NCBI GenBank assembly: GCA_015231865.1
Contig: JADGAU010000010.1
Location: 1 to 38,965 of the forward strand
Length of the DNA: 38,965 nt
Origin: Gammaproteobacteria bacterium
Lineage (GTDB): Bacteria; Pseudomonadota; Gammaproteobacteria; GRL18
Reading direction: 5' to 3'
The position numbers were made by a program, and so were the translations under genes. This document shows, one piece after another, positions 1-38,965 of the stretch (the stretch's first letter is position 1; the number at the start of each line of letters is the position of its first letter). The notes under the pieces were generated by a model. The model did not search any database and was not told the origin of the DNA. It saw only the letters and a program-made list of their open reading frames with translations.

Positions 1-464
1 TCAGATTCTGAGGCATGAGGATGTTTATCAGGATGAAACTTTTGGGCCATACTTCTATAGGCTTTTTTAATTTGCTGATGAGTATAATGTTTACCAGGAT
101 TAAGGCCTAAAGTCGTTAAGTATTCTCTTTTAAGGGATTCCTGAATTGAACTACCTGATTGAGTTGACTGATATGAACTGCCAGACGTTGATTTTTCCTG
201 ATGAGAACGTTGATTATTTTTATTTGATGAGCTTTCCCGTTTATTCTGTTCTTGATCTTGCTGTTGTTGACGGTACCTTTGGGAATCTTCACGTCTTTTA
301 GCTTGTTCCTGGTTAAATTTGGATTGGTTCTGATCACGTTGTGCTTGTTCATATTTGCGACGAAGTTCTTCAACTTCTTCTTCCCGACGTTTAATATCTT
401 CATAGGCATCACGATATCGAATGGCATTGATAAAGATCAGCCAGTCCTCTGAGGATATGGGCAT
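1..464 (-). CDS. J-domain (DnaJ-like) protein, C-terminus cut by window edge
   Basis: This frame runs off the left edge, so the gene is partial. It starts at ATG 464 (MPISSEDWLIFINAIRYRDA) and overlaps the end of the upstream membrane protein gene by 56 bases. The middle is a long charged, Q/N/S-rich segment (about residues 20-100) that looks coiled or disordered. The visible C-terminus is a J domain with a YLTTLGLNPG start, the helix IKKAYRSMAQKFHP and the HPD motif (FHPDKHP) that stimulates Hsp70 ATPase. J domains at the C-terminus of a small accessory protein are not classical DnaJ. It is the last visible gene of the relaxase and coupling-protein operon, so a role in transfer or in handling the relaxase is possible but is only inferred. 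Confidence 0.8.
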   Translation of the reverse strand, partial: MPISSEDWLIFINAIRYRDAYEDIKRREEEVEELRRKYEQAQRDQNQSKFNQEQAKRREDSQRYRQQQQDQEQNKRESSSNKNNQRSHQEKSTSGSSYQSTQSGSSIQESLKREYLTTLGLNPGKHYTHQQIKKAYRSMAQKFHPDKHPHASES

Positions 465-669
465 GGGGTAATAGAAAACCAAAAATAAACGCACCGACCA
501 TCACAAATAGATGCGTTTCACCCATATTAAACTGTAGCATCATGGGAACAGTGATTAAGGCAAGCAATACAAATTTCCAGAAATTAAAATTTCTGGCATT
601 ACCGGCAGTGTAGCCTAAAGCTACCATAATGACCGATAAAAATATAAATGCAGAATAACTAATGCCCAT
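409..669 (-). CDS. small membrane protein of the mobilisation operon
   Basis: 86 residues with three hydrophobic segments (about residues 5-22, 31-47 and 53-67), so probably an inner-membrane protein. It overlaps the preceding gene by 11 bases and the J-domain gene by 56 bases, which indicates translational coupling. It ends in TGA (409-411). I do not recognise the family. Its place just after a coupling ATPase that lacks its own transmembrane part makes a membrane-anchor or pore role conceivable, but this is inference. Confidence 0.65.
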   Translation of the reverse strand: MGISYSAFIFLSVIMVALGYTAGNARNFNFWKFVLLALITVPMMLQFNMGETHLFVMVGAFIFGFLLPHAHILRGLADLYQCHSIS

Positions 670-910
670 AATTTTTCACCATACCGACAATAAACCCGAT
701 TGCAAAGACCGTACTGATAATAAAATTTTGTAAATCGGCAATACTGGCTGCCAAAAATAACAGAACGACATAAATCATTGGAAATAGAAAGTAACTACCT
801 AATAAGCCCCAGCTTGTGAAGAGTCGCCCCATATTGGTAAAAAACCAGGCAATACCATAGCCATTGAAATAAGCCAGTATTGAATAAAGCACTAATTCAG
901 TTTCATTCAT
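659..910 (-). CDS. small membrane protein of the mobilisation operon
   Basis: 83 residues, largely hydrophobic, with about three membrane segments (near residues 8-24, 40-58 and 62-80). The ATG (908-910) overlaps the TAA of the upstream 37-residue gene, and the gene overlaps the next by 11 bases. No family is recognised. It belongs to a run of four tiny membrane proteins between the coupling ATPase and the J-domain gene. Confidence 0.65.
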   Translation of the reverse strand: MNETELVLYSILAYFNGYGIAWFFTNMGRLFTSWGLLGSYFLFPMIYVVLLFLAASIADLQNFIISTVFAIGFIVGMVKNYGH

Positions 911-1023
911 TATCGTCGATTAAACAGCTCTTTTATAAAATAGTAGAATTCTTGGATGTAAAACATAGTTTTATCTTTACCCAGATAGCCTATTACGGCA
1001 AATAATAGAAAAGGCAAAGTCAT
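910..1023 (-). CDS. very small (37 aa) single-pass membrane protein
   Basis: A short ORF, ATG 1021-1023 to TAA 910-912, beginning MTLPFLLFAVIGYLGKDKTM. It has one N-terminal hydrophobic segment and a basic tail ending NRR. Its stop overlaps the next ATG (TAATG) and it starts 3 bases after the upstream stop. This exact packing is the main evidence that it is real. No homology is recognised. Confidence 0.5.
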   Translation of the reverse strand: MTLPFLLFAVIGYLGKDKTMFYIQEFYYFIKELFNRR

Positions 1024-1026
1024 TTC

Positions 1027-1206
1027 CTAGAGATTATTGATATCAACCAGAAATTGAGCAATAGCCGGTGTCACAATAATTAGAGTAATGATTTTAATAA
1101 GCCCGATATTTTTAAACAAGAATCCATAAACAAAACCGGCTGCACAAAATAATAAAATCCCGTAAATATTCAAACCGCTCGAGGGTAAAATAACGGTCAG
1201 ATTCAT
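1027..1206 (-). CDS. very small (59 aa) two-pass membrane protein
   Basis: ATG at 1204-1206 directly abuts the TAA of the coupling protein (1207-1209), and the gene ends in TAG at 1027-1029. The start is MNLTVILPSSGLNIYGILLF. Two hydrophobic helices lie at about residues 14-31 and 36-54. The contiguous layout supports it as a translated gene. The family is unknown. Its immediate link to a coupling ATPase without membrane helices suggests a partner role (inferred). Confidence 0.55.
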   Translation of the reverse strand: MNLTVILPSSGLNIYGILLFCAAGFVYGFLFKNIGLIKIITLIIVTPAIAQFLVDINNL

Positions 1207-2667
1207 TTATAAGCTAACTGTCTTTAACAGGATCTGACGATCACCATGATTGAGTTTAGCCTCCGGCTTTTTAGATAATCGTGAAAATGACCAGCTTTTA
1301 AAATAAGGTGTCGTGCTAAACTTAACCGGTTGTCGATTAGCCGATACAATTAATGCCTGATCAGATTTAATGGTTCTAACTTCATTGGCATTAATTAGGT
1401 TATATTCATTGTATTGGTCGGTTGTATCAAAAATTTCTTTTTGCTGCCGTTCCCTCACTTTACCAATTATTTTCTCAAAAAAATCCGCTGTCTTTGGATC
1501 AGCTCCGGAATAGGTTAAATAAGTATTAAAGCCACCCTGAATGGATTGAGCATACTCAGGCCCATAACGTGCGTCCAGTTGGCTGATACTTTGTAAAATT
1601 ATTGAAATAGACACTTTATAACCCCGTATAGTATTGATGGTTGATACAAAGTTGGGGATAGTAGAGTGACCAAACTCATCATATAGAATATAAACCGGTA
1701 AGGTTTTTCTATCCGGCATTTTTCTCATACAGGCATTAAATACACTGCGGAAAAACATACTGCTTAGAAAACTAAAATATTCTGCATGTTGTGCCGGTGT
1801 AATCAGATAAATAATGGTTTTCTGCTGCCGGATTTCATCGAGTTTAAAATCTGATTTTGAAGTCAGCCTGGAGACATTTTGATTGGATAGGCTTTTTAAT
1901 GAGGTAATGGCATTTAAAACAAAACTTTGAACACCTTCTTTATTACCGGTTAATACGCCTTTCCATTCATTCCAGAGTGTTGCGTCATCTACATTATCTG
2001 GATTAATGGTATAACGACTCATAAAATCATCCAGATTACTGCCATCTTCACCAAAGTTCTGGAAAAGATAATAAAGATTATGGAGGTTATAGTAATCGGG
2101 GTTTTCGTTGCCGGCATTTTTCAGGCATTTAATAAATAAACTGGCAAAACGAACAGCACCCTGAATCCAAAAATCATCTTTGCCACCCTGAGAAGGCAGG
2201 CCACTACGGACTAAAATTTCAGCAATCTGCTCGATTTCAATTTCATCTCTGGCCTCACTAAAGGGATTAAAGAAACTGCTGCGCTCGAGGTTTTCTGGAT
2301 CAATCACAATCACTTGATAACCACATTTTTGCATATGACCGGAGGTATGCTCAAAGACTTCACCTTTAGGATCGTTAACCACGATAGAGCAGTTTCTTCT
2401 CGCTTTATCCAGCACATTGGGAATAATATAACGGGAAGTTTTACCGGCACCTATTCTGGCAGTGACACAGACATTTTGCAGGCTATCGGTTTCAGATAAG
2501 CGTAACTTAGCCCCATCAAGCAGCAGACCATTATTTCTGGCACATAGATAATCAGCAAAAGAACTATCATCTGCAAATGAGGCACCTGATACTGATTTAC
2601 TTAGTTTACGTTTTATTAAATAAGTGGCCCCTTTGGCCATTAAACTGAAGGTATCTTTAAGTACCAT
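1207..2667 (-). CDS. VirD4/TraG-like type IV coupling ATPase
   Basis: 486 residues. A P-loop ATPase of the VirD4/TraG/TraD family, which in conjugation brings the relaxase-DNA complex to the secretion channel. Visible motifs are Walker A ARIGAGKTS (about residues 70-78), the family motif IVVNDPKGEVFE just after it, and Walker B-like YILYDEFGHS (about residue 330). The usual N-terminal transmembrane helices are absent and the protein is shorter than typical VirD4, so it may depend on the small membrane proteins encoded next to it. Its ATG overlaps the relaxase TAA (TAATG). It uses the standard code. Confidence 0.88.
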   Translation of the reverse strand: MVLKDTFSLMAKGATYLIKRKLSKSVSGASFADDSSFADYLCARNNGLLLDGAKLRLSETDSLQNVCVTARIGAGKTSRYIIPNVLDKARRNCSIVVNDPKGEVFEHTSGHMQKCGYQVIVIDPENLERSSFFNPFSEARDEIEIEQIAEILVRSGLPSQGGKDDFWIQGAVRFASLFIKCLKNAGNENPDYYNLHNLYYLFQNFGEDGSNLDDFMSRYTINPDNVDDATLWNEWKGVLTGNKEGVQSFVLNAITSLKSLSNQNVSRLTSKSDFKLDEIRQQKTIIYLITPAQHAEYFSFLSSMFFRSVFNACMRKMPDRKTLPVYILYDEFGHSTIPNFVSTINTIRGYKVSISIILQSISQLDARYGPEYAQSIQGGFNTYLTYSGADPKTADFFEKIIGKVRERQQKEIFDTTDQYNEYNLINANEVRTIKSDQALIVSANRQPVKFSTTPYFKSWSFSRLSKKPEAKLNHGDRQILLKTVSL

Positions 2668-3728
2668 TATTTTCTCTTATGCTCATTACCATAGGATAGT
2701 TTTGACTGCTCTCTTATTTTATTCATTTCTGCTTTTCTGTCTCTGACAATTTGCTCTTCTCGGGATAAATTTTCATACTGTTTTATTTTCTCAGTATCGT
2801 CGACATTGCTTTTTCCCTTAGTTGTATTATCAGACTTTTGTTTGGTTTCAGTTGTATTATCCACTTTTTTATCACGTTGTTTAAAGGTTTCCTTAGTTTT
2901 TGTTTTCTGTTTATTGTGTTCCTGGCTTTCTTTTTCGGTAGTCTTTTTGTTCTTTATCTTATCGGTAATTTTCTGATTAATTTTTTCAAATTCATCGATA
3001 AAGCCCAATGTGCTTAATCGGTGTTTACGACCGGTTGCCCTGTCTTTCAGTCCCGGATTTTTTCCACGGATATAAAAATCCAGACCTGCTTCATCAAATC
3101 CTTTTAATAATGCTTCTGTACTGTCAGATTGATTAAATATTTGTCTCACTTTTTCCCTAACCACTTCTCTTTGTGGTGTTTTGCCGGTACGGCGTTTCAA
3201 TTCTGCACCTTTGTTGGATAGTTTCTCAGATGACTTTTTATTAATCAGCTCTTTTTGTTCAAGCTCTGGGTATTGCTCCAATACATTTTTTTCCAGTGAT
3301 TTTTTAATTACATCAAATTTAGATTTAGATAAACGATGTCGCTTTGTGGAGGAGACTTCATTAGAACTGATAATGACATGAAAATGGATATTATTATCAT
3401 GATCATCATGAAGGGCTGCAAATGCCAGATTATTTTGTGCTCTATCCTGAATATAATGATGTACAATTTGTCTGAGTTTTTCTTTTTGCTCATCCAGTTT
3501 GATTTGTTCGCTGCGGGTAATGGAGATGACTTCATGATACATATAATTACCGCCAGCACGTCTTCTTAAATATCGGGCGTTTTGAATAAATTCATTTTTT
3601 ACATCTTCTGCATCACGAGAGTATAAATTATGGTAGATACTAAAACGGCTATCGGCACGGCCAGAATCCATATAATCAATCAGCTGATTAAAAGAAGGCT
3701 CTTTGCGTGACATGGATTTGATAATCAT
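2667..3728 (-). CDS. MOBP/VirD2-type relaxase
   Basis: 353 residues. The N-terminal half is a relaxase domain that would nick oriT and attach covalently to the DNA 5' end. A candidate catalytic tyrosine lies near the start (IDYMDSG, Y19). The metal-binding histidine motif is HDDHDNNIHFH (residues 107-117), as in the MOBP and VirD2 group. The C-terminal third is a lysine, glutamate, glutamine and threonine-rich charged tail. Its ATG overlaps the MobC-like stop (ATGA), and the coupling protein follows in the order typical of mobilisation modules. It uses the standard code. Confidence 0.88.
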   Translation of the reverse strand: MIIKSMSRKEPSFNQLIDYMDSGRADSRFSIYHNLYSRDAEDVKNEFIQNARYLRRRAGGNYMYHEVISITRSEQIKLDEQKEKLRQIVHHYIQDRAQNNLAFAALHDDHDNNIHFHVIISSNEVSSTKRHRLSKSKFDVIKKSLEKNVLEQYPELEQKELINKKSSEKLSNKGAELKRRTGKTPQREVVREKVRQIFNQSDSTEALLKGFDEAGLDFYIRGKNPGLKDRATGRKHRLSTLGFIDEFEKINQKITDKIKNKKTTEKESQEHNKQKTKTKETFKQRDKKVDNTTETKQKSDNTTKGKSNVDDTEKIKQYENLSREEQIVRDRKAEMNKIREQSKLSYGNEHKRK

Positions 3729-4105
3729 GGTTTCATTTTCTCTTGAACAAAATCCTGGACAGTCTCTTCGAGTTGTTTGATTTGATTAAGCAATCCATTT
3801 TCATCAGCCAATGCACGAATAGTATGAGAATAATGGGCTGCCTGATTGACATTATTGGCAATATTTCTAATCAGGAATTTTAGTTCCTGTAATTCTTTTT
3901 TCAGATCTTTGGGAACTGCTAAATTGCCACTTAGGCCAGCAAAAGCAAAATCTTTAATCAAGGTGGTGACTTTGGTTTTTTCTTTATTTGCCAGGTGAGA
4001 AAATGCTTTGTATTCATCATTGGAAACAGAAATGCTAATACGTCGATGCGATTTTGCATACTGTTTGCGATAGTTTTTCTGGTAATCTGATTGGGTCTCA
4101 TCCAT
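3725..4105 (-). CDS. MobC-like relaxosome accessory protein
   Basis: Small basic protein upstream of the relaxase. The segment RRISISVSNDEYKAFSHLA resembles a ribbon-helix-helix DNA-binding domain. The central ELKFLIRNIANNVNQ stretch is typical of MobC-family relaxosome proteins that bind oriT and help strand separation. The frame is open upstream to 4222. I chose the third of three consecutive ATGs (4105, giving MDETQSDYQK) because CAGGAG lies about 7 bases before it; 4108 and 4111 are alternatives. It ends in TGA, overlapping the relaxase start, so TGA is a stop in this module. The candidate oriT lies directly upstream. Confidence 0.8.
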   Translation of the reverse strand: MDETQSDYQKNYRKQYAKSHRRISISVSNDEYKAFSHLANKEKTKVTTLIKDFAFAGLSGNLAVPKDLKKELQELKFLIRNIANNVNQAAHYSHTIRALADENGLLNQIKQLEETVQDFVQEKMKP

Positions 4106-4157
4106 CATCATTCTCCTGAAAAAGTTGGTTGAATACGGTATAATGGTTTCGGGTTCA

Positions 4158-4420
4158 AAGGGCTGGCCCTTGCAAGATGCTGCCATATTCGTTACGAATA
4201 TGCAATCTTGCTCACACTGCACAGAGCGTTGTCAATTCTAGAATGCTTAGCAGTTTAATCAAGCGTGGTTATTGTGTCGGGCAATAATTGCCCGGGCACT
4301 TGCAGCACAAAAGTGCTGCCATCTTCATTGCTTGCTTTGAAGATGAAATAAAAGCCGGTTGAAAACCGGCAACGATAAATGTCGAATCAATAACACAGGA
4401 TAAGTGTCAATACGAAATCA
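4158..4420 (-). other. candidate oriT: six hairpins and a P-type nic-like site
   Basis: This intergenic stretch upstream of the MobC-like gene contains six hairpins: 4158-4171 (AAGGGC/GCCCTT), 4172-4211 (GCAAGAT/ATCTTGC around CATATTCG/CGAATATG), 4278-4294 (CGGGCAAT/ATTGCCCG), 4302-4319 (GCAGCAC/GTGCTGC), 4320-4345 (CATCTTCA/TGAAGATG) and 4354-4370 (GCCGGTT/AACCGGC). On the minus strand CTTATCCTG/TGT (4404-4393) fits the IncP-type nic consensus YATCCTG/Y and is framed by ACAC/GTGT. The place next to mobC and relaxase genes supports an origin of transfer. The exact borders are a guess. Confidence 0.55.
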
Positions 4421-4446
4421 AAGATTTCTGTTCCACATAAAAAATA

Positions 4447-4470
4447 AAAACTTACCCGAAGGTAAGTTTT
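4447..4470 (-). terminator. rho-independent terminator of the 97-aa gene
   Basis: Perfect 10-bp stem AAAACTTACC/GGTAAGTTTT around a 4-base loop (4457-4460). Read on the minus strand it is followed by a T-rich run. It lies about 80 bases after the stop of the gene at 4547-4840 and also separates it from the candidate oriT. Confidence 0.75.
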
Positions 4471-4546
4471 AACAATAAGAATCCAGAGAATAAAGCTGAA
4501 CTATAGTATCGTAAAGATAACTGATATTTTTGCTGTAAACCTCTCA

Positions 4547-4840
4547 TCACCAACCAATATGATATTCAACACTTTTCCATCTTGTATTTACATTCAGATA
4601 AACATTAGGACCACCATAAGTTAGGCAGATTTCAAAATATCCATAGTCATATTCTTCATTCTTATAAAACTGAATTTCAAGTACATCGAAATATTCTGAA
4701 ATTAAAATATCTGATTCATCTTGATCACCACTGAAATTAATATCAATAAATTGTTTGATAAATTCATCAGATTCAAGATTTTCATAAGCTAAAACTTCAG
4801 CTTCATAATTGTCGGCATATTGCCTTAGTTCATTTTTCAT
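4547..4840 (-). CDS. conserved-looking hypothetical acidic protein
   Basis: 97 residues, acidic, no signal peptide or membrane segment. The C-terminal part ICLTYGGPNVYLNVNTRW is reminiscent of small proteins with a YGGPN motif that I associate with plasmids and integrative elements, but I cannot name a function. No Shine-Dalgarno is visible before ATG 4840. It is followed by its own terminator at 4447-4470, so it is a single-gene unit in the accessory region. Confidence 0.6.
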   Translation of the reverse strand: MKNELRQYADNYEAEVLAYENLESDEFIKQFIDINFSGDQDESDILISEYFDVLEIQFYKNEEYDYGYFEICLTYGGPNVYLNVNTRWKSVEYHIGW

Positions 4841-5258
4841 ATTGCGAAAAAATTAAAATATAAATTAGGACGATTAATCCTGGCCATTAATCACAATGCG
4901 CCGAGGCCACTCAAATTTTTATGAAAAAAATTGGATTGTGGAGGTGATAATTTTTCAGGAGGAAAATATTTTTCAAAAAAATTTGAATGGTTGAGTTTTA
5001 AGAGATTTTTAATTCCTTTGAAAGTAATGGTTAAAAATCCTTAAAAGCGCTTTGTATAATGGATAAGGATTGATTGATTTAACCGTTCATAATCTTAGAA
5101 CATGCGTTTAGAAAGCACTAAAAACGCTCAAATCCAGGTAGTTGATGACTTTCAGTTTATTGTATTGATATTTTGAATTTTGACAAGAAAATCAGCCAGG
5201 TTTCCCTGACTGATAATTCTACAAGTGAACGACCTGTTTTTCCTTATCGTTATAAGCG
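4841..5258. other. gene-free AT-rich stretch
   Basis: About 420 bases with no supportable gene. It contains A/T runs and a loose inverted repeat (CAAATTTTT near 4914 and AAAAATTTG near 4978). A TAATCCTGG sequence at 4874-4882 resembles, but does not match, the nic consensus. No convincing promoter was found. Confidence 0.5.
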
Positions 5259-5750
5259 TTAAATCATTCCACGTTCTGCCATTGAGACATTCTGGTCACC
5301 ACCAATGACAATATGATCTAATACTCGAATATCCATCAATTTCAATGCCTCGACCAGTCTTTGGGTGATAAGTTCATCAGATTGACTGGGCTCTGGATTG
5401 CCCGATGGATGATTATGAGCAAAGATAACTGCAGCGGTATTAAGTTGTAAAGCTCTTTTGACCACTTCTCTTGGATAAACCGAAGAAGAGTCAATCGTAC
5501 CACGAAACATTTCTTCATATTGAATAATTTTGTGGGTATTATCCAGAAATATCAGGCTAAAGACTTCGTGTTCCAGATGAGATAGTTTCAATTTTAAAAA
5601 ATCGATACTATCTTTTGGCGCACTGAGTACTTTGCCTTTGGCAAAACGACGGTTAAGTAATTGTTTAGCCATACGGACAATTTCATTGACAGAGACTGTA
5701 CCTTCAACAACATATTCTCCTGTATTTTCACTGGCTACAAAACGATTCAT
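5259..5750 (-). CDS. RadC-family JAB/MPN domain protein (short form)
   Basis: 163 residues. RadC family, with the JAMM metalloprotease-like signature HNHPSGNPEPSQSDELI (about residues 115-131) that would bind zinc. The short form lacks the N-terminal helix-hairpin-helix part of chromosomal RadC and is common on plasmids, integrative elements and genomic islands. The biochemical function of this group is not settled. AGGAGG lies 7 bases before ATG 5750. It ends in TAA 5259-5261 and follows the DUF2958 gene on the same strand, probably in one transcript. Confidence 0.9.
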   Translation of the reverse strand: MNRFVASENTGEYVVEGTVSVNEIVRMAKQLLNRRFAKGKVLSAPKDSIDFLKLKLSHLEHEVFSLIFLDNTHKIIQYEEMFRGTIDSSSVYPREVVKRALQLNTAAVIFAHNHPSGNPEPSQSDELITQRLVEALKLMDIRVLDHIVIGGDQNVSMAERGMI

Positions 5751-5775
5751 AATAAGTCCTCCTATTGTTAATTTT

Positions 5776-6090
5776 TTATGGTTGAACCAGCTTAGAAAAC
5801 CGCTGTTGTGTGAAATACAAATCTTGTTCTATTCTGGGAACACCCAGATTAGAAAGCTCAATTTCTGACAACTCATCCAAGGAAACATAACCCCATTCAT
5901 CTTCCATTAATCCGGTTACATAGCCAAAAGCGATATGATTAATTGGATTGAATTCTGTCAGATACCATGTAGCACTGCCAAAAGCATCAAATAACTTAGC
6001 AATAACTAAGGGATCAGACGTATTTTCCTGTGAAGATATAGGATAATTTTCAAACAATTGTATAAACTCAGAATTGATTAATCGATTCAT
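5776..6090 (-). CDS. DUF2958 family protein
   Basis: 104 residues. The order of motifs (VIAKLFDAFGSATWYLTEFN, then HIAFGYVTGLMEDEWGYVSL, then LGVPRIEQDLYF) matches DUF2958, a small family frequent on plasmids and conjugative elements with no known function. AAAGGAG lies 8 bases before ATG 6090. The distal arm of a long inverted repeat (6101-6174) ends within this ribosome-binding site, so translation could be influenced by hairpin formation. It uses the standard code and is the last such gene before the TGA-recoded block. Confidence 0.8.
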   Translation of the reverse strand: MNRLINSEFIQLFENYPISSQENTSDPLVIAKLFDAFGSATWYLTEFNPINHIAFGYVTGLMEDEWGYVSLDELSEIELSNLGVPRIEQDLYFTQQRFSKLVQP

Positions 6091-6100
6091 GATAAGACTC

Positions 6101-6174
6101 CTTTTTTAAATAGACAGGTGCTGGCTTTAAACGTTGTAGAATGGTTCAAAGGCAGCAAAATCTATTTAAAAAAG
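6101..6174. repeat. long inverted repeat at the border of the TGA-recoded block
   Basis: Perfect 14-bp arms CTTTTTTAAATAGA (6101-6114) and TCTATTTAAAAAAG (6161-6174), with inner complementarity (GCTGGCTTT against AAAGGCAGC, one mismatch). It begins 5 bases after the stop of the last TGA-recoded gene (6179) and its other arm reaches the Shine-Dalgarno of the DUF2958 gene. It could be a terminator, an RBS-masking leader or an element end. Confidence 0.65.
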
Positions 6175-6178
6175 AAAA

Positions 6179-7006
6179 TTATGGGGTTAGAAACTTTACT
6201 AATTGGCCATCGGCTTTTAACCGGTTGTCTCAAAATTTATGTATTCATGACGTTTTATGTTTGAATATAAAGTGCTGTTTATACTGCAGCAGTTGTGATT
6301 GTTTCATGAAAAGAATTAGAACGGTGTTAAGGCATTTTTCAAACTCAAAAACAAAGATAATGCTTTGAGGTTTTAAATCCGATCATTTTTTTGTTTTTAT
6401 GCCATAAGTTAGTCATAACGAATATCTTTTGATTTGCTCAAGTGCTCGTTTGGCATTTTTTCCATTGTGCTGTTCAAATAATAAACATCTGACTTGTCAC
6501 TGTGCCTGATAGATTGCAATTAAATCCGGTTCAACCGGTTTTCCCTGAATTATGATCTGTGTCTGAGCAATCATTTTTTCACCAAAGCTTTGTTTATTAA
6601 AATAGATGAATAATGATTGTAGCGGGTAGTTTTTTTCAGCCAGCCACTTTTGAAATGCAATATTAAAATCAATGGTTGCTATTCGATGAAAATAATCACG
6701 CTGGAAAAAAATGGAATTGTGTTTTGGTATTTGAATAGTATTTGGCCTAAGCTTACATTCATTAATCAATAACTTTTTTCATGCTTTACTTAGATAATGA
6801 ATACGGTCTAATCTGCCTTGGCCCGGTACAAGGCCAAAATCGAGACTTTTGACCAGAGGGTAGCGAAAAGTTTTTAATCATCTGATATTACGATTAATGG
6901 AACTGATACTTTGATGGTGAAAAATGAGTTTGAGTTGTTTTGTGGTCAGAAACTTAAAATGAGCCAGTGCTTTTAATATATTTATTTGCTTGTCCGTTAA
7001 TTTCAT
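6179..7006 (-). CDS. replication-relaxation-like protein, TGA-recoded (7 in-frame TGA)
   Basis: Readable only if TGA is sense. From ATG 7004-7006 to TAA 6179-6181 it gives 275 residues with TGA at residues 43, 76, 170, 198, 208, 254 and 259. The N-terminus (MKLTDKQINILKALAHFKFL) is a winged-helix type domain, followed by LVKSLDFGLVPGQGRLDRIH and YLSKA-TGA-KKLL, where family members usually have a glycine. A PDLIAIYQ...ALEQIKRYS region follows. The layout resembles replication-relaxation family proteins of mobile elements. The start overlaps the ATPase end by 10 bases. No Shine-Dalgarno is seen. Family assignment is moderate; the reading frame is strongly supported. Confidence 0.75.
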
Positions 7007-8316
7007 GATGAATGTTTATTAGATAAAGAACGATAGTACTTTCGTAAATTCCTGGCTTTTATCAAATACCAGAGGTTATCATCAATGGCATAATTGTCTT
7101 TGAGTAATAATTTTGGTGCTTTGATTTTAATTGCCTGTTTTCAGTTGGACTTAACATAAAACAGTCAAACTCTTAGATTCATCAAATCCACTAAAGATAC
7201 ACCCATTTCACTTCAAAGATTAAGAAGACTATGTTTTTCATTCTTTCCGGCAATAATTACATTGGATGCATATAATGCTTTTTGAAGCGTATAAGAAATT
7301 TGTTGCCCAGTATATTGATGTGCCAGGATTAAATGTAAACCATATTTTCTTAGTTGAGTCAGCCCTTTTTCAATATCGTCGGTAACAAAGTTTTGAAACT
7401 CATCGATAAAGAGATAAGTTGGCGTTCTAAAAGGTGCTGGAATATTGCTGCGCTGAAAAGCAATAATACGCAGTAATCCAACAATAAAACGACCATAAGA
7501 TTGCACACTATTACTACCGGATTCTCATAGTGATAGTTTAAAAAGGATGATTTTTTTTTGATTAATTAACTTTTTTAAAGGAAGCGTGGTTTTAATTGAA
7601 ATCAGATTTTGAAATACCGGTTCATTAAGTAAGACTTGAAGACGAGTATAAAGTCCGTGTTTGGTTGCTGAATAAAACTTAGAATAAAATTTGGTTTTAA
7701 ATAAAATGGCATGTTGAGGATTGGGGGAGCGTGCTCAAACCTCAACTAAATCATGATTATTGTCATCATCCATAAAGCGTTGTAAATCAGAGAAATCACT
7801 ATTGGGCCTTCTCAGTAAAGTGGCAATACAGGGTGATAATATGGCATCCATTTGATTGGTTGTATTGGCATTTTGTAATAGCACAGAAAAGATACTTTTA
7901 AGCTCCTGTGTCATCAGCGCAATATTTTTCTCACTTCTATCTGTAATTTCAAAAGGATTAATACTGGGACTGTGGTTTATATCCAGACTTGGGTCAATAT
8001 AAACAATGCGATCAGCAATTTTTCTATTTTTGACCGGTTTGAGTTTAGCTATTTCTTCTGCCAGGTCACCATGCGGATCAATAAGAATTAAACTGCTTTT
8101 AGGCTTTTTGTTTAATAGTTCTCTGTAAAAAAGGAGTTTAATCAACTCACTTTTTCAGCTTCCTGAAGATGCACAGATATATCCATGTTTTTTAAATGCA
8201 TATAAAGGGACAAGTCGATTCAATTTATAATAAAAATAGGCAAGATAAAACTTTTGTATGGGCAGGTACAAAAATTTGAAAATATTTAAGATAAATCAAA
8301 ATAATTTGGTCAACAT
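6997..8316 (-). CDS. TraD/VirD4-like DNA-transfer ATPase, TGA-recoded (8 in-frame TGA)
   Basis: 439 residues when TGA is sense, ATG 8314-8316 to TAA 6997-6999. TGA falls at residues 7, 54, 194, 264, 368, 384, 392 and 438. Residue 54 is the invariant Walker A glycine (ASSGS-TGA-KSE). LILIDPHGDLAEEI follows, and Walker B is TYLFIDEFQNF (Asp near 305). Residue 264 (FKLSL-TGA-ESGSN) and residues 384 and 392 (NLRV-TGA-LFYVKSN-TGA-K) lie where related ATPases favour glycine. The N-terminus is aromatic and hydrophobic (about residues 1-35) and may be a membrane anchor. Under the standard code it would be five or more fragments, all broken by TGA and none by TAA, TAG or frameshift. Confidence 0.85.
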
Positions 8317-8384
8317 AATGGTTAAATAAGAGGTAAACTTTTGGTTGTTTTCTAGTGTGCAAGATTGTTGTGATTAGTAAGCGG

Positions 8385-8639
8385 TTAATCAGGCTTTTCT
8401 ACGTTTAAATTCCCAGTTACCTGGCCTTCCAGATCGTCAGGTAATTTACTGTCATAAATTCAGCGGGATAATATACTGGTCATTTTAACAATTGCTTTGA
8501 TTTGCTCGGGTGTTAATTCAACTAAATCATAATAAACCTTTATACGATTGGCGCTATTGGCCTTGTTCTTTTTAGATTCTTCGTTTCAGTGAAAATAAAG
8601 GTCAACCTGAAAGGAAGTCAGGTAAGTTTGTTGTGTCAT
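8385..8639 (-). CDS. 84-aa protein of unknown function, TGA-recoded (2 in-frame TGA)
   Basis: ATG 8637-8639 to TAA 8385-8387, with TGA at residues 18 and 60. It begins MTQQTYLTSFQVDLYFH and contains VYYDLVELTPEQIKAIVKM and KLPDDLEGQVTGNLNVEKPD. It is soluble and mixed-charge, with no recognised family. A consensus-perfect sigma-70 type promoter lies 54 bases upstream (8693-8720), so it heads the unit with the ATPase and replication-relaxation genes. No Shine-Dalgarno. It is too short in the standard code to appear as an ORF. Confidence 0.65.
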
Positions 8640-8692
8640 AAAGAGATGATTAGGAATAAATTGGTTCGCTTTATTTTTAAAGGAACAATTTA

Positions 8693-8720
8693 ATTATACT
8701 GATAAAAGCTAATTTGTCAA
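8693..8720 (-). promoter_or_regulatory. consensus sigma-70 promoter for the recoded operon
   Basis: On the minus strand TTGACA (8715-8720), a 16-bp spacer and TATAAT (8693-8698), both hexamers perfect. It points into the 84-aa gene and then the ATPase and replication-relaxation-like genes. Confidence 0.75.
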
Positions 8721-8811
8721 ATCTTGACTATTTATCAATAAGATACATAATATATTTTGCTCACCTTTGGGCTATTTAAAGCCAAAACAATTTTTTAAAG
8801 ACAAAATAAAA

Positions 8812-8847
8812 GCCTTGTTCACAATTTTTGAACAAGGTTGCTTTTTG
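8812..8847 (-). terminator. probable terminator overlapping the Rep end region
   Basis: CCTTGTTC (8813-8820) and GAACAAGG (8830-8837) form a perfect 8-bp stem. T-rich sequence flanks it on both sides, so it could work in either direction. It lies just after the TAA of the full-length Rep frame (8850-8852). Confidence 0.65.
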
Positions 8848-8849
8848 GC

Positions 8850-10127
8850 TTATTTTAGGTGTTTCTGGTAAATATAGCGTTTAAAACTACAGGAGACCAA
8901 ATGATGGTTAAAATCTATATTTTCTTTTCAACGTTTGAAAACATTACCCAGGATAGAGTTGGCAAATTCATTTTGTAATTCACTGAGTTGTTGCTCTGAT
9001 AATCCATCCAGATAATTATCAACAGCATTATTCATAATTTGATAGGCTTTCTGAGTTTCTTTGTCTTTTTGCTCCTGAAGCAGTTTTTCAGCTACTTCCA
9101 TTTGCTGTTTTTTTTCCTTCTCTTTCTTCTTGATACAAGCAGATGTTAATAATTCATCAATATCCGGTGATTTTTTTAGGACACCATAGAGATAACTTTT
9201 TTCTGATTGTATAGCCTAGCGTTTTTTCTTGTCCATCACATAAAGATAAATCTGCTTAAGGTAATCAGCTCAGAGTTTATTGAGCAATAAACCATATTCA
9301 GGTTCTTTAAATCCGATAGCCAGGTATTTATCCTGTAAATCAGTATTTCATTTTGTTCCAGCACTTAAGATTGGTTTGTCAGGCACTATGGGTAGTTTTT
9401 TTGTTTGTGCTAAATTTTTAATGGGACTCCTCTTAATATCAAAGATAAATCCAGCGATTCTTCTGCCATGTTTATAAGAGCTGCAGGATACTTTGATATC
9501 GGTAACACGATTAATCAATTTAATTGACGGTTCCAGTAGACTGCTTTTTAAATGACCGACCAGTTTATACTGAGATTTTTTGATAGAAAGCAAATCACGC
9601 AGAGCGGATAAAGGTACTTCTCCCGTATTGCCACGATAAAGATAAGAATAAAAGAAAGCATAAAGTTTAAAATGGTTTTCTTTTTTAAAATAGCGGATAT
9701 TTTCAATCTTGGGTGATGAAAATTTTCCAGTAATCCCAATTAAAAAGGGTAGTATCTCATCATCCAGGCGGATATCTACATAAGAATGTCCATCATTTTT
9801 ATAAAACTGGCAGGAATGCACAAGGTTTCTTTTAAGCCAACCGTTTTTCTTTTTAATCTTGATATAAGACCCCATTAAAGCATCGGTTGCCATATCAATC
9901 CTGGCTATGGCATTTTTATCAGACTTTAGGGCTGGGAAAAATTCAATCAATTGCCTGGTAAAAATACGGTAGGTATGAAATTGTTCGTCCTTCTGTCTGA
10001 TCATGGAAATGGCGACAGATAAGACTCGATGGGCGTCAGTTGGCAGATTAAATGTCGCCGAGGTGAATTCGTTGGTCCTGACTAAACTGTTTTTTCAGTC
10101 AATGTTGCTTACTTCTATATGTTCCAT
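8850..10127 (-). CDS. Rep_3-type plasmid replication initiator, TGA-recoded, one in-frame TAG
   Basis: From ATG 10125-10127 the frame runs to TAA 8850-8852 (425 residues) if TGA is sense (residues 11, 260, 286 and 400) and a single TAG at residue 304 (9216-9218) is passed. The N-terminus SLVRTNEFTSATFNLPTDAH and MATDALMGSYIKIKKKNGWL match Rep_3-type initiators with two winged-helix domains. The C-terminal region is charged (KKKEKEKKQQMEVAEKLLQE), ending with LSEQQLSELQNEFANSIL as in many Rep proteins. The TAG may be a nonsense mutation (one base from CAG or AAG), leaving a 303-residue product. Iterons and an operator-like repeat lie just upstream. Confidence 0.8.
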
Positions 10128-10150
10128 AATTTTAAGTTAATGATTAATAG

Positions 10151-10178
10151 CCTCAATATATTGAAATATCACAAAGAT
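10151..10178 (-). promoter_or_regulatory. possible rep promoter
   Basis: On the minus strand TTGCAT, a 16-bp spacer and TATATT precede ATG 10127 by a few tens of bases, overlapping the operator-like inverted repeat (10168-10193). The -35 match is imperfect, so this is a weak call. Confidence 0.4.
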
Positions 10179-10193
10179 GCAAGTTTTTGTGAT
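10168..10193. promoter_or_regulatory. operator-like inverted repeat before rep
   Basis: ATCACAAA (10168-10175) and TTTGTGAT (10186-10193) form a perfect 8-bp inverted repeat with a 10-bp centre. The half-site core TGTGAT also occurs in the middle iteron (AAGTGTGATGG). In iteron plasmids Rep dimers often repress their own gene from such an inverted repeat; that role is inferred here. Confidence 0.55.
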
Positions 10194-10227
10194 AGTATTT
10201 TTTGTGTTCCATTTTTGAGATATCTCT

Positions 10228-10290
10228 CCTGAAAGTTGTAATACTTCACCTGAAAAGTGTGATGGTTGTCCTGAAAAAAATGATAATTAA
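10228..10290. repeat. three 21-bp direct repeats (iterons), candidate plasmid origin
   Basis: CCTGAAA starts at 10228, 10249 and 10270, an exact 21-bp period. The second copy is CCTGAAAAGTGTGATGGTTG; the others diverge in the second half. The A+T-rich stretch that follows and the adjacent Rep_3 gene fit an iteron-type replication origin. Confidence 0.65.
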
Positions 10291-10533
10291 ACTACTTATT
10301 CCCTTTAGTTAAGCCAACAGTTACAGGCTTAAACGAATAGAAACGATTAAATATATAAACTACTGTATGTGGTAAATAATCTTAAATCTTTTCTCTCATT
10401 CCTTATCTTCAACTAAACAGACACCAAAACAGACACCAAACGATAAAAATGGGTAATTTCAGGGTGCAAAAAAGCTGAATTTCAAACAATAAAAAAGCCC
10501 TGTAATCGATTGATATACAAGGCTTTAAGAATA
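10291..10533. other. non-coding stretch between iterons and tRNA-Asn
   Basis: No gene is supported. It holds a 12-bp tandem repeat (CAGACACCAAAA, CAGACACCAAAC; 10418-10441) and the tRNA terminator stem (about 10492-10528). This is where an element joined at the tRNA 3' end would have its att region, but no integrase gene and no second copy of the tRNA end were found in the window. Confidence 0.5.
10490..10530 (-). terminator. terminator after tRNA-Asn
   Basis: On the minus strand AAAGCCTTGTA and TACAGGGCTTTTTT form a stem with a T run, immediately 3' of the tRNA gene. Confidence 0.65.
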
Positions 10534-10608
10534 TGGCTCCCCCAATATGATTCGAACATATGACCAAGTGATTAACAGTCACCTACTCTACCGCTGAGCT
10601 ATGGGGGA
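10534..10608 (-). tRNA. tRNA-Asn (anticodon GTT)
   Basis: Cloverleaf on the minus strand with acceptor arm TCCCCCA/TGGGGGA, D-arm GCTCAGCGGTAGAG, anticodon loop CTGTTAATC (GTT), T-loop GTTCGAATC and an encoded CCA end (10534-10536). A good promoter lies upstream. tRNA 3' ends are common integration sites, and the mobile region begins directly downstream. Confidence 0.95.
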
Positions 10609-10643
10609 ATAACTAATCCAGCAATGCTGTAAAAGTTGTGCGT

Positions 10644-10672
10644 ATTCTATTGAGAATTATTATTTAGGTCAA
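10644..10672 (-). promoter_or_regulatory. sigma-70 promoter of tRNA-Asn
   Basis: On the minus strand TTGACC (10667-10672), a 17-bp spacer and TAGAAT (10644-10649), about 35 bases before the tRNA 5' end. Confidence 0.7.
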
Positions 10673-10688
10673 GTGATTTTTAAATATT

Positions 10689-11267
10689 CTAGCTAGTTTT
10701 TTCATATGGTAAGCACTTATTGATTGAAGTTGTACTTAATTCATCATTTGTTCTTATCCTTCCTGTTCTTGAGATAATAACTGCTTTGCTTTGTTCTGCA
10801 TGATATTCGTGACAAAATAAGAAAGTGCCATTGGTATGACTAAAACCTCTGGCGTAAAATAAGACATACTCATCTGAACCAGAAAAACTTTTATAGATAA
10901 TTTTATTTGCGCCTTTTAATCTGTGTTGTTTAAAAATAAGTTTTTCATCACTATCAAATTGTTTGTTTTGATTTTTATCTGCAAAAACCAGCCAACCATC
11001 AGACCACTCCACATCGGCTTCACATTGTTTTAAATTCTTACTTTTACACATGATCAGTGTTTGGTTGTTGATAATTGCTCTTGAACGAGCTAATTGTAAC
11101 TGGCTAAATAACACGGTAAGACTGCCATTATGTCTAACGGTTGATAAGGTGTTTGCCATGGAAGGAATTGCAATCGATGTGATGATATAAAAAATGCTTA
11201 AGGCGATTAATAATTCAATTAATGTGAAACCACTAATTGATTGATTTGAAATTGATTGTTTTAACAT
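10689..11267 (-). CDS. GspH/FimT-type pseudopilin
   Basis: 192 residues. A type IV pilin-like N-terminus with GFTLIELLIALSIFYIITSI (from about residue 13): cleavage after Gly, then Phe with Glu at +5, a single hydrophobic helix for assembly into a pseudopilus. The C-terminal part fits GspH/FimT minor pseudopilins (DGWLVFADKNQNKQFDSDE, GRIRTNDE). The start is supported by GGGAGAG before ATG 11267. No other pilus genes are adjacent, which is usual for orphan FimT-like genes. Confidence 0.85.
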   Translation of the reverse strand: MLKQSISNQSISGFTLIELLIALSIFYIITSIAIPSMANTLSTVRHNGSLTVLFSQLQLARSRAIINNQTLIMCKSKNLKQCEADVEWSDGWLVFADKNQNKQFDSDEKLIFKQHRLKGANKIIYKSFSGSDEYVLFYARGFSHTNGTFLFCHEYHAEQSKAVIISRTGRIRTNDELSTTSINKCLPYEKTS

Positions 11268-11437
11268 TGATACTCTCCCTAAATCTAATTTAGAGAAAGT
11301 ATAAAGGTATGGGCTATAATTCTATGTCAGTAGCAGATTGTGTTTGTGTCAGATAAATCTGATTTTGACATAAAAGAAACAACAATATCGTCTATTTTAT
11401 GTCTTTGTTGGAAGAATGCTTATCAACGAATAGTCGT

Positions 11438-12622
11438 TTATGAAAATAACTTTTCCAGACGTGAAATTGCTTCCTTCAAGTTTTCCATACTGGTAGCAAA
11501 CGATAAACGAATATTACCGGGTGCACCAAAAGCTGTTCCTGGGACTAAGGCGACTTCTGCTTTTTCCAGAATATAGTTTGTTAATTCAACATCATCATTA
11601 ACATCAACGATACGATTGATTAATTCTTTAACATTAAAAAAACAATAAAAAGCACCTTGAGATTGTAAAGCTTTTATACCATCAATCTGGTTTAAGGCAT
11701 TGACAATGTAATCGTGTCTTTCTTTAAATGCGGTTAACATCTCAGTGATACAGCCCTGATCCCCATTTAATGCTTGTAGTGCAGCAGCTTGCGAAACAGA
11801 TGAAGGGTTTGAAGTACTTTGTGACTGAATTTTTGTCATGGCCTTGATAACTTCGATAGGCCCCGCACAATAACCAATACGCCATCCGGTCATAGCATAA
11901 GCTTTACTGACACCATTCATGGTAATCACTCTGTTTTTTAAATCCGGACAAACCTGGGCAATAGTAGAATAGGCTTCTTCAGACCAGATAATATGTTCAT
12001 ACATATCATCACTGGCAATAATGACATTTGGATAATCTCTTAACACTGCTCCTATTTGCTCTAAATCTTCACGACTATAACAAACACCGGTTGGATTCGA
12101 TGGACTATTAATAACCAATAAACGAGTTTTATCTGTGATTGCATCCTGAAGTTGTTGAGCGGTTAACTTGAAACCTTGTTCTATTCCGGCAGAAACAATA
12201 ACAGGCTTGGCATCGGCAAGAATGACCATATCAGGATATGAAACCCAGTAAGGGGCAGGAATAATGACTTCATCACCCGGGTTTAATAATGCCTGACACA
12301 GGTTATAAAAACTTTGCTTCCCGCCACTTGAAACTAGAACTTGCTCAGCGGTATATTCAAGATCATTATCTCGTTTGAATTTATCAACAATTGCCTGTCG
12401 AAGTTGAACGGTACCGGCAACGGCCGTATAGCGTGTTTCACCTTCATTAATTGCCTTAATTGCCGCATTTTTTATATGTTGAGGTGTATCAAAATCCGGC
12501 TCGCCTGCAGCAAGACCAATGATACTTTTACCGGCAGCCTTTAGCTCTTTAGCCTTTGCAGTAATCGCTAATGTGGCGGAAGGTTTAACTGAATTTACAC
12601 GATTAGATAAACTGATGCTCAA
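11438..12622 (-). CDS. class I PLP-dependent aminotransferase (AspC/AatA-like)
   Basis: 394 residues, the normal length for the aspartate aminotransferase Ib subgroup. Seen are the N-terminal substrate-domain sequence GLAAGEPDFDTP, the NSPSNPTG loop, SDDMYEHIIW, and the PLP lysine in GVSKAYAMTGWRIGYCAGP (about residue 239), with R of WRIGY binding substrate or phosphate. Likely transfers amino groups between aspartate or related amino acids and 2-oxoglutarate; exact specificity cannot be read. It starts at TTG 12620-12622 with TGGAG eight bases upstream. It is divergent from uvrB. Confidence 0.92.
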   Translation of the reverse strand: MSISLSNRVNSVKPSATLAITAKAKELKAAGKSIIGLAAGEPDFDTPQHIKNAAIKAINEGETRYTAVAGTVQLRQAIVDKFKRDNDLEYTAEQVLVSSGGKQSFYNLCQALLNPGDEVIIPAPYWVSYPDMVILADAKPVIVSAGIEQGFKLTAQQLQDAITDKTRLLVINSPSNPTGVCYSREDLEQIGAVLRDYPNVIIASDDMYEHIIWSEEAYSTIAQVCPDLKNRVITMNGVSKAYAMTGWRIGYCAGPIEVIKAMTKIQSQSTSNPSSVSQAAALQALNGDQGCITEMLTAFKERHDYIVNALNQIDGIKALQSQGAFYCFFNVKELINRIVDVNDDVELTNYILEKAEVALVPGTAFGAPGNIRLSFATSMENLKEAISRLEKLFS

Positions 12623-12698
12623 GTTGATTCTCCAGTCAATGTCAGAACTGTTATAATAATATCATATAATACTAATAAACCACCAAGACTTTATAACA

Positions 12699-14723
12699 AT
12701 GTTTAAAAGAAATATGAAAGATATTTATCAATTAGAATCAAAATTTGAACCCGGCGGTGATCAACCTAAAGCTATCAATGATTTAGTCGAGGGTATCAAT
12801 AACGGCGAATTGGGTATGACGCTACTAGGTGTAACAGGTTCTGGCAAAACCTTTACTATGGCTAATGTTATTTCTCAGTTACAACGTCCGGCGTTAATTC
12901 TGGCTCACAATAAAACCCTGGCAGCGCAATTATATGGAGAAATGAGAGAGTTTTTTCCACATAATTCAGTGGAGTATTTTGTTTCCTACTATGATTATTA
13001 TCAGCCAGAAGCCTATGTACCAACATCTGATACTTTTATTGAAAAAGATGCTTCCATTAATGATCATATCGAACAAATGCGCTTATCAGCAACTAAAGCA
13101 CTTCTTGAACGATCTGACACTATCATTGTTGCTTCGGTTTCCTGTATTTATGGTTTAGGTGATCCTGAGTCTTATATGCAAATGCTATTACATGTATCTC
13201 GTGGCGAAACGATTGATCAGCGCAGCATCTTAAGACGTTTAGCAGAATTACAATACACTCGCAATGATGTCGTTTTTCAGCGAGCAACTTATCGGGTTCG
13301 GGGTGATGTCATTGATGTTTACCCAGCCGATTCGGATAGTGAAGCGGTTCGAATTGAATTATTTGATGATGAAGTAGAAGCGCTATACTACTTTGATCCG
13401 TTAACAGGTGAAATTATAAAAGAAGTTGCCCGGTTAACGATTTACCCCAAAACTCACTATGTTACTCCTCGGGAAAAAATTCTAATCGCTATTGAAGATA
13501 TTAAGGAAGAATTAAAAGAGCGCCTGGAATATTTACGTGCGGAGAATAAATTGGTTGAAGCTCAAAGGCTTGAGCAAAGAACACAACTAGATTTAGAAAT
13601 GCTCAATGAGCTTGGCTATTGCTCTGGTATTGAAAATTACTCTCGCTACCTTTCTGGCAGAAATCCCGGTGAACCGCCACCAACTTTTCTTGATTATTTA
13701 CCCGATGATGCCCTTATCTTTATTGATGAAAGCCATGTTACGATTCCTCAAATAGGCGCGATGTATAAAGGCGATCGTTCCCGTAAAGAAAACCTGGTTA
13801 ACTATGGTTTCCGTTTACCTTCTGCTCTGGATAATCGTCCTTTACGCTTTGATGAATACGAAAAGCTAGTCTCTCAATCCATTTATATCTCTGCTACGCC
13901 AGCCAATTACGAAAAAGAGCACTCCGGTTTTATTACTGAGCAGGTTGTACGCCCTACCGGTTTAATCGATCCCGAAGTATTTATACATCCGGCGACTAAC
14001 CAGGTGGATGATTTATTATCGGAAATCAATCAAACCACTAAAAATAATGAACGAGTTTTAGTGACCACATTAACAAAACGCATGGCTGAGGATTTAACCG
14101 ATTACTTAACCGATCATGATGTACGCTGTCGTTATTTACATTCTGACATTGATACGGTAGAACGAATTGAAATTATCCGGGATTTACGCTTAGGTGAGTT
14201 TGACGTGCTCATCGGTATTAACTTATTAAGAGAAGGTTTAGATATACCTGAAGTATCCTTAGTGACTATATTGGATGCTGATAAAGAGGGCTTTTTACGT
14301 TCCGATCGTTCTTTAATTCAGACCATGGGCCGTGCTGCCAGAAATGCCAATGGACGTGTGATTTTATATGCCGATAGAATTACCGGTTCTATGCAACGCG
14401 CCATGGATGAAACCCAAAGACGTCGTGAAAAGCAGATGGCATTTAATGAAGAGCATGGAATTACACCACAGGGCATTCGTAAATCAGTACAGGATATTAT
14501 GGATAGCGCCATTCCCGGTACCGGTAAAAGCAAAAAGATTAAACATAAAAAAGTGGCTGAGAATCAGGCTGAATATGCGGTTATGTCGCCTGAGCAATTA
14601 CAAAAGAAAATTAAAGCTCTGGAAAAAACCATGTTTGATCATGCGCAAAATATGGAGTTTGAAATGGCGGCTAAAATTCGTGATGAAGTTAAGGCATTAC
14701 GTGACAACTTTCTGCTCGTGTAA
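12699..14723 (+). CDS. uvrB: UvrB, excinuclease ABC subunit B
   Basis: 674 residues, full length. Damage-verification helicase of nucleotide excision repair, loaded by UvrA and cleaved at by UvrC. Seen are Walker A GVTGSGKT (about residue 45-52), the beta-hairpin [12 protein letters not shown], the DESH-like box FIDESHVT, the helicase motifs [20 protein letters not shown], and the C-terminal UVR motif ([20 protein letters not shown]) that binds UvrC. The family start may be the second ATG (12714, [11 protein letters not shown]). Divergent from the aminotransferase with about 75 bases between them. Confidence 0.98.
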
Positions 14724-14835
14724 TTATTGTTGTTTCTAAAGATAGGTCTCGTTTCATCAACATAGCAGCTCATAATATGCTTTAGATGTTAAGTTTATTC
14801 TCGTGTGAGTCCTAAAGGGAGAATCAAGAAAGGTA

Positions 14836-15312
14836 TTAGAAGTTAAATAATTGCAAAGCAAAAATTAAGGCATCTTCTTTTCCTGTTCCACCATTTCTGC
14901 CATTGGGATAATAGTTCTTACGGCGATCTATTTCATTAAACCCTTTACTTAAATATAATTTCTGTGCGACGGTATTAGATATTCTGACTTCAAGAAACAC
15001 TTGCTGCATCTTATTTTCTTGTGCTTCATCAATCAGAAAATCAAGAAACACTTTTCCATACCCCTGCTTTTGATAAGCCTTAGCTATGGCGATATTTAAT
15101 AAATGACATTCACCTACAGCCATTGACATGATAGCAAAGCCTATACTTTGATGATTTATTTTCAATATAAACCCTGCGTAGCCACTTTTTAGACAGTCCT
15201 TAAAAATTCCAATAGACCAGGGCGCTAACGCCACTTCATTTTCAATTTTTAAAACATCAGATAAGTTCTCTAACGTCATGACATAAAATTCAGGTTCGTA
15301 CGTATTATTCAT
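14836..15312 (-). CDS. rimI: RimI-like ribosomal protein S18-alanine N-acetyltransferase
   Basis: 158 residues. GNAT acetyltransferase, expected to acetylate the N-terminal alanine of ribosomal protein S18 using acetyl-CoA. Seen are the NIAIAKAYQKQGYGKVFLDF acetyl-CoA binding loop (Q/RxxGxG/A), LEVRISNTVAQKLYLSKGF and the RRKNYYPNGRNG end typical of RimI. It starts 3 bases after the UDG-like gene stop (TGA 15316-15318), the standard gammaproteobacterial arrangement. Confidence 0.9.
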   Translation of the reverse strand: MNNTYEPEFYVMTLENLSDVLKIENEVALAPWSIGIFKDCLKSGYAGFILKINHQSIGFAIMSMAVGECHLLNIAIAKAYQKQGYGKVFLDFLIDEAQENKMQQVFLEVRISNTVAQKLYLSKGFNEIDRRKNYYPNGRNGGTGKEDALIFALQLFNF

Positions 15313-15315
15313 TAA

Positions 15316-16344
15316 TCAAACACAATCTAAAGCATTCTTTATTTTAAGCCAGTCATCCTGTGCCTGAGCCTTATATAAAGGATGACGCAATAAAAAATCA
15401 GGATGAAAAGTAAAGTTAATAGGGATTTTTTTCTCTATTCCATCTGTCATAATACTTAAATAAGAATTCTCTGTTCTTAACTGTTTTAGTGAATTTATCT
15501 TTTCTTCATTTTGATTATCAATATGTATAAACTTAAAGAAGTGTTCGAAGTTAAAATTTCCCATTACAACAATATGTTTTGCATCTAATAGCGATAATTC
15601 TTTTATCAGATAACTAAAACATGCTTCATATTCTTCATTCGATGGAGGTTGGTTACGTTTTGTATGACATTTTAATACATCGGTGACATAAACATTAAAA
15701 ATGTTTAATTCCATTCCTGTTAAAATATTATTAAGTAGTGCTAAATGATTAGATGTAAGCAATTGATTATTTTGCTGCTCAAGATCTCTTGGTGATTCAA
15801 CTAGTAAAGCAAGTGTTGGTACACTTTCGTTTTGGCATAAAAAACGACCTAATAACCTTTTTTGCTGATAATTTCTTTGCTGACATTGCTGGCAATTATT
15901 TATTTCTTGATTTAGTGTTGTTAATTGCGTATCAAAAAAATCTGTTTTTTTGATTTCGACAACATGCTGATAGTTCTGTTTGTTATCAGTTTTATTTTGC
16001 TGATTTTCTACTTCTTGAACGGCTTCTTTTTCTACAGGAGTAATTTTATTAGAAATATTAGCTTGAGTTGTTTGATGAACCTGGGAATTTGTAACTTTTT
16101 TATTGGCTACTTGATGGGGCGATACATTCGGCTTTGTTTTTTCCGGGGCAAAAGTTATAACTTTTGCAATAGACTGAGTTTCCGGAGTTTTTTCTACTAC
16201 GATAGCATTCGTTCTATCTTGAATGACATAAGTGGATTGGATTTTATTATCAAAATCAGGCGATTGTCTGTCTAACCATACCGGGATCCCGAGTTGAGAC
16301 AGACAATACTGGCGCAATGCCTCTTCATTTGAATCTAAAGACAT
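15316..16344 (-). CDS. uracil-DNA glycosylase-like (family 4-like) protein
   Basis: 342 residues. The C-terminal half (from about 145) has CQQC and, later, C-x15-C (VLKCHTKRNQPPSNEEYEAC), the cysteine spacing of 4Fe-4S family 4 uracil-DNA glycosylases. The catalytic motif that is normally GEAPG reads VESPRDLEQ, and the C-terminal HPS-type motif reads HPDFLLR, so activity is uncertain. The N-terminal 40-140 region is a low-complexity Gln/Asn/Lys/Thr-rich linker, common for the RimI-linked members of this group. Ends in TGA, just before rimI. Confidence 0.78.
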   Translation of the reverse strand: MSLDSNEEALRQYCLSQLGIPVWLDRQSPDFDNKIQSTYVIQDRTNAIVVEKTPETQSIAKVITFAPEKTKPNVSPHQVANKKVTNSQVHQTTQANISNKITPVEKEAVQEVENQQNKTDNKQNYQHVVEIKKTDFFDTQLTTLNQEINNCQQCQQRNYQQKRLLGRFLCQNESVPTLALLVESPRDLEQQNNQLLTSNHLALLNNILTGMELNIFNVYVTDVLKCHTKRNQPPSNEEYEACFSYLIKELSLLDAKHIVVMGNFNFEHFFKFIHIDNQNEEKINSLKQLRTENSYLSIMTDGIEKKIPINFTFHPDFLLRHPLYKAQAQDDWLKIKNALDCV

Positions 16345-16353
16345 ACCTATATA

Positions 16354-17898
16354 CTATACATCACCTAATTGCGGATGCTCTTTTTGAATATTTTGAGACA
16401 TTTTATTTAAAGTATTGATATAAGCTTTAGCTGAAGCAATAACAATATCGGTATCAGCGCCCTGCCCGCTAATAATTCTGCCATCAAGTGATAGTCTCAC
16501 AGTCACATCACCCTGTGAATCAGTTCCCTTGGTAATATTATTAACAGAATAAAGTTTTAATTCTGCCCTACTTTGAACTAAATTCTCAATAGCTTTAAAG
16601 GCGGCATCAACCGGCCCACTACCTTCAGATACCGTACTATGTTCCTCTCCATCAACACTTAATACCACTATTGCTTTTGGCGTTTCTCCCGTTTCTGAAC
16701 AAACTTTCAAAGAAACCAGCTTAATTTTTTCATCATCATGAAGGGTAGCAACTTCAGATATTAAAGCATGTAAGTCTTCATCAAAAATATCATGTTTGCG
16801 ATCGGCTAAATCTTTAAACTGTTTAAAGACTTCATTTAATTTTTCTTCAGATTCTAATTCAATACCTAAATCCAACAAGCGAGTCCGCAAGGCATTACGC
16901 CCAGAATGTTTACCAAGAATCATTTTGTTATCATCCCAGCCAACATCTTGTGCACGCATAATTTCGTAGGTTTCACGACTCTTAAGTACACCATCCTGGT
17001 GAATACCAGATTCATGTGCAAAAGCATTTGCTCCAACGATGGCTTTATTCGGCTGAATTGGAAAACCGGTAATACCAGAAACTAATCGTGAAGTCGGTAC
17101 AATTTGAGTTGTATCAATACGAGTATCACAAGTAAACGCATCCTGACGAGTTCTGACCGCCATCACTATTTCTTCTAAAGACGCATTACCTGCTCTTTCG
17201 CCTAGGCCATTAATCGTACATTCCACCTGTCTGGCACCATTCATCACCGCTGATAATGAATTACCAACAGCCAAACCCAAATCGTTGTGACAATGCACTG
17301 AGAAAATAGCTTTGTCTGAATTAGGAATATTTTCAATTAATCGCTTAATTAATGATCCAAATTGAGAAGGCAAATTATATCCAACCGTATCCGGGATATT
17401 GATGGTTGTCGCGCCGGCATTAATAACCGCCTCAATAATTTCACATAAGAAATCAAATTCAGAGCGTCCGGCATCTTCAGGTGAAAATTCAATATTATCG
17501 GTAAATTTAGCGGCTCTTTTTACCGCCTTCACAGCAGTCTCAAGAACCTTATCGGGTTCCATTGCTAATTTATACTGCATATGGATTGGAGATGTTGCAA
17601 TAAAGGTATGTATTCTGGCTGAATTTGCCCCCGCTAAAGCCTCGCCCACACGATCAATATCTCCATTCATTGCTCTGGCCAAACCACAAACTGTACTATC
17701 CTTAATGGTGTCTGCAACGGCTTTAACCGCTTCAAAGTCGCCCACACTGGCAATTGGGAAACCGGCCTCGATAACATCAACTTTTAATTTCTCGAGATTT
17801 TTAGCAATCCTAACTTTTTCTTCCAGTGTCATTGAGGCGCCAGGGCTTTGTTCACCGTCTCTCAATGTGGTATCAAAAATTATTAATTTATCTGTCAT
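16354..17898 (-). CDS. leuA: 2-isopropylmalate synthase
   Basis: 514 residues, full length. Condenses acetyl-CoA with 2-oxoisovalerate, the first committed step of leucine synthesis. Seen are the catalytic start [16 protein letters not shown], the metal-binding [13 protein letters not shown] and [14 protein letters not shown] signatures, and the C-terminal regulatory domain (from about residue 390, [17 protein letters not shown]) that binds leucine for feedback inhibition. Ends in TAG. It lies 10 bases before the UDG-like gene and downstream of pssA on the same strand. Confidence 0.97.
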
Positions 17899-18011
17899 GA
17901 TTGCTCTCTTCTTTTTATTAAATTCCTGGGTCTTTATTTCTTAACACTTTGTTTTGTTAGGATAACATTTCTATTTTTTTTGTCTCACTCTCTAAAGAGA
18001 TAGAAATGAGA

Positions 18012-18809
18012 TCAATTATCATCTGATGCTTTTATGTCATCCTCTGTTTGTTCTTCCTGATTCTTTTTTTGTTCTAGTCTCTTTCGTTTAAATATAATGC
18101 GTAACAGGTAAATAACAACACCTGAGAAGCCATAGCCTAAAAAGACAAAAAACAAAATAATGGGCGGCTGCAAAGAGATTGAAACAAAAACTAGAACCAT
18201 AATTAGTAAAGCAACAAAGGGCACACGACTTTTTAAATTAAGATCTTTAAAGCTTCGGTATAAAATACTACTGACCATTAACAAACCCGCACTAACGGTT
18301 AAAAACACAGCAAGCCAGGAAACTGCAGAAGGAGCGATGCCATTATCTTCACAAATCCAGACAAAACCTACAACCATTCCAGCAGCAGCAGGACTCGCTA
18401 AACCAGTAAAATATCGCTTATCTTCCGAGCCACTTTGTGTATTAAATCTTGCTAATCGCAATGCCGCGCCAACACAATAAATAAAAGCAGCTATCCAGCC
18501 AACTTTACCCAAACTTGATAATGACCAGGAAAACATGACCAGGGCAGGAGCAACTCCAAATGAAACCATGTCGGATAAACTATCATATTCAGCGCCAAAA
18601 TCACTTTGCGTATTTGTCATACGTGCAACACGACCATCTAATCCATCTAAAACCATAGCGATAAACACGGCGATTGCAGCTGCTGAAAAATGCCCTTGCA
18701 TTGAAGCGATAACGGCATAAAAACCGCCGAATAAAGCACTGGTCGTAAACAAATTTGGTAATAAATAAATACCGCGATGTCTTTTTTTCTGTTCCATTAA
18801 ATCTGTCAT
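18012..18809 (-). CDS. pssA: CDP-diacylglycerol-serine O-phosphatidyltransferase
   Basis: 265 residues. Integral membrane CDP-alcohol phosphatidyltransferase making phosphatidylserine from CDP-diacylglycerol and serine. The signature DG-x2-AR-x8-G-x3-D-x3-D is complete (DGLDGRVARMTNTQSDFGAE then YDSLSD, about residues 56-82). Multiple hydrophobic helices follow, and the C-terminal tail is charged (KRKRLEQKKNQEEQTEDD). The form matches the PssA type of Bacillus and many gammaproteobacteria. A pssA-leuA order is common. Confidence 0.93.
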   Translation of the reverse strand: MTDLMEQKKRHRGIYLLPNLFTTSALFGGFYAVIASMQGHFSAAAIAVFIAMVLDGLDGRVARMTNTQSDFGAEYDSLSDMVSFGVAPALVMFSWSLSSLGKVGWIAAFIYCVGAALRLARFNTQSGSEDKRYFTGLASPAAAGMVVGFVWICEDNGIAPSAVSWLAVFLTVSAGLLMVSSILYRSFKDLNLKSRVPFVALLIMVLVFVSISLQPPIILFFVFLGYGFSGVVIYLLRIIFKRKRLEQKKNQEEQTEDDIKASDDN

Positions 18810-18845
18810 ATTATTAATTAGTTTATGGGTTCTGTTTTCTGGTTT

Positions 18846-19724
18846 CTAGATTAGTGGATTAGTATCCACATTTAAGCCCTCAGTAAGCTGCAAATATAAA
18901 GGTTCATCAGGTTTAATAAATCCGTGCCTAATGGCAAAATCAATCACCACTAAATTACAGTTAAGCTTATATTTATCTGTATTATTGACTAGATTTAACA
19001 CATCTTCAATAGCTAAAAGCTCAAAGGAATCAACTTCTCCGTCAGTATTTACCGGTGTAAATGTTTCAGGTAATAAAATATCATAAATAAATAGCGCATC
19101 TCTTGATAATTTCTTTTTCTTTTCAACAATATAGCTTACGGTCCCTACTGCTTTTGCATTAGCAAGTAATTGTGGTGAAATATTAGCCTCTTCCTGACAC
19201 TCTTTTTTCATGGTTTCTTCAACAGACATTCCTGTGCCATGTCCACCAGCAACGATATGATCATATTTACCTGGCCACATAGGCTTATCTTTTGCTCGTG
19301 TAGCCACCCACACGAAATATTTTTCATCTTTGATAACATAACCATTGACATGAATACCATATTTATGAATACCAAAAAAACTTGTCGCAGCACGTTCCAT
19401 TTTAAATAGAATAGGATCTCCAAAACGAAGCATAACGTCATAATCTTCACCAACTAAGGTTTTTAAAGTGCCCTGTTGATACATATCATCGACAATAGCC
19501 CGCATAGCTTCTGAACGTTTAGTTGAGGTGTTAATTGCTTCAACAAAAACCAGTTTTTGATCGTCTATATTCAGGTATTCATTATAATTGTGCAAAATTG
19601 CCAAGTTATCATGATGGACATAACCAATGATCTTCTCTTCTACTATAAATGGAAGGAAGTCAGCCAAATTATATTGATTACAATCTATTATCCAATCCAG
19701 ATATCGTTGATTATTGATACTCAC
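18846..19724 (-). CDS. DUF4743/Nudix hydrolase family protein
   Basis: 292 residues. The N-terminal half (about 1-115) is the DUF4743-type extension seen in Nudix proteins related to plant and yeast thiamin-pyrophosphate-linked Nudix enzymes. The C-terminal half has a Nudix box, AGGHGTGMSVEETMKKECQEEA, here with Lys in place of the usual Arg of REx2EE. Probably hydrolyses a nucleoside-diphosphate-linked compound, perhaps damaged thiamin diphosphate, as inferred from the extension. Single gene, divergent from prc. Confidence 0.78.
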   Translation of the reverse strand: MSINNQRYLDWIIDCNQYNLADFLPFIVEEKIIGYVHHDNLAILHNYNEYLNIDDQKLVFVEAINTSTKRSEAMRAIVDDMYQQGTLKTLVGEDYDVMLRFGDPILFKMERAATSFFGIHKYGIHVNGYVIKDEKYFVWVATRAKDKPMWPGKYDHIVAGGHGTGMSVEETMKKECQEEANISPQLLANAKAVGTVSYIVEKKKKLSRDALFIYDILLPETFTPVNTDGEVDSFELLAIEDVLNLVNNTDKYKLNCNLVVIDFAIRHGFIKPDEPLYLQLTEGLNVDTNPLI

Positions 19725-19895
19725 AGCATTTACCTACTTTAAATAACCCATAAAAATACTATTATGAAACCTTTTAACAAAAGATGATAGCGAGCAAACT
19801 AAAAATAATCTTTAGCTTAGCAACTTTTTTAGTTTATACTTGTCTAAACCTGTAAATTTATAGTTTTCACTTAATATCAATTGGTTACCCCATTT

Positions 19896-22091
19896 ATGTA
19901 TAAAAACAATTATTGTAAATCTTTATTTTCCAGAACTTTTATCCTAATTCTATTGTTGTTACCGATATTTTCGTATGCAAAAACATCCGAAATAAGCGAA
20001 AGATTAAAAGGTGAAGATTTCTTCCATCCTGTTTATCCTGATAAAAACCATCCTAAACTCGGTTTTATTATTGCCAAGCGACTTGAATACCAACATTATC
20101 TAGGTACCAAACTGGATGATGAATTATCAAAGCAAACCTATTCGGCCTACATAAAAAGTCTTGATCCAACTCGCAGTATTTTTAACCAAAAAGAAATCAA
20201 TCAGTTTGATAAATTTTCTGTTTATATTGACGAAGCATTAACTCGTGGACAGTTAGAACCAGCGTTTATTATTTATAATCAATATCTTAAAAATCAGACA
20301 GAACGTTTAAGCTATATGTATAACCGCCTGGTCTTTGATTTTGACAAAATTGATCTTAGTTTAGATGAAACACTTGAAACCGATCGTGAAGAAGCAGCAT
20401 GGGAGAAAGATGATCAGGCTGTCAGGGATTTATGGCGTCGTCTATTAAAAAATAATGTGTTAAGTGAGAAAATTAACGCTAAAGACAGTGATGAAAAAAT
20501 TATTGAAACTCTAAGCAAACGTTTTAAAAACCAGTTAAACCGCTTAAAACAAACAAAGAGTGAAGATGCTTTTCGAATTTTTATCAATGCGCTAGCTGAA
20601 AGCTATGACCCGCATACACAATATTTCTCACCTCGCGTTTCTGAAAATTTTAATATTCAGATGAAATTATCTTTAGAAGGTATTGGAGCAATGCTTTCAG
20701 AAGAAGATGGATTCACAAAAATTAAACGACTGGTTCCTGGAGGACCTGCTCATAAGGCAGGAGATCTTGCAGCAGGTGATCGAATTATCGGTGTTGGTCA
20801 GGATCTAGATGGTGAAATTGTGGATGTTATTGGTTGGCGTCTGGATGATGTTGTACAATTGATCCGCGGAAAAAAAGGAACCATGGTCAGGCTTAAAATA
20901 ATTCCTCATACTGCCAGTGATGATTCAGAAAATGCGATAATTCAAATCGTTAGAAATACAGTAAACCTTGAGGAACAATCTGCTCGTAAAGAAATGATAA
21001 ACATTGATAACGGTAATAAGACATATAAGGTGGGCATTATTAACTTACCTACATTTTACATTGATTTTAAAGGGGCTCAGGAACATCAGGATAACTACCG
21101 CAGCAGCACTCGAGATGTAAAAAAATTATTACTTGAACTTAAAGAAGAAAATATCAATGGGCTAGTGTTAGATTTAAGAAATAATGGTGGCGGTTCTTTA
21201 CAGGAAGTGAATACCTTACTGGGACTTTTTATAAAATCCGGACCAACGGTACAAATTAAAAGTGCTGATGGTGAGACTGTAGCGCTTGAAGATGAAGATC
21301 ATGAAGTTATCTACAATGGACCTTTAGTTGTATTAGTTAATCGTTTAAGTGCCTCGGCTTCAGAAATTTTTGCCGGCGCAATCCAGGATTATCAAAGAGG
21401 TTTAGTTATCGGCGATCAAACCTTTGGTAAAGGAACAGTACAAGCATTACAACCTTTAATTGAAGGTCAACTAAAAGTAACTCATGCAAAATTCTATCGA
21501 GTCTCTGGCGATAGCACTCAAAATCAGGGCGTTATTCCTGATATTCTTTTCCCGAGTACGGTAGATAAAACAGAAATAGGTGAAAGTGCTCTGCCCGATG
21601 CTTTAGTTTGGGATAAAATTGACGCTGCCAAATATGTGCAATATCCTTCACTTCAAACTGTGATTGAACCCTTAAAAGAGTTGCATAATAAAAGAGCTGC
21701 GAATGATCCTGACTTTACCTATGTCGCAAATATTAAAGCCCGTCGTGATAAAATTAAATCCGATACGCTTGTGTCATTAAATCTAAAGCAACGTCAGGCT
21801 AAATCTAAAGAATCACAACAAAATATTTTAGCAATTGAAAATAAACGTCGACAACAAAAAGGGAAAAAAACCTACGCATCATTTACTGATATGAAGAATA
21901 AGCTAAAAGAGTTAGATGAAGCCAATGAGGCAAAAAGTGAAGCTGAAGTTGTAAGTGATGAAAGCAAGGCTTTTCTTCATGAAACGGCTAAAATTGTTGT
22001 TGATTTTATTAAGCTAAAAAAAAAATCTAAGATAGCTACATCCATGCCTGACAAAAAAGTCGAAGATATGATTGGTTTATTAGGATATTAA
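19896..22091 (+). CDS. prc: tail-specific (carboxy-terminal) protease Prc
   Basis: 731 residues from ATG 19896. The frame is open to TTG 19881, but the ATG gives a normal signal peptide (FILILLLLPIFSYA). Periplasmic S41 serine protease that cuts proteins at hydrophobic C-termini and helps regulate envelope proteins and peptidoglycan hydrolases. Seen are a PDZ domain (about 245-330, GIGAMLSEEDGFTKIKRLVP), the catalytic serine in NRLSASASEIFAGAIQDYQR, the lysine in DQTFGKGTVQAL, and the DUF3340-type C-terminal domain. Length fits the E. coli-type Prc. Confidence 0.93.
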   Translation: MYKNNYCKSLFSRTFILILLLLPIFSYAKTSEISERLKGEDFFHPVYPDKNHPKLGFIIAKRLEYQHYLGTKLDDELSKQTYSAYIKSLDPTRSIFNQKEINQFDKFSVYIDEALTRGQLEPAFIIYNQYLKNQTERLSYMYNRLVFDFDKIDLSLDETLETDREEAAWEKDDQAVRDLWRRLLKNNVLSEKINAKDSDEKIIETLSKRFKNQLNRLKQTKSEDAFRIFINALAESYDPHTQYFSPRVSENFNIQMKLSLEGIGAMLSEEDGFTKIKRLVPGGPAHKAGDLAAGDRIIGVGQDLDGEIVDVIGWRLDDVVQLIRGKKGTMVRLKIIPHTASDDSENAIIQIVRNTVNLEEQSARKEMINIDNGNKTYKVGIINLPTFYIDFKGAQEHQDNYRSSTRDVKKLLLELKEENINGLVLDLRNNGGGSLQEVNTLLGLFIKSGPTVQIKSADGETVALEDEDHEVIYNGPLVVLVNRLSASASEIFAGAIQDYQRGLVIGDQTFGKGTVQALQPLIEGQLKVTHAKFYRVSGDSTQNQGVIPDILFPSTVDKTEIGESALPDALVWDKIDAAKYVQYPSLQTVIEPLKELHNKRAANDPDFTYVANIKARRDKIKSDTLVSLNLKQRQAKSKESQQNILAIENKRRQQKGKKTYASFTDMKNKLKELDEANEAKSEAEVVSDESKAFLHETAKIVVDFIKLKKKSKIATSMPDKKVEDMIGLLGY

Positions 22092-22099
22092 TCTCATCA

Positions 22100-23800
22100 A
22101 TGCTAACTCAATTATCGATTAAAAATTTAGCAATCACCGAATCGCTAGAGCTGGACTTTAATCATGGCCTAAGTGTCTTGACCGGTGAAACAGGTGCAGG
22201 TAAATCTATTATCATTGATGCAATAGGTCTTGTATTAGGAGATAGGGCAGAGCCTGGAATGATAAAATCAGATGCCAAACGCGCAGATATTATTGCCTGT
22301 TTTGATATTCAAAAATTAGCTTCAATAAAGGATTGGCTAATTGAACACGAACTTGATGATGTTGAAGATAATATTCATGAATGTATCTTAAAAAGAAGTC
22401 TCCATGATAATGGTCGCTCCAAAGGTTTTATCAATGCTCAGGCAGTACCGCTTAATTTATTAAAGCAACTAGGCGAACAACTGATTAATATTCACGGCCA
22501 AAACACGCATCAACAATTATTACAAAGTGAGCAACAACGCATAGTTCTTGATAATTATGCTAAATTAACGCCATTAAATCAGCAAATAAATACCTTATAT
22601 GAAAGCTGGAAATCAGAAAAAGAGCATTTTGACTTAATTAACCAACAATCTGCTGAAAGACAACAAAAACAGGCATTTTTAAATTTCCAGTTACAAGAGT
22701 TACGCGCATTTTCAGCCAATAAGAATGAATTCGAAAAACTTGAGCAGGAATATAAAATCCTTAGCCATGCCAGTCAAATCATTTCAGAACTAACAAAAAT
22801 TCAGCAACTTATTTCACAGGATGAACAAAGTAATGCTGAAAATCTAATTGCTCATGCCCTCAAAATCAGTTCTGAACTAAGTGCTTATGATGACAAACTA
22901 ATAACAATTGATGAAATGCTAAATAATGCCCTGATTCAAATTAGTGAAGCCAATAGTGAAATTAATCACTATTTAAATCAGGTAGAAGATGAACCTGTCC
23001 GCTTAAATGAAATTGAAGAAAGAATTGCTCAATACCATGAGTTAGCACGAAAACATCATTGCGAACCAGAACTTTTACTAAACAAACAAATTGAACTAGA
23101 AGAAGAATATAGCAATTATTATCAATCGGATGAACAACAAGAATTAAGGCTTCAAAAAATAAATGATTTACAATCTGAGTATTTTAAGAATGCACAAAAA
23201 CTTTCAAAACAAAGACTAAAAGCAAGTCAACAGCTTGCTCAGGAAGTCGAACAACATATTCGTGAATTAGGATTATCGAAAGGTGAGTTTTCTATCGATA
23301 TGACACCTGTCGCAAGCAATAAAGAAAAAACACCGGTAAAAAATGGCCTGGAAAGCATCGATTTTATGATTTCTGCTAATCCTGGGCAGACACCAGCCAA
23401 GCTTGCGAAAGTCGCATCTGGTGGTGAGCTTTCTAGAATTAGTTTAGCTATTCAGGTTGTTACTGCTCAATATAATCAAACGCCTAGTATTATTTTTGAT
23501 GAAATTGATGTTGGCGTCGGTGGCAAAATAGCTGAGATGATTGGCGCAAAGTTAGCGCAATTATCTAACCAGTCTCAAATACTATGTGTCACTCATCAGG
23601 CCCAGGTTGCAGTACATGGACATAATCACTATTTAGTTGAAAAATCATTTCAGGAAAATAGTACTACCTCTCATATTACTGAGTTGGACGAACAACAAAG
23701 AATTGATGAGTTATCCAGAATGTTATCCGGTGCCGAGATAACAGAAACTACCCGCCTGCATGCTCGGGAAATGCTAAATCAGGCTAGAAAGCAACATTAA
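22100..23800 (+). CDS. recN: DNA repair protein RecN
   Basis: 566 residues, full length. SMC-like ATPase acting early in double-strand break repair by recombination. Seen are Walker A TGETGAGKSIIIDAI (about 28-42), Q-loop region INIHGQNTHQQLL, coiled-coil arms (about 155-370, Gln- and Glu-rich), the ABC signature ASGGELSRISLAIQ, and Walker B IIFDEIDVGVGG with LCVTHQAQVA after it. Starts 8 bases after prc, so the two are probably co-transcribed. Confidence 0.97.
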   Translation: MLTQLSIKNLAITESLELDFNHGLSVLTGETGAGKSIIIDAIGLVLGDRAEPGMIKSDAKRADIIACFDIQKLASIKDWLIEHELDDVEDNIHECILKRSLHDNGRSKGFINAQAVPLNLLKQLGEQLINIHGQNTHQQLLQSEQQRIVLDNYAKLTPLNQQINTLYESWKSEKEHFDLINQQSAERQQKQAFLNFQLQELRAFSANKNEFEKLEQEYKILSHASQIISELTKIQQLISQDEQSNAENLIAHALKISSELSAYDDKLITIDEMLNNALIQISEANSEINHYLNQVEDEPVRLNEIEERIAQYHELARKHHCEPELLLNKQIELEEEYSNYYQSDEQQELRLQKINDLQSEYFKNAQKLSKQRLKASQQLAQEVEQHIRELGLSKGEFSIDMTPVASNKEKTPVKNGLESIDFMISANPGQTPAKLAKVASGGELSRISLAIQVVTAQYNQTPSIIFDEIDVGVGGKIAEMIGAKLAQLSNQSQILCVTHQAQVAVHGHNHYLVEKSFQENSTTSHITELDEQQRIDELSRMLSGAEITETTRLHAREMLNQARKQH

Positions 23801-23847
23801 ATGAATTGTAACTTATCAATAACGTAACTCAATAACAAGGTTCAATT

Positions 23848-24384
23848 GTGCGATTAGCAACACCAGCTTTTAAAAACCGAAAAGCTGCCATTTTATGGAT
23901 GTTGATACTTGCCTCATCACTTATTGCTGTCGATTATTATCTGGGTGAAGCAATTATTTCGCCTCACTGGCAACTTAAAAAACAACAACAGGCTGACTTT
24001 GAAAAAATTAAAAGTAGCAATCACTCCAAATTATTTGCATCGACTAAGCAATGCAATTTAATTACTGCAGCCAAAGAATATTATTTTTTAATTAATGATA
24101 AATCTGAATTATTAATTAATCAAAAGCCTGAACTTAATGATATTAAAGTTGATTCTATTCTATGCTCAAAAAGTGACGTCTATTTATTGACTGAGTCAAA
24201 ATACAATGCTGTCTTATATCAATTAACTATTAAACCCGGTAGGCTATGGGTTAAAAATAAAATTATTTCAAGGCTAAAACAAATAAAAAAATTTTACTTG
24301 ATTGATAACACACTCTATATGGTCCAAAAAAACAAGGACCGTTTATTAGCAATAAGTAATATTGTTTCCAGAAGTAGAGAATGA
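23848..24384 (+). CDS. hypothetical single-pass membrane protein
   Basis: 178 residues, start GTG 23848 with AAGG upstream. One hydrophobic helix near the N-terminus (about 15-33, AILWMLILASSLIAVDYYLG) and a periplasmic C-terminal part with beta-strand character. No recognised family. Follows recN with 47 bases between them and precedes a lipase-like gene. Confidence 0.6.
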   Translation: MRLATPAFKNRKAAILWMLILASSLIAVDYYLGEAIISPHWQLKKQQQADFEKIKSSNHSKLFASTKQCNLITAAKEYYFLINDKSELLINQKPELNDIKVDSILCSKSDVYLLTESKYNAVLYQLTIKPGRLWVKNKIISRLKQIKKFYLIDNTLYMVQKNKDRLLAISNIVSRSRE

Positions 24385-24399
24385 TAATATCTAAAATTA

Positions 24400-25254
24400 A
24401 TGAATCGTGTAAATAAAATGTCTAAAATAAAATACAAACAATTACTGCTAGCATTACTTTTAGTAAGTAGCAATTTATTTAGTACAAATGTATCTGCTGA
24501 GATCCTTGTACTGGTACATGGTTTTGATAGCAATAGTCAAACATGGCTAAAACATGGAATTGCTCAGCAATTAGAACTTAATGGCTGGCAAAATGCCGGG
24601 CTTTTAACTCTCATAAGACCTGGTGGCGATCACTTTAATAAACCGGTTAAATTAAATAAGGATTTTTTTGTCCTTGTTGATTTACCCTATAAAGCACCTA
24701 TTCAAATTCAGGCGAATTATTTAGATAATTATCTAAATTACCTGGCAAAAGAATCACCGCAACAAGCAATTACTTTAATTGCTCATTCTGCCGGTGGAAT
24801 TGTAGCTAGATTAACACTTTTAAATAATCCAAATTTACCAATTTGGCGTTTGATAACTATTGCAACACCCCATATGGGTTCTGCTATGGCAGAAGTTGGT
24901 GAAATTATTGCAAAGTCACCCATGACACTGGTTACTCCAATTATTGGAGCAGACAGTATTAATCATGCAGGAAAGTTGCTTTCTCAATTAAAACGTGAAG
25001 ATCCCGGATCTTTTTTGTTCTGGTTGAACAACCTTCAACATCCGGATATTGAATATATTTCAATTGTTCGCCTAGATAGTTCGTGGTTTGATGGAGATTT
25101 TTTTGTTTCCCCATATAGTCAGAATATGAACTTTGTTAGAGGGATCCGTCAATCTCAAATCATATTAACACCAGGAAAGCACTGGTTAAATTTTCGAGAT
25201 GGACTATTATTATTACAAATACTCAGCAAAGGCAATCAAGCAAGTAGCAAATAA
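24400..25254 (+). CDS. alpha/beta-hydrolase, PGAP1/lipase-like
   Basis: 284 residues. Signal peptide (LLLALLLVSSNLFSTNVSA) followed directly by the strand EILVLVHGFDSNSQTWLKHG (oxyanion-hole HG). The nucleophile elbow is LIAHSAGGIVARL (AHSAGG). A later histidine (GKHWLNFRDGL) could complete the triad. Probably an envelope-located esterase or lipase-like protein. A second ATG at 24418 would shorten the N-terminus by six residues. Substrate unknown. Confidence 0.75.
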   Translation: MNRVNKMSKIKYKQLLLALLLVSSNLFSTNVSAEILVLVHGFDSNSQTWLKHGIAQQLELNGWQNAGLLTLIRPGGDHFNKPVKLNKDFFVLVDLPYKAPIQIQANYLDNYLNYLAKESPQQAITLIAHSAGGIVARLTLLNNPNLPIWRLITIATPHMGSAMAEVGEIIAKSPMTLVTPIIGADSINHAGKLLSQLKREDPGSFLFWLNNLQHPDIEYISIVRLDSSWFDGDFFVSPYSQNMNFVRGIRQSQIILTPGKHWLNFRDGLLLLQILSKGNQASSK

Positions 25255-25260
25255 GACCTG

Positions 25261-25503
25261 ATGAAAAACTCAACAGAACAATTGCGAGAAGAAATGGATG
25301 AAATTCTGCTAAAAACCCTGGCTAGTGTTCAACCTATTTTAGAAAATCAGGGTGAGCAGGCGGCCAGAGATTTTATAAAAGCCATTGCTGACGGTATTAA
25401 AGCTCAATTAACCGATGCTGATGGTTCATCAGAATATGCCCAGGATATTCATCAGTTATTTATTCAAGATTTAAATGCTGCCCTGTTTTCTACCAGACAT
25501 TAA
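25261..25503 (+). CDS. small hypothetical protein
   Basis: 80 residues, soluble, helical and acidic, no signal. Starts 6 bases after the lipase-like gene, so translationally linked, and sits before queA. No family recognised. Confidence 0.5.
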   Translation: MKNSTEQLREEMDEILLKTLASVQPILENQGEQAARDFIKAIADGIKAQLTDADGSSEYAQDIHQLFIQDLNAALFSTRH

Positions 25504-25534
25504 ACCTAAATTAATCAAATATAAATAACAATAC

Positions 25535-26587
25535 ATGAAACGAAGCGATTTTCATTTTCATCTACCTGAACATTTAATAGCTCAGTTTCCAGAAAAAAAT
25601 CGTAGCAGTAGCCGCTTATTAAATGTTGATAGACACAATAAAACTTTTAATGACTGCCAATTTATCGATATTATCAATTTAATTAATCCCGGTGATTTAC
25701 TCGTTTTTAATAATACTAAAGTCATACCGGCAAGACTTTATGGCAATAAAAAAACTGGTGGAAAAATTGAATTATTGATTGAAAAAATTATCAGTCGCAA
25801 CACTGTTGTGAGCAAAATTCGAGCAAGCAAATCACCTCAAATTGAAAGTATTTTAACAATCGGTACGGATCATAAAGAATTACCCGGTTTTGAAGTAAAA
25901 GTCGTTGGCAGAAGTAATGATCTTTTTGAACTGGAATTTTTATCATTTGAAGAGATTAATTCTCTTTTGGAGACTTATGGCCATATGCCCCTTCCACCTT
26001 ATGTTAAGCGAGCAGATGAAGAACAAGATTATGATCGCTATCAAACCGTATATGCTAAGGAATCCGGAGCGGTTGCAGCACCGACAGCAGGACTGCATTT
26101 TGATGAACCACTACTACAGCGATTATCTGATAAAGGCGTTAATTCTGCCTATGTCACACTGCATGTTGGCGCTGGCACCTACCAACCTGTGAGAGTTGAT
26201 AATATCACGGATCATCACATGCACTCTGAATCCATTGATATTAATGAACAGGCTGTGCAGCAAATACTAGCAACTAAAAAAGCAGGTAAACGTGTTATTG
26301 CTGTTGGTACAACGAGTCTTAGAACACTCGAAAGTGCTGCCTTGTTTTCCAATGCAGATAAAATTATCAGTCCCTATCAGGGAGAAACCGATATTTTTAT
26401 CTACCCTGGTTATGAATTTAAAGTGATTGATGCCCTACTAACTAATTTTCATTTATCCGAAAGTACCTTATTTATGTTAGTAAGCGCACTTGCCGGACTT
26501 GAAACAATGAAAGCAGCCTATAAACATGCTATAAAAGAACAATACCGTTTTTTCAGCTATGGCGATGCCATGTTTATCCACTCATAA
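25535..26587 (+). CDS. queA: S-adenosylmethionine:tRNA ribosyltransferase-isomerase
   Basis: 350 residues, full length. Transfers and rearranges the ribosyl part of S-adenosylmethionine onto preQ1-tRNA, making epoxyqueuosine. Seen are [22 protein letters not shown] at the N-terminus (residues 4-25), [44 protein letters not shown] and [13 protein letters not shown]. Directly followed by tgt, the next gene in the same pathway. Confidence 0.97.
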
Positions 26588-26598
26588 CTGACAACTGA

Positions 26599-27735
<1,137 letters not shown>

Positions 27736-27744
27736 CTTTATGCA

Positions 27745-27776
27745 TTCCCACGCAGCAATACGCAGCACCATGGGAA
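27745..27776. repeat. short interspersed hairpin after tgt
   Basis: TTCCCA (27745-27750) pairs with TGGGAA (27771-27776), with a G+C-rich interior containing CGCAGC twice (CGCAGCAATACGCAGC). It resembles an extragenic palindrome or weak terminator between tgt and the next gene. Confidence 0.4.
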
Positions 27777-27798
27777 CGACAGAAAATCCTCAGTTAAA

Positions 27799-28065
27799 AT
27801 GAAACCCAATAGAACCGATGCCTTAAAAGCGGTTATTAATCAGATCCGCGAAGTCATGCCATTTGAAGATTTAGAAGCAACTATCTGTACCGGGCAGTGC
27901 AATCAATGCTCTGTTAAACTGTTAGAATATCTGGACACACTGATAGAAGAATGGGAGTTTCGCCTAAAACAAGGAGACATTCCAAGCTTCGGGGAAATTG
28001 CCCAACTCGCTAAAACATCCAAGAAAATTTATAAAATTTTAGAAAAAAATAATCTGGTAGATTAA
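27799..28065 (+). CDS. small conserved-looking protein with a Cys cluster
   Basis: 88 residues. An internal CTGQCNQCSVKLLEYLD with three cysteines could bind metal, followed by a predicted helical, acidic C-terminus. No signal peptide. Its last bases overlap the convergent zinc-ribbon gene by 4 bases. Family not recognised; proteins of this kind are found next to tgt in some gammaproteobacteria, which I infer rather than know. Confidence 0.55.
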   Translation: MKPNRTDALKAVINQIREVMPFEDLEATICTGQCNQCSVKLLEYLDTLIEEWEFRLKQGDIPSFGEIAQLAKTSKKIYKILEKNNLVD

Positions 28066-28733
28066 AACAACTTACCAATAAACTGCCCAATAAGCTCACC
28101 TAAATCCATATCTAATAGATCTTTTCGTTGCTCATTTCTAAATTGGTCACTGGTTAAGGTATAAGAATTTTTAGTCGTTTTTCGTCTGCGTTTTTCGTTT
28201 TCTTTTTGCTGCTTAACTTTATCATCTAATAATTGCCCACCCGCTTTATGCCATTCCATCAGATGAGTAATCTCACCACTTTCTAGCCAGACTCCATGGT
28301 TTCGGCAACGATCCACCACAATACCACTTCGTTGCCCAAAATTTTTCCTCTGCATAAATTCCTGACATTCCGGGCATCGTTTATAAGTGATTTTTTTATT
28401 TTTCTGGTAACGATCCTTATTAATATTATTTAAATGTTCCTGATTAATATTAAACACGCCACTAACCGATTGTTTAATAAAATCATCAATTTCACCCGGG
28501 TCAAAGAATAATCCAAAACAACTGGAACAACGCTCAATATAAAGAGGCTCTTTAATTCCAACATTTATGGTTGTTAGATTTGTTTGGCACCCAGGACAAA
28601 TTCGAGTAGATTCTTTTTCAGTAGAAGAAAAATTGTATTTATGATGTAAATCAACATCATTTCTAACCTGACAATAAACACAGCGATTACTATTTGCAGG
28701 TAATGGCGCTGAACAACTTTGACATCTGGCCAT
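28062..28733 (-). CDS. zinc-ribbon (zf-TFIIB-like) protein
   Basis: 223 residues. Three zinc-finger-like cysteine pairs: MARCQSCSAPLP and RCVYCQVR at the start; a TFIIB-like knuckle CPGCQTNL then ERCSSCFGLFFDPGEIDDF (about 45-85); and RCPECQEFMQRKNFGQRSG then RCRNHGVWLESGEITHLMEW. These are the features of zf-TFIIB-domain proteins of unknown function. The C-terminus is charged. It starts 5 bases after the SPFH gene end, so the two form a unit. Confidence 0.75.
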   Translation of the reverse strand: MARCQSCSAPLPANSNRCVYCQVRNDVDLHHKYNFSSTEKESTRICPGCQTNLTTINVGIKEPLYIERCSSCFGLFFDPGEIDDFIKQSVSGVFNINQEHLNNINKDRYQKNKKITYKRCPECQEFMQRKNFGQRSGIVVDRCRNHGVWLESGEITHLMEWHKAGGQLLDDKVKQQKENEKRRRKTTKNSYTLTSDQFRNEQRKDLLDMDLGELIGQFIGKLF

Positions 28734-28738
28734 AAGAA

Positions 28739-29773
28739 TTACATTTTATCTAAAATTTCCTGTTTCTTTTTCTTATAATCCTGTTCATCAATTAATTCAT
28801 CTTCAAAGAGTCTCTTTAACTGACTCAGTTTGGCAGCAAGATCAGTGCTATTCTGATTAGCAGAACCAGAGTTTGCCGGACTACCTGCAATCATTTCAGA
28901 GCCCATAGCATTGGCCATCGTATTACCAAAGCCCATTCCTGCCCCTAACCCCATACCAATCCCTGCAGCGCCACCTTCATTTCTGGCAGCTTCTCGCATC
29001 GCTTCCATTTGCTGCACACCGGCATAAGTCATCCCAACAGCCTCAGCAGCATGAGCTTCGGCAGTTAAGTCAGCAATGCGATTAATTCGCTTCAAGGTAT
29101 TTTGGTCAAAATCTGTGCCTTCAATTCTAAAATCAGATAATGCAAAGCCTAATTTTTCAAAATCTTTTGCTAAACTTTTTTGTAATTGAGTCACAATTTC
29201 TTCACGATTGGCATCAATATCAGTATAGCTATAACGACTTTCAGAAAGAAAATCAGTAATAGGCTGCACCAATCGATTCGACATCACATGACGAAATTCA
29301 GTAGCAGTATAATTTTGATGACTACCAACGATATCAACAAAAAAACTTTTGGGATCAGAAATTCGATAGCTATAATTGCCATAAGCTTTTAAGCCCACCG
29401 GAAAGTTATATTTTGGATCTTCATATTTTATCGGCGAAGTAGTGCCCCATTTTTGATCTAAAACTTTACTTGTTCTGAAAAAATAGATACCGACTTTATG
29501 TTCACTTTCAAAGAACTGCATAAATTTCTTGATTGTAGTCCAAAAAGGCATATTGCTGGATTTGACTGAAATCATTTTTTCTTCTTGAAGCACATAACGA
29601 ATTCTACCTTCATAAACAAAAATACACCCCTGTCCAGGCCCTACAATCAGTTTAGATGCATTTTTTATCTCATCACCATTATCAGTCCATTGATATAATA
29701 ATATATCAGGATCGGGATCTCTCCATTCAATAACAGAGCGTAGTTGTCTTTGTAAACCATCGAAGATTGCCAT
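28739..29773 (-). CDS. SPFH-domain protein with C-terminal SHOCT-like domain
   Basis: 344 residues from ATG 29773 (the frame is open to TTG 29776). SPFH (stomatin-prohibitin) fold: VGPGQGCIFVYEGRIRYVL at the start (about 41-59), then FPVGLKAYGNYSYRISDPKS and helical TDFLSESRYSYTDIDANREE. A Gly/Met-rich linker (GGAAGIGMGLGAGMGFGN) leads to a SHOCT-like end (LSQLKRLFEDELIDEQDYKK). Such proteins bind membranes and scaffold partners, here perhaps the downstream zinc-ribbon protein. Function not known. Confidence 0.8.
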   Translation of the reverse strand: MAIFDGLQRQLRSVIEWRDPDPDILLYQWTDNGDEIKNASKLIVGPGQGCIFVYEGRIRYVLQEEKMISVKSSNMPFWTTIKKFMQFFESEHKVGIYFFRTSKVLDQKWGTTSPIKYEDPKYNFPVGLKAYGNYSYRISDPKSFFVDIVGSHQNYTATEFRHVMSNRLVQPITDFLSESRYSYTDIDANREEIVTQLQKSLAKDFEKLGFALSDFRIEGTDFDQNTLKRINRIADLTAEAHAAEAVGMTYAGVQQMEAMREAARNEGGAAGIGMGLGAGMGFGNTMANAMGSEMIAGSPANSGSANQNSTDLAAKLSQLKRLFEDELIDEQDYKKKKQEILDKM

Positions 29774-30003
29774 CAATCAGTCCTATTTTCGGGTAATATA
29801 TTCCCACGTAAGTCTGTCGGAACAAGAAAATTATTTGAGAGTTATTATTTATAGATAATAATATGGAAGTAATGAATATGTCCAATACAATGTGTGCAAA
29901 ACAATGTGTGTAAAACAATGTGTGTAAAACAATGACGGTAAGGTTCAAATTGCCTATAAAATTATTTTTTCTTATCCGAGGCTCAGATTAATTAGATATT
30001 TAT
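29774..30003. other. non-coding interval with 14-bp tandem repeat
   Basis: Divergent interval between the SPFH gene and the DCC-family operon. It contains a 14-bp tandem repeat (next entry) and AT-rich sequence. No other gene is supported; an apparent 73-codon reverse ORF here is a by-product of the repeats. Confidence 0.5.
29887..29938. repeat. tandem 14-bp repeat
   Basis: ACAATGTGTGCAAA, then ACAATGTGTGTAAA twice, then a partial ACAATG at 29929. Three full copies and a partial one, in the divergent interval upstream of the ECF-type promoter. Confidence 0.75.
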
Positions 30004-30030
30004 TGATCCAAATCTAATTATTTTTCGTAT
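30004..30030 (+). promoter_or_regulatory. ECF-type promoter of the DCC-family operon
   Basis: TGATCC (30004-30009), 16-bp spacer, CGTAT (30026-30030), identical in both boxes and spacer length to the two promoters at 32771-32831 beside the ECF sigma gene. It is 36 bases before the ATG at 30066. Confidence 0.7.
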
Positions 30031-30065
30031 GTATTAATAAGTGTTTTTAACTGAGTATTAGACGG

Positions 30066-30443
30066 ATGAATATTAATATTGATTATCAAAAACCGATTGT
30101 CTTCTATGATGGTAATTGTCCAATTTGCAGTAAGGAAATTAATCATTACAAAAACATACCTGAAAGTAATGCTCTGCAATGGGTTGATGTCCACCAAGAT
30201 GAACTGACACTTACAAAGTATGGTCTTGATAAAAATACGGCACTTCAAAGATTTCATGTGTTAAATTCTAGAGGCCAATGGAAAACGGGGGCTTATGCTT
30301 TTATAACCATTTGGTCACAACTTCCTCGCTGGCGCATACTGGCATCTTTCATTGAAGCAATAAGACTGACACCTTTTATTGATTGGTGTTATGGCTATTT
30401 TGCAAAATGGCGAAATAAAAATAACTGTACCCTTGGTCTTTAA
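30066..30443 (+). CDS. DCC-family thiol-disulfide oxidoreductase-like protein (DUF393)
   Basis: 125 residues. Signature FYDGNCPICSKEINHY (about 13-28) is the DxxCPxC motif of the DCC/DUF393 family, a thioredoxin-like fold of poorly defined function. No signal peptide. The next gene starts 20 bases later. The upstream TGATCC-N16-CGTAT promoter puts it in the ECF sigma regulon together with the NAD-binding protein, suggesting an oxidative or photo-oxidative stress role (inference). Confidence 0.82.
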   Translation: MNINIDYQKPIVFYDGNCPICSKEINHYKNIPESNALQWVDVHQDELTLTKYGLDKNTALQRFHVLNSRGQWKTGAYAFITIWSQLPRWRILASFIEAIRLTPFIDWCYGYFAKWRNKNNCTLGL

Positions 30444-30462
30444 TTTATTCGGAGAAAGCAAG

Positions 30463-31383
30463 ATGAAAGTTGCAATCATTGGTGGTACTGGGTTTGTAGG
30501 GCATTATATTACGCAAAAACTTATCCAGGAAAAAATTAAGCCAAGCTTACTGGTTCGTTCTGGTAGCGATAAAAAAATTGAAAACACGCATGAAATAGAA
30601 ATAATTCATGGGGATGTAGATGATTCAATTGCGATGACAAAATTAATGGAAGGAGCTGATGTTGCTATCTTTCTCATTGGTATCTTACGTGAGTTTCCAC
30701 AGCTGGGGATTACTTTTGAAAAACTCCAATACCAGGCGGCTAAACTAGCTATTGATGTGGCTATTAAAGCAAAGGTTTCAAAGTTTATCTTGATGAGTGC
30801 TAATGGCGTAAAAGCCGATGGAACAAACTATCAACAATCTAAATTTAAGGCCGAAGAATATCTAAAAGCAACTGATTTAAATTGGACGATATTTAGACCT
30901 TCTGTTTTGTTTGGCCATCCTCAAGGGCGTATGGAATTTGCAACTCAACTGAATAAAGAAATTATACAAATGCCGCTGCCTGCCCCTTTATTTTTTGACA
31001 ACTTTACTATTAAGTCTGCAGGACAATTTCAAATGTCTCCTGCCTTTGTAGGAGATGTTGCAGACGCTTTTGTCAAAGCGATATTAGAGAACCAAACGAC
31101 AGGACAAACTTATTCTCTTTGTGGCCCGGACAATTTAAGTTGGAAACAAATTTTAACCACCATTGCCCAAGCGGTTAATACGAAGAAATTAATGATCCCA
31201 GCACCTACCTGGGGAGTGAAATCTGCCGCCTTATTTTTAGAACGATTTAAGTTCTTTCCCATTACTCGCGACCAAATTACCATGTTAATGGAAGGTAATA
31301 TTTGCAGTAACGATAATGGTTTTAAGGCATTAGGTATAAAGCCAAAACCATTTAATATAGAAACGCTGGATTATTTGAAATAA
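30463..31383 (+). CDS. NAD(P)-binding epimerase/NDUFA9-like protein
   Basis: 306 residues from ATG 30463, preceded by CGGAGAAAGCAAG; the ORF is open further upstream but this start has the ribosome-binding site and a Rossmann fold beginning MKVAIIGGTGFVGHYITQ. The TGxxGxxG motif is at about residues 9-16. Atypical short-chain dehydrogenase or NDUFA9/complex I-associated type, with VDKF-like strand VSKFILMSANGVKADG and the FRPSVLFGHPQGRM segment. Likely a membrane- or quinone-associated reductase-like protein; substrate unknown. Co-transcribed with the DCC-family gene. Confidence 0.82.
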   Translation: MKVAIIGGTGFVGHYITQKLIQEKIKPSLLVRSGSDKKIENTHEIEIIHGDVDDSIAMTKLMEGADVAIFLIGILREFPQLGITFEKLQYQAAKLAIDVAIKAKVSKFILMSANGVKADGTNYQQSKFKAEEYLKATDLNWTIFRPSVLFGHPQGRMEFATQLNKEIIQMPLPAPLFFDNFTIKSAGQFQMSPAFVGDVADAFVKAILENQTTGQTYSLCGPDNLSWKQILTTIAQAVNTKKLMIPAPTWGVKSAALFLERFKFFPITRDQITMLMEGNICSNDNGFKALGIKPKPFNIETLDYLK

Positions 31384-31434
31384 TAATGATTGGCTATGTT
31401 GTACTTAAGTGTTGTTAATCCCCTATCTATAAGC

Positions 31435-32082
31435 TCACAGCCCTACAGCAACTTGTAATAGTCTGTTAAAGGGGCTGCTAAATTTCAGCTTTTGTTCTGT
31501 GGCAATCAGGCAAATACAATCTTCAGTTGAGTTAACATGGGGTTGGTGACAATTACTATCATCCAGATCAGACAAATCACCGGGGTAGTATTCACCACTT
31601 TCATCTTCATAACTGCCTTTAAGAATCAGCGTTAACTCAGTGCCATTATGGCTATGATGTGGGATCTGGATACCGGATTTAATCTTTAAAAGCCTGACAG
31701 AGCCTTGATCACAGTGAATATCTGTGAAAATATACTGCTGAATACCCGGCACTAAAACAGACCATGGAATATCATCATAGTTATTGTTGATGATTAAAGA
31801 AAAGTCATTTTTAATTTCTTTTATAATGGCCTTTGATGCGTCACTACTAGCATCTTTAGATTGTATTTTATCCCATAGCTGATTAAAGCTATTATCATTC
31901 ATCATTGAATCGTGGTTTTTTTCCAGTAAATTTCCAGCAAAGTGATTAGCTAAATCAAGTTGATGCTGGCATGTCTTACAATAATGGAGATGAGCTTTTG
32001 CTAAAAAAGAGAAACCTTCATAAAGCGTTCCGGCAGAATAAGCTAACAAAGTATCTTTATTTAAGTGGTGATTAATACTCAT
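31435..32082 (-). CDS. ChrR-like zinc-dependent anti-sigma factor with cupin domain
   Basis: 215 residues. The N-terminal anti-sigma domain has the zinc motif HLHYCKTC (H-x3-C-x2-C, about residues 32-39), and the C-terminal half is a cupin (VRLLKIKSGIQIPHHSHNGT with metal-binding HxH, then SYEDESGEYYPGDLSDLDD, then HQPHVNS). This is the layout of ChrR, which holds an ECF sigma factor until a stress such as singlet oxygen releases it. Its ATG overlaps the sigma gene stop by 11 bases, consistent with co-translation. Confidence 0.92.
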   Translation of the reverse strand: MSINHHLNKDTLLAYSAGTLYEGFSFLAKAHLHYCKTCQHQLDLANHFAGNLLEKNHDSMMNDNSFNQLWDKIQSKDASSDASKAIIKEIKNDFSLIINNNYDDIPWSVLVPGIQQYIFTDIHCDQGSVRLLKIKSGIQIPHHSHNGTELTLILKGSYEDESGEYYPGDLSDLDDSNCHQPHVNSTEDCICLIATEQKLKFSSPFNRLLQVAVGL

Positions 32083-32713
32083 GTTGCCCTCCCATTGCGG
32101 ATTTTATTTTTTCAAAAGCCAGCCGAAGTCTGGATTTGACGGTTCCAAGTGGAATAGCAAGCTGTGCACTTATTTCAGGTTGATTTAGCCCTTTAAAATA
32201 GCTTAGTTCAAGAATCTGGTACTGTTCACTGGATAGTTTTGTTTTAATCAGTTTTTTAAAACGCTGAGAATCAATTTCATGATCATAATTTTGATTTTCA
32301 CTGAGTTCGTTTTCAAAATTTGATATTTCATCTGCGTCAAAGCACTTCTGTTTTCTTAATTTATCAATATAAATATTTCGTGCAATACGAAAAATCCAGG
32401 TTGATGGCTGCGATAATTCAGGCTTATATTTATCAGCTTTTAACCAGACCTGCATAAGCGATTCTTGTGCTAATTCTTCCGATAAAGAATCATCTGCACC
32501 ATGCTGCTTCATATAACTTTTAATTTTAGGCGCAAAGATCCAGTACAGCTGTTCAAAGGCTGTTTTATCCTGATGTTTAGCTATGGATTCAAGCAAATTT
32601 TCAGCTTGTTGGTAGACCGAGTTAATAGTTGTTGTTTCCTGCTGAGGATTATTGGTTTTCAAAGCAAGAATTATAACAGCGTCTGGTTTCTCTTTAAAAT
32701 GAAAGTTATTCAT
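32072..32713 (-). CDS. ECF sigma factor (RpoE/ChrR-partner type)
   Basis: 213 residues. Sigma-70 region 2 (EQLYWIFAPKIKSYMKQHGA, then ELAQESLMQVWLKADKYKPE and STWIFRIARNIYIDKLRKQK) and region 4 (LSYFKGLNQPEISAQLAIPL then GTVKSRLRLAFEKIKSAM). The N-terminus has an extra stretch of about 45 residues before region 2. It directs transcription from TGATCC-type promoters in the group that partners ChrR. Its own promoter (32771-32797) has this motif, so it is likely autoregulated. Overlaps the anti-sigma gene. Confidence 0.95.
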   Translation of the reverse strand: MNNFHFKEKPDAVIILALKTNNPQQETTTINSVYQQAENLLESIAKHQDKTAFEQLYWIFAPKIKSYMKQHGADDSLSEELAQESLMQVWLKADKYKPELSQPSTWIFRIARNIYIDKLRKQKCFDADEISNFENELSENQNYDHEIDSQRFKKLIKTKLSSEQYQILELSYFKGLNQPEISAQLAIPLGTVKSRLRLAFEKIKSAMGGQHEY

Positions 32714-32770
32714 TGTTATTTATTCAGGTTACCCATCAATGTTTAAAATATTAAGCACTTGTGCATATAC

Positions 32771-32797
32771 ATACGCGAGGTTTTCAAAAAAGGATCA
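32771..32797 (-). promoter_or_regulatory. ECF-type promoter of the sigma/anti-sigma operon
   Basis: On the minus strand TGATCC (32792-32797), 16-bp spacer, CGTAT (32771-32775), 58 bases upstream of the sigma gene ATG. It lies in the left arm of the palindrome described in the next entry and implies autoregulation. Confidence 0.75.
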
Positions 32798-32820
32798 ATA
32801 TTTTTGATCCTTTTTTGAAA
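32782..32820. repeat. 17-bp-arm palindrome between divergent ECF promoters
   Basis: TTTCAAAAAAGGATCAA (32782-32798) and TTGATCCTTTTTTGAAA (32804-32820) are perfect inverted copies around a 5-base centre. Each arm carries one TGATCC -35 box, so the two divergent promoters have the same box and most of the same spacer. Confidence 0.9.
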
Positions 32821-32831
32821 GCCGTCCGTAT
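32805..32831 (+). promoter_or_regulatory. ECF-type promoter of the cfa operon
   Basis: TGATCC (32805-32810), 16-bp spacer, CGTAT (32827-32831), 27 bases before the ATG at 32858. Drives the eight-gene cluster from the NTF2-like gene through the DUF3833 lipoprotein. Confidence 0.75.
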
Positions 32832-32857
32832 AAACAAGAAAAACAATTGGAATTTGA

Positions 32858-33283
32858 ATGAACACCATCGTTAAACAGTTTTGTGATTTTTATATAAATT
32901 TTGATAAACAAAACCTGCAACAGCTTGAATTGATTTATAGAGGTGATATTTCTTTTACCGATCCTGCTCATCATATCGGTGATCTTAAAAGCCTCATAGA
33001 CTATTTTTCTAACATGATGACGCAAGTAGATAATTGTCAATTTACTATCCATAAAGTGATTGAAGACAATGATGAAGCCTTTATTCAATGGCAGATGATG
33101 TTTAGTCATCCTTCTTTAAATAAGCAACAGGATATTAAAGTCGATGGTGTGAGTCACATACGTTTTGACGAAAAAATATATTTTCATCGAGATTATTTTG
33201 ATATGGGCAGTATGTTATATGAGCACATACCGATGATAGGCTTTTTAATAAAGAAAATTAAAAACAGGTTAAACCATGAATAA
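32858..33283 (+). CDS. NTF2/SnoaL-like protein
   Basis: 141 residues. NTF2-like fold with FCDFYINFDKQNLQQLELIY at the start and FTDPAHHIGDLKSLIDYFSN, typical of SnoaL-like proteins with a small hydrophobic pocket. No catalytic residues can be assigned. It is the first gene of the cluster, and its end overlaps the SDR gene by 8 bases. In many gammaproteobacteria a gene of this kind starts the ChrR-regulated cfa cluster (from family knowledge). Confidence 0.75.
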   Translation: MNTIVKQFCDFYINFDKQNLQQLELIYRGDISFTDPAHHIGDLKSLIDYFSNMMTQVDNCQFTIHKVIEDNDEAFIQWQMMFSHPSLNKQQDIKVDGVSHIRFDEKIYFHRDYFDMGSMLYEHIPMIGFLIKKIKNRLNHE

Positions 33284-34001
33284 CATATTAATCACGGGTG
33301 CAAGTTCAGGTATTGGTTTGCAACTTAGCAAGGACTATTTGTCAGCAGGTCACAAAGTTTATGCCTGTGGTAGAAATGAAAATAAGTTGAAACAACAATT
33401 AAAACACTACAATGCACAATACCTGACCTTTGATACTACCGATGCCGAACAAACCCAACAAACATTATCTAAAATAGAAAACCTGGATTTAGTGATACTT
33501 AATGCCGGTGATTGCAGCTATGTTGATGATGCGAAAAATTTCAATAGTCAGCAAGTCAAACACATTATGGATGTTAATTTTATGGGGACAATCTATTGTC
33601 TTGAGGCACTGCTGCCAAAACTTAAAAAAGGTGCTCATATCGCCGTCATGAGTTCGTCTGCAACTTATTTACCGTTAACACGTTCTGAATCCTATGGCGC
33701 TTCAAAGGCTGCTCTTGATTATTTTATTCGTTCTATGGCCATTGATTTGATGCGCGAGGGTTTAACTTTTAGTCTAATAAAGCCCGGTTTTGTTGATACA
33801 CCATTAACACAAAAAAATGACTTTCCAATGCCGGGCAAAGTCTCTGTGGAAAAAGCCAGTGCCATTATTAGAAAAGGACTGTTAAAACATAAACAGACGA
33901 TTAGTTTCCCCAGGGGATTTATTTTCACCATGCGACTTTTCTCTATATTACCAGAGAGTCTTTGGAATCTACTAGCCGCTAAAATGGTAAAAACAGCATG
34001 A
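33276..34001 (+). CDS. short-chain dehydrogenase/reductase
   Basis: 241 residues. Classical SDR fold: cofactor motif TGASSGIGLQLSKDYLSAGH (about 7-26), NAG segment VILNAGDC, catalytic Ser in MSSSATYLPLTRSESYGASK, with YxxxK (YGASK). The substrate is unknown; within this cluster a role in lipid or fatty acid modification is plausible. Ends in TGA that overlaps the next ATG (33998-34001, ATGA), a clean case of TGA as stop. Confidence 0.88.
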   Translation: MNNILITGASSGIGLQLSKDYLSAGHKVYACGRNENKLKQQLKHYNAQYLTFDTTDAEQTQQTLSKIENLDLVILNAGDCSYVDDAKNFNSQQVKHIMDVNFMGTIYCLEALLPKLKKGAHIAVMSSSATYLPLTRSESYGASKAALDYFIRSMAIDLMREGLTFSLIKPGFVDTPLTQKNDFPMPGKVSVEKASAIIRKGLLKHKQTISFPRGFIFTMRLFSILPESLWNLLAAKMVKTA

Positions 34002-35272
34002 AGAAAATTGCAATAATTGGAAGTGGTATTTCAGGCTTAACCTGTGCAGCCTTACTAAGTAAAGAACACCATATCACCTTATTTGAAGCCAATGATTACC
34101 TTGGCGGACATACAGCAACAGTCGATATTGAACATGATGGCAAAAATTATGCGATTGACACCGGCTTTATCGTTTTTAATGATCAAACCTATCCCAATTT
34201 TATTCATTTATTAGAGCAAAATAAGGTTGAATATAAAGAAACAGAAATGAGTTTTAGCATACATCATTCTGAAACAGGCATTGAGTATAATGGCAATAAT
34301 CTCAGCTCTTTGTTTGCTCAGCGAAAAAATTTAATAAATCCCCGTTTCTATTATTTTATCTATGAAATCATTCGCTTTAATCGAATTGCTAAATCAGTAT
34401 TTGCTCAGCCTGATGCCAATAGCCAAACACTTAAAGATTTTTTAGATAACAACAAGTTTAGCGATCACTTTGCTGAGCATTATATTTTACCTATGGTAGC
34501 TGCAATTTGGTCTTCTTCTGTTTCAGAAGCGGGTAATTTCCCCTTAAGTTTATTTTTAAGTTTTTTTTATCATCACGGCCTATTAAATATCATCGATCGA
34601 CCACAATGGCATGTAATAAAAAATGGCTCACGTTCTTATATTCCTAAGCTAAGCCAAAATATTCAGGAAATCTTGCTTAGCACTCCTGTAAATAAAATTG
34701 TACGCGAACAAGACAAGGTAAAAGTCTATTACCAGGACATGTCTTGCGCAGACGTATCTTGCGAACAAACATTTACAGAGTTTGATGAAGTGATCTTAGC
34801 CTGTCATTCTGACCAGTCTTTAAAGCTACTGGATAAACCGTTTGATGAGGAGCGTGAAATTTTATCTGCCTTTGCCTATCAAAATAATGAAGTCGTGCTG
34901 CACACCGATACCCGGCTTTTACCCAATGAAAAAAGAGCCTGGGCAAGCTGGAATTTTTATTATGATCAAAATACTAATCAATCGGCAACAGTTACCTATA
35001 ATATGAATATTCTACAGGGTATAGATGCACCGGAAACATTTTGTGTCTCTCTTAATCGTACCGAAGATATTGACCAGGATAAAATTCTAAGGACTTTTAA
35101 TTATGCACATCCTGTTTACAACGAGGCTACCGAAAAATATCAAAAATTAAGAAATAAAATTTGTGGCAGGAATCATACGCACTTCTGTGGCTCGTACTGG
35201 TATAACGGTTTTCATGAAGATGGCGTTAAAAGTGCTTTAGATGTTTGTAAACGTTTTGGACTTACTTTATGA
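33998..35272 (+). CDS. FAD-dependent amine-oxidase-like oxidoreductase
   Basis: 424 residues. N-terminal dinucleotide-binding motif IAIIGSGISGLTCAALLS (GxGxxG, about 4-21) with the acidic end LFEANDYLGGHTATVDIEHD. An NAD(P)/FAD-binding protein of the type linked to cfa and DUF1365 genes, thought to act on fatty acid or lipid desaturation-like chemistry in these clusters (inference from context). Ends in TGA 35270-35272 overlapping the next ATG. Confidence 0.85.
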   Translation: MKKIAIIGSGISGLTCAALLSKEHHITLFEANDYLGGHTATVDIEHDGKNYAIDTGFIVFNDQTYPNFIHLLEQNKVEYKETEMSFSIHHSETGIEYNGNNLSSLFAQRKNLINPRFYYFIYEIIRFNRIAKSVFAQPDANSQTLKDFLDNNKFSDHFAEHYILPMVAAIWSSSVSEAGNFPLSLFLSFFYHHGLLNIIDRPQWHVIKNGSRSYIPKLSQNIQEILLSTPVNKIVREQDKVKVYYQDMSCADVSCEQTFTEFDEVILACHSDQSLKLLDKPFDEEREILSAFAYQNNEVVLHTDTRLLPNEKRAWASWNFYYDQNTNQSATVTYNMNILQGIDAPETFCVSLNRTEDIDQDKILRTFNYAHPVYNEATEKYQKLRNKICGRNHTHFCGSYWYNGFHEDGVKSALDVCKRFGLTL

Positions 35273-35997
35273 GCAGAAGTATTATCAATAGTGCCATCTA
35301 CCAGGGAGCCGTTAGGCATAGACGTTTTGCACCGACAGAACATAAATTTACATATTCGATGTATATGCTGGCTCTGGATCTCGATGATGTTGAACAGGTG
35401 GCTAAAGAAAACAAATACTTTTCCAATAGGCTATTGTCACCACTTCGATTTAGGCGCGAAGATTATTTTGGTGATAAATCCCAATTATTAAAACAATCGG
35501 TGCTGGATAAAGCCGAAGAACTCGGTGGCGATATCAATGGCATTGATCGCGTCCTGTTTTTAGGGCAAGTCCGCTGTTTTGGAATTTATTTTAGTCCGGT
35601 TAATTTTTATTTTTGCTATAGAGACAATCATGCCGTATTGATGATAGCAGAAGTCAGTAATACGCCCTGGAATGAAACCCATTGTTATCTGGTTAATTTG
35701 GACAATCCTATGGAGACAGAAAAAGCCTTCCATGTCTCTCCTTTTATGGATTTGAATATGTCATACCATTGGCACATAAAAGCGCCCGAAAACGTTACTC
35801 GTATCCATATAGAGAACTGGAAAAGCGATAAAGTATTTGATGCCACTTTAACTCTTAAACGTGAAACGCTTAATAACCAAAATACTAAAAAACTGCTTAA
35901 ACAGTGGCCGTTGATGAACCTAAGTATATTAAAAGGAATTTACTGGCAAGCCTTTCATCTGTTTCGAAAAAAACTGCCAATATATTCTCACGCCTGA
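35269..35997 (+). CDS. DUF1365 family protein
   Basis: 242 residues. Recognised from YQGAVRHRRFAPTEHKFTYS, FLGQVRCFGIYFSPVNFYFC and FHVSPFMDLNMSYHWHIKAP, which match the DUF1365 family found with the FAD oxidoreductase and cyclopropane synthase genes. Function unknown but presumably in modification of membrane lipids. Overlaps the previous gene and ends in TGA. Confidence 0.9.
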   Translation: MSRSIINSAIYQGAVRHRRFAPTEHKFTYSMYMLALDLDDVEQVAKENKYFSNRLLSPLRFRREDYFGDKSQLLKQSVLDKAEELGGDINGIDRVLFLGQVRCFGIYFSPVNFYFCYRDNHAVLMIAEVSNTPWNETHCYLVNLDNPMETEKAFHVSPFMDLNMSYHWHIKAPENVTRIHIENWKSDKVFDATLTLKRETLNNQNTKKLLKQWPLMNLSILKGIYWQAFHLFRKKLPIYSHA

Positions 35998-36045
35998 AGA
36001 ACAATACCAGAAGAACAATACCAGAAGAATATTAGAAGAATACTA
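35996..36045. repeat. tandem 14-bp and 11-bp repeats before cfa
   Basis: GAAGAACAATACCA twice (35996-36009, 36010-36023), then GAAGAATATTA and GAAGAATACTA (36024-36045). This fills the space between the DUF1365 stop and the cfa start, and the last part (GAGGAAAG) acts as a ribosome-binding site. Confidence 0.75.
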
Positions 36046-36056
36046 GAGGAAAGATT

Positions 36057-37274
36057 ATGTACAATACACTCGCCCTACCACTATCAAATAAATTTGACTT
36101 CAACCGAAAAATTTTATTTTCGCAATTAAAAAAGATAAGCCATGCAGGTCTTCGGATTACAGATTATGACGGAGAATATTATTTTGGTGATAAGGCGTCC
36201 TCAGTTCAGGCAGACATGACTATTTATGATACCGCTTGTTATTCACAAATGCTTTTTGGCGGTAGTATTGGTGCAGCAGAAAGCTATGTTTCAGGGCAAT
36301 GGGAAACGAATGATTTATCCTCACTGATTCAAGTTTTTGCAAAAAATCTGGATTTAACCAACCGTATTGACAGCCATTGGACCTTTTTATTTAAACCCTT
36401 TAGAGCGATTGCCCATTGGCTCAATCGCAACACAAAAAAACAAAGCCAGGAAAATATTTCCGCTCATTATGATTTGAGTAATCAGTTATATGAATTGATG
36501 CTCGATCCAATGATGCAATATTCCTCCGCTATTTATGATGCCGAACACAAAAGTTTGAATCAGGCTCAAATTAATAAATTAGATATTATTTGTAAAAAGT
36601 TAGCACTTAAAACAAGCGATCATTTACTGGAAATCGGTAGTGGCTGGGGAGGCTTAGCGATTTATGCTGCCAGACATTATGGATGTAAAGTAACAACGGT
36701 TACTTTATCAAAACAACAATATGATTATGTTATTCAGAAAATAGCAGATTTAAACCTAACCGAGCAGGTAAGCATTGAACTTATTGATTACCGGGATTTA
36801 TCGGGACACTATGACAAAATAGTTTCGATAGAAATGATTGAAGCGGTTGGCTTTCAGTATTATCCACAATATTTTAGCCAATTAGGTAAATTGTTAAAAC
36901 CCGGTGGACAACTCTTAATTCAGTCCATCACGATTGCCGAAAACAATCTCAAATATTACCGAAATAATGTCGACTTTATACAGAAATACATTTTTCCCGG
37001 AGGCTGTCTGCCTTCCATTAGTGAAATGAGCAAACACTTGTTTCATGAAACGGATATGACAATTCAAAGTATTGATGACTATGCCATTGATTACGCAGAC
37101 ACCCTAAAGCATTGGTCAGAAAATCTTAACCTCAAGCAGGCCAAAATTAAACAATTAGGATTTGATCAAAAGTTTATTCGCTTATGGAATTTTTATCTGG
37201 CTTATTGTGAAGGGGGGTTTAGAGAAAAGACCATAGGTCTGACGCATTTTAAAGCAGTAAAACCGATGATATAA
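36057..37274 (+). CDS. cfa: cyclopropane-fatty-acyl-phospholipid synthase
   Basis: 405 residues. SAM-dependent methyltransferase adding a methylene bridge to unsaturated acyl chains of membrane phospholipids. The N-terminal domain includes MLFGGSIGAAESYVSGQWET. SAM-binding motif I is HLLEIGSGWGGLAIYAARHY (about 196-215), preceded by SAHYDLSNQLYELMLDPMMQ. FPGGCLPSIS and an EMIEAVG-type region (SIEMIEAVGFQYYPQYFSQL) are typical Cfa. AGAGGAAAG precedes the ATG. Regulated by the ECF promoter at 32805 through the cluster. Confidence 0.95.
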   Translation: MYNTLALPLSNKFDFNRKILFSQLKKISHAGLRITDYDGEYYFGDKASSVQADMTIYDTACYSQMLFGGSIGAAESYVSGQWETNDLSSLIQVFAKNLDLTNRIDSHWTFLFKPFRAIAHWLNRNTKKQSQENISAHYDLSNQLYELMLDPMMQYSSAIYDAEHKSLNQAQINKLDIICKKLALKTSDHLLEIGSGWGGLAIYAARHYGCKVTTVTLSKQQYDYVIQKIADLNLTEQVSIELIDYRDLSGHYDKIVSIEMIEAVGFQYYPQYFSQLGKLLKPGGQLLIQSITIAENNLKYYRNNVDFIQKYIFPGGCLPSISEMSKHLFHETDMTIQSIDDYAIDYADTLKHWSENLNLKQAKIKQLGFDQKFIRLWNFYLAYCEGGFREKTIGLTHFKAVKPMI

Positions 37275-37279
37275 GCATT

Positions 37280-37762
37280 ATGTCTCAATGGCAATGGATA
37301 CAATTAGGTGGCTTTAATATTTTCTGGATAATTTCAGTTATTGGACAGAACGATTTTATTTTGTTTCAGCTAATTTGCCTGGTCCTTTTCTTTATCTATA
37401 CACCTAACAGAGCTAAGAATTTTATCCTATTACCACTAGCGTTGATCGGAATATTAGTTGATGTCTTATTGATTAAAAGCGGTGTATTTATCTTTGAAGT
37501 ATTTCCCATCTGGTTATTGCTTCTATGGGTGGGATTTGTCGTCACTTTAAATCATGGGTTTTTCTGGTTAACTGCTCTGCAATATCCCATCATTGCTCTA
37601 ATAGGAGCAATTGCCGGTCCACTTAGTTATTTATCCGGCTATTATTTAGGAGCGGTTTCATTGGCTTATAGTGAATTAATTAGTTTTCTTATTTTAGCCC
37701 CTATCTGGTTTTTTCTTTTGCCACTATTGGTGTATCTAAGCAGGAAATTTAACAATGGTTAA
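37280..37762 (+). CDS. DUF2878 family membrane protein
   Basis: 160 residues, about four or five hydrophobic helices (for instance LICLVLFFIYTPNRAKNFIL and VFPIWLLLLWVGFVVTLNHG). The pattern fits DUF2878, small inner-membrane proteins that usually lie in this cfa cluster. Function unknown. Starts 5 bases after cfa and overlaps the next gene by 8 bases. Confidence 0.8.
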   Translation: MSQWQWIQLGGFNIFWIISVIGQNDFILFQLICLVLFFIYTPNRAKNFILLPLALIGILVDVLLIKSGVFIFEVFPIWLLLLWVGFVVTLNHGFFWLTALQYPIIALIGAIAGPLSYLSGYYLGAVSLAYSELISFLILAPIWFFLLPLLVYLSRKFNNG

Positions 37763-38243
37763 AACAGCGATTATGTGCATCTTTATTGTAATGCCGTTTA
37801 GTCTTCAGGCATCGGTCTTAGGCGAATTAAAACGTGTTGGTCAAAGCAGTATGAACTGGGCCTTTTTTAAGCTATATGATATTGAACTTTATTCTGAAAA
37901 TGGCAAATTTAATAATCAGCAATATCCTATGGCATTAAATATTATCTACGCACGTAACATTGAAAAAAATGATTTAATTGATGCAACCATTAAAGAATGG
38001 GAAAAGCAAAAGATAGTCTGGAAACAACAATGGGTGGAACAGTTAAAAATTATCTGGCCCTCGGTGAAAACACAAGATCAAATTTTGCTGTACGCAGATC
38101 AACAACAACATAGCCACTTTTATCATAATAATGCTCTTGTCGGCAGCATTAAAAGTGCCGAGTTTACGCAAATGTTTTTGGCTATTTGGCTTTCACCTGA
38201 AACGAGTGAAACTGAGCTGAGACATCAACTAATAGGAAAATGA
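37755..38243 (+). CDS. chalcone isomerase-like secreted protein
   Basis: 162 residues with a signal peptide (AIMCIFIVMPFSLQAS). The mature region (LGELKRVGQSSMNWAFFKLY, then YDIELYS and MALNIIYARNIEKNDLIDAT) resembles the chalcone isomerase-like family of exported bacterial proteins, which are thought not to make flavonoids. Overlaps the DUF2878 gene. Ends in TGA. Confidence 0.75.
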   Translation: MVKTAIMCIFIVMPFSLQASVLGELKRVGQSSMNWAFFKLYDIELYSENGKFNNQQYPMALNIIYARNIEKNDLIDATIKEWEKQKIVWKQQWVEQLKIIWPSVKTQDQILLYADQQQHSHFYHNNALVGSIKSAEFTQMFLAIWLSPETSETELRHQLIGK

Positions 38244-38244
38244 A

Positions 38245-38760
38245 ATGAAAATACTGATGCTTATGACTCTGTTGCTATTATCAGCTTGCACAGCAACCAT
38301 CGAAGATTATCAACAAACTCAGCCGGAATTTAAACTCAATGAATTCTTTAATGGTTCACTCAAAGCCTATGGTGTTGTTATTGATTATAGTGGGAAAGTC
38401 ATTCGCCGCTTTAATGTGGATATGCTAGGCACATGGACGAATAATACCGGTGTTCTGGATGAAACTTTTTATTATGATGACGGCACAACTGAAAAACGAA
38501 TATGGACGTTGACTGATAAAGGACAGGGAAATTATCAGGGAACTGCCGATGATGTTCTGGGAACAGCTAATGGAAAAACCAACGGTTTTGCATTAAATTG
38601 GCACTACACCCTGAAAATCCCGGTAGAAAATACAATCTGGCATATTAACTTTAATGACTGGATGTATCTTTTAGATAACAAACGTTTGATAAATCGTGCT
38701 GATATGAATAAATGGGGATTTAAGATTGGTGAAGTGATATTGTGGATTGAAAAACAATAA
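38245..38760 (+). CDS. DUF3833 family lipoprotein
   Basis: 171 residues. Lipoprotein signal with lipobox (LLLLSACTATIEDYQQTQ, Cys near residue 15). The body (FNGSLKAYGVVIDYSGKVIR, DETFYYDDGTTEKRIWTLTD) matches the DUF3833 family of lipoproteins found with cfa, DUF1365 and DUF2878. Probably attached to the outer or inner membrane; function unknown. Last gene of the cluster, 1 base after the previous stop. Confidence 0.82.
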   Translation: MKILMLMTLLLLSACTATIEDYQQTQPEFKLNEFFNGSLKAYGVVIDYSGKVIRRFNVDMLGTWTNNTGVLDETFYYDDGTTEKRIWTLTDKGQGNYQGTADDVLGTANGKTNGFALNWHYTLKIPVENTIWHINFNDWMYLLDNKRLINRADMNKWGFKIGEVILWIEKQ

Positions 38761-38965
38761 TCAACATCAATTTCAATTTTATAGGTTAACAAAAATTATT
38801 GAATTTTAGTTCTGTTCTTCGCTACTGTTGATTAATCGATTCTAGAATGTTTATGGATAATGAATTACCAGAATTTATTCAGGAGTCTTCAACCAAAAAA
38901 TATTTTTTGCCCGTTTTCTATAAATAACTAAAAAGTAAGGGAAAAATATTTTTGTTATTTAAGAG
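38761..38965. other. non-coding right end of window
   Basis: About 205 bases after the DUF3833 gene with no gene or clear terminator that I can support; AT-rich with AAAAATATTTTT-like tracts. Confidence 0.4.

Follow-up and report, generated by a model that had tools for sequence, protein, structure and literature searches.

A putative integrative mobilisable element family of gammaproteobacteria with genes written in two genetic codes

Departures from the standard genetic code are commonly regarded as a barrier to gene exchange. Bacteria using code 25 are tiny and are thought to live on other bacteria. Among the closest described systems are the integrative and mobilizable elements (IMEs), and those known to us are written in the code of their host. 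Stop-recoded phages are reported to carry a suppressor tRNA of their own and to act within a single host. Code-11-compatible phages of Gracilibacteria and Absconditabacteria are predicted to work in both code-25 and standard-code hosts (PMC10746230). The available text of the open-licence PubMed Central papers searched, a corpus without preprints, describes no comparable two-code element.

We compared these systems with a locus in the window (the whole stretch of 38,965 nucleotides that was analysed), which carries a recoded block at positions 6179–10127. The block and all window features described below lie on the minus strand. A preliminary description had placed the block at this position, between a standard-code mobilisation module and a host tRNA gene, and the layout agrees: one border is tRNA-Asn(GTT) at 10534–10608 (ARAGORN, Rfam), and the other is a module that runs from DUF2958, ending at 6090, through RadC, MobC and the MobA relaxase to TraG. 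Five genes in the window (rep, o84, tra, rlx and o123) are open only when TGA is read as glycine. First, rep (9216–10127) encodes a Rep_3 plasmid initiator with WH1 and WH2 domains (Pfam Rep3_N, 6.7e-19; Rep3_C, 3.4e-12) and contains three TGA codons before an in-frame TAG (9218–9216). A C-terminal continuation (8850–9215) adds one more TGA, giving four TGA and one in-frame TAG in total. This continuation is open in the three full homologues (G002, G003 and L006, with 4–5 TGA each), which makes either a private nonsense mutation or an error of sequencing the probable origin of the TAG. Iteron-like repeats with a 21-bp period, a probable oriV, lie upstream of rep (10215–10300; two copies in the window, a third read by eye). 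The same period occurs in L007 (three repeats) and L008 (four), and such repeats are present upstream of rep in three element copies.

The 84-residue product of o84 (8385–8639, two TGA) is conserved in seven loci, with at least one TGA in each; it matches no Pfam family above the cut-off and no NCBIfam family, and its fold model is of low confidence. The tra gene (6997–8316, eight TGA) encodes a T4CP/HerA-like DNA-pumping ATPase (Pfam DUF87, 6.4e-10; T4SS-DNA_transf, 1.7e-7), and one of its TGA codons presumably encodes the Walker A glycine. The rlx gene (6179–7006, seven TGA) encodes a Replic_Relax (replication-relaxation) protein, whose Pfam match (PF13814, 25.3 bits, 1.9e-5) sits exactly at the family cut-off and whose PHROG match is 'replication initiation by nicking' (5.8e-5). 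Lastly, o123 (4469–4840, two TGA) lies within the module that had been taken for standard-code, which shows that recoded and standard genes are interleaved. It has homologues in G002, G003, G004 and L005, all with TGA, and no Pfam or NCBIfam family, PDB sequence match or significant fold match was found for it.

The standard-code genes form a recognizable mobilisation set. DUF2958 (5776–6090; Pfam, 1.5e-14) is preceded by a Shine–Dalgarno site and is followed by a RadC/JAB protein (5259–5750; Pfam, 5.5e-46). A NikA/RHH-like mobilisation protein, MobC (3725–4222), has weak Pfam RHH/NikA matches below the cut-off and a conserved position before mobA; its GTG start is probably placed too far upstream, because homologues reach the first residues only across stops. 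The MobA/VirD2-type relaxase (2667–3728; PF03432, 1.1e-8) has homologues in G002, G003, G004 and G811. It is followed by a VirD4/TraG coupling protein (1207–2667; Pfam, 1.1e-59; NCBIfam conju_CD1115, 1e-70, slightly under the cut-off) and by a small conserved protein, o82 (659–910; 46% to the L003/G004 homologue). The N-terminal (409–669) and C-terminal (3–494) parts of a DnaJ-like protein are in different frames in the window and form a single ORF in G004. The contig ends within this gene, which truncates its C-terminal part and leaves this copy of the element without its far end; alpA was not found elsewhere in the window assembly, G000, at E ≤ 1e-15.

To read TGA as glycine, as the preliminary description had done, proved right. 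In frame, the five window genes contain 23 TGA, no TAA and one TAG in 1346 codons, and off frame 98 TGA, 104 TAA and 28 TAG in 2692 codons; the probability of at most one in-frame TAA or TAG across them is about 3e-28. The block differs from its flanks in composition, a comparison that the preliminary description had proposed: its tetranucleotide distances to them are 0.0172 and 0.0173, against 0.0114 between the flanks and at most 0.0141 for the tested 3949-bp chromosomal pieces of the window compared with the chromosomal flank. Family-wide, 31 recoded gene copies from eight loci (rep 4, o84 7, tra 8, rlx 7, o123 5) hold 123 TGA, no TAA and one TAG in 8155 codons, and no copy is without a TGA. 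Among 32 standard-code genes in the same elements, 11 of the 29 taken with their stop end in TGA. The residue opposite TGA in the other alignment rows is most often glycine (118 of 342), followed by serine (36), with tryptophan once. The recoded genes therefore show the pattern of code 25, with in-frame TGA at glycine positions and TAA or TAG as stops, and their proposed source, a code-25 lineage of the Absconditabacteria/Gracilibacteria type, is also right in kind.

Sets of these genes, recoded in each case, occur in seven further loci. The arrangement is found in other MAGs, in a Colwellia genome whose title names a strain and, next to groEL, in two Colwellia-family genomes, of which G811 is a single contig of 4.77 Mb. 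Marine bacteria carry these elements in two codes. The T4CP is 47–72% identical within the family. The element lies in the chromosome in G811, in G002 (345-kb contig) and in G003 (396-kb contig), and the window copy is beside tRNA-Asn. A standard-code tyrosine integrase adjoins groEL in G003 and G811; none was seen in the window, where the contig ends first, or in the parts of G002 and G004 that were read. AlpA is present in G002, G003 and G004, and G811 carries HamA cargo and lacks rep and o123. Attachment-site repeats were looked for and not found, and there were no VirB genes among the part of the ORFs that was scanned.

This recurrence bears on whether the window is an assembly chimera or a contaminating code-25 contig. 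The window is a MAG contig, L005 and L006 lie on short contigs of MAGs labelled as other phyla, and contamination by code-25 contigs is an artefact documented in PMC8629427. However, the same layout stands in the strain-titled Colwellia genome and in the 4.77-Mb contig next to groEL, and the junction matching window positions 6090–6179 recurs in four assemblies with gaps of 88, 74, 75 and 88 bp. A chimera is thus effectively excluded for the element family and unlikely for the window contig itself; as a general explanation, artefact is very improbable.

The preliminary description had likewise regarded simple mis-assembly as less likely, which stands since the layout recurs across assemblies, and had raised the capture of an epibiont plasmid by a gammaproteobacterium. 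A one-off capture is not supported, because the same genes are recoded in every locus where they are found, their neighbours use the standard code, and both groups are under purifying selection. Between the two Colwellia copies, dN/dS is 0.02–0.13 for the recoded genes, at a dS of 0.33–0.62, and 0.06–0.20 for the standard genes. An older variant of capture would have a code-25 plasmid fuse once with a standard-code mobilisable element, leaving the recoded genes as dead passengers among gammaproteobacteria. The TAG stop in the window rep, the absence of rep and o123 from G811 and the failure to find an element copy in the code-25 genomes searched would suit such a fossil. Dead passengers would hardly keep 31 copies almost free of TAA and TAG, or such low dN/dS at that divergence, and we regard this already disfavoured explanation as unlikely. 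These sequence patterns are better explained by an element maintained for two hosts than by capture.

Translation signals argue in the same direction. With start codons placed mechanically, a Shine–Dalgarno core precedes none of 28 recoded starts (from the 31 copies) and 13 of 24 standard-code genes that accompany them in these elements (p = 4e-6); the core occurs in six of 20 chosen host chromosomal genes and in nine of 182 genes across nine code-25 genomes. The initiation regions of the recoded genes, as sequences, resemble those of code-25 genomes, and the absence of any drift to Shine–Dalgarno starts, in 28 of 28, speaks against dead passengers among gammaproteobacteria. Codon use is less uniform. 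CGA and CGG are scarce in Absconditabacteria. In G004, the GC-richer copy (GC 0.45), they make up four of 52 Arg codons in the recoded genes and 48 of 127 in the standard genes (p = 2e-5), an avoidance kept despite the GC content, which again speaks against a fossil. In the window, G002, G003 and G811 together, the counts are 33 of 184 and 76 of 338 (p = 0.26); the difference is not significant in the first three and is reversed in G811. The AT-rich copies thus use these codons as their standard neighbours do, as a fossil would. CGA and CGG use is low as well in L004 and L005, two loci that offer no standard genes for comparison. Avoidance is clear only in G004, so the pooled value (p = 2e-7) should not be relied on. 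CGG stands at two Trp columns of the recoded alignments, which would fit a further reassignment known from code-25 bacteria, but CGG aligns with Lys or Arg in the relatives of the serine recombinase described below.

Alternatively, TGA stops might act as a translational lock within the gammaproteobacterium, one that keeps the genes silent and is released by strong readthrough or a suppressor tRNA, as in stop-recoded phages. Recoded genes that depend on suppressor tRNAs are documented in phages, and one TGA column is common to six of seven rows in o84 and five of five in o123. However, the 92 tRNAs detected in the nearly complete genome G811, where 150 of 334 first-look candidates were scored, include none with anticodon TCA, the tRNA-Gly(UCA) expected of a code-25 organism, so the cell that reads the recoded genes, if any, is another. 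Neither an Rfam gathering search (window, L105, L107, L108, L109, L112 and L006) nor ARAGORN on L003–L009 found a suppressor tRNA of the element; L110 and L111 were outside these searches. The first TGA shows no 5′ bias (combined p = 0.84), the TGA columns in rep, tra and rlx are shared at chance level, and a lock leaves the missing Shine–Dalgarno sites unexplained. We consider it improbable, even more so than an old fusion.

A further connection to code-25 bacteria is in G811, where the element has, in addition to the standard-code tyrosine integrase, a large code-25 serine recombinase with 18 TGA. The recombinase has relatives in one code-25 order (30 of 77 genomes) and no match in the other (0 of 49 genomes); the best eight relatives are 37–52% identical and contain 3–20 TGA. 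So close a recombinase speaks against a fossil. The block itself, which the preliminary description had suggested seeking in a binned Gracilibacteria genome, was not found in the code-25 genomes searched: T4CP matches reach 34% at most in 288 genomes of the code-25 class, and Rep gave single distant matches of 25–28%, without TGA, in one of 49 and one of 77 genomes of the two orders. The closest T4CP relative outside the family is in a standard-code Arcobacter MAG (36%).

Taken together, we consider it likely that the family is a bilingual integrative mobilisable element that shuttles between gammaproteobacteria and code-25 bacteria of the Gracilibacteria type; that the second host expresses its gene set, that the element travels from one host to the other and which task each protein has are what we infer. 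The standard-code part (tyrosine integrase, AlpA, MobC, MobA/VirD2 relaxase, TraG/VirD4, DUF2958, RadC, DnaJ-like protein and cargo) would keep the element in the gammaproteobacterial chromosome and mobilise it out. The code-25 part (Rep_3 with iterons, T4CP/HerA-like ATPase, Replic_Relax, o84, o123 and, in one copy, the serine recombinase) would be unreadable there and would serve a second host of the Gracilibacteria/Absconditabacteria type, with TGA as glycine and little Shine–Dalgarno use, in which the element would replicate, or integrate via the serine recombinase, and then move on. We lean, with less assurance, towards the genetic code acting as the element's host sensor, where the gammaproteobacterium makes only the standard-code half and a code-25 epibiont or predator switches on the other in a regular cycle across phyla; that each half has its own integration or replication, relaxation and coupling functions points to such a life cycle. 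A marine BD1-5 gracilibacterium was earlier suggested to associate with Colwellia (PMC6851277).

The family suggests that mobile DNA can cross the code barrier with one gene set per code, and that gammaproteobacteria and code-25 Patescibacteria regularly exchange DNA. It would provide a sequence-level marker of the partnerships of almost uncultured bacteria, with the Colwellia strain as an experimental entry point, and may offer a natural basis for vectors for code-25 bacteria. It is also a warning that standard gene callers will fragment such recoded genes.

Each known system shares some of these features with the present element. In stop-recoded phages (Crassvirales and others), some genes per genome likewise need an alternative stop-codon meaning; the present element has no suppressor tRNA in the stretches searched, and its glycine meaning and initiation regions match another phylum. 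No convincing virion gene was found among ten window proteins compared with PHROGs, a weak terminase match (0.0017) falling on the T4CP-like ATPase. The code-11-compatible phages (PMC10746230) manage both hosts by avoiding in-frame TGA, whereas the present element splits its genes between codes. Rep_3/RepM iteron plasmids of gammaproteobacteria share the WH1–WH2 initiator with 21-bp iteron-like repeats (NCBIfam RepM, 1.6e-26, below the cut-off), but the present initiator is TGA-coded, lacks a Shine–Dalgarno site and has a best identity of 27.9% to plasmid initiators among the 15 listed of 3364 records. Eight large serine recombinases of code-25 bacteria share TGA positions as well as identity with that of G811, which instead lies within a standard-code element in a gammaproteobacterial chromosome. 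Finally, IMEs are likewise chromosomal, with their own relaxase, coupling protein and variable cargo, a tyrosine integrase or AlpA being present in some copies here, and the present element would likewise be expected to borrow a conjugation pore. It differs from them in a fixed code-25 gene set and in the presence of another relaxation-type protein and another coupling-type ATPase, joined in G811 by another integrase.

According to the preliminary description, a block in genetic code 25 is flanked by a standard-code mobilisation module on one side and by a tRNA gene on the other; our analysis bears this out. Reading TGA as Gly opens genes for a Replic_Relax protein (rlx), a T4CP/HerA-like ATPase (tra), an 84-aa ORF (o84) and a Rep_3 initiator (rep) within 6179–10127 on the minus strand, and the standard side of the window encodes DUF2958, RadC, MobC, a MobA/VirD2 relaxase and TraG. 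A fifth recoded gene (o123) lies at 4469–4840, within the standard side. These five genes contain 23 TGA codons, no TAA and one TAG in 1346 codons; the chance of at most one TAA or TAG at the off-frame rate is about 3 × 10⁻²⁸. One TGA, in tra, encodes a Walker A glycine. The TAG is in rep at 9218–9216, 3′ of both winged-helix (WH) domains, where all three full homologues are open, and is either a private nonsense mutation or a sequencing error. Near the contig end, the DnaJ-like gene, a single ORF in the metagenome-assembled genome (MAG) G004, is split in the window into two overlapping frames (409–669 and 3–494) by a frameshift, decay or an assembly error. Given this split and the private TAG, partial decay of the window copy is possible. 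The source genome spans 3.54 Mb in 299 contigs, of which the window is C11, and is 94% complete; its uvrB shows 66.5% DNA identity to E. coli uvrB across 82% of the length. The far end of the element was not found in this genome, whose contig C87 shares a tRNA terminator alone.

Relatives were sought across species, each represented by a single genome. A pattern was matched by 302 stretches; there were 98 relatives, of which the best 80 were kept. Among these best 80 of 98, six loci (L003–L008) show 58–72% identity to the window ATPase, and in all six the gene is recoded with TGA and free of TAA and TAG. L003 is in a proteobacterial MAG (G004), L004 in a gammaproteobacterial MAG, L007 in Colwellia sp. 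1_MG-2023 strain I2R04 (G002), taken as an isolate from a title without MAG, and L008 in Colwellia MAG-91 (G003); L005 and L006 are short, possibly misbinned contigs of MAGs labelled Neomarinimicrobiota and Flavobacteriaceae. The next relative of the ATPase, L009 from an Arcobacter MAG, has 36% identity and no internal stops; this nearest T4CP relative outside the family uses the standard code. Among 295 genomes of the Colwellia family, three matched, and here we found G811 (listed at 4.8 Mb, with a 4.77-Mb contig), whose ATPase has 47% identity and 8 TGA. One of the 369 genomes of the window's class and one of the 24 of its order matched, the window's own genome each time. The family is rare and scattered. 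In G982, a relative of the window's host, an AlpA at C21:2863–3285 (L197) is 55% identical to that of the family, and this locus is possibly another such element. The gap at the rlx/DUF2958 junction is 88 bp in the window, 74 bp in G002, 75 bp in G003 and 88 bp in G004. Because this junction recurs in four assemblies, and a Colwellia strain and a 4.77-Mb contig carry the element, the assembly chimera considered in the preliminary description is ruled out for the family.

We compared codon usage in 31 recoded copies (four of rep, seven of o84, eight of tra, seven of rlx and five of o123), a few of which are cut by contig ends; the rep of G004 was left out (62 aa aligned, 2 TGA). The 8155 codons include 123 TGA, no TAA and one TAG. 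Every copy has at least one TGA, two having just one. The residues facing TGA in other rows are Gly in 118 of 342 cases, Ser in 36 and Trp in one. Of 32 standard genes of the same elements, 29 were collected together with their stop codon, which is TGA in 11, and therefore the present hosts use TGA as a stop; the other three were collected with ends missing the stop and have no internal stops. The absence of internal TGA from the standard genes is no evidence by itself, because they were chosen as code-11 open frames. In Absconditabacteria, and to some extent in Gracilibacteria, CGA and CGG are either scarce or reassigned, as described in PMC8629427. Pooled, they make up 43 of 357 Arg codons in the recoded genes and 124 of 465 in the standard genes (p = 2 × 10⁻⁷), yet by locus their avoidance as a general code-25 mark holds only in G004, where the scarcity is clear (4/52 versus 48/127). 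The differences are not significant in the window (6/53 versus 14/74), G002 (8/46 versus 17/71) and G003 (7/43 versus 24/91), and the order is reversed in G811 (12/42 versus 21/102); counts are low in L004 (1/26) and L005 (0/48), two loci without standard genes for comparison. The scarcity lends partial support to a code-25 origin of the recoded genes. CGA aligns mostly with Arg. CGG occupies otherwise mostly Trp columns at tra column 632 in G002 and G003 (Phe in G811) and at rlx column 273 in the window. As a second signature, CGG read as Trp is only suggestive: the remaining CGG codons are at variable columns, and CGG aligns with Lys or Arg in the recombinase relatives.

The recoded and standard genes also differ in their starts. 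A Shine–Dalgarno (SD) core precedes none of 28 recoded genes, compared with 13 of 24 standard ones; two of these 24 starts are doubtful (the misplaced alpA of G002, counted with a core, and mobC of the window, counted without); a second count of standard genes gave 12 of 22. Three of the 31 recoded copies (L005 tra, L006 rlx and G811 o84) have no start in this count. The mean anti-SD energy is +1.3 for recoded and −5.0 for standard genes (p = 2.6 × 10⁻⁹). Among mechanically called genes of nine code-25 genomes, from the class holding Ca. Peribacteria, 9 of 182 have an SD core (G234, whose piece has hardly any TGA, was excluded from this sum), and so do 6 of 20 chosen chromosomal genes of the window. 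Thus, the recoded genes start like genes of code-25 cells, although, in the five loci with both measured, they hardly differ in GC content from their standard neighbours. In all loci, a TAA(C) motif lies about 12–16 nt 5′ of many recoded ATGs, and the last 20 nt are almost without G; this pattern may mark initiation or a promoter in the code-25 host.

Both halves of the element are kept working by selection. The two Colwellia copies give dN/dS values of 0.129 for rep, 0.019 for o84, 0.103 for tra, 0.087 for rlx and 0.123 for o123, and 0.055–0.198 for four standard genes, with dS of 0.33–0.93 across both sets. The preliminary description had raised, as the alternative to a chimera, an epibiont plasmid captured by a gammaproteobacterium. 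Selection on the gene sets of both codes, in an element of several gammaproteobacterial chromosomes, argues against simple capture, and we prefer an element of two hosts as the probable reading. A translational lock was also considered as the main reading. When the TGA assignment was shuffled among glycines, column sharing matched chance expectation for rep, tra and rlx and was in excess only for o84 (p = 0.011) and o123 (p = 0.045), a post hoc result from few rows; the first TGA has no 5′ bias (combined p = 0.84). TGA positions drift mostly like synonyms, which argues against the lock, and we rejected it as the main reading.

With release factor 2, full translation of TGA-containing genes is not expected in a gammaproteobacterial host. 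In G811, with 150 first-look candidates scored out of 334, anticodon TCA occurs in none of the 92 tRNA places found; hence suppressor and selenocysteine tRNAs are both absent among these. An Rfam search covering the window, L006 and stretches L105, L107, L108, L109 and L112 gave just the bordering tRNA-Asn and one tRNA in L112, and ARAGORN found none in L003–L009. A DNA-pattern count for suppressor tRNAs was uninformative: of five genomes, four have counts similar to or lower than the reversed control, and only G004, where a simple repeat contributes, exceeds it. The tRNA reading of G002 covered a hand-picked part of 47 places (13 stretches, 10 tRNAs found).

Pooled over the copies, the gene order is integrase and AlpA, o141, rep, o84, tra, rlx, DUF2958, cargo, o123, mobC, mobA, traG, small ORFs and the DnaJ-like gene, with rep, o84, tra, rlx and o123 recoded; individual copies lack or do not show some of these genes, and L004–L006 are short contigs. 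Two copies, G003 and G811, showed the integrase, adjoining groEL (Pfam Cpn60 in L008, by eye in G811). The G811 element lacks rep, o123, DUF2958 and AlpA. In G004, the contig start truncates rep, and AlpA is at the opposite end of the element. The cargo differs: an AAA-ATPase adjoining a subtilase in L007, HamA with a helicase in G811, and in G004 some 19 kb of standard-code genes that separate rep from o84. The fold models of o84 and o123 have low and moderate confidence, and that of o123 gave no significant matches. In the G811 stretch L105, a frame of 582 codons open in code 25 (12141–13889, minus strand, 14 TGA, without a Pfam family), flanked by recoded rlx and the HamA cargo, is either a real gene or chance, and small ORFs at 7939–8409 and 2828–3067 (minus strand, with 3 and 1 TGA, without a Pfam family) are possible further recoded genes. 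In G003 and G811, the groEL side shares no att repeat of at least 11 bp with the regions examined as candidates for the opposite end. Similar intrinsic terminators, a hairpin followed by a GGGCTTTTT-like run, lie 3′ of the host genes bordering the element (groEL in G003 and G811, tRNA-Asn in the window and a tRNA in G004) and may be the integration target.

The search for a second host gave no copy of the element in code-25 genomes (the preliminary description had suggested looking for the block in a binned Gracilibacteria genome); T4CP reaches at most 34% identity in 101 of 288 genomes of the class. Rep has one distant match genome in each of two code-25 orders (1/49 and 1/77, 25–28% identity). 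In viral contigs, T4CP has two distant matches (27–28%); by tblastn against plasmids, T4CP has at most 31% identity in 12 records, the relaxase matches one record and o123 none. G261 (2.7 Mb, in the order of G223, a code-25 genome) has standard-code relatives of T4CP and Rep_3, and its size is about twice that of most neighbours; it is probably a mixed bin. G811 carries a standard-code tyrosine integrase and a serine recombinase of 526 codons with 18 TGA (Pfam Resolvase, 1.2 × 10⁻¹⁸; Recombinase, 9.4 × 10⁻¹⁴). The recombinase matches 30 of 77 genomes of G223's order (E ≤ 1 × 10⁻¹⁰, 22–51% identity) and none of 49 in the order of G206, a second code-25 genome. The best eight relatives, from G223's order, have 37–52% identity by alignment and 3–20 TGA each; at the 18 TGA positions of the G811 protein they show TGA in 55 and Gly in 29 of 136 cases. 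Identity is at most 25% among the 12 phage matches listed and at most 26% among the 12 plasmid matches listed, and viral contigs gave no match. From its TGA use and its higher CGA use than G206's order, we infer that G223's order is Gracilibacteria BD1-5. The code-25 genomes G064 and G246 have two such recombinases each on the stretches read. Small recoded genes near serine recombinases are alike by eye between code-25 genomes (L187, L188 and L190); these loci resemble native mobile or integrative elements.

The gammaproteobacterial chromosomes thus hold an element whose genes fall into two sets, one per code, each under selection, and we consider it likely that this two-code element serves two hosts. 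The main structural argument is that a relaxation-type and a coupling-type protein are present in each code, the Replic_Relax Pfam match sitting at the cut-off. In the gammaproteobacterium, the tyrosine integrase would keep the element in the chromosome, and MobC, MobA and TraG would export it through a pore that is not its own. Inside an attached code-25 cell, maintenance would fall to the Rep/iteron system (or the serine recombinase), and Replic_Relax, a putative relaxase, with the HerA-like ATPase may send the element back. A regular cycle between the hosts is the bolder part of this reading. An Absconditicoccaceae epibiont of gammaproteobacteria is described in PMC13059738. PMC6851277 reports a marine BD1-5 gracilibacterium that rose once Colwellia was dominant; no release factor 2 gene was detected in it, and one of its regions may have come from a relative of Colwellia. 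For the Patescibacteria, PMC12102498 describes the type IV secretion system as widespread and mostly without known relaxases.

Follow-up and report, generated by a model that had tools for sequence, protein, structure and literature searches.

Genes with in-frame TGA, probably read as glycine, form a plasmid-type module within putative integrative mobilizable elements of Gammaproteobacteria

The window, the whole stretch of 38,965 nucleotides analyzed here, contains five minus-strand genes that can be read end to end only when TGA is taken as a sense codon. A Rep3 plasmid replication initiator (9216-10127; PF01051, 6.7e-19; PF21205, 3.4e-12) has 3 in-frame TGA codons and contains both the WH1 and WH2 domains. 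This Rep terminates at a TAG; past that codon the frame continues (8850-9215, minus strand, with 1 more TGA) and aligns to the C-terminal portion of Rep in the relatives, where this protein is 420-440 aa long and the TAG is missing. An 84-aa protein (8385-8639; 2 in-frame TGA), for which there is no family match, is encoded directly upstream of a VirD4/TrwB-like coupling-type ATPase of 439 aa (6997-8316; PF01935, 6.4e-10; PF02534, 1.7e-7), and the small gene is kept in all of the related elements in which that part has been sequenced. One of the 8 in-frame TGA codons of the ATPase gene lies within the Walker A motif, GSGKS. The gene for a Replic_Relax protein (275 aa; 6179-7006) has 7 such codons, and its match to PF13814 (1.9e-5) is at the cut-off of that family. 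The fifth gene (4469-4840, ~123 aa) contains a TGA-TGA doublet; this lies in a conserved stretch, and translation with table 11 truncates the product there, giving the first 97 aa only (4547-4840). Full-length recoded products match Pfam Rep3_N/C, DUF87, T4SS-DNA_transf, and Replic_Relax. The recoded block is a plasmid-type module, composed of Rep3, the 84-aa protein, the coupling-type ATPase, and Replic_Relax, together with one or two accessory genes.

Also on the minus strand are genes of the element that use the standard code. These encode a DUF2958 protein (5776-6090; PF11171, 1.5e-14), a RadC-like protein (5259-5750; PF04002, 5.5e-46), a MobC-like ribbon-helix-helix protein (3725-4222), a MobA/VirD2-type relaxase (2667-3728; PF03432, 1.1e-8), and a TraG/VirD4 coupling protein (1207-2667; PF02534, 1.1e-59), the last two having no in-frame TGA. 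The MobC gene ends in a TGA stop (3725-3727), which overlaps the MobA start as ATGA. An earlier note on this DNA had described the first four recoded frames, with 21 in-frame TGA codons, a single TAG, and neither TAA nor frameshifts; the frames were all found where it had placed them, and the recount agrees (7+8+2+3, plus the 1 past the Rep TAG). The same note had cited flanking genes that end in TGA, which holds for MobC; the SDR and FAD oxidoreductase genes that it also named are seen only in the list of open reading frames and lie outside the element. It had overlooked the fifth recoded gene, the standard-coded RadC, DUF2958, MobC, MobA, and TraG genes, and the recoding in every close relative.

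A chromosomal tRNA-Asn (GTT) gene (10534-10608, minus strand) lies outside the code change and, judging from its position, is the likely integration target. No att repeat was found in the window, and at its other end the element runs off the start of the contig; among the relatives, G099 has an exact 19-base repeat and G253 a near copy. Integrase domains are found in the elements, the integrase being standard-coded, and the relaxase has homologues in four relatives. Two coupling-type ATPases, one per code, are present in a single element, and TGA stops end 20 of the 72 standard genes of the elements (28%). Coupling proteins are the only type IV secretion genes noticed among the element genes listed, and there are no virion genes among those scanned. 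The element is best explained as an integrative mobilizable element of Gammaproteobacteria.

All eight of the close relatives found, which come from Colwellia (two of the elements), two more genomes of its family, and marine MAGs, carry the recoded module. In-frame stops are absent from ~75 relatives that are more distant. Most carriers of the element family are marine bacteria. In G253 and G400, no Rep gene is seen beside the module. The TGA-recoded block in standard-code surroundings that had been reported is present; it is not an isolated foreign island, but is conserved within an integrative element in several gammaproteobacteria. Between the two Colwellia elements, dN/dS of the recoded genes is 0.03-0.18 (at dS 0.24-0.62), and they are under selection as strong as that on the standard genes; the low ratios indicate that the recoded genes are functional. 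In each element, the module and the standard genes are alike in G+C content, and this likeness suggests long stays in gammaproteobacteria.

In-frame stops in 36 homologous genes comprise 173 TGA versus one TAG, that of the window Rep, while the other two forward frames of the same genes have TGA:TAA:TAG in the proportion 690:678:316. Given these counts and the purifying selection, the presence of in-frame TGA by chance is excluded. The solitary TAG might be taken to mean that the genes are relics of a plasmid, once acquired from a bacterium using code 25 and now decaying unread. However, this is very improbable, since the selection test contradicts decay, leading us to reject pseudogenes, and since eight copies with this lopsided stop usage have been kept with no frameshift seen. 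Mis-assembly or contamination with code-25 contigs could be suspected because several members are MAG contigs and because the label of one of them (L036, Neomarinimicrobiota) looks doubtful, its sequence being 98% identical to L035 (Gammaproteobacteria). This explanation is extremely improbable and is rejected: it is contradicted by a complete chromosome, an element lies inside a 4.77-Mb contig, adjoining groL and with att-like repeats, another is present in a Colwellia isolate, on a contig of 345 kb, and recoded and standard genes are interleaved.

The amino acid that corresponds to TGA is indicated by comparison with standard-coded homologues. Where the ATPase has TGA, 49-55% of the residues in these homologues are Gly and none is Trp, which rejects a reading of UGA as Trp; in comparison columns, Gly is present in 32-36% at GGN and in 2-5% at Ser or Arg columns. 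Consequently, the possibility raised in the earlier note, that TGA might fall at random rather than at glycine columns, is answered by Gly-rich columns in the ATPase. One glycine-column test pooled two distinct small recoded families (the window type and the G253/G400 type), which can only dilute the Gly signal. Selenocysteine is also rejected, as there are many UGA codons per gene, at Gly columns, rather than a single UGA at Cys/Sec columns. As to a leaky UGA context, C after UGA is not in excess relative to GGN. The expected improvement in alignment when TGA is read as Gly does occur, but it is small (~10 bits, ATPase BLAST), and TGA masked as X aligns almost equally well. A reading of TGA as glycine is supported; the case is carried by the Gly-rich columns, by the selection, and by a pattern shared throughout the family, rather than by the gain in BLAST score.

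UGA as Gly is known only in Gracilibacteria/Absconditabacteria, and in some Gracilibacteria CGG is read as Trp (PMC8629427). In the recoded genes CGG is scarce (8/400 vs 72/1090, p=0.0002); it is found at two mutually independent Trp columns and at no conserved Arg column. In the window, the CGG at 6221-6223 of the Replic_Relax gene occupies a column that is Trp in the other copies, while three CGG codons of L034 fall at uninformative columns. CGG is Arg in the standard genes of the same elements, and CGA is Arg in the recoded genes. With two columns as its supporting sites, CGG may encode Trp in the module; that TGG to CGG is a single transition counts against this argument.

Within the limits of the tools, no UGA-reading tRNA is present in the elements. 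An unfiltered covariance model run over one complete element gives no decoder tRNA, the next scores being 11 bits and below. When tRNA introns are allowed, one low-scoring match appears in G253 at a relaxed threshold and none in the other elements. The complete G253 host chromosome has no UGA-reading (UCA) tRNA among its 92 tRNA genes, pattern searches for a UGA tRNA in seven hosts are at control level, and no conserved translation factor is seen among the element genes. Four tRNA-like matches in Patescibacteria look, by eye, like tRNA-Glu(UUC).

These searches weigh against a UGA-to-Gly decoder that is present in the gammaproteobacterial host and has been missed by present tools, either a highly unusual tRNA encoded by the element or a factor, likewise from the element, through which a host tRNA-Gly comes to read UGA. 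We regard such a decoder, the main rival explanation, as rather unlikely, a judgment that includes the related idea that recoding is a lock, keeping the replication/transfer genes off until the decoder is made. Locks of this kind are used by recoded phages of standard-code hosts (PMC10746230), and a lock would favor the heavy use of TGA, which makes up 37% of glycine codons in the recoded genes and 16 of 20 in one ATPase. Selection as strong as that on standard genes and a composition that follows the host also fit a decoder in the host; however, CGG at Trp columns is left unexplained. The decoder could instead be supplied by a second element: a phage or plasmid that has a tRNA-Gly(UCA) would enter the same gammaproteobacterium and unlock the module there, after which the module would replicate or leave in a satellite-like manner. 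Phage RSA-ATP1 does have a tRNA-Gly(TCA), and its predicted host is an Absconditicoccaceae epibiont of gammaproteobacteria (PMC13059738). Nevertheless, an imported decoder is improbable, as RSA-ATP1 is not known to infect gammaproteobacteria, a UGA=Gly phage of a standard-code host was not found in the literature searched, and CGG at Trp columns again has no explanation.

Because the TGA=Gly dialect is known only from tiny bacteria, relatives of which attach to such hosts, the element is possibly written for two kinds of cell. Absconditicoccaceae are epibionts of Gammaproteobacteria (PMC13059738, PMC8080830), and a Gracilibacterium has been tied to Colwellia (PMC6851277). The best explanation, to which we give about an even chance, is that the integrative mobilizable element is bilingual and has a replication/transfer module that only a partner cell using code 25 would express. 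Slightly less than even is the chance that the element alternates between gammaproteobacteria, which use the standard code, and epibionts that use code 25 (UGA=Gly, CGG=Trp), having one mobilization gene set per code, each silent in the other cell. In the gammaproteobacterial chromosome, UGA would end translation and the module would be silent; integration and mobilization of the element would depend there on the integrase, MobA/MobC, and TraG, all in the standard code. Once the element has entered a bacterium whose code is of the Gracilibacteria type (UGA=Gly, CGG=Trp, CGA=Arg), the module would be read; Rep3 would then drive replication of the element as a plasmid, with the ATPase and Replic_Relax protein of the module serving maintenance or transfer. 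Each of the two gene sets would be in the code of the cell that uses it.

For this bilingual element we counted TGA at glycine columns, the selection on the recoded genes, recoding in all close relatives and in none of the ~75 distant ones, the ties between code-25 epibionts and gammaproteobacteria, the failure to find a decoder, the CGG fingerprint, the presence of one coupling-type ATPase per code, and the TGA stops in standard genes. Counted against it were the host-like G+C, the small number of CGG sites, the position of the ATPase in a tree, and the fact that no code-25 copy is seen. In the tree, the recoded ATPases group with those of Arcobacter and Mwe-JY31 and are distant from Patescibacteria VirD4 proteins, so descent from the common Patescibacteria VirD4 proteins is not supported. 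Of 380 Patescibacteria genomes searched, a sample that seems to be without code-25 species, 375 have only distant VirD4 relatives, and there are no in-frame stops in the 150 best relatives listed. Recoded relatives are also absent from IMG/VR scans (queries: ATPase, Replic_Relax, and a 582-aa protein) and from phage records (queries: ATPase and the 582-aa protein).

No report of an element of this kind was found in the literature searched, and conserved UGA=Gly genes under selection in standard-code chromosomes, with no decoder found, fit no arrangement described there. If the element does shuttle between the two cell types, it would document that CPR epibionts and their hosts exchange genes in spite of the barrier set by different genetic codes, Colwellia and other gammaproteobacteria would be candidate hosts of Gracilibacteria, and the code alone would restrict expression to one of two cell types. 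If instead a decoder is present, a novel mechanism for reading UGA as Gly would exist in culturable Colwellia-type bacteria. Standard gene finders fragment these genes; therefore, such elements may be common and unseen.

The module resembles genetic code 25 of Gracilibacteria and Absconditabacteria in having UGA at glycine columns and CGG that is rare and, in two places, at Trp columns; CGA as Arg would fit Gracilibacteria rather than Absconditabacteria. Unlike code-25 genomes, only one module is so written, the chromosomes' own genes and tRNA set are standard, tRNA-Gly(UCA) is not found, and UGA is still a stop in standard element genes. Alternatively coded phages (code 15, code 4, suppressor tRNAs) are likewise mobile elements with in-frame stops in part of their genes and a standard-code host. 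However, the element is probably not a phage, its UGA corresponds to Gly rather than Trp, and a suppressor tRNA is not found. Some phages have been proposed to have both code-25 CPR bacteria and standard bacteria as hosts, and these avoid in-frame TGA (PMC10746230); they share with the element a proposed life across the code barrier, but in the element the two gene sets remain in separate codes. As in Mwe-JY31 and Arcobacter contig L040, the ATPase adjoins Replic_Relax (identity of the window proteins with these, 33-36% for the ATPase and 31% for Replic_Relax), and Rep3 is present as in Mwe-JY31 and Methylomagnum pRS11DPr5, although the modules of all three are in the standard code. Finally, the element is like P4-type integrative mobilizable elements in its tyrosine integrase, AlpA-type regulator, relaxase, coupling protein, and cargo genes, and unlike them in containing a recoded plasmid-type module.

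When TGA is read as a sense codon, four frames open on the minus strand of the window, as the earlier note had proposed and translation now bears out. The frames encode Replic_Relax (6179-7006, 7 in-frame TGA codons), a coupling-type ATPase (6997-8316, 8 TGA), an 84-aa protein (8385-8639, 2 TGA), and Rep (9216-10127, 3 TGA plus one beyond its single TAG). The identities assigned to three of these products also hold: Rep matches Rep3_N and Rep3_C, the ATPase matches DUF87 and T4SS-DNA_transf, and the replication-relaxation-like protein matches PF13814, just at the cut-off. A family search with the translated 84-aa protein yielded no matches. A fifth recoded gene, previously overlooked, is present at 4469-4840; a TGA-TGA doublet inside a conserved region truncates it in table 11.

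Columns that contain TGA in one recoded copy contain glycine in other copies far more often than neighboring columns do, and Walker A glycines are encoded by TGA in certain copies and by GGN in others. About 106 standard-coded ATPases provide an independent reference. In these, glycine occupies 49-55% of residues at the ATPase TGA columns (tryptophan, none), 32-36% at GGN columns, and 2-5% at serine and arginine columns; thus, TGA falls at glycine columns rather than at random, a check that had been set beforehand. Among standard-coded homologues of Replic_Relax, glycine accounts for 24% at both TGA and GGN columns. The ATPase scores 227 bits against the Arcobacter homologue with TGA read as glycine versus 218 bits with TGA masked; the Replic_Relax score gains almost nothing. 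Because the gain over masked residues is modest, the argument rests on the columns and not on the score. TGA constitutes 37% of the glycine codons in the recoded genes and is spread along them, and no leaky UGA context is seen at the TGA sites. Judged from these alignments, TGA in the recoded module is glycine.

When the ATPase was used as a query against 84,980 species genomes, six close homologues (58-72% identity) were found: in a marine proteobacterial MAG (L034), two almost identical MAG contigs (L035 and L036), MAG NORP270 (L037), a Colwellia isolate (L038), and a Colwellia MAG (L039). All six contain in-frame TGA and none contains in-frame TAA or TAG. L036 (JABIFG010000162.1) is labeled Candidatus Neomarinimicrobiota, and its ATPase is 98% identical to that of L035, labeled Gammaproteobacteria; the L036 contig is probably wrongly binned. 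A search of 399 Colwellia-family genomes added two relatives, G253, whose copy sits on a 4.77-Mb chromosome contig, and G400, whose open frame has 17 TGA. Both elements also encode, downstream of Replic_Relax, an extra recoded protein (582/558 aa, 14 TGA each) with no Pfam or PHROG matches. In-frame stops are absent from the matched part of distant relatives from many phyla (L040-L113) and of two viral contigs. In the tree, the recoded ATPases group in a single clade (support 98), and the standard-coded Arcobacter and Mwe-JY31 homologues join it, both on long branches. In Mwe-JY31, a 22-kb Microcystis element, the same genes for Rep3, the ATPase, and Replic_Relax are written in standard code, and distant versions of them occur on a Methylomagnum plasmid. 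Although named a Microcystis phage, Mwe-JY31 (PP438423.1; Rep3, ParA-like, coupling-type ATPase, and Replic_Relax genes at 8566-14655) resembles a plasmid more than a phage, and scanning of its proteins turned up no virion gene among those covered.

Between the two Colwellia elements, with TGA read as glycine, dN/dS is 0.107 for the ATPase, 0.087 for Replic_Relax, 0.139 for Rep, 0.031 for the 84-aa protein, and 0.179 for the small protein, the same range as for standard-coded MobA (0.142), TraG (0.063), and MobC (0.082). By this measure, the recoded genes are in use. Their G+C content, 0.32 to 0.50 across the family, tracks the standard genes of their own element, and they have therefore long been resident in these hosts.

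The elements contain MobC, MobA, TraG, an AlpA-type regulator, and cargo, and thus each has two coupling-type ATPases, standard-coded TraG and the recoded one. A structure model of the latter (low confidence, pLDDT 69) resembles TrwB; for Replic_Relax (pLDDT 81), the model looks like winged-helix proteins and has a weak similarity to restriction-type nucleases, with E never below 0.001. A tyrosine integrase lies after groL in G253, G400, and G099. The groL end sequence of G099, ATGGGCGGCATGATGTAAT (24431-24449), recurs 49 kb downstream at 73297; in G253 a near copy lies about 33 kb beyond the groL end, at about 59292. For this integrase the attachment site is the groL 3' end, which encodes the Gly-Gly-Met tail of GroL. 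The window block lies just downstream of a tRNA-Asn, the likely integration target, and the other element end is beyond the contig start. Cargo in G253 includes a HamA protein beside a DEAD-box helicase, a Hachiman-like defense (L149:2528-6070). Large standard-coded genes immediately upstream of the 84-aa/ATPase genes (L034:26-9090; L037:1418-5026, between Rep and ATPase) make this site look like a cargo hot spot. A Sulfitobacter plasmid (NZ_CP083562.1) has a relaxase, a replication initiation protein, and a TraG gene (40% identity to the window TraG) missing from its own gene table; neither the recoded ATPase nor Replic_Relax matched anything convincingly there.

The main rival explanation is a hidden UGA-to-glycine decoder inside the gammaproteobacterium. 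ARAGORN, Rfam, and an unfiltered tRNA covariance model found no tRNA in the elements, the complete G253 element included, besides the chromosomal tRNA-Asn (next scores, 11 bits or lower). Genome-wide counts of UCA tRNA patterns did not exceed controls, and the loci checked were not UCA tRNAs, except a tRNA-Sec in one MAG. The 92 tRNA genes found on the G253 chromosome, all read, cover all twenty amino acids; their tRNA-Gly are of GCC and TCC types only. That strain may also have a plasmid outside the assembly. Use of the element in two cell types is the reading that accounts for most of the facts: the gammaproteobacterium would use the standard-coded integrase and Mob genes, and a code-25 partner would use the recoded replication/transfer module, with presumed passage of the element between the two. 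Absconditicoccaceae, a code-25 family, attach to Gammaproteobacteria (PMC8080830, PMC13059738), and a Gracilibacterium that rose in abundance together with Colwellia has a region possibly derived from a Colwellia relative (PMC6851277). A search of 380 Patescibacteria genomes cannot decide between the two explanations, since these apparently include no code-25 species.

CGG offers a second fingerprint. It makes up 8/400 Arg-box codons in recoded genes versus 72/1090 in standard genes of the same elements (Fisher p = 0.0002), where it is arginine. At conserved arginine columns of recoded genes, CGA, CGT, CGC, AGA, and AGG occur and CGG never does. In two independent places, the ATPase of both Colwellia elements and Replic_Relax of the window (6221-6223), CGG falls at a column in which Arcobacter and most of the remaining copies carry tryptophan. 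Since a single transition turns TGG into CGG, and three CGG codons of L034 fall at uninformative columns, this suggests CGG as tryptophan but does not prove it. Certain Gracilibacteria are reported to combine UGA as glycine with CGG as tryptophan (PMC8629427). Absconditabacteria additionally read CGA as tryptophan (PMC8629427), unlike the recoded module, in which CGA lies at conserved arginine columns.

The literature searched, mainly open-access journal articles and few preprints, yielded no description of a mixed-code integrative element; where stop reassignments were confined to a limited stretch of a genome, a large genetic-code screen ascribed them to contamination (PMC8629427). Alternatively coded phages in standard-code hosts have suppressor tRNAs, whereas none was found in the recoded elements, and phages proposed to infect code-25 and standard-code bacteria alike avoid TGA within their frames (PMC10746230).
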